In this document: piece after piece, positions 1 to 38,699 of the stretch
How positions within the stretch are numbered: the first letter of the stretch is position 1
Layout of the letters: every line of letters begins with the position of its first letter
Origin: Alphaproteobacteria bacterium
GTDB lineage: Bacteria > Pseudomonadota > Alphaproteobacteria > ATCC43930 > CGMCC-115725
Direction: 5' to 3'
Length of the DNA: 38,699 nt
NCBI GenBank assembly: GCA_030041385.1
Contig: JASHNY010000037.1
Coordinates: 1-38,699 of the forward strand
Translations under genes and position numbers: made by a program
Notes under the pieces: generated by a model
What the model was told of the DNA's origin: nothing
Database searches by the model: none
Seen by the model: only the letters and a program-made list of their open reading frames with translations

Positions 1-1
1 G

Positions 2-658
2 TCGGCGCCGGCGCACCCGGTGCGCGCGACGACGGTGGCGCTCGTGACGCGGCATCCCGGCCCGATCGACGACGTCGAGCATGTATTGGCCGCGGCGGGG
101 GTCGATGTCAGCCGGTTGTTCTCGCAATTCGGCGTCTCCCGCGGCGAAGGCGGGCCCTATGTGCCGGTGCCGCGCGGCGGCGTGCCGCCGTCGACGCTGA
201 CCCCGGGCAAGCTGGCGGCGCTGCGCGCGATGGTACGGACATTGCCGGTGTCGGCGCCGCTTGATGATTACACGATCGCCAGCCCGTTCGGCGCTCGCCG
301 CGATCCGTTCAATGGCCGGCCCGAATTCCACACCGGCATCGATTTCGACGCGCCGTACATGTCGCCGGTTTATTCGACGGCGGCCGGGGTGGTCACCTAT
401 ACCGGCTATCGCAGCGATTACGGCAAGGTCGTCGAGATCGACCACGGGCACGGCATTTCGACCCGCTATGCCCACCTGCACCGCTACACCGTATCGGTCG
501 GCGAGCGCGTCGGCGCACACACCCAGATCGGCTATCTCGGCACCACCGGCCGCTCGACCGGTCCGCACGTGCTTTACGAGGTGCTGGTCAACGGCGATCC
601 GCAGGACCCGGCGAAGTTCATGTCGCTGGGCCGCGTCATCATGGTGGCGGAGCGATAG
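2..658 (+). CDS. M23-family peptidase-like protein (LytM fold), 5' end outside window
   Basis: The reading frame is open to the left edge, so the N-terminus is missing; the GTG at 20 is probably internal. The C-terminal half is a clear LytM/M23 domain, a fold that normally cleaves or senses peptidoglycan cross-links in the periplasm. The HxxxD zinc motif is present (HTGID, around 331-345) and so is the YAHLH strand (around 469-483). The last motif, normally GPHLHYEV with an HxH pair, reads GPHVLYEV (around 571-594), so the second histidine, a zinc ligand in active members, is a leucine. It may therefore be a degenerate LytM regulator of the EnvC/NlpD kind and not an active endopeptidase. It converges with the lytic transglycosylase gene downstream, with only 9 bases between their stops. 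The family assignment is firm; loss of activity is inferred. Confidence 0.85.
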   Translation, partial: SAPAHPVRATTVALVTRHPGPIDDVEHVLAAAGVDVSRLFSQFGVSRGEGGPYVPVPRGGVPPSTLTPGKLAALRAMVRTLPVSAPLDDYTIASPFGARRDPFNGRPEFHTGIDFDAPYMSPVYSTAAGVVTYTGYRSDYGKVVEIDHGHGISTRYAHLHRYTVSVGERVGAHTQIGYLGTTGRSTGPHVLYEVLVNGDPQDPAKFMSLGRVIMVAER

Positions 659-667
659 CGCGCCGCC

Positions 668-2704
668 CTACCGCGCGAGGTCGCTGACGAGCGAGAAGGC
701 GGTCGCGTTGGTCTGGTTCTGGCCGCGATAGACCTGCAGGTTTTCGAGCACTCGCTGGACGTAGAGGCGAGTCTCGGTGAACGGGATGTTCTCGATCCAA
801 TCGACCATGCTGATGTCGCCGCCCCGCGGGTCGCCGTAATCGCGCAGCCATTCCCGCACGCGGCCCGGTCCGGCGTTGTAGCTGGCGATCGCCAGCGCGT
901 AGGAGCCGCCGAAATCGTCGAGCAGCCCTTCGAGATAGGAGCGGCCGAGCAAAACATTGTAGGCGCCGTCTTGGGTAAGCCGGGCGGGCGAAAAGCCGAC
1001 CTGCATCCGCTGTGCGATCCGGGCCGCGGTCGCCGGCATCAATTGCATCAATCCGAGCGCGCCGGCGCTGCTCACGGCGTACTGATCGAAAGCGCTTTCC
1101 TGGCGCACGATCGCATAGAGAAGCGACGGCTCGATGGTCTTGTCGCCGGGCGGCAGCGCGATGATCGGGTAGCCGTGCACCATCAGCGGCGTCCCCGCCG
1201 CCATCGCCCGTCCCGCCACCAGGATCGCCAGGTCGATGCGGCCATGCGTCTCGGCAAATGCCGCGAGCATCGCGAAATCGATCTGGCTGTGCGCCGTGCG
1301 GGCGAGGTGGGCAACGAAAATCTTGGTGCTGTGGCGCTCGCCGGCCGCGGCCAGCAGCGCCGCCGCCTGCACCTGTTCGTTGGCGTCGAAGCGGGCGAGT
1401 TCCGCGGCGTCCGGCCGCGGCTCGGGCACCGGATGCGGCGGCGCGTCGCGGCCGAGTTCGTGGGCCGCAAGCTGCCCGTAAAAGGTCGCCATGCTTTCGG
1501 CCCCCGCGGCGTACCACTTCATCGCCAGGTCGCGCTTGCCTTCGGCCGCGGCGGCACGGCCGCTCCAATAGGCCGCACGGGCCTTGGCATAGGGACTGGT
1601 TACCCGCGCCAATATGCGGGCGAAATGGTCGAAAGCCAGCTGCGGCTTTTTGAAATAGCGCAGCGCGATGTAGCCGGCGAGAAATTCGGCTTCGGAAGAA
1701 TCGCTGCCGGCGGCGACGGCTCCGTGCTGCTGGACGATGCGGTAGGCGAGATTGGCCGCCCCGGTGGCGAGGAGGCGGCGGGCAACCATGTCCCGCTCGG
1801 CCCACCACGCCGCCGGCTGCATCCGGTTGTTGGGGTGTGCCAGCAGCAGCTGCGCCGCCGGCTCGATCATGTCCTTCCTGTTGTCCCAGCGGACCTCGTC
1901 GAAGACCAGGCCGGGATCGCTCTGCAGCGACGGCGGCACGCGGGCGACCGCGGTGCCGGCATTGGGTGCGCCCGCCGCGAGCGCGAGGCGGGCCTCGGCC
2001 AGTGCCTGGTAGTCTGCCGGCACCAGCGGGATCATGCGGCGCGCCGCGTCGTCGCGGCGGTCCCACAGCAGCCGTTCGAGGCGCGCCTCATTGTCTTCCG
2101 GCCGCATCGCACCGCCGTATTTGCCCCAGAAATCGCGTTCGGCGGCCGGCGGGAAATCGTCTTCGACCCAGGTGTTGCGCAACAGTTCGGCGCCGTCGGT
2201 GACCTGGCCGCGATTCATCATCAGCTCGGCGCGACGCACCTTGCCGACCGCGCTGATCGGCGCATGGTTCTTGAACCAGGCGGCGACGGTGTCGTCGGAC
2301 TCCTTGACGATCGCCGCCTCGGCGTTGTGCTCCAGTGCCTTCTGGTCCGGCCAATCGGGGTTGTGCTCAATGAAATCGGCGATCTCGGCAAAGCGTCCAC
2401 CCGGCACCGACCGGGTGTAGTCGAGCCATTGCACCAGTTTGAGCGGCAACCGGTCACGGCAGCGCTCGGCCTCGGCATAGGCCCGGCTCCAGTCGCCGCT
2501 ATGGGCGGCGGCGAGCGCCGCCAAAGCGACGCTGCGCTCGGGCTCGGGCAGCTCTTGCGCCTGGGCAGGGACAAGCGACAGGCCGAGGCTGCCGATCCCG
2601 ATGGCCAGCGCCAATACGCGCAATATTTGGAACAATGCCGGCTGTCCCCTCCAGCCGTGACCGTCAAGGGTCAAGTGTTTACGGAGTTTCGCGGCGATCG
2701 ACAA
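668..2704 (-). CDS. slt: Soluble-type lytic murein transglycosylase (Slt70-like)
   Basis: A 678-residue periplasmic enzyme expected to cleave the MurNAc-GlcNAc bond of peptidoglycan and leave 1,6-anhydroMurNAc ends. A hydrophobic stretch at about residues 27-48 ending in AQA looks like a signal peptide. A long alpha-helical, alanine-rich superhelical region follows. The C-terminal SLT domain has the catalytic glutamate at about residue 536 (RQESAF), then GLMQLMP and the AIASYNAG motif. The frame opens at a TTG (2704) and no in-frame ATG lies before the signal peptide, so the exact start is uncertain. It is transcribed away from dapA, with an 83-base divergent gap. Length and domain order fit Slt70 homologues. 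Confidence 0.93.
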   Translation of the reverse strand: MSIAAKLRKHLTLDGHGWRGQPALFQILRVLALAIGIGSLGLSLVPAQAQELPEPERSVALAALAAAHSGDWSRAYAEAERCRDRLPLKLVQWLDYTRSVPGGRFAEIADFIEHNPDWPDQKALEHNAEAAIVKESDDTVAAWFKNHAPISAVGKVRRAELMMNRGQVTDGAELLRNTWVEDDFPPAAERDFWGKYGGAMRPEDNEARLERLLWDRRDDAARRMIPLVPADYQALAEARLALAAGAPNAGTAVARVPPSLQSDPGLVFDEVRWDNRKDMIEPAAQLLLAHPNNRMQPAAWWAERDMVARRLLATGAANLAYRIVQQHGAVAAGSDSSEAEFLAGYIALRYFKKPQLAFDHFARILARVTSPYAKARAAYWSGRAAAAEGKRDLAMKWYAAGAESMATFYGQLAAHELGRDAPPHPVPEPRPDAAELARFDANEQVQAAALLAAAGERHSTKIFVAHLARTAHSQIDFAMLAAFAETHGRIDLAILVAGRAMAAGTPLMVHGYPIIALPPGDKTIEPSLLYAIVRQESAFDQYAVSSAGALGLMQLMPATAARIAQRMQVGFSPARLTQDGAYNVLLGRSYLEGLLDDFGGSYALAIASYNAGPGRVREWLRDYGDPRGGDISMVDWIENIPFTETRLYVQRVLENLQVYRGQNQTNATAFSLVSDLAR

Positions 2705-2726
2705 GCGGCCGTCCGGAATCGTGCGG

Positions 2727-2755
2727 TTGATGCCGGCGAGCCGGCGGACTATCGT
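2727..2755 (+). promoter_or_regulatory. Candidate sigma-70 promoter for dapA-smpB
   Basis: TTGATG (2727-2732) and TATCGT (2750-2755) are 17 bases apart, 33 bases before the dapA start in the slt/dapA divergent gap. Each box matches consensus at 4 of 6 positions. Found by eye only. Confidence 0.35.
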
Positions 2756-2787
2756 GGCAGCAGCCCCTATGCTGGCGGGAGGGTGCC

Positions 2788-3663
2788 ATGTTCAAAGGGT
2801 CGCTGGTCGCGCTGATTACCCCGTTTCGCGACGGCGCGGTCGACGAGACTGCGTTCCAGGAGCACGTCGCCTGGCAGGTCGGCCAGGGCACGCACGGCCT
2901 CGTGCCGTGCGGCACGACCGGCGAATCGCCTGCGCTCGAACCCGGGGAGCAGCGCCGTGTCATCGAAATGTGCGTCGAGGTCGCCAAGGGACGGGCGCCG
3001 GTCATTGCCGGCACCGGGTCGAACTCGACCGCGCACACGATCGAGGCGACCCGCGAGGCCAAGGCCGCCGGCGCCGACGCTGCGCTGATCGTCTGCCCCT
3101 ACTACAACAAGCCGACCCAGGAAGGGCTGTATCAGCACTTCAAGGCCGTCCACGACGCCGTCGATTTGCCGATCATCATCTACAACATCCCCGGCCGCTC
3201 CTCGGTCGACATGTCGAACGCGACGATGGCGCGGCTGGCGAAGCTGCCCAACATCGTCGGGGTCAAGGACGCGACCAACGACCTCTCCCGCCCGCTCAGG
3301 ATGCGGGTCGAGATCGGTGCCGAATTCTGCCTGCTGTCGGGCGAGGACGGCACCGCCGTCGCCTATCTGGCGCAGGGCGGGGACGGCTGCATCTCGGTGA
3401 CCGCCAACGTCGCGCCGCGGCTCTGTGCGGAAATGCACGAAGCGTGGCAGAAGGGCGATTTCGCCACGGTGCGCCGGATCAACGAACGACTGATCCCGCT
3501 GCACGAGGCGCTGTTCGCCGAGACCAGCCCGGCGCCGGTCAAGTACGCTGCCTCGTTGCTGGGCCGCTGCCGGGCCGAGGTGCGCCTGCCGTTGTGGCAG
3601 ACCGCGCCCGAGACTCAGGAAAAGGTCCAGCGAGCGATGCGCGGGGCCGGCCTGATCAACTGA
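2788..3663 (+). CDS. dapA: 4-hydroxy-tetrahydrodipicolinate synthase
   Basis: A 291-residue cytoplasmic TIM-barrel enzyme that condenses pyruvate with aspartate semialdehyde, the first committed step of diaminopimelate and lysine synthesis. The pyruvate-binding GTTGES motif is near residue 45. Y132 ([11 protein letters not shown]) and the Schiff-base lysine K160 (GVKDAT) are in place. The length is normal for the family. The ATG at 2788 is preceded by a GGGAGGG ribosome site at a suitable distance. smpB follows almost directly, so the two are probably co-transcribed. Diaminopimelate supply fits the cell-wall gene on the other side of the divergent gap, though that link is only contextual. Confidence 0.97.
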
Positions 3664-3688
3664 CGACGTGACAACGGGCGGGGCGGGA

Positions 3689-4150
3689 ATGCGGACGGGC
3701 GACCGGTATGCCGCGCAGAATCGCCGCGCTCGCCACGACTATCTGATCGAGGACACGCTCGAAGCCGGGCTCGTTCTGCACGGCACCGAGGTCAAGGTCC
3801 TGCGTCAGGGGCAGGCGAGCATCGCCGAATCCTACGCCGACGAGCGCGGCGGCGAGTTGTTTCTGGTCAACGCCAACATCCCCGAATATGGCGCCTCGCA
3901 TTTCAATCACCAGCCGCGGCGGCCGCGTAAACTGCTGCTGCATCGCAAGGAGGTGAACCGGCTGCTGGGCGCGATCCGGCGCGAGGGGGTGACGATCGTG
4001 CCGCTGGCGATCTATTTCAACGATCGCGGCCGCGCCAAGGTGCAGCTCGGCCTCGCCCGCGGCAAGCGCAAGGCCGACAAGCGCCAGGCCGAGAAGGCTC
4101 GCGACTGGCAGCGCGACAAGGCCCGGATCATGCGGGCGCGCAACCTGTAG
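3689..4150 (+). CDS. smpB: SsrA-binding protein SmpB
   Basis: SmpB binds tmRNA and brings it to stalled ribosomes for trans-translation. The protein has the OB-fold signatures expected: an early [12 protein letters not shown] segment, [24 protein letters not shown], [16 protein letters not shown] basic region and the lysine/arginine-rich C-terminal tail that inserts in the decoding centre. A GTG at 3668 would add seven residues, but the ATG at 3689 has a GGGCGGGA purine-rich site just before it and gives 153 residues, close to the usual length. It starts 25 bases after the dapA stop. Confidence 0.96.
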
Positions 4151-4154
4151 GCCG

Positions 4155-4178
4155 TGCCGGGTGGCGAATCCCGGGGCA
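4155..4178. terminator. Candidate bidirectional hairpin between smpB and the udg gene
   Basis: CCGGG (4157-4161) pairs with CCCGG (4170-4174) around an 8-base loop in the 30-base gap between two converging genes. The flanking TGCC/GGCA can extend the stem with a two-base bulge. There is no T run, so a terminator role is inferred from position. Confidence 0.25.
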
Positions 4179-4180
4179 AC

Positions 4181-4825
4181 CTACCGGGCGAGCCGCTCCG
4201 CCACCCTGGCAAACACGTCTTCGAACATTCCCGCGGTCAGCCTGCCGGTATTGGTATTCAGGCGCGAGCAATGGTAGCTGTCGGCCAGCACCAGCCCGTC
4301 GGGCAAATCATGCAACACGCCGTGGGCAAAGCGGTACGCGGATTGGCGGCTGCCGCGCGCGGCCAGGATCGCCTGATGCGCGATCGCGCCGAGCGCCACG
4401 ATCGCCTTGAGCCGCGGCAACGCCGCCAGCTCGGCGGCGAGAAACCGGCGGCAGGCGGCGATTTCGGCCGGCTCCGGTCGGTTCTGCGGCGGCACGCAGC
4501 GCACCGCGTTGGTGATTCGCACCCGCACCAGGGTCAGCCCGTCGTCGCGCCGCGCCCCGTATTGTCCGGCGGCAAAGCCGAATTTGGCCAGCGTCGCGTA
4601 CAGCAGCTCGCCGGCATAGTCGCCGGTAAACGGGCGTCCGGTGCGGTTGGCGCCACGCAGCCCCGGCGCCAACCCGACCACCAGCAATTCGGCGCCGTCG
4701 TCGCCGAACGGCGGCACCGGCGCGTTGAACCATTCCGGATGCGCCGCCCTCTGGGCTGACCGGAACGCGACGAGGCGCGGGCACAGCGGACAGTCAGAGG
4801 ATGGCAGCAGCACGCCCGCGGTCAC
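4181..4825 (-). CDS. Uracil-DNA glycosylase, family 5 (UdgB-like), Fe-S type
   Basis: A 214-residue DNA repair enzyme expected to remove uracil, and in family 5 also other deaminated bases, from DNA. Two N-terminal cysteines (C12 and C15 in CPLC) and two later ones (NAVRC and AACRR) fit the four-cysteine iron-sulfur cluster of family 4/5 enzymes. The first active-site motif GLAPGLRGANRTGRPFTGD is typical of family 5, which lacks the catalytic Asp/Glu of classical Ung at this point. The second motif reads SYHCSRLNTNTGRLT, with HCS where HPS is usual. The start overlaps the end of the NYN gene by 4 bases, so the two are translationally coupled. Confidence 0.88.
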   Translation of the reverse strand: MTAGVLLPSSDCPLCPRLVAFRSAQRAAHPEWFNAPVPPFGDDGAELLVVGLAPGLRGANRTGRPFTGDYAGELLYATLAKFGFAAGQYGARRDDGLTLVRVRITNAVRCVPPQNRPEPAEIAACRRFLAAELAALPRLKAIVALGAIAHQAILAARGSRQSAYRFAHGVLHDLPDGLVLADSYHCSRLNTNTGRLTAGMFEDVFARVAERLAR

Positions 4826-5403
4826 GGAACGTCGGCCGCCTCGGTGCGTGGGCGCTGCAAATCGTCGCGGGGGTGGTGGCTGCGCGAAATCAGCGGGGCC
4901 AAATCCTGCAATTCGATAAAGGTGTCCGCCTGACGGCGCAGGTCGTCGGCGACCATCGGTGGCGATGAGCGCAATGTCGATACGACCGACACGCGCACGC
5001 CGCGGCGCTGTACGGCCTCGACCAGCCGGCGAAAATCGCCGTCGCCGGAAAACAGCACGGCATGGTCCATGTATTGGGCCATTTCCAGCATGTCGATGGC
5101 CAACTCGATGTCCATGTTGCCCTTGATTCGCCGCCGGCCCATGGCATCGGTGAATTCGCGCGTGGGCTTGGTGACCATGGTATAGCCGTTATAGTCGAGC
5201 CAATCGACCAACGGTCGTATCGGCGAGTATTCCTGGTCTTCGATCAGCGCCGTGTAGTAGAATGCTCGAATCAAACGCCCCTTGGCGCGGAACATTTCGA
5301 GCAGTCTTTTGTAGTCGATATCGAAAGCAAGACTCCGAGCGGCAGAATATAGATTGGCACCGTCAATAAAAATTGCTATCCGTTCTTCTGGGTAAAATAA
5401 CAT
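4822..5403 (-). CDS. NYN-domain protein (LabA/DUF88-like putative ribonuclease)
   Basis: The protein carries a PIN-like NYN fold: FIDGANLY near the N-terminus, KGNMDIELAIDML in the middle and LFSGDGDF later, which together supply the acidic metal-binding residues of this nuclease family. Members are thought to act on RNA; the substrate here is unknown. A TTG at 5418 would add five residues, but the ATG at 5403 has GGCGGAG six bases upstream and gives 193 residues. The C-terminal 25 residues are basic and acidic without known domain. It is the first gene of a two-gene leftward operon with the glycosylase and diverges from folK. Codon use at its 5' end is somewhat AT-richer than the neighbours. 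Confidence 0.88.
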   Translation of the reverse strand: MLFYPEERIAIFIDGANLYSAARSLAFDIDYKRLLEMFRAKGRLIRAFYYTALIEDQEYSPIRPLVDWLDYNGYTMVTKPTREFTDAMGRRRIKGNMDIELAIDMLEMAQYMDHAVLFSGDGDFRRLVEAVQRRGVRVSVVSTLRSSPPMVADDLRRQADTFIELQDLAPLISRSHHPRDDLQRPRTEAADVP

Positions 5404-5435
5404 AATCGGCTCCGCCAAGTTTCAGATTTTCCGTA

Positions 5436-5464
5436 ATTGTCATCCCGGCGAAAGGTTTCGTCAA
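5436..5464 (-). promoter_or_regulatory. Candidate promoter for the NYN-udg operon
   Basis: On the minus strand TTGACG (5464-5459) and GACAAT (5441-5436) are separated by 17 bases, about 33 bases before the ATG at 5403. The -35 box matches 5 of 6 and the -10 box 4 of 6 consensus positions. The region is locally AT-rich. Confidence 0.4.
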
Positions 5465-5489
5465 GGGCAATGCCGGTGCAGGAGTTGCC

Positions 5490-6017
5490 ATGATCATTAT
5501 CGGACTGGGCGGCAATCTTGCCACTCGGCAACACGGGCCGCCACAGCAGACGCTGGTGGCGGCGCTGGCGGCGCTGGGCGAGCAGGGGGTCCGGATCGTC
5601 CGATGTTCGCCGTTTTACCTGTCGGAACCGGTGCCGCGTTCGGATCAGCCGTGGTTTGTCAATGCGGCGGCGGTCGTGGCAACGGCGCTGCAGCCGGAGC
5701 CGCTGCTGCGGCAGATGCTGGCACTGGAGCGCGCTTTCGGGCGAGTGCCTTCGCCGCGCAACGCCGCCCGCGTTCTCGACCTCGATTTGCTCGATTACGA
5801 CGGCCGCATCATGGCGAGCCGCGACCTGACGCTGCCGCACCCGCGGCTGCACGAGCGGCGCTTCGTCTTGGCCCCGCTCTGCGATGTCGCGCCGGAATGG
5901 CGCCACCCGCTCTCGGGCCTCGGCGCAACGGAGCTGCTGGCGCGGATACCCCCGGACCAGCAGGTGCGGCGTCTGCAAGAACCGGAGGCTGCGGAGCGCC
6001 ATGGTAATTGTGGTTGA
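5490..6017 (+). CDS. folK: 2-amino-4-hydroxy-6-hydroxymethyldihydropteridine pyrophosphokinase
   Basis: HPPK transfers pyrophosphate from ATP to the pterin in folate biosynthesis. The 175-residue protein shows the family signatures in order: IIGLGGNL at the N-terminus, SPFYLSEPVP, QPWFVNAAAVV, a central ERAFGR and NAARVLDLDLL (the D-x-D metal site), then LPHPRLHERRFVLAPLCDVAPEW. The start ATG is preceded by GCAGGAG. In many alphaproteobacteria an NYN gene, folK, rpoZ and the ppGpp synthetase lie close together after smpB; here neither rpoZ nor the ppGpp synthetase follows, and a methyltransferase gene comes next. Confidence 0.95.
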   Translation: MIIIGLGGNLATRQHGPPQQTLVAALAALGEQGVRIVRCSPFYLSEPVPRSDQPWFVNAAAVVATALQPEPLLRQMLALERAFGRVPSPRNAARVLDLDLLDYDGRIMASRDLTLPHPRLHERRFVLAPLCDVAPEWRHPLSGLGATELLARIPPDQQVRRLQEPEAAERHGNCG

Positions 6018-6036
6018 GCGGCGAGACCGATATAAC
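6008..6036 (+). promoter_or_regulatory. Candidate promoter for the PCMT-tolC run
   Basis: TTGTGG (6008-6013) and TATAAC (6031-6036) lie 17 bases apart, overlapping the end of folK and about 55 bases before the methyltransferase ATG. The -10 box matches consensus at 5 of 6 positions. Confidence 0.45.
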
Positions 6037-6091
6037 CGCGCCGCGCCGGCCGGTGCCGGCGACCCCCTCCCGCCGCCAACCTGGTGATGCG

Positions 6092-6748
6092 ATGCCCGTG
6101 TACGAGACGGCCCGCGCCAACATGGTCGAGAGCCAGATTCGTCCGAACAAGGTCACCGACGAGCGGGTGATCGCGGCTTTCGCCCACATCCGCCGCGAAT
6201 TGTTTGTGCCCGAGCGCCTGCGTGGGGTCGCCTATGCCGACGAGGACCTGCCGCTCGGCGGCGGGCGCTACCTGATGCAGCCGATGGTCGCCGCCCGGCT
6301 GTTGCAGGCTGCGGCGGTCGAGCCGAACAGCATCGCCCTGGTGGTCGGCGCCGGGGTCGGCTACGAGGCGGCGCTGCTCGCGACGATGGGGCGCAGCGTG
6401 ATAGCGCTCGAAAACGACCCCGACCTGGCGCGGCTCGGGCGGGCGGCGCTGGTCGAGCACCGAATCGCCGCGGTGAGCTATGTCGAGGGCGTGCTGCGCC
6501 AGGGCTATCGGATGCGGGCCCCCTACGACGTCATCCTGTTTGCCGGAGCAGTCGCGGACATCCCGCCGGAAATGGCCAATCAGCTTGGCGACGGCGGCCG
6601 GCTGGTGGCAGTCGTGCGGCACGGCACCGGGGTCGGCCGGGCCACCCTCGTTACGCGCACTGGCGAAATCCTAGCGCAGCGAGCTATCTTTGACGCGGCC
6701 ACGCCGTTGCTGGCGGAGTTCGCGACGAAGCCGGCGTTCGTATTCTGA
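6092..6748 (+). CDS. Protein-L-isoaspartate O-methyltransferase family protein
   Basis: A 218-residue SAM-dependent methyltransferase of the PCMT family. The N-terminal ARANMVESQIRPNKVTDERVI segment, RRELFVPE, and YLMQPMVAARLLQ are typical of alphaproteobacterial members next to tolC. The SAM site VVGAGVGYEAALLA is present, followed by the acidic ALENDPDL. True repair of isoaspartyl residues is not certain: this subgroup, usually found beside TolC, is distinct from E. coli Pcm. The frame is open back to 6008, but the ATG at 6092 matches where family similarity begins. The tolC start lies 7 bases after the stop, so the two form an operon. Confidence 0.87.
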   Translation: MPVYETARANMVESQIRPNKVTDERVIAAFAHIRRELFVPERLRGVAYADEDLPLGGGRYLMQPMVAARLLQAAAVEPNSIALVVGAGVGYEAALLATMGRSVIALENDPDLARLGRAALVEHRIAAVSYVEGVLRQGYRMRAPYDVILFAGAVADIPPEMANQLGDGGRLVAVVRHGTGVGRATLVTRTGEILAQRAIFDAATPLLAEFATKPAFVF

Positions 6749-6755
6749 GGGTCGG

Positions 6756-8156
6756 ATGCCCGTGCCGCACAAGGGGATCAATTGGGCGACGCCGCTGCGC
6801 TTGGCGCTCGGTCTCGCCATCGTTGCGCTGTGCGCCGGCACGGCCTCGGCGCAGACGCTGACCGAGGCGTTGGCCTACGCCTACAACAACAACCCGCAAC
6901 TGCTCGCACAGCGCGCCCTGCTCAGGGCGACCGATGAGCAGGTGCCGCAGGCATTGTCGAATTGGCGGCCGACGGTCAATTTCACCGGCCAGGCCGGGTA
7001 TGCCCGCGGGGCGGTCGCATCGACCGGCAACCCGTCGCAGTTTACGAGCTTTGTCGAACGGGAGCTCGACCTGCAGATCACCCAGCCGATCTATCGCGGC
7101 GGGCGCACCGAGGCGCAGACGCGCCAGGCGATCAATACGGTGCAGGCGGCGCGGGCACAGACGCTCGCGGTCGAGACGACGGTGTTTCAAGCCGTCGCGC
7201 AAGCGTTTCTCGACACGGTCCGCGACCAGACCCTGGTCGAGGTCAATCGCGAAAACGAGGAGGCGCTGAGGAAACAGCTCGAAGGGACGCGGGACCGCTT
7301 CCGCGTCGGCGAGGTCACCCGAACCGACGTTGCCCAGGCCGAATCCTCCTATGCCCAGGCGCGGGCGAACCGCATCGCCGCCGAGGGTCAGCTGCAGGTC
7401 AGTCGGGCAGAGTACATGCGCGTCGTCGGCCATCCGCCGGGCCGGCTGGTCATGCCGCACGAGCGCCCGACACTGCCGGCGACCCGCGAAGAGGCGTTGC
7501 AGCTTGCCGCCAACGACAACCCCAACGTCATTGCCGCCAACTTCACCGAGCTGGCGGCGCGCGACAATATCGACCTCGTGCGCGGCCAGTTGCTGCCGCA
7601 GGTCTCGATCGTCGGCGACCTGAACCGCAGCTATGCCCCGTCGATCACGTTGAGTTCCGAGCGTGAGGATACGGCAAGCGTCGTCGCCCGCGTAACGATG
7701 CCGCTTTACGAAGGCGGCGCCGTCTATTCCCAGACGCGCCAGGCCGAGCAGACCCTGGGGCAGCGCCGCAGCCAGGTCGACGACGCCCGCCGCGCCGCGG
7801 TGCAGAGCGCGAGCCAGGCCTGGGACACGCTGAATTCGGGGCGCGCCGCGATCGCGTCGTTCAGCGTCGCGGTGCGGGCGGCCCGGATCGCGCTCGCCGG
7901 CATGCAGCAGGAGGCTCTTGTCGGCACGGCCACCGTGCTCGACGTGCTGATCTCCGAGCAGCAATTGTTCACGACCGAATCGCAGCTCGTCGGCGCCGAG
8001 CATGATGCCGCCGTCGCCGAGTTCAGCCTCGCCGCCGCGACCGGGCGGTTGATCGCGCCGGACCTCCATCTGCCGGTCCAGCTCTACGACATGGAGCGTC
8101 ACTACAAGGCGGTAAAGGACAAATGGTCCGGCTTCAAGGGCGGCTTGTCAGAATAG
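6756..8156 (+). CDS. tolC: TolC-family outer-membrane efflux/secretion channel
   Basis: A 466-residue outer-membrane channel that would trimerise to form the exit duct for type I secretion or efflux pumps. An N-terminal hydrophobic signal ends at ASAQ, followed directly by TLTEALAYAYNNNPQLLAQRA, the usual start of TolC proteins. Two repeats of coiled-coil helices follow, with paired markers such as QPIYRGGRTEAQTRQA in the first half and MPLYEGGAVYSQTRQAEQ in the second, the internal duplication of the family. GTATVLDVLISEQQLF lies near the C-terminus. The ATG at 6756 was chosen because upstream residues are arginine-rich and unlike a signal. No pump genes lie nearby, so its partner is unknown. 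Confidence 0.93.
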   Translation: MPVPHKGINWATPLRLALGLAIVALCAGTASAQTLTEALAYAYNNNPQLLAQRALLRATDEQVPQALSNWRPTVNFTGQAGYARGAVASTGNPSQFTSFVERELDLQITQPIYRGGRTEAQTRQAINTVQAARAQTLAVETTVFQAVAQAFLDTVRDQTLVEVNRENEEALRKQLEGTRDRFRVGEVTRTDVAQAESSYAQARANRIAAEGQLQVSRAEYMRVVGHPPGRLVMPHERPTLPATREEALQLAANDNPNVIAANFTELAARDNIDLVRGQLLPQVSIVGDLNRSYAPSITLSSEREDTASVVARVTMPLYEGGAVYSQTRQAEQTLGQRRSQVDDARRAAVQSASQAWDTLNSGRAAIASFSVAVRAARIALAGMQQEALVGTATVLDVLISEQQLFTTESQLVGAEHDAAVAEFSLAAATGRLIAPDLHLPVQLYDMERHYKAVKDKWSGFKGGLSE

Positions 8157-8223
8157 CCGCTCGCTCGATCTGGCAAATTGCCGGCCGGGCGTCCAGGTTA
8201 GAGACAGTCGCCTTCAGTTGCGG

Positions 8224-8649
8224 ATGATTCCGATGGCAGACAGTACCGGCGAGCCCGAGCCCTCGATGGAAGAGATCCTCGAGATGATCCGGCGCAACAT
8301 CACCGACGACGGGCGGGCGCGGGCGGCGCGCATTTTCGGCGGGCGGCCCAATCGCGACGCCCTGGACCTGACCGAGGCCATCGCCGATGACGGCACGATC
8401 CACCATATCGACCCGGCGACGACGCCGGGCGACAGGCGGGTCGAGCCGGCGCCGATCGGCACCGCCGCCGGCGGCGCCAGCCCCGCGCCGGCTCGCGATG
8501 GCTTGCGTAGCGATGGGGGCGGCCGCACGCTCGAGGAATTCGTTGCCGATCTGTTGCGGCCGATGCTGCGCGAGTGGCTCGACGAGAACCTGCCGGCGCT
8601 GGTCGAGCGGTTGGCCCGGGCGGAGCTTGCCCGCCGGCCGCGCGATTAG
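8224..8649 (+). CDS. PopZ-like polar organising protein (DUF2497)
   Basis: A 141-residue protein with the two conserved ends of PopZ/DUF2497 proteins: an N-terminal amphipathic helix SMEEILEMIRRNI and a C-terminal helical bundle starting TLEEFVADLLRPMLREWLDENLPALVERLARAEL. A variable acidic, proline/alanine-rich linker joins them. In Caulobacter, PopZ self-assembles at cell poles and anchors the ParB-parS complex; that role here is inferred. ATG codons at 8224 and 8233 are both possible starts, with no convincing ribosome site. The position just before valS is the usual one in alphaproteobacteria. The linker is shorter than in Caulobacter PopZ. Confidence 0.85.
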   Translation: MIPMADSTGEPEPSMEEILEMIRRNITDDGRARAARIFGGRPNRDALDLTEAIADDGTIHHIDPATTPGDRRVEPAPIGTAAGGASPAPARDGLRSDGGGRTLEEFVADLLRPMLREWLDENLPALVERLARAELARRPRD

Positions 8650-8674
8650 CCGCGGGTCGGCGGGCGGCGCGGCC

Positions 8675-11314
8675 ATGCTGGACAAGACCTATCGGCCGGA
8701 CCTGGTCGAGCGGCGGCAATACGCCGAGTGGGAGCGCTCGGGCGGGTTCGCCGCCGATCCCGGCAGCGGCAAACAGCCCTATACGATCATGATGCCGCCG
8801 CCCAACGTGACCGGCAGCCTGCACATGGGGCATGCGCTGACCTTCACGCTGCAGGACATCCTCATTCGTTATCAGCGCATGCGCGGGCGCGACGCGCTGT
8901 GGCAGCCCGGCACCGACCATGCCGGCATCGCTACCGAGATCGTCGTCACCAACCGGCTCGCCGAGGAGCAGATCGACAAGCATCGGCTCGGCCGCGACAA
9001 GTTCATCGCGCGCGTCTGGGAATGGAAAGCCGAATCGGGCGGCACCATCGTCAATCAGCTGCGCCGGCTCGGCTGCTCGCCCGATTGGGCGCGGGAGCGC
9101 TTCACGATGGACCCCGGCCTCGCCGCCGCGGTGCGCCGCGTGTTTGTCGAACTCCATCGCGCCGGGCTGATCTATCGCGACCAGCGGCTGGTCAACTGGG
9201 ACCCGGAGATGCACACGGTCATCTCCGACCTCGAAGTCGACAATCGCGAGACCCGGGGCAGCCTGTGGCACATCCGCTATCCGATCGCGGGCGAGGCCGG
9301 GCGCCACATCGTCGTCGCGACGACCCGGCCCGAAACGATGCTGGGCGACACCGGGGTCGCCGTGCACCCGGACGATGCGCGCTTTGCCGACCTCATCGGC
9401 AAGAAGGCGTTGTTGCCGCTGGTCGGCCGGGCGATCCCGATCGTCGCCGACGCCTATGCCGACCCCGACAAGGGCAGCGGCGCGGTCAAGATCACCCCGG
9501 CGCGCGATTTCAACGATTTCGAGGTCGGCCGCCGGCACGGCCTCGACATGCTCAACATCTTCGATCGCGACGCCCGCCTCAACGACTCGGTGCCCGAGGG
9601 GTATCGCGGCCTCGACCGGTTCGCGGCGCGGCGCAAGATCGTTGCCGACCTTGAAGCAGGCGGCTTTCTCGAAAAGGTCGAGGACCACGTGCTGATGGTG
9701 CCGCACCACGACCGCTCCGGCGTGGTGATCGAGCCGTGGCTGACCGACCAGTGGTACTGCAACGCCGGCGAACTGGCGAAAGCGGCGGTCGCAGCGGTGG
9801 AGGATGGGCGCACGCGCTTTGTCCCGCGCCAGTGGGAGAACACGTTTTTCGAGTGGATGCGCAACATCCAGCCGTGGTGCATCTCGCGGCAATTGTGGTG
9901 GGGGCATCGCATCCCGGCCTGGTACGGCCCCGACGGCACCGTGTTCGTGGCCGAAGGCGAGGACGAGGCGGCGCGCGCGGCGGCGGCGCATTACGGGCAG
10001 GCGGCGGCATTGCGCCAGGACGACGACGTGCTCGACACCTGGTTTTCTTCGGGGTTGTGGCCGTTCTCGACGCTGGGCTGGCCCGAGAAGACGCCGGAGC
10101 TGGCGCGCTACTATCCCGGCGACGTGCTGGTCACCGGCTTCGACATCATCTTTTTCTGGGTCGCCCGGATGATGATGCTGGGGCTGCATTTCATGGGCGA
10201 GGTGCCGTTTCGCACGGTCTATATCCACGCCCTGGTGCGCGACGCCCACGGGCAGAAGATGTCGAAGTCGCGCGGCAACATCATCGACCCGCTCGATTTG
10301 ATCGACCGCTACGGCTGCGACGCGCTGCGCTTTACGCTGTCGGCCCTCGCGGCGCCCGGGCGCGACATCAAGCTCGCCGAAAGCCGGGTCGAGGGCTACC
10401 GCAACTTCGCGACGAAACTGTGGAACGCGGCGCGCTATGCCGAGATGAACGGGTGCGCGCCGGATCCCGGCTTCGATCCCGCGGCCTGCACGTTGACCGT
10501 CAACCGCTGGATCGTCAGCGCCGTGCGCGATTGCGCCGCGGCGGTGACCGGCGCGCTCGACGCCTACCGCTTCGACGACGCCGCGAACGCCTTGTACCAG
10601 TTCGTCTGGGGCACGTTCTGCGACTGGTATCTCGAATTCACCAAGCCGATCCTGCAAGGAAGCGATCCCGCGGCCGGGGCCGAAACGCGTGCGACGACGG
10701 CGTGGGTGCTGGGCCAGACCGTGCATCTGTTGCACCCGATCATGCCGTTCCTGACCGAGGAGGTATGGCGCCATCTCGCCGGCGCGGGCTCGGGCATGTT
10801 GATGACCGCGCCGTGGCCCGAACCGGCATGCTGCGATGCCGCCGCCCTCGCCGAGATGGAATGGGTCGTCGCGGCGATCTCGGCGATCCGGGGGGCGCGA
10901 TCCGAGATGAACGTGCCGCCCGGGGCGCGCGTGCCATTCATCGTCAAGGATGCCGATCCGACGGCGCTGGCGCGATACGAGCGCCATCGCGAGCATTTCG
11001 AGCGGCTGGCCCGGGTCGAGCCCGCAGCCGGCGATTCCGGCGCGTCAGGCGGCATCCAGGTCGTGGTCGAGGGGGCGACGTTCACCCTGGCGCTCGGCGA
11101 CGTGATCGATCTGGCGCGCGAGAAGGCGAGGCTGGCAAAGGAGATCGGCCGGCTCGACGGCGACCTCGCCAAATTCGCGACAAAGCTCGCCAATCCCGGC
11201 TTTCTCGCCAAGGCCAAGCCCGAAATCGTCGAGGAACAGCGCGAGCGCGAAGCCGACACGCGCCGCGACCGCGATCGCCTCGCCGCCGCCTATCGACGCA
11301 TCGAGGCGGTGTAG
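8675..11314 (+). CDS. valS: Valyl-tRNA synthetase
   Basis: An 879-residue class I aminoacyl-tRNA synthetase that charges tRNA-Val. The HIGH motif reads HMGH at residues 50-53 after PPPNVTGSL, and KMSKS lies at 528-532. An editing domain (TTRPETMLGDTGVAVHPDD) and the C-terminal anticodon-binding and coiled-coil region (VIDLAREKARLAKEIGRL onward) are complete. The frame is open far upstream through popZ, but MLDKTYRP at 8675 is the family start; the extra upstream residues are an arginine-rich shadow of popZ. It follows popZ by 25 bases. Confidence 0.97.
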   Translation: MLDKTYRPDLVERRQYAEWERSGGFAADPGSGKQPYTIMMPPPNVTGSLHMGHALTFTLQDILIRYQRMRGRDALWQPGTDHAGIATEIVVTNRLAEEQIDKHRLGRDKFIARVWEWKAESGGTIVNQLRRLGCSPDWARERFTMDPGLAAAVRRVFVELHRAGLIYRDQRLVNWDPEMHTVISDLEVDNRETRGSLWHIRYPIAGEAGRHIVVATTRPETMLGDTGVAVHPDDARFADLIGKKALLPLVGRAIPIVADAYADPDKGSGAVKITPARDFNDFEVGRRHGLDMLNIFDRDARLNDSVPEGYRGLDRFAARRKIVADLEAGGFLEKVEDHVLMVPHHDRSGVVIEPWLTDQWYCNAGELAKAAVAAVEDGRTRFVPRQWENTFFEWMRNIQPWCISRQLWWGHRIPAWYGPDGTVFVAEGEDEAARAAAAHYGQAAALRQDDDVLDTWFSSGLWPFSTLGWPEKTPELARYYPGDVLVTGFDIIFFWVARMMMLGLHFMGEVPFRTVYIHALVRDAHGQKMSKSRGNIIDPLDLIDRYGCDALRFTLSALAAPGRDIKLAESRVEGYRNFATKLWNAARYAEMNGCAPDPGFDPAACTLTVNRWIVSAVRDCAAAVTGALDAYRFDDAANALYQFVWGTFCDWYLEFTKPILQGSDPAAGAETRATTAWVLGQTVHLLHPIMPFLTEEVWRHLAGAGSGMLMTAPWPEPACCDAAALAEMEWVVAAISAIRGARSEMNVPPGARVPFIVKDADPTALARYERHREHFERLARVEPAAGDSGASGGIQVVVEGATFTLALGDVIDLAREKARLAKEIGRLDGDLAKFATKLANPGFLAKAKPEIVEEQREREADTRRDRDRLAAAYRRIEAV

Positions 11315-11328
11315 CCACAGGAGCGCGG

Positions 11329-11374
11329 GCGTCCCGCCCGCATTCTGGTGGTGCGGGCGGGCCGCCCGCGATCC
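11329..11374. repeat. Paired GC-rich palindromes after valS
   Basis: Two 17-base near-palindromes, one at about 11327-11343 and one at about 11355-11371, each pair with themselves and with each other at 16 of 17 positions. They lie between converging valS and brnA. The pair could act as a terminator or be a REP-like intergenic repeat; no T run follows. No other copy was seen in the window. Confidence 0.45.
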
Positions 11375-11376
11375 AG

Positions 11377-11691
11377 TTATCCGGCCTTCTTCTCATGCTC
11401 CATCGCGGCGCGCAGGATCGCGTTGATCCGGGTCTGATAGCGCGGATATTTACGGAAATGCTCCAGCACGTCGGCATCGAGGCGAATGCTGATCTGCTCC
11501 TTGGGCTTGGGCATGACGAGCGTTGCGCCGGCGAACCATTGGTCGTCGACGATCGGCGGCGCATCGGGGTCGTCGCGAACTGCGGCCTCGATGTCCTCGT
11601 CGGTCAGCGCATCGACCCGCGCCCAGTCAGTTCGGAGGCGGTTTTGATCGGCGCGCAATCTCTTCTTCGTAGAGTGCTCTTTCGCGGGCAT
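11377..11691 (-). CDS. brnA: BrnA-family antitoxin
   Basis: A 104-residue antitoxin that should bind and neutralise the BrnT toxin and repress its own promoter. The C-terminal segment PKEQISIRLDADVLEHFRK followed by YQTRINAILRAAM is a ribbon-helix-helix DNA-binding region typical of BrnA. The N-terminal half is charged (KKRLRADQNRLRTDW, DEDIEAAV). The ATG at 11691 has GGAGGGC directly upstream at good spacing, which decides the start although the frame is open further. Its first 65 bases overlap the end of brnT, the usual toxin-first order for this family. Confidence 0.9.
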   Translation of the reverse strand: MPAKEHSTKKRLRADQNRLRTDWARVDALTDEDIEAAVRDDPDAPPIVDDQWFAGATLVMPKPKEQISIRLDADVLEHFRKYPRYQTRINAILRAAMEHEKKAG

Positions 11692-11926
11692 TTGCCCTCC
11701 TTGCCGAGATGATTCGGCGAGCCTCCCCCCGCGGCGTGTAAACGACGGCGAGGACACGGCCCTCGACCGCCCCAACTGCGACAAGTCGATTCTCGCCATA
11801 ATCTCGGCGGTCATCCGGCTTTTCGTATACGGGACCGTCCCAGATTAGCGAGGCGGCCGTGAAGTCAATCCCATGCTTGCCAACGTTCTCGGCTTCCTTG
11901 CGCGGGTCCCATTCAAACTCAGCCAC
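11627..11926 (-). CDS. brnT: BrnT-family ribonuclease toxin
   Basis: A 99-residue toxin of the RelE-like BrnT fold, expected to cleave RNA and stop translation unless bound by BrnA. Visible family marks are EFEWDPRKEAENVGKHGIDF near the N-terminus, RRDYGENRLVAVG in the middle and RIISARRANARERALYE at the C-terminus. The GTG at 11926 is preferred: GGGGGG lies about 7 bases upstream and family similarity begins there. The frame stays open to 12106, but the extra 60 residues look non-coding and include the promoter region. The pair sits between housekeeping genes, suggesting acquisition as a small module. Confidence 0.87.
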   Translation of the reverse strand: MAEFEWDPRKEAENVGKHGIDFTAASLIWDGPVYEKPDDRRDYGENRLVAVGAVEGRVLAVVYTPRGEARRIISARRANARERALYEEEIARRSKPPPN

Positions 11927-12011
11927 AGGGCATCCCCCCCAAATCTCTGGAGCGCGTCCATTCTCGTCCCCTTTTCGCTCCTGATGCCCGAGGCGCGGCT
12001 TCGTCGCATCG

Positions 12012-12042
12012 CCAATGTGTATATACATTCTGTCCATGTCAA
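12012..12042 (-). promoter_or_regulatory. brnTA promoter with palindromic operator
   Basis: On the minus strand a perfect TTGACA (12042-12037) is followed by a 10-bp perfect palindrome TGTATATACA (12018-12027) in the spacer/-10 region, with a weak -10 CACATT 17 bases downstream. A ribbon-helix-helix BrnA dimer bound there would block RNA polymerase, matching known autoregulation. The exact -10 is uncertain. Confidence 0.5.
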
Positions 12043-12134
12043 GGGGCGCGGGGGCCTTGCGCGGCCAATGTCCTGGCGATCCCCCCGCAGCCTTAGTATG
12101 GTTCAAAGTGAATCTGTCCAGATGAGGTAGGTCG

Positions 12135-13172
12135 GTGACGTTGGGTGCCGACGATCTGATTGCGCGCGGGCTGGTCGCGCCGGAGCGGCGCGACGAGCTG
12201 CGCCGGGTCGCCGAACGCTACGCGGTCGCGGTTACCGACGCGGTTGCGGCGCTGATCGACCCGGCCGATCCGGCCGACCCGATCGCGCTGCAGTTCGTGC
12301 CGGATGCGGTCGAGCTGGAGACCGCGGCCGACGACCGGCCCGACCCGATCGGCGACGAGCGCTGGTCGCCGCTTCCCGGCATCGTCCATCGCTATCCCGA
12401 TCGCGTGCTGCTGAAGCCGAGCCTCGTCTGCCCGGTCTATTGCCGCTTCTGCTTTCGCCGCGAGACGGTGGGGCAGCAAGCCGGAATGCTGGACGCCGCC
12501 GCGCTCTCCCGCGCCTTCGACTACATCCGCGAACGCCCCGAAATCTGGGAGGTCATCGTCACCGGCGGCGATCCGTTTCTGCTGTCGCCGCGCCGCCTCG
12601 CCGCGATCGTCGAGACCCTCGGCGGCATCGCGCATGTCGCCGTGATCCGCTTTCACACGCGGGTGCCGGTGGTCGATCCGTGCCGGGTAGGGCCGGCACT
12701 TGTCGCCGCGCTGGCCGCCGACAAGGCCGTCTATGTTGCGATCCACGCCAATCACCCGCGCGAACTGACGCCGGCAGTGCGGGAGGCGGTCGGGCGGCTG
12801 GTGCGCGCCGGCATCCCGGTCTTGTCCCAGACCGTCTTGCTGCGCGGGGTCAACGACGATGCCGCCGTGCTCGAGGCGTTGTTCCGCGGGCTCGTGGCGA
12901 TGCGGGTCAAGCCCTATTACCTGCACCACCCGGACCTTGCCCCCGGCACCGCACGGTTTCGGCTCGGCATCGGGCGCGGCCGCGAGCTGGTGCAATCGTT
13001 GCGCGGGCGGGTGTCCGGTCTGTGCCAGCCGAGCTACGTGCTCGACATTCCCGGCGGCTACGGCAAGTCGCCGATCGCGGCCAGTGGCGCCAGCCCGAGG
13101 GAGGGTTCGGACGAGTGGCTCGTCGCCGACCGCACCGGCAGGCGCCACCGCTATCCGCCGGGTTCGGGCTGA
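12135..13172 (+). CDS. Lysine 2,3-aminomutase-like radical SAM protein (EpmB/KamA family)
   Basis: A 345-residue radical SAM enzyme. The CxxxCxxC iron-sulfur motif is C99, C103 and C106 (CPVYCRFCFR), followed by VTGGDPFLLSPRRL. A PLP lysine is expected at K311 (PGGYGKSPI). Length and lack of the long C-terminal extension fit EpmB, which converts alpha-lysine to beta-lysine for elongation factor P modification. Its usual partners epmA and efp are not in the window, so free-lysine metabolism cannot be excluded. Start is GTG at 12135 with GAGGTAG upstream. Confidence 0.9.
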   Translation: MTLGADDLIARGLVAPERRDELRRVAERYAVAVTDAVAALIDPADPADPIALQFVPDAVELETAADDRPDPIGDERWSPLPGIVHRYPDRVLLKPSLVCPVYCRFCFRRETVGQQAGMLDAAALSRAFDYIRERPEIWEVIVTGGDPFLLSPRRLAAIVETLGGIAHVAVIRFHTRVPVVDPCRVGPALVAALAADKAVYVAIHANHPRELTPAVREAVGRLVRAGIPVLSQTVLLRGVNDDAAVLEALFRGLVAMRVKPYYLHHPDLAPGTARFRLGIGRGRELVQSLRGRVSGLCQPSYVLDIPGGYGKSPIAASGASPREGSDEWLVADRTGRRHRYPPGSG

Positions 13173-13216
13173 CCTGCCTGGCCTGCGTCGCCGGCATCAA
13201 GCCGAAGCCCGTGCCG

Positions 13217-13245
13217 TTGCCTCGACAGATCCGATTAAGCATTAT
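13217..13245 (+). promoter_or_regulatory. Candidate promoter for the PilZ gene
   Basis: TTGCCT (13217-13222) and CATTAT (13240-13245) are 17 bases apart in an AT-rich stretch 41 bases before the PilZ ATG. Each box matches 4 of 6 consensus positions. Confidence 0.35.
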
Positions 13246-13285
13246 TTTTCTGGCATTTCGGGCGTATTCTCTGGATGCTCCGGCC

Positions 13286-13621
13286 ATGCCGTTCAGACGC
13301 GTCTCCATCGAACGTATCGAGCTGCGCCGAGACCGCCGATACCTGGTCCCGGTGCTCGATGTGACGATCGGGGATTGGCAGTTCCGCGCGATCAACTGGT
13401 CGATGGGCGGCCTGTTGCTCGACGGCATCTGCCAGGATATCGGCACGCGGGTGCGCGGCACATTCAGCCTGGCCGGGTCGCGCGACATCACCCCGTTTGC
13501 GGCGACCGTGGTGCGCATCGATCCCGGTTACGGAAACTGCGCGCTGTGCTTCGACGACCCGCGGATCGAGGCCATCGTGCCGACCGAGGATCAGAACCTG
13601 TTCCTCGACCAGCTTCACTGA
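13286..13621 (+). CDS. Stand-alone PilZ domain protein
   Basis: A 111-residue protein with both c-di-GMP binding elements of PilZ: an N-terminal arginine cluster (ELRRDRRYLVP) and INWSMGGLLL, an N-x-S-x-x-G motif. A final strand set (FAATVVRIDPGYGNCALCFDDP) completes the small barrel. It would act as a c-di-GMP receptor adaptor in the cytoplasm; its target is unknown. The ATG at 13286 gives the usual family length. The long frame open from 12440 in this phase is a shadow of the aminomutase gene. The PilZ-bearing cellulose synthase lies about 5.7 kb downstream, so shared c-di-GMP control is possible. Confidence 0.83.
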   Translation: MPFRRVSIERIELRRDRRYLVPVLDVTIGDWQFRAINWSMGGLLLDGICQDIGTRVRGTFSLAGSRDITPFAATVVRIDPGYGNCALCFDDPRIEAIVPTEDQNLFLDQLH

Positions 13622-13642
13622 GGCACGGCCGGCTCCGCGGCG

Positions 13643-14425
13643 CTACACCGCCAATTCGCACCAGATCGGCGTGTGATCCGAGGCGCGGTCCTTGCCGCGC
13701 GGTGACTTGTCGATAACGCATCCCCCCGCGCGGTCGACCGCATGCGGCGACAGCAGCAGATGGTCGATCCGCAATCCTTCGTCGCGGCTCCAGCGGCCCG
13801 CCTGATAGTCCCAGTAGGTATAGCGGTGCGGCTCGCGGTGAAACACCCGATAGGCGTCGCTGAGCCCGAGGTGCAGGAGGGCGCGGAACAATGCGCGCGA
13901 CTGAGGCTGGCACAGGGCGTCGCCGCGGAACCCGACCGGATCGTAAACATCGTCGTCGGTCGGCACGATGTTGTAATCGCCGGCGAGAACGAACGGCATC
14001 TCGCGCCGCAGCAATTCCTGCGCGTGCACCAGCAGCCGCTCCATCCAGGCCAGCTTGTAGGCGAATTTGTCGGTGCCCACCGGGTTGCCGTTCGGCAGGT
14101 AGAGCGAGGCGACGCGCACCTCGTTGCCGTCGCCGCCGAACGAGGCTTCGATATAGCGCGCGTGCTCGTCCCCCTCGTCGCCGGCGAGCCCGCGCACGAT
14201 GTCGTGGGCCGGCTCCTTCGACAGGATCGCGACCCCGTTGTAGGCGCGCTGGCCGATCGCCTCGACCTTGTAGCCGAGCGCGGCGACTTCCAGCCGCGGG
14301 AAATCATCCTCCAGGCACTTGGTCTCCTGCAGGCACAGGATGTCGGGCTGCGCGCTTTTCAGGAAATCGAGCAGGTGCGGCAGCCGCACCTTGACCGAAT
14401 TGACGTTCCAGGTGGCGATCTTCAC
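13643..14425 (-). CDS. xth: Exodeoxyribonuclease III
   Basis: A 260-residue AP endonuclease/3'-5' exonuclease of the EEP fold, acting in base excision repair. Ordered motifs are visible: MKIATWNVNSVKVRL with the metal-binding Asn, LCLQETKC with the metal-binding Glu, YNGVAILSK, SLYLPNGNPVGTDKFAYK, VLAGDYNIVPTDDDVYDP with catalytic Asp/Asn, GLRIDHLLLS and the final SDHTPIWCEL with the catalytic Asp-His. Length is standard. It starts 16 bases after the erpA stop, so the two are an operon, an arrangement common in alphaproteobacteria. Confidence 0.96.
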   Translation of the reverse strand: MKIATWNVNSVKVRLPHLLDFLKSAQPDILCLQETKCLEDDFPRLEVAALGYKVEAIGQRAYNGVAILSKEPAHDIVRGLAGDEGDEHARYIEASFGGDGNEVRVASLYLPNGNPVGTDKFAYKLAWMERLLVHAQELLRREMPFVLAGDYNIVPTDDDVYDPVGFRGDALCQPQSRALFRALLHLGLSDAYRVFHREPHRYTYWDYQAGRWSRDEGLRIDHLLLSPHAVDRAGGCVIDKSPRGKDRASDHTPIWCELAV

Positions 14426-14441
14426 GGGGCGCCGGGCGCCG

Positions 14442-14807
14442 CTAGGCGATCGAGAACGAGTTGCCGCAGCCGCAGGACGATGCTGCGTTGGGGTTGCGGA
14501 TCTGGAACGACGCGCCCATCAGATCCTCGACGAAATCGATCTCGGCACCATTCAACAGGTCGAGCGAGGTATCGTCGACGATGACCGTAACGCCGTCGCG
14601 CTCGAACACGAAATCGTCGGGGTTCTTCTGTTCGTCGAAGGTGATGCCGTACTGAAACCCCGAGCAGCCGCCGCCCGAAACCGCGATCCGCAAAAACGCG
14701 TCTTCCGCTTCTTCCTGCAGCTTCAGCGCGGCGATGCGGCGCGCCGCACTCTCGGTGACGACGATGCCGCGCTCGCCGACCGTCCCGCTCTCTGTAGCCT
14801 CTGTCAT
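14442..14807 (-). CDS. erpA: Iron-sulfur cluster insertion protein ErpA
   Basis: A 121-residue A-type carrier that passes iron-sulfur clusters to apoproteins. The three cluster cysteines are present: GGGCSGFQYG in the middle and the SSCGCGNSF motif near the C-terminus. The MTEATES start at 14807 was chosen over the upstream frame, which is arginine-rich and overlaps the promoter; a GGGAGCG site precedes it. Several likely client enzymes with iron-sulfur clusters occur in the window (the aminomutase and the glycosylase), but these are not linked by operon. Confidence 0.94.
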   Translation of the reverse strand: MTEATESGTVGERGIVVTESAARRIAALKLQEEAEDAFLRIAVSGGGCSGFQYGITFDEQKNPDDFVFERDGVTVIVDDTSLDLLNGAEIDFVEDLMGASFQIRNPNAASSCGCGNSFSIA

Positions 14808-14854
14808 GTGCCGGCGCTCCCGCGCTCCATCTCGCCCGCGGCGATCCTGGGGTG

Positions 14855-14882
14855 TATTTAAGCACAGCCAGCGACGTGTCAA
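14855..14882 (-). promoter_or_regulatory. Promoter for erpA-xth
   Basis: On the minus strand a perfect TTGACA (14882-14877) is followed after 16 bases by TAAATA (14860-14855), about 48 bases before the erpA ATG, in the 89-base divergent gap with the AceE-like gene. The -35 box lies over the ribosome site of that opposite gene. Confidence 0.5.
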
Positions 14883-14896
14883 AGGAGAGCGTGACG

Positions 14897-17260
14897 ATGC
14901 TCAGGGTGTTGCCCGGCGGACGCAGCCGCAGGACGGCGCCGGCACCCGCCGACCGCCTGCAGATCCTGCAGGCGCTCGAGCGCAAGGCGCTGTGGCTGTC
15001 GACCTGGATGATCCACAACGCCAATCACCTGCGGCCGAGCCGCGATGGGCTCAAGGTCGGGGGCCATCAGGCGTCGAGCGCATCGGTGGCGACCCTGATG
15101 ACCGCGCTTTACCTCGATGTGCTGCGGCCGCAAGACCGGGTCGCGGTCAAGCCGCACGCCTCGCCGATGTTCCACGCGCTGCAATACCTGCTCGGCCGGC
15201 AAAGCCGCGACAAGCTGGAACGCTTTCGCGCCTTCGGCGGCGCGCAGGCCTATCCGTCGCGGAGCAAGGATGGCGACAGGGTGGATTTTTCGACCGGTTC
15301 GGTCGGCCTCGGTGTCGGCATGACCCTGTTCGCCTCGCTGGTGCAGGATTACGTGCGGCTGAAGCGGCTGGTGCCGACCGCGGAGCCGCCCGGGCGGATG
15401 ATTGCGCTGGCGGGCGATGCCGAGCTCGACGAGGGCAACATCTACGAGGCGCTGCTCGAAGGCTGGAAGCATGATGTCCGCAACCTGTGGTGGATCATCG
15501 ACTACAACCGGCAGAGCCTCGACGCGGTCGTGTCCGATCGCCTGTTCGGCCGCATCGACGCCCTGTTCGAGCTGGTCGGCTGGCGCGTCGTCACGCTCAA
15601 ATACGGGCGGCTGCTGGAGGCGGCGTTCGCTCGCCCGGATGGCGCCCATCTGCGCGAATGGATCGACAACTGCCCGAACTCGCTCTATTCGGCGCTCGTC
15701 TACAAGGGCGGCGAAGGCTGGCGCGAACACCTGGCCCGCGACCTCAACCGCTACCCCGGCATCCGCGCGATTCTCGACGACCACGACGACGATGCCCTGG
15801 CGCGGCTGATGACCAACCTCGCCGGCCACGACATGGGGGCCGTGCTCGACGCCTTCCACGCCGTCACCGACGACCGCCCGACCTGCTTCATCGCCTATAC
15901 GATCAAGGGCTACGGCCTGCCCTTTGCCGGGCACAAGGACAACCATGCCGGGCTGATGAACCTCGACCAGATGGCCACGTTCCGGCGCAGTATGGGCGTG
16001 GCCGAAGGCGAGGAATGGGAGAAATTCTCGGGGCTCGACCTCCCGGCCGAGACGCTTGCGGCATTTCTCGAGGCGCTGCCCCTGGCGCAGGACGACGGGC
16101 GCCGTCACAGCAGCCCGCGAATCGCGCTGCCCGACGAATTGCCGCCGCCGCGCGGCCGGGTCCTGTCGACGCAGGAGGCGTTCGGCCGCATCCTCGGTGC
16201 CGTCGCCGCGGCCGGGGGACCGCTCGCCGACCGCATCGTCACGACCTCGCCCGATGTGACCGTATCGACCAATCTCGGCGCCTGGGTTAATCGCCGCGGC
16301 ATCTTCGACCGGTCCGAGCGCGCCGATACGTTTCACGAGGAAAAGGTCGTCTCGGCGCAGCGCTGGGCGATGGCGCCGCAGGGCCAGCACATCGAGCTCG
16401 GCATCGCCGAGCAGAACCTGTTTCTGCAGCTGGCCGCGCTCGGCCTCGCCGGGCCGCTGTTCGGCGCCCGGCTCCTGCCGATCGGCACCTTGTACGACCC
16501 GTTCATCAAGCGCGGCCTCGACGCGCTCAATTATGCGCTCTACCAGGATGCCCGGTTCATCGTCGTCGCGACTCCCTCGGGAATCACGCTGGCGCCCGAG
16601 GGCGGCGCGCATCAATCGATCTCCGAGCCGCTGATCGGGCTGGCGCAATCGGGCCTGGTCGGGTTCGAACCCGCCTTTGCCGACGAGCTGGCGGTGCTGA
16701 TGCGCTGGGCGCTCGGCGAAATTCAGCGCGATGACGGGCAATCGGTGTGTTTCCGCCTGTCGACCCGGCCCGTCGAGCAGCCGGCGCGGACACTCGCGCC
16801 GAGCCTCGCGGCGGCAATCGTCGCCGGCGCCTATTGGCTGCGCGAGCCCGAACCCGGCGCCGAATTGGCGATCGCCTACAGCGGCGCGGTCGCACCCGAG
16901 GCCCTCGCCGCCCACGAGGCGATTTGCGAAGACCTGCCCGGCGCCGGGCTGCTCGCGGTCACCTCGCCCGATCGGCTGCACCATGATTGGCAGGCCGCGC
17001 TGACCGGCGGTGGCACCAGCGTAGCCGCGGGATTGCTCGCACACCTGCGACGAGGCGCCGCATTGGTCACGGTAACCGACAGCCATCCCGCGACGCTGTC
17101 GTGGATCGGCAGCGTCGCCGGCAATGCCGTCATCCCATTGGGGGTAGATCATTTTGGGCAGTCGGGCGACATCCCCGACCTTTATCGGGCGTATGGTCTT
17201 GACTGCGACGCGATCGTCGATGCCGCCGCTCGCGCATGCCTGCGCGCGCTTCCCAGGTAA
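14897..17260 (+). CDS. AceE-like 2-oxoacid dehydrogenase E1 / transketolase-family protein
   Basis: A 787-residue thiamine diphosphate enzyme related to homodimeric pyruvate dehydrogenase E1 (AceE) and the Pseudomonas MdeB type. The TPP motif starts GDAELDEGNIYEALLEG (residue 173 on) and ends in IIDYNRQSLD, with GDA where GDG is usual. KGYGLPFAGHKDNHAGLMN and the transketolase-like pyrimidine domain (EEKVVSAQRWAM, IELGIAEQNLF) follow. The E1 would decarboxylate a 2-oxoacid, but no E2 or E3 gene is adjacent, so substrate and partners are unknown. The ATG at 14897 is 9 bases after AAAGGAG; a GTG at 14891 is too close to it. Confidence 0.86.
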   Translation: MLRVLPGGRSRRTAPAPADRLQILQALERKALWLSTWMIHNANHLRPSRDGLKVGGHQASSASVATLMTALYLDVLRPQDRVAVKPHASPMFHALQYLLGRQSRDKLERFRAFGGAQAYPSRSKDGDRVDFSTGSVGLGVGMTLFASLVQDYVRLKRLVPTAEPPGRMIALAGDAELDEGNIYEALLEGWKHDVRNLWWIIDYNRQSLDAVVSDRLFGRIDALFELVGWRVVTLKYGRLLEAAFARPDGAHLREWIDNCPNSLYSALVYKGGEGWREHLARDLNRYPGIRAILDDHDDDALARLMTNLAGHDMGAVLDAFHAVTDDRPTCFIAYTIKGYGLPFAGHKDNHAGLMNLDQMATFRRSMGVAEGEEWEKFSGLDLPAETLAAFLEALPLAQDDGRRHSSPRIALPDELPPPRGRVLSTQEAFGRILGAVAAAGGPLADRIVTTSPDVTVSTNLGAWVNRRGIFDRSERADTFHEEKVVSAQRWAMAPQGQHIELGIAEQNLFLQLAALGLAGPLFGARLLPIGTLYDPFIKRGLDALNYALYQDARFIVVATPSGITLAPEGGAHQSISEPLIGLAQSGLVGFEPAFADELAVLMRWALGEIQRDDGQSVCFRLSTRPVEQPARTLAPSLAAAIVAGAYWLREPEPGAELAIAYSGAVAPEALAAHEAICEDLPGAGLLAVTSPDRLHHDWQAALTGGGTSVAAGLLAHLRRGAALVTVTDSHPATLSWIGSVAGNAVIPLGVDHFGQSGDIPDLYRAYGLDCDAIVDAAARACLRALPR

Positions 17261-17515
17261 CTGTGCTTTAACCGCTTTCCGACTACTGTGGTAGGGCTAC
17301 GGACCTACCCGCAGACGGCCGCCATCCGCAAGACAACCGCTATTGCGAGGCCCCGCGTGGCTTTGGTATAGCCTGCGGTAGAGCAATCGGGTGGGGGTCG
17401 TGCGTCACGATTGCGTTGCTCGGGGAAGCGTACGGGTCAGCAGGGGATGTCTGCCAGCAAGCAATAACGCTCCGTTGGTCGCGGGCCGGTTTCGCCGTGC
17501 CTGCGCGACTGACGG
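17261..17515. other. Intergenic leader region before the cellulose cluster
   Basis: The 255 bases contain no convincing ORF or tRNA. A GGTAGG/CCTACC hairpin with an 8-base loop (about 17291-17310) lies shortly after the AceE-like gene and could end its transcript, though no T run follows. A candidate promoter lies at 17343-17372. This is the only sizeable gap upstream of the bcs genes, so cluster control elements are expected here. Confidence 0.5.
17343..17372 (+). promoter_or_regulatory. Candidate promoter of the cellulose operon
   Basis: TTGCGA (17343-17348) and TATAGC (17367-17372) are 18 bases apart, about 140 bases before the first cluster gene. Each box matches 4 of 6 positions. The long leader would leave space for regulation. 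Confidence 0.3.
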
Positions 17516-18190
17516 ATGCCACAACTAGCCGCGGTAGTTGATGCGATGGAACACGATGACGATGTCGGGCGGTTGTTCTCATGGCTGAAAACGCCGGACC
17601 TGCGCTATCGCGAATTCGCGAACGAACGGGAGATTTCCGACGCGGCCGCCACGTGGCCGGGGTTGCGCCGGGCGACGGAATCGGTTTCGCCCGAGGAAGG
17701 CGAGGCGCCGGTAGGGGTCGAGGCGCAGCCTGAGGAGGCGGTGTCTCCCAATCCTCTAAGGGAGCCGCTCGGCGATCGCCTGCGCGCCGCGCTGGGCGGG
17801 CATCCGCCGGCATCGCGCAGCGGGCTTACCTTTCGCGATGTGGTGACGCCGCCAGAACCCGGGCGGGACCATGCGCCGGAGGGCGTCGGCTCGGCCATCC
17901 ATTACGAGAATCCTGATCTCGAATCGCCGGAGGAGCCGCACCCCGCGCCGGAGCAGCGGCCGAGCGGGGCGCGGGCAGGGCTGTTCGGCGGCAGTTACCG
18001 CGGCTTCGGCGATGATGAAGCCGCGGCGGCGCCGGCGCCGCCGGCTCCCGCAGCGCCGTCGGCAAATCCGGAAGGGCGCGCGCTCGATGCGGTATTTTCG
18101 CGCCTCGCGCGGCCGGCCGGCCACTATCGCGACGAGCGCAAGGCGCCGGGTGTAGCGGGGCGCGGACCGATGTTCCGGCGGTTGCGCTGA
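17516..18190 (+). CDS. BcsR-like N-terminus with proline-rich tail (BcsP/BcsO-type cellulose accessory protein)
   Basis: A 224-residue cytoplasmic protein without signal or membrane segment. Residues about 15-50 (DDDVGRLFSWLKTP, YREFANE, AATWPGL) follow the pattern of E. coli BcsR, in which a short helix pair ends in a conserved WPLL. Next comes a long disordered segment rich in Pro, Glu and Ala. The C-terminus (ALDAVFSRLARP, then MFRRLR) resembles the short conserved tail of BcsO/BcsP proteins, from memory. BcsR works with BcsQ to activate or localise cellulose synthase; bcsQ starts 2 bases downstream, which supports the same role. Start ATG at 17516 or 17546; neither has a strong ribosome site. 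Confidence 0.72.
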   Translation: MPQLAAVVDAMEHDDDVGRLFSWLKTPDLRYREFANEREISDAAATWPGLRRATESVSPEEGEAPVGVEAQPEEAVSPNPLREPLGDRLRAALGGHPPASRSGLTFRDVVTPPEPGRDHAPEGVGSAIHYENPDLESPEEPHPAPEQRPSGARAGLFGGSYRGFGDDEAAAAPAPPAPAAPSANPEGRALDAVFSRLARPAGHYRDERKAPGVAGRGPMFRRLR

Positions 18191-18192
18191 AC

Positions 18193-18951
18193 ATGCCCGT
18201 TGTGTGCGTCGCATCGCCGAAAGGGGGGGCCGGCAAAACAACGCTTGCGGCCACGATCGGCGTCGCGCTGCGGCGAATCGGCTGGCGTGTGCTCGCGCTC
18301 GATTGCGACCGGGAAAACGCGCTGCGCCTGCATTTCGAATTGCCGAGCGACGAATTGCCCGGGATCGCCAACGACGGCGGCGCGGAGCGCGACTGGACCG
18401 AGCTGGCGGTCGAGACCCCGTCCGGCGTGTTCGTGATCCCGTTCGGCGCGGCGGAGGCCAGCGACAGCATCCGGCTGACGACGCTGATCGGCGACAACCC
18501 GGGCTGGGTCGGCCGGAAGCTCGCACCGTTTTTCGAATATCGCGATCTGGCCATCGTCGTCGACATGCCGCCGGGCCCGTCGGTCTACGACGCCGAGATC
18601 GACACGCTTGCGGATGTGCATGTTGCGGTGCTGGTCGCCGATGCGCTCAGCCTGGCGCTGTTGCCGCGCTTCCAGCGCGGCGATTTTGGCTGGGGCGGTG
18701 CGCCGCGCAAATCACCCACCGGCTATGTGATCAACCAGGTCGAGCCGCGGCACCGGCTGTGCCGCGACGTTCTGGTTCTGGGCCGGGAGGTACTGGGCGA
18801 AGCGCTGTTCGGCACCGTCCACCACGACGAAGCCGTCGCCGAGGCGGTGGCGTGTCGGCAGACCGTTCTCGATTACGCCCCCGACAGCATCGCCGCCCAC
18901 GACATCGCGGCGGTCGCGAATCGGATTCACGACAGCCTGGCGCCGGCATAG
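18193..18951 (+). CDS. bcsQ: Cellulose biosynthesis ATPase BcsQ (MinD/ParA-like)
   Basis: A 252-residue SIMIBI-class ATPase with the deviant Walker A loop SPKGGAGKTTLAATIG near the N-terminus and DMPPGPS as the second nucleotide motif. LALDCDRENALRLHFELP is characteristic of BcsQ, in which the switch region runs into NALRLHF. In enterobacteria BcsQ with BcsR is needed for cellulose synthase activity and polar placement. The gene follows the BcsR-like gene by 2 bases and precedes bcsAB by 19 bases. Confidence 0.92.
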   Translation: MPVVCVASPKGGAGKTTLAATIGVALRRIGWRVLALDCDRENALRLHFELPSDELPGIANDGGAERDWTELAVETPSGVFVIPFGAAEASDSIRLTTLIGDNPGWVGRKLAPFFEYRDLAIVVDMPPGPSVYDAEIDTLADVHVAVLVADALSLALLPRFQRGDFGWGGAPRKSPTGYVINQVEPRHRLCRDVLVLGREVLGEALFGTVHHDEAVAEAVACRQTVLDYAPDSIAAHDIAAVANRIHDSLAPA

Positions 18952-18970
18952 GCGCGAGAAGGGAAAGCGG

Positions 18971-21900
18971 ATGGCCAGCTATCTGACGCGGCTCGCAGGC
19001 TCCAGATCGACCGGGCAGAGCCTGGTGCTGGCGGTGCTCGTCATCGCCGGCGTGTTCCTGCTGGGGATCGTCGTCATCACTCCGCTCGATCTCGTCTCGC
19101 AGGCGTTGTTCGCGGCGCTGACGATCATTGCGATGCTGATCATCAAGGGCCATCCCTCGCGCGGGGTGACGCTGGCGCTGATCACATTGTCGATCGTCGT
19201 CTCGACGCGGTACATCTGGTGGCGCCTGACCGCCACGATGCAGTTTGCCTCGGTGACGGAGGCCTGTCTCGGCATCGGGCTGATCCTGGCCGAGCTCTAC
19301 GCCTGGTTCGTGCTGGTCCTCGGTTATATCCAGACGGCGTGGCCGCTGCGGCGCCCGCCGGTCGCGCTGCCTGAGGACATCGCCGAGTGGCCCACGGTCG
19401 ACCTGCTGATCCCGACCTACAACGAGCCGCTGTCGGTGGTGCAGAGCACGGTTTACGGCGCACTCTCGCTCGACTATCCGATCGACAAACTGCAGATCTA
19501 CATTCTCGACGATGGCCGGCGCGACGAGTTCCGCGAATTCGCCGAGGCCGTCGGCGTCGGCTACATCGTCCGCGACGACAACCTGCACGCCAAGGCCGGC
19601 AACCTCAACCACGCGCTGGGGCTGACCAACGGCGAGTTGCTGGCATTGTTCGACAGCGACCATGTGCCGACCCGCGCCTTCCTGCAATTGACCGTCGGCT
19701 GGTTCCTGCGCGACCCCAAGCTCGCGCTGGTGCAGACGCCGCATCATTTCTATTCGCCCGATCCGTTCGAGCGGAACCTGCGCGGCGCCGCGACGGTGCC
19801 CAATGAGGGGCAGCTGTTCTACGGGCTGATCCAGGACGGCAACGATTTGTGGAATGCCTCGTTCTTCTGCGGCTCCTGCGCCCTGATGCGGCGCAGTGCG
19901 GTGGAACAGATCGGCGGCTTCGCGACCCAGACCGTCACCGAGGACGCGCACACCGCATTGCGCCTGCACCGCGCCGGGTGGAACTCGGCCTATCTGCGGC
20001 TACCGCTGGCGGCGGGGCTGGCGACCGAGCGGCTGGCGATACATGTCGGCCAGCGCATGCGGTGGGCGCGCGGCATGACCCAGATCTTCCGGGTCGACAA
20101 CCCGGTCCTCGGCCGCGGGCTCAGCCTCGGCCAGCGCATCTGCTACCTGAACGCGATGCTGCATTTCTTCTTCGGCCTGCCGCGCTTCGTCTTCCTGACG
20201 GCGCCGCTGTGCTACCTGCTGTTCAAGCTGAACATTATTGCTGCGAGTGGTCTCATGGTTATCGTCTATGCCGTGCCGCACCTCGTCCACTCCACGGTGA
20301 CCAATTCGCGGCTGCAGTCGCGCTATCGGCATTCGTTTTGGGGCGAAATTTATGAAAGCGTGCTCGCCCTCTACATTCTGAAGCCGACATTGTCGACGCT
20401 GATCAACCCGAAGCGGGGCCGGTTCAACGTCACCGAAAAGGGCGGGTTACTGCCGCGCGACTACTTTGATTACAAGATCGTGCGCCCGCACATGATCATC
20501 ACCGTCCTGTTGGTGATCGCGCTGATCGTGGGGGTTGCGCGCTGGGCGCTGAGCGGCCTGGCCGGTACCGAGGTGCTGCTGCTCAACGTTGCCTGGGCGA
20601 TTTTCAACCTGCTGACGGTCGGGGCGGCGATTGCGGCCGGGCGGGAGACGCGGCAATTGCGCAGCTCGGTCAGGCTGGGATTGACCATGCCCGGGGCGAT
20701 CTACCTGCCGGACGGGCACACGCTCGTCACGCAATCGCGCAACCTGTCGACCACCGGCGGGCTGTTTGTCGCGCCGCGGCCCAGCGGGATTGCGCCGGGC
20801 GATGTGATCCAGATCGAGCTGCCGATCGGCGAGCGCACCGGCGTGTTTCCGGCGCGAGTGATCGCCTGGGACGATCAGATTTTGCGCGTCGCCTTTGACG
20901 AATTGACCCTGCGCCAGCAGCGCGAGCTCGTCCGCATCGTGCTGTGCCGCGCCGATGCCTGGCTCGACTGGGAAGAGCATCCGGTCGATCGGCCGCTGCG
21001 CTCGGTCCGCGAGATCCTGATCAGCATCGGCGGCCTGTTCGTGCCGCGGCGGCTGCGCCCCGGCATGGCTGGCGGGCCGCCGATGGGGCCGGGGGCGGAA
21101 GCGCCTCAGCCGGGGCGGATTCGCGAACGCATCAATTCCGGCCTGCTGATCGCGGCGGGGCTCGGCCTCGGCCTGCTGGCGGCGAGCGGGACCGCCTGGG
21201 CGCAGAACGCACCTGCCGCGCGGCCGCCGGCATTTCTGAGCGGGCCGACCGGCACCACGCCGCAGCAAAACTCTGCCGGACCCTTGACCGGCGCCGCGGC
21301 GCCCGCGCCGCAGGGTTCCGGGATGCCGGAAACGACGCCGGCACTGGTGCCCGGCAGCATGGCGCCCGGTAGCGTAACGCCGCCCAACCAGCCTGGCCTT
21401 CCCGCTCCGGCAGGGGCCGCCGCCGGTACCGCCCCGGCGACCGCGCCGACCGGTTCGGTGCGGCAGGAGGTGCTTTCGCTCAAGGATCTGGGCGCCAATT
21501 CCCCGATTCGCCTGCTTGGCGTGCAGGGCGAAGGCAGCCTGCCGTTCTCGGTGCGCCGCGACGAGGTCGTCACCGGCGGCAAGATCGACCTGTCCTACGC
21601 CTATTCGCCGGCGCTGATTCCCGAACTCAGCCACCTGACCGTTTTGTTGAACGGAGAGGTACTGGGCTCGCTGCCCCTGCCCAAGGACACCAATTCGGGT
21701 GCGACAGCGTCGCTGCCGATCAATCCGGTGCTGTTTCAGGACGACAATCGCATCCTGTTCCGCTTTATCGGGCACTACACGCTCGGCTGCGAAGACCCGC
21801 TGCATTCGAGCCTGTGGCTGGTGTTGAGCAACACCAGCAAGATCACAATGCAATTGCAGAAGCTGACGCTCGCCAACGACCTGTCGCTGTTGCCGACGCC

Positions 21901-23581
21901 GTTCTACGACCCGAAGGACATGCAGGCGTTGTCGTTGCCGTTCGTGTTCTCGGCCAAGCCGTCGGATGCGACGTTGCAGGCGGCCGGGACGGTGGCGTCG
22001 TGGTTCGGCGCGCTGGCCTCGTACAAGGGGGCGAGCTTCCCGACTTATCTCGACACCATCCCCAACGGCAACGCGGTGGTGTTCGCCACCCCGTCCGAGA
22101 AGCCGGCGGGGCTCGACCTGCCGGCGCTGAGCGGCCCGACCATCTCGGTCATCACCAACCCGAACAATCCCGAAGCCAAATTGCTGCTGGTCATGGGGCG
22201 CACCCCGACCGAGCTGCGCGCCGCCGCCGACACGCTGTCGCTGGGCTCGGCGACGCTGACCGGGCAGACGCAAGTGGTCGGCATTCCGACGATCCCGACG
22301 CGCAAGCCGTACGACGCGCCGCGCTGGGTGCCGATCGACCGGCCGGTGCATTTCGGCGAATTGGTGCAGCCGACCGATCTGCAGGGCAACGGGCTTGTTC
22401 CCGGGCTGCTGACGCTGAACTTCCGCACCGCACCCGACATCTTCGTGTGGGGCAACAGCGGTGTGCCGCTCGACATCAAGTACCGCTATCCGGCCGGCAC
22501 GTGGCTCAACTTCCCGGATTCGCGCCTCGACGTATCGATCAACAACTCGTATCTGCGCAGCCTGCCGCTGACCGAGCGGGGCGTGGCCCAGCAGGTCAAA
22601 GACATGGTCTCGCCCGATTTCGTCATGAACGAGCAGACCGTGCAGGTGCCGCCCTATTACGTGTTCGGCCAGAACCAGCTGCAGTTCTATTACGATCTGC
22701 GCCCGGTGAAGAAAGGCGAATGCCAGGGCACATTGCCGACCAATGTGCGCGAATCGATCGATCCCGACTCGACGATCGACCTGTCGCATACCGAGCGGTT
22801 TACCTCGCTGCCGAACCTGGCGTTCTTCGTCAACTCGGGCTATCCGTTCACGCGCATGGCGGATCTGTCGACGACCGCCATCGTCATGCCTGACCAGGCC
22901 GGCGCCCCCGACATCCAGGCGTTCCTGACCCTGATGGGGATGATGGGCGATTCGACCGGGTTCCCGGTGGTGCGCGCCTCGGTGATCGGCCCAGATGCGG
23001 TCAACCAGGAGACGGACAAGAACTTCATCGTCCTCGGGTCGATCCCGCAGCAGCCGCTGGTTGCACGCTGGGCCCATAACAGCCGGCTCAGCGTCGATGG
23101 CGGGCATTTGCGGGTCGCGGTCAACTCGCCGGTCGACCGGGTCTACACGATGCTCGATCCCAACGCGCAGGAAGAGCGCCAGCGGGTCGATCAGCTTCTG
23201 GTGTCGCGCGGTGACGACCTCGCCGCGATGATCGGGATGGAATCGCCGCTGCACTCCGGCCGCAGCGTGGTGATGATCACCGGGTCCAGCCCCGACAAGC
23301 TGATGACCGTCATCAACACGTTCCGCAATCGCGACCTCAACGCGCTGATCCAGGGCGATCTGATGGTGGCAACGGGCGGCAAGGTGTCGAGCTTCCGCGT
23401 CGGCGACGAATACACCGTCGGAAACCTGCCGGTGGTGACCAAGATCCGCTGGTGGCTCGGCAATTCGCCGCTGGTCCTGATCCTGTTCACCTTGATCGGC
23501 GTATTGATCATCGCACTGGTCGCCTACGCGCTGCTGAGCCGGCTCGCCTCGGCGCGGCTGGGTTCGCGGTCGGCGCCATAG
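18971..23581 (+). CDS. bcsAB: Fused cellulose synthase BcsA-BcsB
   Basis: A 1536-residue fusion of the catalytic and periplasmic cellulose synthase subunits. Residues 1-705 are BcsA: four N-terminal membrane helices, a GT2 domain with DDG (180-182), DSD (228-230), TED (323-325) and QRMRW (361-365), further helices, the gating loop FNVTEKG (485-491), and a PilZ domain with RSSVR (564-568) and NLSTTG (591-596) for c-di-GMP activation. From about 716 a hydrophobic segment ending in AWA resembles the BcsB signal, now an internal membrane anchor, then a Pro/Ala/Gly-rich linker to about 835, BcsB carbohydrate-binding and flavodoxin-like domains, and a C-terminal membrane helix. UDP-glucose is polymerised and the glucan passed across the inner membrane. 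Such fusions are known from Komagataeibacter AcsAB. Confidence 0.96.
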   Translation: MASYLTRLAGSRSTGQSLVLAVLVIAGVFLLGIVVITPLDLVSQALFAALTIIAMLIIKGHPSRGVTLALITLSIVVSTRYIWWRLTATMQFASVTEACLGIGLILAELYAWFVLVLGYIQTAWPLRRPPVALPEDIAEWPTVDLLIPTYNEPLSVVQSTVYGALSLDYPIDKLQIYILDDGRRDEFREFAEAVGVGYIVRDDNLHAKAGNLNHALGLTNGELLALFDSDHVPTRAFLQLTVGWFLRDPKLALVQTPHHFYSPDPFERNLRGAATVPNEGQLFYGLIQDGNDLWNASFFCGSCALMRRSAVEQIGGFATQTVTEDAHTALRLHRAGWNSAYLRLPLAAGLATERLAIHVGQRMRWARGMTQIFRVDNPVLGRGLSLGQRICYLNAMLHFFFGLPRFVFLTAPLCYLLFKLNIIAASGLMVIVYAVPHLVHSTVTNSRLQSRYRHSFWGEIYESVLALYILKPTLSTLINPKRGRFNVTEKGGLLPRDYFDYKIVRPHMIITVLLVIALIVGVARWALSGLAGTEVLLLNVAWAIFNLLTVGAAIAAGRETRQLRSSVRLGLTMPGAIYLPDGHTLVTQSRNLSTTGGLFVAPRPSGIAPGDVIQIELPIGERTGVFPARVIAWDDQILRVAFDELTLRQQRELVRIVLCRADAWLDWEEHPVDRPLRSVREILISIGGLFVPRRLRPGMAGGPPMGPGAEAPQPGRIRERINSGLLIAAGLGLGLLAASGTAWAQNAPAARPPAFLSGPTGTTPQQNSAGPLTGAAAPAPQGSGMPETTPALVPGSMAPGSVTPPNQPGLPAPAGAAAGTAPATAPTGSVRQEVLSLKDLGANSPIRLLGVQGEGSLPFSVRRDEVVTGGKIDLSYAYSPALIPELSHLTVLLNGEVLGSLPLPKDTNSGATASLPINPVLFQDDNRILFRFIGHYTLGCEDPLHSSLWLVLSNTSKITMQLQKLTLANDLSLLPTPFYDPKDMQALSLPFVFSAKPSDATLQAAGTVASWFGALASYKGASFPTYLDTIPNGNAVVFATPSEKPAGLDLPALSGPTISVITNPNNPEAKLLLVMGRTPTELRAAADTLSLGSATLTGQTQVVGIPTIPTRKPYDAPRWVPIDRPVHFGELVQPTDLQGNGLVPGLLTLNFRTAPDIFVWGNSGVPLDIKYRYPAGTWLNFPDSRLDVSINNSYLRSLPLTERGVAQQVKDMVSPDFVMNEQTVQVPPYYVFGQNQLQFYYDLRPVKKGECQGTLPTNVRESIDPDSTIDLSHTERFTSLPNLAFFVNSGYPFTRMADLSTTAIVMPDQAGAPDIQAFLTLMGMMGDSTGFPVVRASVIGPDAVNQETDKNFIVLGSIPQQPLVARWAHNSRLSVDGGHLRVAVNSPVDRVYTMLDPNAQEERQRVDQLLVSRGDDLAAMIGMESPLHSGRSVVMITGSSPDKLMTVINTFRNRDLNALIQGDLMVATGGKVSSFRVGDEYTVGNLPVVTKIRWWLGNSPLVLILFTLIGVLIIALVAYALLSRLASARLGSRSAP

Positions 23582-23636
23582 GCGGCGCGCGGAACGGTCG
23601 GCGGCACAGCGGCGCATTACCGCAAAGGGAACGGCG

Positions 23637-26189
23637 ATGAGATCGTGGGTTCGGCCTCTCGCAATCGGCGTGCTGCTCGCGGCCGCGATCCCGCTGCGCG
23701 CCGTGCTCGCCGCGGAAAGCGCCGAGCAGGTATTGCTCGACAAGGCCAATTACTGGCGGCTCAAGGACCGTCCGGACCTGGCCATGGAGGCATTGACCAA
23801 GCTGCTGTTTCTCGACCCGAACCAGGTCGAGGGGCTGTACCAGCTTGGCATGCTCGAAGTGCAGCAGGGCAAGATCCCGGATGCCCGCCTCGATCTGGCG
23901 CGGCTGCAAAAGGCCGATCCGACCAGCCCGCACATCGTCGAACTGGAAAACGCGATCCGTGCCGGCAAGATCGGCCCGAACGAGCTGAACCAGGCGCGGC
24001 GGCTGGCGCAAAGCGGGCAATTGACCGAGGCGATCGAGAAATACCAGGAGGCGTTTCGCGGACCGCCGCCGCCCAGCTTCGGAATCGAATACTACCTGAC
24101 CCTTTCCGGCACCCCGGGCGGCTGGGACCAGGCCTTGCAGGGATTGCAGCAACTGGCCCAGTCGGAGCCCAACAACAAGGAGGTCAAGCTCGCCCTGGCG
24201 CAGGTCATGATCAATCGCCAGGATACGCGGCCGGACGGGATCACCGCACTGATCCAGCTCAGCAAGGACCCGGTCGTCGGGGCGGACGCGGTCAAATTGT
24301 GGCGCCAGGCATTGCTGTGGGGGGCGCCGACGCCGCTTTACGCCCAGTACCTCGCGCAATTTCCGCAGGACCAGGAGGTGCGCCAGCGCGCCGCCGACAT
24401 CGCGGCCCAGAGCGGAGGCGCCGGCGCTTCGGCCCAATCGCAGGCCTATGTCGATCTGCAACATGGCAAGCTCGCCGCGGCCGAGAAGCAGTTCGCCGCC
24501 AGCCTGCACAGCAATCCGAACGACGCCCAGGCGCTCGGCGGGCTCGGGCTGGTGCGGCTGCGCCAACAGCGTTTTGCCCAGGCGCGCGACCTGCTCGGGC
24601 GGGCAATGCGAGCCGATCCCGCCGACCGCAAGAACTGGACGGCCGCCTATGACAGCGCCTCGTTCTGGGCCAGCGTGGAAGAGGCCAAGGCGTTGCAGTC
24701 CGCGGGCAAATTGCAGCAGGCGCGGGCGCTGCTGAACCGGCTGCTGGCGCACCCGCGCGGCGATAGCTGGGGCGCCGAAATGGTGCTGGCGAACGTCGAA
24801 TCCCGGCTGCACGACAACACCGCCGCGGAGCAGACCTACAGGCGTGTCCTCAAGGCGCGACCGGGGAATGGCGACGCGCTGGTCGGTCTCGCCAGCGTCC
24901 TGACAGCGCAGGGCAAGACGGCCGAGGCGAAGACGATCATCGATCGCCTGACCCCGGCCGAACGTGCGCGGCTGACCAAGAACAGCGTTGCGCCGGCCGA
25001 ATTGCTGCGCCAGCAAGCCAAGAACGCGGAGGCGAACGGAAACTACGCGCTCGCCGAGCAGAAATTCAAACAGGCGATCGCCGACGATGCGCGCGCTCCG
25101 TGGATTCGCCTCGATTACGCCCGCTTTCTCGCGGGGCAGGGCCGCATCAACGAGGGCTTTGCGGTTGTCGACCCGATGGCCTCGGGCAATACCCCTGACA
25201 GCGTTCTGGTAGCGGCGATGTACGATGTTCAGCAGGACCGCTGGGCCGCTGCGCTGGACAAGGTCGACAGCGTGCCGGTCAACGAGCGTTCGTCCGACCT
25301 GAAGAATTTTCGCGACCGCATCCTGTCGCGGGCGACCGAGGACAGGGCCGAGCAACTGATTGCCGCCGGCAACCGTACCCAGGCGCGCAACATCCTGGTC
25401 GCGCTCTACACCAATCCCGACGTGTTGCCGGACGAGCGGCGCATCGCCGCGTACGATCTGTATCGGCTCGGCTACCAGAACACGGCACTGCAACTGACCA
25501 GGCGAGAAATGGAGCGCGGCGGCGCGGTCGGGGTCAAGGCCGGGATCGACTACGCGAAGCTGCTGGTGACGGATGCGCGCTACAGCGATGCGGAAGCGGT
25601 CGTCGCCAGGCTCGAGGCGAGCCCCGACCTTACCGCCGACGATCGCGACGAATTGCTGTCGGCGAAGGCGATTCTGGTCTCGCGCAATGTCGACAAGCTG
25701 CTGGTCGGCCGTCATTTCGCGGAGGCCTACGATCTGGTGTCGCCGCTGCTGGTGGCGCGGCCAAATGATCCGGTCGTGTTGATGACGGTCGGGCGGATCT
25801 TTGCCGCGGCCGGCCGCGACACTCAGGCGCTCAAGTATTTTGACCAGGCGTACCAGCAAGATCCCGACGATGTCGGGATCATCCGCGGGGTCGTCATGGG
25901 ATCGATCCAGGCGGACGATATCGGCCAGGCGCAGAAATACTTGGACGCCGGCGAGAAGGCGCATCCGAAAAATCCGTGGATGTTCTACCTGCAGGCGCAG
26001 ATCGAGCGCGCGCGCGGCAATAACCGGGCGGCCATGAGCGCGTTGCGCACCGCAGAGTCGCTCGCCAAGGCACAGGGCCTGGTGACCCCGTCGTCGGCGC
26101 AGCCGGAAACGCCGGCGCTCAAGCTGCCGCCCAACCCGTTCCGATCAGACAATACGGTCCCGCCCGCGCTGCGGTCGGCCGGCGTGTGA
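23637..26189 (+). CDS. bcsC: Periplasmic TPR half of a split BcsC (no beta-barrel)
   Basis: An 850-residue exported protein. A signal peptide (RPLAIGVLLAAAIPLRAVLAAE) is followed by tandem TPR helices over almost the whole length, for example AQALGGLGLVRLRQQRFAQARDLLGRAMRADP and VVLMTVGRIFAAAGRDTQALKYFDQAYQQDP. It ends with a short Pro-rich tail (KLPPNPF) and has no outer-membrane barrel, which the C-terminus of normal BcsC (over 1100 residues) would carry. The barrel is encoded by the next gene, whose first 111 residues are a gap-free paralogue of this N-terminus. The protein should form the periplasmic scaffold between BcsB and the exit pore and may bind acetylation or BcsD partners. It starts 55 bases after bcsAB. 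Confidence 0.9.
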   Translation: MRSWVRPLAIGVLLAAAIPLRAVLAAESAEQVLLDKANYWRLKDRPDLAMEALTKLLFLDPNQVEGLYQLGMLEVQQGKIPDARLDLARLQKADPTSPHIVELENAIRAGKIGPNELNQARRLAQSGQLTEAIEKYQEAFRGPPPPSFGIEYYLTLSGTPGGWDQALQGLQQLAQSEPNNKEVKLALAQVMINRQDTRPDGITALIQLSKDPVVGADAVKLWRQALLWGAPTPLYAQYLAQFPQDQEVRQRAADIAAQSGGAGASAQSQAYVDLQHGKLAAAEKQFAASLHSNPNDAQALGGLGLVRLRQQRFAQARDLLGRAMRADPADRKNWTAAYDSASFWASVEEAKALQSAGKLQQARALLNRLLAHPRGDSWGAEMVLANVESRLHDNTAAEQTYRRVLKARPGNGDALVGLASVLTAQGKTAEAKTIIDRLTPAERARLTKNSVAPAELLRQQAKNAEANGNYALAEQKFKQAIADDARAPWIRLDYARFLAGQGRINEGFAVVDPMASGNTPDSVLVAAMYDVQQDRWAAALDKVDSVPVNERSSDLKNFRDRILSRATEDRAEQLIAAGNRTQARNILVALYTNPDVLPDERRIAAYDLYRLGYQNTALQLTRREMERGGAVGVKAGIDYAKLLVTDARYSDAEAVVARLEASPDLTADDRDELLSAKAILVSRNVDKLLVGRHFAEAYDLVSPLLVARPNDPVVLMTVGRIFAAAGRDTQALKYFDQAYQQDPDDVGIIRGVVMGSIQADDIGQAQKYLDAGEKAHPKNPWMFYLQAQIERARGNNRAAMSALRTAESLAKAQGLVTPSSAQPETPALKLPPNPFRSDNTVPPALRSAGV

Positions 26190-26249
26190 CGGGGGACGAT
26201 AAATGCAGAACGGTTCGGCTAGGGGTCCATTGCCCCGGGAGGAGGGACG

Positions 26250-28196
26250 ATGAGGTTATGGGCCCGGCAGCTCGCGCTGGGGTTGCTGCTGACTGCGGCA
26301 ATTCCGGCGACCGCGGTGCAGGCGGCCGACAATGCCGAGCAGACCCTCCTCAACCGAGCTATTTACTGGCGCACGAACCGCCGCCCCGACCTTGCCCGCG
26401 CCTCGCTCGACAAATTGCTGGCGCTCAATCCTGGGCAGGCCGATGCGCTGTATCAATACGGGATCCTGGAGGTGCAGCAGGGTCACCCCACCGAGGCACG
26501 ACGGTACCTGCTGCGCCTGCAGCAGGTTGCGCCAAAAGACCCGAGAATCGTCGGCCTGCGGGCTGCGGTTCGCGGCGGCAATGCCGCAGACGAGCGACGT
26601 GACGCCGGCCAGGGCGCCATCTCTGGCAGCAGCACGCCCCCGGCCGGCGCGGCCCAGGCGGCGGAATCTGCGTCGGCCGGTTCGTCCGCGCCGGTCGCGC
26701 TGGACCCCGGCGCCGGGCTGCCGGCGCCGCTCGAAAGCACGGCCCGCTCGGTCGATAGCGACGACCTGATCGGCAATTCCGCGGCACCGGTCGCGACCGC
26801 GGCAGGTGCTGTCGCCGCGAAAGGCGCGGGCGGCAGCGCCGCGGCGACCAAGGTGCCCGTGACAGTCAGCGGCGGCCAATCGACCACGCAATTGGCGCAG
26901 CTCGAATTGGCCATTCCCGGCCCGGTTGGCGGCTATCAGCCGCCGATCACCGGGGGCCAGGTGCCGGCGCAGGATTCGCTGCAGCTCGATATCGAGCGCA
27001 GCATGGCGCAGATTGAGGCCGAGACCAGCCCGATGCTGGAAGCCGGCGCAATCTATCGATTCCGCGAAGGCCAGAGCGGGCTCAGCGCGCTGAACGAAGT
27101 CGGCGTGCCGATTGTCGGGCGATACTCGCCAGGGCTGCTAGGCAACCTGGAATTGGCGGTAAGCCCGGTCTGGCTGAGCGCGGGCTCGGTGTCGACGGGC
27201 TCGTTGCCGCAATTCGGGGCGAACGAGCTTCTCGCGGCACACAACCTCAGCGGTGTGTCCCCGGGCGATCAGTCGGCGGTCGGCGTGCTGACATCGCTCG
27301 GCTATTCGTTCGGCCCGTTCAGCGGCAGGATCGGCGATTCGGCATGGGGTTTCCCGGTCAACAACATCATCGGCGACATCGCCTACCAGCCGAAATTCCT
27401 CAACAACACGATGAGCGTGCGGATCGAGGGCGAGCGCACTCCGGTGACCGACAGCCTGCTGTCCTATGCCGGCACCAGCGCCTCGCTCGGCGCCGCCAAT
27501 GCGCTGACGCACGGGGCGTTCGGCACCAACGGAACCTGGGGGGGCGTCGTCAACACTGGCATTCGCGCCTCGGTGTTTTACGACGACAATTACATCGGCG
27601 CCTTCGGCGGGTTCGGCGCCTCGTACCTGACCGGCACGAACGTCGCGCAGAACGACGAGTTGCAGGGTTTCATGGGCGCCTATTTCCGGCCGTACCGAAC
27701 GGAAAATTCGGCCCTGCGGGTCGGCGTCAATCTGATCTATTTCGGCTTCGACAAGAACTTGTCGTTTTACAGCTTCGGCCAGGGCGGATATTTCAGCCCG
27801 CAAAACTACGAGGCGATCACGTTCCCGGTCGAATACCAGGGCCGGACCGGGCGGTGGAGCTATCTCGGCTCGGTGGCGCTCGGCGTTCAGCACTTCAATC
27901 AGGAGGACAGCCCGTTCTTCCCCAACAATCCCTACGCCCAGATCGCGCTTGAGGGGTTGGTCGGCGATTCGGCTGCCTTCTATCCCGGGAGCACCACCAC
28001 CGGCATCGCCGCCGATCTGCGAGCCCAGGTCGAATATGCGATCAGCGACAACCTGTCGGTCGGTGCGGCGGGTTCGTTCGACAACGGCCATTCCTACAAC
28101 GAAGGCATCGTTAAGGTGTATCTGCGCAAGACATTTTCCGATCCTCCCCCGGTCATGACGATCCTGCCCGGCACGCCGATGAAAGGGCCGAACTGA
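26250..28196 (+). CDS. bcsC: Outer-membrane barrel half of a split BcsC
   Basis: A 648-residue protein with its own signal peptide (LALGLLLTAAIPATAVQAAD), a short TPR segment to about residue 111, a low-complexity Ala/Ser/Gly/Pro linker to about 220, then the BcsC C-terminal domain. The latter includes YQPPITGG-like sequence, IERSMAQIEAETSPMLEAGAIYRFREGQSGLSAL and a series of alternating strands ending in SYNEGIVKVYLRKTF, as in the cellulose export porin. It should let the glucan cross the outer membrane. By eye roughly 60 of the first 111 residues are identical, without gaps, to the preceding gene product, so a duplicated 5' end gave each half its own export signal. A GGGAGGAGGGACG ribosome site precedes the ATG. 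Confidence 0.92.
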   Translation: MRLWARQLALGLLLTAAIPATAVQAADNAEQTLLNRAIYWRTNRRPDLARASLDKLLALNPGQADALYQYGILEVQQGHPTEARRYLLRLQQVAPKDPRIVGLRAAVRGGNAADERRDAGQGAISGSSTPPAGAAQAAESASAGSSAPVALDPGAGLPAPLESTARSVDSDDLIGNSAAPVATAAGAVAAKGAGGSAAATKVPVTVSGGQSTTQLAQLELAIPGPVGGYQPPITGGQVPAQDSLQLDIERSMAQIEAETSPMLEAGAIYRFREGQSGLSALNEVGVPIVGRYSPGLLGNLELAVSPVWLSAGSVSTGSLPQFGANELLAAHNLSGVSPGDQSAVGVLTSLGYSFGPFSGRIGDSAWGFPVNNIIGDIAYQPKFLNNTMSVRIEGERTPVTDSLLSYAGTSASLGAANALTHGAFGTNGTWGGVVNTGIRASVFYDDNYIGAFGGFGASYLTGTNVAQNDELQGFMGAYFRPYRTENSALRVGVNLIYFGFDKNLSFYSFGQGGYFSPQNYEAITFPVEYQGRTGRWSYLGSVALGVQHFNQEDSPFFPNNPYAQIALEGLVGDSAAFYPGSTTTGIAADLRAQVEYAISDNLSVGAAGSFDNGHSYNEGIVKVYLRKTFSDPPPVMTILPGTPMKGPN

Positions 28197-28309
28197 TATC
28201 GGCACCCGGCGGCTGCGACATTTCTCGCGGCGCACGGTAACGGCAATTTCACCAATTTCGGCCGATAGAGCGGCGTTGCGGCCGTCGCTATCTGCGGGAT
28301 CGGTGCGAT

Positions 28310-28969
28310 ATGAAGCTGGCGCTGGCGGGTTTGATCATATTGATGATCGGAGACAGCCATCTTGCCGGCAAAGACTTTCTGCTCGCCTCGCTGCATCCGG
28401 CCCTCGAGGCCCAGGGTGCGGGCGTCCACACCTATGCGGTTTGCGGCTCAAGCCCGCGCGACTGGGTGGTCCGCTCGACGCTGCCATGCGGCCGGTCGGA
28501 GCGGCAAAACATGGAACCGCCGGTGATCGACCCGACCAAAAAGGCCCAGGTATGGTCGCTCGATGCGCTGATTCAGCGACACGATCCCAACCTGCTGATC
28601 ATCGAACTCGGCGACAACATGGCCGGCTACGGCGTGTTGCCGGAATTGCCGCGCGACTGGATCAACCAGCAGGTCCGCGAATTGCTGTTGCCGGTCGAGG
28701 CGCGCCACCTGCCGTGCATCTGGGTCGGACCGCCGTGGGGGAGCGAAGGCGGGCCGTCGAAAAAGACGTTCGCGCGCGTCAAGGAACTCTCGGACTACCT
28801 TTCGACCATCGTATCGCCGTGCCGCTATATCGATTCGTTGAAATTCTCGCAGCCCGGGCAGTGGCCGACCTATGACGGCGAGCACCTGACCCCCGACAGC
28901 TACAAGCTGTGGGGCGCCGATATCGCCAACGAAGTGGTCAAAATCGCCGCGTCCCTGCCGCGCCATTGA
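28310..28969 (+). CDS. SGNH-fold protein 1 of 4 (WssF-like)
   Basis: A 219-residue SGNH hydrolase-fold protein. The nucleophile motif is GDSH (S16) at the very end of the first hydrophobic strand, N103 lies in ELGDNMAGYG, and the C-terminal Asp-His pair is YDGEHLT (about D189, H192), so all catalytic positions are filled. Four cysteines (45, 60, about 136 and 171) are shared by all four copies. By position between bcsC and the AlgF/MBOAT genes it corresponds to WssF of Pseudomonas, part of cellulose O-acetylation. No signal peptide precedes the first strand and no upstream in-frame start exists. A GAAGCG/CGCTTC hairpin follows the stop. The esterase or transferase role is inferred. Confidence 0.82.
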   Translation: MKLALAGLIILMIGDSHLAGKDFLLASLHPALEAQGAGVHTYAVCGSSPRDWVVRSTLPCGRSERQNMEPPVIDPTKKAQVWSLDALIQRHDPNLLIIELGDNMAGYGVLPELPRDWINQQVRELLLPVEARHLPCIWVGPPWGSEGGPSKKTFARVKELSDYLSTIVSPCRYIDSLKFSQPGQWPTYDGEHLTPDSYKLWGADIANEVVKIAASLPRH

Positions 28970-28974
28970 ACCAG

Positions 28975-29000
28975 AAGCGGCGGCGCTTCCAAGCATCTGG
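28975..29000 (+). terminator. Hairpin after SGNH gene 1
   Basis: GAAGCG and CGCTTC pair around a GCGG loop a few bases after the stop. It has no T run and may only stabilise or attenuate the transcript. Confidence 0.25.
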
Positions 29001-29078
29001 CCGAGCCATTGCCCTTCGCGCAACCGGGCGGCTAAGGTCAAACAAGAACAATTATACTAAAACGTTGGGAACTTGCCG

Positions 29079-29843
29079 ATGAATGCGGCGCTGGCTGGGT
29101 TGGTCATATTGCTTATTGGCGACAGTCATATCGCGGCAACCGGGTTTTTCAACAACACCCTGCACGACGGATTGGTCGCCGCGGGCGCCGCCGTGCATTC
29201 CTTCGGCGTGTGCAATTCGGCGCCGAGCGACTGGATTCGCCCGACCCCGCTCGTCTGCGGCCGCGGCGAGCGCCACGGTCGCGACCCGGCCGTGATCGAA
29301 AACGGGCCGACCTTGCGCGGCTGGTCATTGCCGATGTTGATCGCCCAGTACAATCCGAACCTCGTGGCGATCGAGCTCGGCGACAACATGGCCGGCTACA
29401 GGGAAACCACGTCCCTGCCGCGCGCCGAGATTGCCGCCCAGGTACGCCAGCTCCTGCACCCGGTCGAGGCGCGCAATCTGCCCTGCGTCTGGATCGGGCC
29501 GCCATGGGGCACCGATGGCGGGTTGTGGCAGAAAACCGATACGCGGGTACGCCAGCTGTCGGACTATTTGTCGCAGATCGTCAGCCCCTGTCACTATATC
29601 GATTCGCTGAGATTTTCGGCGCCGGGACAGTGGCATACGATAGACGGCGTGCACCTGACCGCGACGGCGACCCGCTTGTGGGATAACGATCTCGTAAGCT
29701 CTATCGTGCAGTTTGCCGGCGGATTGCCGCGACAATCGCAACGGCCGCGTCCCTCCGACGGGATCGCCAATCCTGTGCGCCAGCGGCATCGGGGCGCGCC
29801 GTCAAACAACGACGCCGGCAACAGCGGAGACAACGGGTCATGA
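29079..29843 (+). CDS. SGNH-fold protein 2 of 4, with C-terminal tail
   Basis: A 254-residue paralogue of the preceding protein. GDSH, N103 (ELGDNMAGY) and the terminal IDGVHLT motif are all present, as are the four shared cysteines. Unlike the other copies it has about 35 extra C-terminal residues, rich in Arg, Pro, Ser, Asn and Gly and probably disordered. The ATG at 29079 is preferred to a TTG six bases earlier; GGGA lies upstream. Its stop overlaps the start of copy 3 (ATGA), so those two are translationally coupled. The 109-base gap before it includes an AT-rich pocket with TATACT at 29053-29058, possibly an internal promoter. Confidence 0.8.
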   Translation: MNAALAGLVILLIGDSHIAATGFFNNTLHDGLVAAGAAVHSFGVCNSAPSDWIRPTPLVCGRGERHGRDPAVIENGPTLRGWSLPMLIAQYNPNLVAIELGDNMAGYRETTSLPRAEIAAQVRQLLHPVEARNLPCVWIGPPWGTDGGLWQKTDTRVRQLSDYLSQIVSPCHYIDSLRFSAPGQWHTIDGVHLTATATRLWDNDLVSSIVQFAGGLPRQSQRPRPSDGIANPVRQRHRGAPSNNDAGNSGDNGS

Positions 29844-30496
29844 GCTTGGCACTGGCGGGGCTGGTCATCCTCGCGATCGGCGACAGCCACATGGCGGGTC
29901 GCAATTACCTGCTGACCAACCTGCACGACCAGCTGGAAGCGCAGGGGGCGCAGGTGAATTCCTATGGCATGTGCGGTGCCAGCGCCGGCGATTGGCTGTA
30001 TCCGACGACGGTTTCCTGCGGGCGCGGCGAACACCACGACAATCAGATGCCGGTGACCGACCGCAACAAGATCGAGAAGACCTGGAACATCAATCAGCTG
30101 ATTCAGCAGAACCATCCCAACCTGGTGGTCATAGAGCTGGCCGACACGATGGCCTCTTATGGCACCAACCCGTTTCCGCGGGCGTGGATCTACGATCAGG
30201 TCAGGGCGCTGGTCGGGCGGATTCAGGCCGATCACATCTCGTGCGTGTGGGTCGGACCGATCTGGGGGAACCCGGGTCCGCCCTATTACAAGACCGTGTC
30301 GCGGGTGACCGAAATGGCGCAGTTCCTGTCGCAGAACGTGGCGCCGTGCCGCTTTATCGATTCGACCACCTTCGCCAAGCCCGGCGAATGGCCGACGACC
30401 GATGGCCAGCATCTGACGCCCAGCGGCTATCACCTGTGGGGGCAGGACATCACCAACGCGATCGTGCGGCTGAAAAGCGAGAACGCGATCAATTGA
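29840..30496 (+). CDS. SGNH-fold protein 3 of 4, block III Asn replaced by Thr
   Basis: A 218-residue paralogue with GDSH and TDGQHLT intact and the four shared cysteines. The block III position is T103 (ELADTMASYG), where copies 1 and 2 have Asn, an oxyanion-hole residue in typical SGNH enzymes. It may retain reduced or altered activity, bind acetylated glucan without turnover, or partner an active copy. Translation is coupled to copy 2 through a 4-base overlap. A CGCCGCC/GGCGGCG hairpin lies just past the stop. Confidence 0.8.
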   Translation: MSLALAGLVILAIGDSHMAGRNYLLTNLHDQLEAQGAQVNSYGMCGASAGDWLYPTTVSCGRGEHHDNQMPVTDRNKIEKTWNINQLIQQNHPNLVVIELADTMASYGTNPFPRAWIYDQVRALVGRIQADHISCVWVGPIWGNPGPPYYKTVSRVTEMAQFLSQNVAPCRFIDSTTFAKPGEWPTTDGQHLTPSGYHLWGQDITNAIVRLKSENAIN

Positions 30497-30501
30497 CCGG
30501 G

Positions 30502-30521
30502 CGCCGCCATTGCCGGCGGCG
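30502..30521 (+). terminator. Strong hairpin between SGNH genes 3 and 4
   Basis: CGCCGCC (30502-30508) pairs with GGCGGCG (30515-30521) around a 6-base loop in a 128-base gap. A short CGTTAACG palindrome follows rather than a T run. It may attenuate or stabilise the polycistronic mRNA. Confidence 0.35.
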
Positions 30522-30624
30522 TCGTTAACGCCGGATTAGAGTTGCCGGGCTAGTTTTCGCGGATTGGCGCATCCGGCAGCGCATCACCGGCGGGGAAACA
30601 GAGCTTGCAGGGGATCGATCCACA

Positions 30625-31284
30625 ATGAGTGCGTTGCTGGCCGGTTTGATGATCCTGATGATCGGCGACAGCCATATGGTGTCGAGCGGTTATCTGATTA
30701 CAACGTTGCACAACGATCTGACCGAAGAGGGGGCGACGGTCGACACCTACGGCATGTGCGGTGCCAATGCCGGCGACTGGGTTTACAAGACCACGGTTTC
30801 CTGCGGCGAGGCGGAACGCCACGGCAAGAAGCCGCCGGTCATCAATCGCCAGCCGCGCGCGATAGGGTGGACCTTCGATTCGCTGGTCGCCGCCAACCAC
30901 CCCAACCTCGTCGTCGTCGAGATGGGCGACACGATGGCCGGTTACGGCCAGCACGATTTTCCGCGCGCCTGGATCTACGAACAGGTGCGCACGCTGACCC
31001 AGCGCATCCAGGCGCATCACCTGCAGTGCGTCTGGGTCGGGCCGCCCTGGGGCAGCGAGGGGTCGTCGTATCACAAGACCTTCGCCCGGGTCCGCGAGAT
31101 GTCCGACTTCCTGGCGAAGTCGGTGTCGCCGTGCCTGTTCATCGATTCGACACAGTTCTCCTCGCCGGGCGCCTGGCCGACGATCGACGGCCAGCACCTG
31201 ACGGCCAGCGGTTATCGCATGTGGGGCAAGGACATCGCCGATGCGATCGACCGCCTGGCCAGCCAGGGGGCGATCAAGAAATGA
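30625..31284 (+). CDS. SGNH-fold protein 4 of 4, block III Asn replaced by Thr
   Basis: A 219-residue paralogue, closest by eye to copy 3: both have CGA(S/N)AGDW, TVSCG, the FPRAWIY segment and DTMA. GDSH, IDGQHLT and the four shared cysteines are present, and residue 103 is Thr (EMGDTMAGYG). The stop overlaps the start of the AlgF-like gene (ATGA), coupling the SGNH set to the acetylation module downstream. Function as a cellulose O-acetylation component is inferred from context. Confidence 0.8.
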   Translation: MSALLAGLMILMIGDSHMVSSGYLITTLHNDLTEEGATVDTYGMCGANAGDWVYKTTVSCGEAERHGKKPPVINRQPRAIGWTFDSLVAANHPNLVVVEMGDTMAGYGQHDFPRAWIYEQVRTLTQRIQAHHLQCVWVGPPWGSEGSSYHKTFARVREMSDFLAKSVSPCLFIDSTQFSSPGAWPTIDGQHLTASGYRMWGKDIADAIDRLASQGAIKK

Positions 31285-32009
31285 GCCGCTGGAAAAACCG
31301 AATCGCGATGCCGTCTCTGCCGCGCCTTGCCGCCATGCTGGGGCTTTGCGCCGGCCTCGGCCTTGCCGCCGCTCCCGGCGCCGGCGCTGCGGGAGGGCGA
31401 CTCTACCCGAGTGGGCCGCCGCACGGCGTGGCCTATCTGCGTTTTGCCAACCTGACGATGCATCAGGCGAAAGTCGCCTCGGCGGCGGCGGAATTGACCC
31501 TGCCGACCGACGACCCGCACCGCGCGGGGCAATACGATCCGGTCACTCCCGGCAGCGAATTGGCCGGTTCGGTCGTGCTCGACGGCAAGAGCAAGCCGAT
31601 CGACCTGAAGCTGACCCCGAACGAGTTCATGACCATCGTCATTACCGCCGGCACGGATGGCGGTCCGGCCATCACGCCGCTGCACGAGACGCCGACCGAC
31701 TTCAACGCGCAGAAATCCTCGATCGTTCTCTACAATCTCGATCAAGGCTGCAAGGCCGCGAAGCTGGTCGCGGGGCCGCAGAATGTTGCGGTGATTTCCG
31801 GGGTTGCCCCGGACGCTTTGGGGCGGCGGTTGGTGAACCCGGTCAATGTCTCGCTGGCGGTTGCCTGCGGCGACGCGGCGCCGGCGGTTCCGGTCAAGCT
31901 CGGGCAGATGGCCGCCGGCGAGCGGTACAGCGTCTTTCTCTTCAACCGTTCGGGCGCCGGGCGACAGGCCCTGGCCGTCCGCGACGAAATGGCGCCGTTC
32001 CGGCCCTAG
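31281..32009 (+). CDS. AlgF-like secreted protein (WssG position)
   Basis: A 242-residue exported protein. A signal peptide (AAMLGLCAGLGLAAAPGAGAAG) is followed at once by GRLYPSGPPHGVAYLRFAN, which resembles the start of mature AlgF, the alginate O-acetylation adaptor. The rest looks like two beta-rich domains, with a Cys near the middle and another in SLAVACGD. It contains no catalytic motif. In wss and alg operons such a protein lies beside the MBOAT gene and is thought to carry or relay acetyl groups between membrane and periplasmic enzymes. The ATG overlaps the SGNH 4 stop. The frame upstream of 31281 is a shadow of SGNH 4. Confidence 0.72.
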   Translation: MSRWKNRIAMPSLPRLAAMLGLCAGLGLAAAPGAGAAGGRLYPSGPPHGVAYLRFANLTMHQAKVASAAAELTLPTDDPHRAGQYDPVTPGSELAGSVVLDGKSKPIDLKLTPNEFMTIVITAGTDGGPAITPLHETPTDFNAQKSSIVLYNLDQGCKAAKLVAGPQNVAVISGVAPDALGRRLVNPVNVSLAVACGDAAPAVPVKLGQMAAGERYSVFLFNRSGAGRQALAVRDEMAPFRP

Positions 32010-32091
32010 CGGCGCCGGTCCGTCACGGCTTGCGCCACCCACACCGCCCGCCGATGCGTTCTAGCCCTTACGAGCCCGAAGGCAGCGTTCC

Positions 32092-33489
32092 GTGATCTTC
32101 TCTTCGGTCGAGTTCCTGGCGCTGTTTCTGCCGCTGTTCTTCGTCGCCTACCTGGCGACTCCGGCGTCGGCGCGGAACGTGACCTTGTGCCTCGGCAGCT
32201 GGGCATTCTATGCCTGGTGGAAGCCGATGTTCCTGCCGTTGATCGTGGGCATCACCTTTGTCGCCTGGGCGCTGGGCGGCGCGATCGAGCGTGCGCGGGA
32301 AGACGGCAAGCCGCCGTTATTGACGATCGGGGTGATCGCCATCCTGTGCTGCCTCGGCTGGTTCAAATACGCCAACCTGCTGGTCGCCACGCTCGATCAG
32401 GCGCTGGCAAAATTTGCCGCCGGGCCGGTGCCGTGGACCGACATCATCCTGCCGATCGCGCTGTCGTTCACCGTGTTGCAGTCGATCTCGTACCTGATCG
32501 ACGTGCGCCGCGGCGTGGTCACGGCCGAGCCGAGCTTCATCGCCTTCAGCGCCTATCTCGACATGTTTCCGCACCTGATCTCGGGCCCGATCATCCGCTA
32601 TTCCTGGGTCGACAAGGACCTGGTTCAGCGCCGGCTGACCATCGAGGGCCTGGCAGACGGCGCGCGCCGGTTCATGCTCGGGTTTGCGATGAAGGTGCTG
32701 ATCGCGGATTCGCTGGCGCCCATCGTCGACAAGATTTTCACGCTGCCGCATCCGACCCTGGTCGATTCCTGGCTCGGCAATGTCGGGTTCGCCCTGCAGA
32801 TCTACTACGACTTTGCCGGCTACAGCGCGATGGCGATCGGGCTTGGCCGCATGCTCGGGTTTCACTACCCGGAGAACTTCAACAATCCGTACCTGGCGGT
32901 GACGATCCAGGATTTCTGGCGGCGCTGGCACATCAGCCTGTCGACCTGGCTGCGCGACTACCTCTACATCCCGCTCGGCGGCAACCGTAAGGGTCTGGTC
33001 CGCACCTACATCAACCTGATGCTGACGATGGCGATCGGCGGGTTGTGGCATGGCGCCAGCTGGTCGTTTCTGCTGTGGGGGGTGTTGCACGGGGCCGCGC
33101 TGGCGATTGCACGGGCGTGGAACGCGCGGCGCCTGCCGATGTCGCAGACCCTGTCATATGTGCTGACCCTGGCCGTCGTCCTGTTCGCCTGGACGCCGTT
33201 CCGGGCGACCAGCTGGAATGGAACCGTGGCGATGCTGGCCGGCCAGGTCGGGCTCAACGGCATCGGCATCAGCGATGTGGTCGCGGTGGCGCTGAGGCCG
33301 GTTGAGGTCGTCTGGCTGGGAATCGGGATCGCGGTGGTGATCTGGCCTGCGGTGCGGGCGCAATTGTTGCCGCGCCTTGTGTGGCGCTCGGAATGGTGGT
33401 CGGCGGTGTGGCCGACGGCGCTGTTCCTCTACGCGATCGCGGTGATGATGGGGCACCAGACCGTGCCGTTCCTCTATTTCCAGTTCTAG
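32092..33489 (+). CDS. wssH: MBOAT membrane O-acyltransferase (AlgI/WssH-like)
   Basis: A 465-residue polytopic inner-membrane protein of the MBOAT family, expected to pass acetyl groups from the cytoplasm to periplasmic acceptors for cellulose acetylation. The start MIFSSVEFLALFLPLFF is typical of AlgI. The conserved DFWRRWHISLSTWLRDYLYIPLGG and the catalytic histidine H320 in GGLWHGASW are present, with a second His (H333) in LLWGVLHG. About ten hydrophobic segments are visible. Start is GTG at 32092. Context with bcsAB and the AlgJ-like gene favours cellulose over alginate; no alginate synthesis genes are present. Confidence 0.93.
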   Translation: MIFSSVEFLALFLPLFFVAYLATPASARNVTLCLGSWAFYAWWKPMFLPLIVGITFVAWALGGAIERAREDGKPPLLTIGVIAILCCLGWFKYANLLVATLDQALAKFAAGPVPWTDIILPIALSFTVLQSISYLIDVRRGVVTAEPSFIAFSAYLDMFPHLISGPIIRYSWVDKDLVQRRLTIEGLADGARRFMLGFAMKVLIADSLAPIVDKIFTLPHPTLVDSWLGNVGFALQIYYDFAGYSAMAIGLGRMLGFHYPENFNNPYLAVTIQDFWRRWHISLSTWLRDYLYIPLGGNRKGLVRTYINLMLTMAIGGLWHGASWSFLLWGVLHGAALAIARAWNARRLPMSQTLSYVLTLAVVLFAWTPFRATSWNGTVAMLAGQVGLNGIGISDVVAVALRPVEVVWLGIGIAVVIWPAVRAQLLPRLVWRSEWWSAVWPTALFLYAIAVMMGHQTVPFLYFQF

Positions 33490-33499
33490 GGCGACGGCC

Positions 33500-34672
33500 A
33501 TGACGTTCAATGATCGCCCGCTATTGCCCGCCGGAGTAGAAACGGCTAGGGGCTGGACCATGCGGCTCCGCCTCCGCCCGCGCCTGATTCCCGCCATGGC
33601 CATGGCGGCGGTGCTGCTCGTCGGGCTCGCCTCCAACATCGCCGCGCTCGTCGCCCCCGGCGACAAGGCGATGTCATCGCATTATTCTTGGCATGACATC
33701 GCCGCGGGCAAGCCGACCGCCGACATTGCGCATTTCCTGCTGCACCACAACCCGTTCGCCGCTTCACTGGTAACGGTCGATCGAACCATCGCCTGGAATG
33801 TCGTCGGCGATCTCGGCACGCGCGTGCGCCGCGGCTGCGGCAATTGGCTGTTTCTGACGGACGAGCTGGAAATTCACAAGGATAGGATCGCCTCGCTCGA
33901 TCGCCACGCGAAGATCGTCGAGGCGGCTGCCGCGTTTCTGCGTCGCCGCAACATCGATCTGGCGGTCGCCGAAGTCCCGGACAAGTCGCGGGTCGAGGCG
34001 AGCGAGCTGTGCGGGATCGACCGCTCGCCGGTGTTGGCGCCGCGCTACAACGCGTTCGTCTCCCGCCTGCGCGGAGCCGGGATGCGGGTGGTCGATCTGT
34101 TGCAGCCGCTGACCGCGCTCAGCGGCGAGGGCTATTACCGCACCGACACCCACTGGAACCAGCGCGGCGCCAAGGCGGCAGCCGGCGCCATCGCCGCGGC
34201 GCTGCGCAAATGGGGCTGGGCGCCGACGCAGCATGCCGAGTTCCACGTCACCACCGGGCCGGTGCATGAGCGGGTCGGCGACCTGATTCGCCTCGCCGGG
34301 CTCGACGACGTGCCGTGGCCGCTGCGTCCGCGCGGCGACATGGTCGCGACCACCCGGATCGAGCAATCCGCCGCCGCCGGCACCGGCATCCTCGACGAGG
34401 TGGCGGCGCCGCAACTCGTCGAGATCGGCACGTCGTTTTCGCGGCGGGCCGAGTTTACCGGCTTTCTCGGCATGGCACTCGGCGCACCGGTGGCCAACAT
34501 GGCCAAGGACGGCGGCGGTCTGACCGCTGCGGCGATCGCCTATTTCGGGAATCCCGCCTTCACCAAAACCCCACCGAGGGTTATCGTTTGGGAAATACCG
34601 GAACGAGTATTGGAGCAGCCGGTGGCCGCTTCCGATGAGGCTTGGGCCGCTAGGCTGAACGGGGGAAGCTAG
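33500..34672 (+). CDS. wssI: AlgJ/AlgX-like SGNH acetyltransferase (WssI-like)
   Basis: A 390-residue protein anchored by one N-terminal hydrophobic helix (about residues 31-50), with the rest in the periplasm. The SGNH catalytic set of the AlgJ/AlgX group is present: DTHW (D216, H218) and EIGTSFS with the serine at 312. GCGNWLFL and EVPDKSRV are further family marks. It would place acetyl groups on the glucan, receiving them through the MBOAT and AlgF-like proteins. It starts 11 bases after the MBOAT stop. The stop codon TAG (34670-34672) lies inside the left end of a repeat element, so the native C-terminus may have been altered. Confidence 0.9.
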   Translation: MTFNDRPLLPAGVETARGWTMRLRLRPRLIPAMAMAAVLLVGLASNIAALVAPGDKAMSSHYSWHDIAAGKPTADIAHFLLHHNPFAASLVTVDRTIAWNVVGDLGTRVRRGCGNWLFLTDELEIHKDRIASLDRHAKIVEAAAAFLRRRNIDLAVAEVPDKSRVEASELCGIDRSPVLAPRYNAFVSRLRGAGMRVVDLLQPLTALSGEGYYRTDTHWNQRGAKAAAGAIAAALRKWGWAPTQHAEFHVTTGPVHERVGDLIRLAGLDDVPWPLRPRGDMVATTRIEQSAAAGTGILDEVAAPQLVEIGTSFSRRAEFTGFLGMALGAPVANMAKDGGGLTAAAIAYFGNPAFTKTPPRVIVWEIPERVLEQPVAASDEAWAARLNGGS

Positions 34673-34860
34673 AGCGGTATCCGATCAGATCGCATCAATC
34701 GTCATGGCCGCCCGCGGAACGCCCGCAGGGCGGCTGTCCGGGGGTGACCTGGCCATCGGGGGCGCCAGCGAAGCGATGCGACACGCCTCGCAGATGCCCG
34801 GACCAGGTCCGGGCATGATGAAGGGTAAAGGTGTTTCAACATGAACGGACCACGCTCTAG
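34669..34860. repeat. 192-bp structured intergenic repeat with inverted ends
   Basis: CTAGAGCG (34669-34676) and CGCTCTAG (34853-34860) form the ends, and similarity between the two edges extends inward for roughly 28 bases with mismatches. Inside are ATGGCC/GGCCAT (34704-34709, 34751-34756) enclosing GCCGCCC/GGGCGGC (34707-34713, 34728-34734), then a near-perfect hairpin with 11-base arms ATGCCCGGACC and GGTCCGGGCAT (34794-34816). It resembles the non-autonomous repeats scattered in alphaproteobacterial genomes. It separates the acetylation genes from bcsD. Confidence 0.65.
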
Positions 34861-34912
34861 AGTAACCGTGTCGACCGCGAGCGATCCGGCGGCGAGGGGG
34901 GAGTAGGGAGCG

Positions 34913-35395
34913 ATGAGTGCACCGGCGGACGCAGAGCAGATCTCGTTGCGCTATTACGCCCAACAGCATTGTGCTCGGCAATGGGCGCATTTCATTGCGG
35001 CAATGTTTGCCGAGTTCGAGGAGCGTGTCGATCCGGTCGAAGCCGACCAGTTTCTCGAAACGCTGGGATCGCGAATGGCGCAATCGCTGCCGTTGCGGCG
35101 CTGCGACAATCTCGAGGAACTCGAGGAAGACATGAACGCGGTGCTCGAGGGCATCGATTGGGGCTGGGTGCGGATCGCCGAAAACGGCGGCGGCTATATC
35201 GAGATCGTGCATGGCGCCTATCCGGTCGTCCCGCAGGACGAGCAGCGACGGACCTGGCTGGCACCGGCTCTGGAAGGGCTTTACACCGAGTGGATGAGCG
35301 GCCAGGGCGGCGATCCGTCGTGTACGGCGCGGCTGGCCGAATCGCCGGGCGAGGTTGGGGCGCCGCTGCGCTTCCATTACGGCTCGCACGGATAG
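34913..35395 (+). CDS. bcsD: Cellulose synthase subunit D
   Basis: A 160-residue protein matching Komagataeibacter BcsD (AcsD) in length and pattern: FEERVDPVEADQFLETLGSRMAQSLPL, NLEELEEDMNAVLEGIDWGWVRI and the best-conserved TWLAPALEGLYTEWMSGQGG. BcsD forms an octameric periplasmic ring through which glucan chains are guided and is linked to crystalline cellulose. As in known members there is no obvious signal peptide. A GGGGGGAGTAGGGAG purine-rich ribosome site precedes the ATG. It lies after the structured repeat and before bcsZ. Pairing BcsD with an acetylation module is uncommon as far as I recall. Confidence 0.9.
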   Translation: MSAPADAEQISLRYYAQQHCARQWAHFIAAMFAEFEERVDPVEADQFLETLGSRMAQSLPLRRCDNLEELEEDMNAVLEGIDWGWVRIAENGGGYIEIVHGAYPVVPQDEQRRTWLAPALEGLYTEWMSGQGGDPSCTARLAESPGEVGAPLRFHYGSHG

Positions 35396-35476
35396 GCCGC
35401 CGCTCGGCCGGGCTCCCGCTTTGGCGAGGGCCGATGCCGACGCTCCCGGCGTCTCGCCGATACGCTCGTTCCCCCA

Positions 35477-36541
35477 ATGGTTCGCGGCATGTTGCTGATG
35501 CGGCGTTTTGTCCTGGCGTTGGGGCTGCTGCTGGCGTTTGCCCCTGCGCCCCGCGCCGCCGACACGGCGCCGCCAATTTCGAATGCTGCCGAATGGGGGG
35601 TCTACCGCACCCGGTTCGTGGCCCCCGACGGGCGCGTTCTCGACACCGCCAACAAGGAGACCAGCCACACCGAGGGTCAGGGCTGGGCCATGCTGTTCGC
35701 CGAGACCTTCAACGACCGCCCGACCTTCGACACGATCTGGAACTGGACCCGCGAACACCTGCAGCGGCATGACTGCGCGCTGTTTTCGTGGCAGTGGAAC
35801 CCGGCCGATCCCAAGAACCCGATCGCCGATCGCAACGACGCCGCCGACGGCGACATCCTGATCGCCTGGGCCCTGACCCGCGCCGCCCGCCGCTGGCATG
35901 CGCCGCTATACCGCACGGCGGCGCGCCGCATCATCGCCGACATCCGCACCCGGCTGCTCTACGCAGACGCGGGGCGGCTGGTGCTGCTGCCGGGCCTGAC
36001 CGGGTTTCGCCAGAAGGACGGGAGCACGATGGTCAATCCGTCGTACTACATCTACCCGGCCTTTCGCGACTTCGCGCGCATCGCCCCCTCCCGCGAATGG
36101 TGGCGTCTGCAGCGGGACGGATTGGCATTGCTTACCAATGCACGCTTCGGTCGCTGGGGCCTGCCGCCCGATTGGATCGTGATCGACCGGGCAGGCGACA
36201 TCGCCCTCGCAGCCAATGTGCCGCCGCGCTTCGGTTTCGATGCGGTCCGCGTGCCGCTCTACCTGATGTGGGGGCGCGTCGCGCCGCCAAGCCGGCTCAA
36301 CGCCTTCGTCGATTTCTGGAACCATTTCGGCGACAAACCGGTCCCCGCCTGGATCGACCTCAAGACCGGCAAGCTGGCGCCGTACCCCGGCTCGACCGGG
36401 GTGCAGACGATCGTCCAGCTCGCCCGCTTCTACCGCCATCACGATCCGCAACCCCTGCCGGCTATCGGCGACAAAGACGATTATTACTCGGCCAGCCTCA
36501 CCCTCTTGGCGCGGATCGTCCGGAGCGAGACGGGCGGATAG
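35477..36541 (+). CDS. bcsZ: Cellulase BcsZ (glycoside hydrolase family 8)
   Basis: A 354-residue periplasmic endo-beta-1,4-glucanase that trims glucan during export. A signal peptide (RRFVLALGLLLAFAPAPRAAD) leads to the GH8 domain. The proposed acid catalyst is E66 in SHTEGQGWAM, and DAADGDILIAWAL (D124, D126) is the next conserved acidic motif; VNPSYYIYPAFRDFA and GFDAVRVPLYLMW also fit BcsZ. ATG codons at 35477, 35489 and 35498 are all possible starts. It is the last gene of the cluster, 82 bases after bcsD. Confidence 0.94.
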   Translation: MVRGMLLMRRFVLALGLLLAFAPAPRAADTAPPISNAAEWGVYRTRFVAPDGRVLDTANKETSHTEGQGWAMLFAETFNDRPTFDTIWNWTREHLQRHDCALFSWQWNPADPKNPIADRNDAADGDILIAWALTRAARRWHAPLYRTAARRIIADIRTRLLYADAGRLVLLPGLTGFRQKDGSTMVNPSYYIYPAFRDFARIAPSREWWRLQRDGLALLTNARFGRWGLPPDWIVIDRAGDIALAANVPPRFGFDAVRVPLYLMWGRVAPPSRLNAFVDFWNHFGDKPVPAWIDLKTGKLAPYPGSTGVQTIVQLARFYRHHDPQPLPAIGDKDDYYSASLTLLARIVRSETGG

Positions 36542-36786
36542 CGGGCGCCCGGTTGGTCCCGCCGGCAACCCGCCGCCCGGAGCCGCAATCCGTTGGACAG
36601 CCTTGCAAAACCGCATTGCCTGGCAGGCTGTCGGGGGTGGTTGCCAGCGTGGGGGAACTATGTTAGGAACCGCGCGGATTTCGCGGGACCGGTTGGTCCC
36701 GGCGGCGGTGATTTCGCCGCGATCCGCCGACAACGACGAGTCGCGACCGTCCTCTCGCCGGCGCGCTGACCGAGGACCGTTTTCCG
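36542..36786. other. Intergenic region before the ATP synthase operon
   Basis: The 245 bases contain no convincing gene. A 16-base direct repeat with one mismatch (36550-36565 and 36690-36705, core GGTTGGTCCC) is the only clear structure. An atp promoter must lie here or be far upstream; TTGCCA near 36641 followed by TATGTT/TAGGAA is a weak possibility. Confidence 0.4.
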
Positions 36787-37347
36787 TTGGCTTCCGAATC
36801 GACAGGCATCTCTGGCCTGGCTGATCGTTATGCGGCGGCGCTGTTCGAGCTCGCCGACGAGCGCCGCGTGCTCGATGCGGTCGCCGGCGATCTGCGGGCA
36901 TTGCGCACGATGCTGCACGACAGCGCCGATCTCGCGCGCCTGGTGCGCAGCCCGGTGCTGTCCCGGGCCGCGCAGGGCAAGGCGATCGCCGCCCTGGGCG
37001 AGCGTGCCGGGTTGTCGCAGCTGACCCGCGACTTCCTCGCCGTGGTGGCGCGCAACCGGCGCCTGTTCGCGGCGCCGGCGATGATCGAGGCCTATCTGGC
37101 CAAGCTCGCGGAACGGCGCGGCGAGATCACCGCAGAGGTCACCGCGGCGCAGCCGTTGAGCGAGGCGCAGAACGCGGCGTTGGGCGAGCAGTTGCGCCGC
37201 GCGGTCGGGCGCCGGGTTTCGGTCGATCTGCGGGTCGACCCCAGCCTCATCGGCGGCATGGTCGTCAAGGTTGGCTCCCGCATGGTCGACGCGTCGCTGA
37301 GAAGCCGGCTGCAGCGCTTGCGGCTGGCGCTCAGAGGCGCCGGCTAA
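36787..37347 (+). CDS. atpH: ATP synthase F1 subunit delta
   Basis: A 186-residue OSCP/delta subunit that links the F1 head to the peripheral stalk. The N-terminal helical domain begins GISGLADRYAAALFELADE, and the C-terminal SLIGGMVVKVGSRMVDASLRSRLQRL is the family signature. The start is TTG at 36787, with a GAGGA site upstream and no in-frame ATG near, so use of a rare start is well supported. It opens the usual alphaproteobacterial atpHAGDC operon; atpA follows after 24 bases. Confidence 0.95.
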   Translation: MASESTGISGLADRYAAALFELADERRVLDAVAGDLRALRTMLHDSADLARLVRSPVLSRAAQGKAIAALGERAGLSQLTRDFLAVVARNRRLFAAPAMIEAYLAKLAERRGEITAEVTAAQPLSEAQNAALGEQLRRAVGRRVSVDLRVDPSLIGGMVVKVGSRMVDASLRSRLQRLRLALRGAG

Positions 37348-37371
37348 AGGACATTGGCTGAAGGGGTTTCT

Positions 37372-38699
37372 ATGGAAATTCGTGCCGCGGAGATTTCCGC
37401 GATCCTCAAACAGCAGATCGCCGATTTCGGCAGCGAAGCCGATGTCGCCGAGATCGGCCAGGTCTTGTCGGTCGGCGACGGCATCGCCCACGTCTATGGC
37501 CTCGACCAGGTCCAAGCCGGAGAGCTTGTCGAATTCCCCAACGGGATCAAGGGCATGGCCCTCAATCTCGAAAGCGACAACGTCGGCGTCGTGATCTTCG
37601 GCGACGATGCCGGGATTCGCGAAGGCGACACGGTCAAGCGCACCGGCGAGATCGTCGACGTGCCGGTCGGCAGGGGGTTGCTGGGGCGCGTCGTCGACGG
37701 GCTCGGCAACCCGATCGACGGCAAGGGGCCGCTGACCGACGTGACCCGCGCGCGGGTCGAGGTCAAGGCGCCCGGCATCGTGCCGCGGAAATCGGTGCAC
37801 GAGCCGGTGCAGACCGGGCTGAAGGCGATCGACGCGCTGGTGCCGATCGGCCGCGGCCAGCGCGAATTGATTATCGGCGACCGCCAAACCGGCAAAACCG
37901 CGCTCGCAATCGACACGATCCTCAACCAGCGCGCCGTCAATGCCGGCACCGACGAATCGAAGAAGCTCTACTGCGTCTATGTCGCGGTCGGACAGAAGCG
38001 CAGCACGGTCGCGCAAATCGTCAAGACCTTGCAGGACTACAACGCGCTCGAATACTCCATCGTCGTGGCGGCGACCGCTTCCGAGCCGGCGCCGCTTCAG
38101 TTCATCGCACCCTATGCTGGGTGCGCGATGGGCGAATATTTCCGCGACAATGGCATGCACGCGCTGATGATCTACGACGACCTGTCGAAGCAGGCGGTCG
38201 CCTATCGCCAGATGTCGTTGCTGTTGCGGCGTCCGCCGGGTCGCGAGGCCTATCCCGGCGACGTGTTCTACCTGCATTCGCGGCTCTTGGAACGCGCCGC
38301 GAAGATGAACGACGACCATGGCGCCGGGTCGTTGACGGCGTTGCCGGTTATCGAAACCCAGGCCGGCGACGTGTCGGCCTACATCCCGACCAACGTGATC
38401 TCGATCACCGACGGCCAGATTTTTCTCGAAACCGACCTGTTCTATCGCGGCATCCGCCCCGCCATCAATGTCGGCCTGTCGGTCAGCCGCGTCGGCTCGG
38501 CGGCGCAGATCAAGGCGATGAAGCAGGTCGCCGGGCGCATCAAGCTCGAACTGGCGCAATACCGCGAGATGGCGGCGTTTGCCCAATTCGCCTCCGATCT
38601 CGACGCTGCGACGCAGCGGCTCTTGGCGCGAGGGTCGCGCCTCACCGAGCTGCTGAAGCAGCCTCAATTCTCCCCGGTGCCGGTCGAAGAGCAGGTGGC
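37372..38699 (+). CDS. atpA: ATP synthase F1 subunit alpha, 3' end outside window
   Basis: The frame runs from an ATG at 37372 to the right edge without a stop; about 442 of the usual 510 residues are present. The nucleotide-binding P-loop is [11 protein letters not shown], preceded by [17 protein letters not shown]. The [15 protein letters not shown] and [21 protein letters not shown] segments are typical of alpha subunits, and the arginine finger region [10 protein letters not shown] is intact. It forms the non-catalytic sites of the F1 hexamer. Confidence 0.97.

Follow-up and report, generated by a model that had tools for sequence, protein, structure and literature searches.

Four tandem wssF-type SGNH genes in a predicted acetylated-cellulose cluster of an alphaproteobacterium

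Acetylation influences how strong cellulose biofilms are, and wssF and wssI mutants form smooth colonies and easily disrupted biofilms (PMC10302187). Judging from mutants WssF is needed; the portions of the literature examined contain no demonstrated activity or compartment for any member of the WssF family. WssF has been proposed to be analogous to AlgX (of the AlgX/AlgJ type) as a terminal acetyltransferase (PMC4148444, PMC10302187). A further described relative is BcsX of the Komagataeibacter bcsII operon, a putative acylated-cellulose operon; it is an SGNH protein of 223 aa with Ser16, Asp187, His190 and Thr104 (PMC9318390). Acetylated-cellulose operons have been reported in four species, together with a wssC duplication in Bordetella avium (PMC7112194). 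In the titles, abstract openings and passages of the open-licence PMC literature that were searched, no mention of a wssF tandem array was found.

The window (the whole stretch of DNA analysed, 38,699 nucleotides from an uncultured alphaproteobacterium) contains four intact tandem ORFs between positions 28310 and 31284, all on the + strand and here called F1 to F4. F1 (28310..28969; 219 aa) carries Ser16, Gly46, Asn103, Asp189 and His192 and has GDN as block III. F2 (29079..29843; 254 aa from ATG, or 256 aa from an alternative TTG start at 29073) also has GDN in block III, has Asn instead of Gly in block II, and ends in a C-terminal tail of approximately 35 aa that is absent from the other three copies. 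F3 (29840..30496; 218 aa; block III ADT) starts within an ATGA overlap with the F2 stop codon, and F4 (30625..31284; 219 aa; block III GDT) completes the array. The four sequences align collinearly over their full length (mean column identity 63%), with pairwise identities of 45.4 to 59.2% (six pairs), and a profile built from them finds exactly these four places genome-wide at E <= 0.01. Assembly artefacts or duplicates were ruled out because the copies are only 45-59% identical; moreover, tandem arrays within the cellulose cluster recur in two further members of the genus, both with fragmented assemblies (G003 and G007, where contig ends truncate some of the copies). The preliminary description of four collinear tandem paralogues with an SGNH fold is thereby borne out, by the intact ORFs, the full-length alignment and the fold presented below.

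Judged by gene content, F1-F4 are part of a complete wss-type acetylated-cellulose cluster. Upstream, all on the + strand, are a weakly supported bcsR-like gene (17516..18190; Pfam PF10945, E 1.3e-4, 22.0 bits, below the cut-off of 25.2), bcsQ (18193..18951; PF06564, E 1.1e-35), a fused bcsA-bcsB (18971..23581; TIGR03030 of NCBIfam, E 7.9e-266 over residues 18-686, and BcsB NF008323 over 832-1530), a gene for a TPR-only BcsC-like protein of 850 aa without barrel (23637..26189), and the second half of the split bcsC, encoding the outer-membrane barrel behind a short N-terminal TPR stretch (26250..28196; PF05420, E 6.6e-83). The array is followed, again on the + strand, by wssG (AlgF-like; 31281..32009; PF11182, E 1.9e-13), whose start overlaps the F4 stop (ATGA), wssH (AlgI-like MBOAT O-acyltransferase; 32092..33489; PF03062, E 1.9e-29), wssI (AlgX/AlgJ-like SGNH acetyltransferase; 33500..34672; PF16822, E 4.2e-65), bcsD (34913..35395; PF03500, E 6.5e-26) and bcsZ (GH8 endoglucanase; 35477..36541; PF01270, E 3.7e-66). 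The four copies therefore share a cluster with wssG, wssH and wssI, and wssG and wssH homologues lie near the wssF gene in 34 of the 40 relatives' loci examined. A look for further clusters to which the additional copies might belong gave the barrel gene as the single BCSC_C gene detected in the genome, and two MBOAT genes, the second on contig C26. Gene order suggests that the cluster forms one operon. A scan for internal promoter-like sites, confined to sigma-70 types (two, both on the - strand, versus 2.6 expected), and for terminator-like sites (15 versus 11.9 expected) gave counts near expectation and was dropped as operon evidence.

The AlphaFold model of F1 (pLDDT 95.6, pTM 0.93) matched many SGNH esterases and acetyltransferases in Foldseek (best E 2.7e-07), and its VIA Z scores ranged from 14.7 to 16.6 among the 50 matches listed, many of which are GDSL/SGNH or acetylesterase entries. 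The SGNH fold is supported by this model and its matches, alongside a model of F4 (pLDDT 92.1). None of the copies reaches the Pfam gathering cut-off of any GDSL family (best scores 22.2 versus 32.9 for Lipase_GDSL_2 and 17 versus 23.6 for Lipase_GDSL), so the SGNH assignment is based on the fold match and the catalytic residues. With F3 as the sole query no solved relative was found by sequence, and a profile gave weak ones (best E 0.00041). Over most of its length, F3 is 38-62% identical to the gene that occupies the wssF position in wss operons at 32 of 33 loci, and the remaining, partial locus (L046) shows 45% over residues 116-218. In the family alignment, from which the distant matches L007 and L051 (as also from the tree) and the plasmid members L068 and L069 are excluded, Ser16 is present in 62/62 and Asp189 and His192 in 64/64 rows with a residue at those positions, and four cysteines are likewise invariant; from strand positions, 45-60 and 136-171 would be tentative candidates for their pairing. 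The structure alignments comprise 58 sequences; after filtering of partial rows, four of the 58 references were omitted, namely L057:7669-8217 and, from Pseudomonas, L033, L043 and L045. Triad and cysteines are intact in F1-F4, which we assign to the WssF/BcsX kind of SGNH protein, each copy being a predicted complete Ser-Asp-His acyl-transfer enzyme.

The expectation of a single wssF per wss operon, as given in the preliminary description, fits the Pseudomonas loci and the remaining Alphaproteobacteria surveyed, but not 13 of the 33 named loci, all betaproteobacterial, which carry a tandem pair (the second copy of the L040 pair is cut by the contig end). A GDSH-type copy precedes a GESH-type copy in 13/13 of these two-copy loci. 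In family f194 two copies occur in 7 of 28 gene-bearing genomes, in the order GDSH then GESH in the two genomes whose motifs were inspected; several per-genome counts, including those of f194, are lower bounds (<=7 or <=10 candidates scored per genome). Wherever the contig shows the context, the betaproteobacterial and f194 pairs are located in a wss cluster. Four plasmid records hold one wssF place each. The contigs of relatives were searched with tblastn, tblastx being too noisy. Counting copies in related clusters, the check originally suggested, thus yielded one or two as the usual number, with more than two in the genus of the window alone (3/8 genomes).

In a midpoint-rooted tree of 63 sequences (63 of 65 rows, L046 and the cut L040 copy being left out), the 12 sequences of the genus form one clade (98/93), divided into groups for F1/F2 (100/100), F4 (89/89) and F3 (86/85), the last two with supports below 95. 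Each group has members from all three genomes, and hence the expansion predates these species. A common origin with the betaproteobacterial pair was ruled out: the genus rows (98/93) and the rows of Betaproteobacteria, Pseudomonas and f194 (100/99) lie on opposite sides of the tree, and the genus expansion is, on this topology, independent of the other tandem pairs. Ratios of dN/dS between orthologues are 0.17-0.49 (Nei-Gojobori), and are rough owing to the high dS of the window-to-relative pairs (0.57-1.01); they indicate purifying selection on the extra copies, which the shared groups show to be old. F2 has the longest end branch among the four copies, and no separate F2 orthologue was seen in the fragmented assemblies G003 and G007; fast-evolving and devoid of the block-II Gly, this copy may be losing function.

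We therefore consider it probable that wssF (= bcsX) expanded in tandem within this lineage and that the resulting four genes, partly specialised, act in cellulose acetylation. The sequence itself shows what the genes are, the cluster they lie in, their intact catalytic residues, the age of the duplications and the purifying selection, whereas the part in acetylation and the partial specialisation are inferred. That the copies act in the acetyl handling of cellulose is very probable; that at least two of them have distinct biochemical roles is favoured by a narrow balance of the evidence. The WssF copies, together with WssH as an acetyl-exporting MBOAT, WssI as a relay or transferase and WssG as an adaptor, would acetylate the chain, and all four would serve the single cellulose export system detected in the genome. 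Of the specialised or hetero-oligomeric acetyl steps postulated in the preliminary description, some specialisation is likely because the paralogues are old, shared among three genomes, under purifying selection and different at a catalytic position. Gene dosage, by which biochemically equivalent copies are kept only since more WssF is useful, would agree with the intact triad and cysteines of every copy and with a tandem array with stop/start overlaps, but it is rather doubtful: the copies have diverged to 45-59% identity and carry group-specific residues, including the oxyanion position, distinct orthologous groups have persisted through speciation, and near-identical copies would more often be expected.

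The catalytic difference concerns residue 103 of block III, which falls in the same alignment column as the GAND-block Asn in 1YZF. This residue is Thr in 52, Ala in 6 and Asn in 4 of 62 rows, and the four Asn are exactly the F1/F2 group (F1, F2 and their orthologues), while F3 and F4 have Thr; the difference between F1/F2 and the others is one position only. Two of the Ala residues belong to F3-type copies of G003, and the plasmid members have Pro (Methylobacterium, L068) and Thr (Roseomonas, L069). Since Ala and Pro also occur outside the Asn group, the position tolerates change. Canonically the Asn of block III serves as oxyanion donor, and SaOatA loses its activity when this Asn is changed to Ala (PMC9487903). 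K. xylinus BcsX has Thr104 at this position, and its authors allowed for a different mechanism or a model in need of improvement (PMC9318390). F1 and F2, whose GDN block has the canonical Asn, may differ from F3 (ADT) and F4 (GDT), which have the usual Thr, in rate, in transfer/hydrolysis preference or in the position acetylated.

It is unlikely that the Asn pair are acetylesterases trimming acetyl groups transferred by the Thr copies. The confinement of Asn to the F1/F2 group (4/62) and the matches of the F1 model to carbohydrate acetylesterases (CE3 2vpt, Z 16.4; Axe2 4jj4, Z 15.3) would suit such a division, but O-acetyltransferases match the model about equally (PatB 8tlb, Z 15.9), and SaOatA and SpOatA are transferases keeping Asn, so that Asn alone is not a sign of an esterase (PMC9487903). 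Formation of a hetero-oligomer by the copies is improbable, and a mixed ring or relay built of at least two of them slightly more so, since relatives with one or two WssF make a four-part complex unnecessary for the reaction, for all that the copies are co-encoded, similar in length and joined by stop/start overlaps at F2/F3 and F4/wssG.

Returning to partial specialisation, a bolder and rather improbable form of it would make the four WssF partitioned enzymes of one machine, the Asn and Thr pairs catalysing different steps and some or all copies possibly being cytoplasmic, on the acetyl-donor side of the MBOAT, as opposed to the periplasm of current models. Such a site is conceivable because the family as a whole, in most of its members, has no classical export signal. 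Combined with four invariant cysteines family-wide, this makes the compartment directly testable, and a natural set of four, in which one pair deviates in its oxyanion residue, lends itself to telling transfer and hydrolysis apart.

Among the closest known systems is the WssF encoded in the acetylated-cellulose wss operon of Pseudomonas fluorescens, of the same family and at the same operon place (after bcsC and before wssG-H-I); counterparts at the Pseudomonas loci L032-L035, L043 and L045 are 45-46% identical to F3. Pseudomonas wssF is present in one copy, with a GESH block I and a block-III Thr, whereas the window has four copies with GDSH, and Asn in two. Tandem duplication of wssF is shared with Achromobacter, Bordetella, Pigmentiphaga and other Betaproteobacteria and with the seven f194 genomes, but these pairs consist of two copies and fall outside the genus clade. 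BcsX of bcsII, by its description, differs in being a single copy accompanied by the acyltransferase BcsY and the SGNH/lectin-like BcsZ, without wssGHIJ (PMC9318390). As for AlgX/AlgJ, the Pfam ALGX profile (PF16822) matches WssI but none of F1-F4 at E <= 1, AlgJ seems to be circularly permuted, and WssF lacks the CBM present in AlgX (PMC4148444).

At positions 28310-31284, four intact ORFs lie in tandem, all on the forward strand (F1, 28310-28969; F2, 29079-29843; F3, 29840-30496; F4, 30625-31284). Their alignment is full-length, and any two of them are 45.4-59.2% identical, which bears out the four tandem paralogues claimed for this region in the preliminary description, and a search of the whole genome with the F1-F4 profile found just these four places at E ≤ 0.01. 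For F2, the ATG at 29079 is a possible start in place of the TTG at 29073, and its product carries a C-terminal extension of about 35 residues. ATGA overlaps occur at the F2/F3 and F4/wssG junctions. The array is a tandem expansion, ordinary in kind and unusual in number.

The four proteins are members of the WssF family, whose 33 named loci include the corresponding gene of Pseudomonas, Achromobacter and Bordetella clusters. Homologues of wssG and wssH were found near the wssF gene at 34 of the 40 loci examined for context. Two of the other six (L040 and L067) are cut beside this gene by contig ends, and a wss cluster was not found at three more: L038, L042 (contig end some 750 bases past wssF) and L044 (just a weak wssH-like stretch at a distance of approximately 5.6 kb, within an ORF that has no Pfam match). 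At the last, L041 of Undibacterium squillarum (9998-11841), the WssF homologue overlaps the adjoining MBOAT ORF and no cellulose genes were found beside it; this is perhaps a minimal WssF-MBOAT pair. None of F1-F4 reached any Pfam gathering score. The predicted models have pLDDT values of 95.6 (F1) and 92.1 (F4), and the F1 model matches SGNH esterases and acetyltransferases, so that the SGNH fold proposed initially is supported by structure prediction.

The surrounding cluster is a complete acetylated-cellulose (wss-type) cluster, composed of a bcsR-like gene (weak match), bcsQ, a fused bcsAB, genes for a TPR-only BcsC-like protein and a BcsC barrel, the four wssF copies, wssG (AlgF), wssH (MBOAT), wssI (ALGX), bcsD and bcsZ. 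From the gene order we infer a single operon; a consensus scan of the cluster gave nothing exceeding chance. The bcsD gene (34913-35395) accompanies the acetylation cassette, and among the 40 context loci it has matches at L067 and L068 only, as well as within its own genus (L057). A second MBOAT gene is located beyond the window (C26:14990-15634), and G003, a genome of the same genus, carries a second AlgX-type gene off its cellulose contig (C351:1428-2210). The bcsC gene is split into the TPR-only protein (850 aa; 23637-26189) and a barrel protein (26250-28196) that has an N-terminus of its own and is encoded by the sole BCSC_C gene found in the genome. Because the two share 56% identity over their first 111 residues, their sequences suggest duplication followed by complementary loss. 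The gene is split likewise in G003 (L058); TPR and barrel lie within a single frame at 29 other loci, and in two wssF-free genomes of the genus (G002 and G005) the BcsC C-terminus lies in long frames. In three genomes of the family f44 (L064-L066), a TPR-only BcsC-like gene directly precedes wssF-G-H-I, and neither the barrel nor the bcsAB of the window had a match in the 20 kb analysed; Pfam searches there covered some ORFs of L065 only.

More than two wssF copies in a related cluster were seen solely in the window's genus, where three of eight genomes have the family. There are four copies in the window's genome. G003 has four places, one of them cut by a contig end and 96.8% identical to another over 554 bases, so that its distinct copies number three or four; this F3-type pair (L058:4564-5217 and L057:7669-8217), whose similarity stops just past the gene, may reflect a recent duplication or variation between strains. 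In G007, too, four places were found: a contig end truncates one, and another, on a separate contig (L060:475-1113), is a fast-evolving wssF-like copy with GDSQ replacing GDSH; no further cluster genes were found on that 3.5 kb contig. Elsewhere in the order there was no match at E ≤ 1e-5 (3 of 43 genomes positive in all). With the best 7 or 10 candidates scored per genome, matches were found in (i) 7 of 385 genomes sampled from the class, the six besides the window's having at least one copy each (two of these matches are remote, E about 1e-11), (ii) 5 of 398 genomes sampled from the phylum (at least 4, 2, 2, 1 and 1 copies), and (iii) 28 of 298 genomes of the family f194 (at least one copy in 21, at least two in 7). 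All seven f44 genomes have one copy. The named loci carry one copy (18 loci, a lower bound where contigs are short), two (13) or three (2, which match the G003 and G007 contigs in length and hits). Pairs are thus common among relatives: all 13 two-copy loci are betaproteobacterial by title, with a GDSH-type gene first and a GESH-type gene second, and the two f194 genomes inspected (G657 and G756) have the same order. The expectation of one wssF per wss operon therefore held for the six Pseudomonas loci, each with a single GESH-type gene, but failed for the 13 of 33 named loci with pairs.

A tree of 63 sequences unites all 12 members from the window's genus in one clade (98/93), which has three groups: (i) F1 and F2 with the F1 orthologues (100/100), (ii) F4 and its orthologues (89/89), and (iii) F3 and the remainder (86/85). 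All three genomes are represented in each. F2 is old, since it diverges before F1 separates from its orthologues (95/87), and was lost or left unassembled elsewhere. The f194 GESH-type copies group with Pseudomonas; because the betaproteobacterial, Pseudomonas and f194 rows lie across a 100/99 branch from the genus clade, the betaproteobacterial and f194 pair represents an independent duplication. The dN/dS values between wssF orthologues are 0.17-0.49 (wssH, 0.22-0.40).

The telling difference among the copies lies in the active site. Ser16 (F1 numbering) is present in 62/62 rows, and Asp189 and His192 in 64/64, counting rows with a residue there. Residue 103, which in the profile alignment matches the Asn of the 1YZF GAND block, is Thr in 52 rows, Ala in 6 and Asn in 4, the last being F1 with its two orthologues (one each from G003 and G007) and F2. 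The plasmid members L068 of Methylobacterium and L069 of Roseomonas, both outside this count, have Pro and Thr, respectively. The block-III Asn is the oxyanion-hole donor across the superfamily (PMC9487903). Because Asn103 is confined to the F1/F2 group and aligns with the GAND Asn, this group has the canonical residue that most of the family lacks. In F2, the block-II Gly is replaced by Asn.

The N-terminal survey covered the 62 members in which the Ser motif was found. The open frame ahead of the catalytic Ser is at most 22 residues long in 14, and the putative n-region has no Lys or Arg in 57; no Met start was found in four, and the one with Lys is F1. Judging from the model, signal cleavage would take away the catalytic strand. 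On the other hand, Cys45, Cys60, Cys136 and Cys171 are invariant (63, 63, 65 and 64 rows with a residue there, respectively), which suggests disulfides and hence a periplasmic location; strand positions allow a guess at the pairs 45-60 and 136-171.

In the published model, WssH carries acetyl over the membrane, and WssI and WssF hand it to cellulose; WssI acetylates cello-oligomers in vitro (PMC10302187). F1-F4 would act at this last step as Ser-Asp-His acyl-transfer enzymes. Since the differences among the copies are old, selected and group-specific, they point to partial specialisation. The Asn group may show more hydrolysis, faster transfer or use of a different hydroxyl; as described for OatA, transferases may carry the block-III Asn (PMC9487903). 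AlgX, the counterpart of WssF by function in the literature, shares no sequence family with F1-F4: WssI is matched by the Pfam ALGX profile, which has no match to any of the four copies at E ≤ 1, so the likeness is functional and not family-level. BcsX of K. xylinus was purified from E. coli as a soluble protein, with DTT in the buffers; on its localization SignalP and Phobius disagreed, and the authors left the matter unsettled (PMC9318390). At the position matching residue 103, BcsX has Thr104, for which the same authors offered two explanations, another mechanism or imperfections of the model (PMC9318390).
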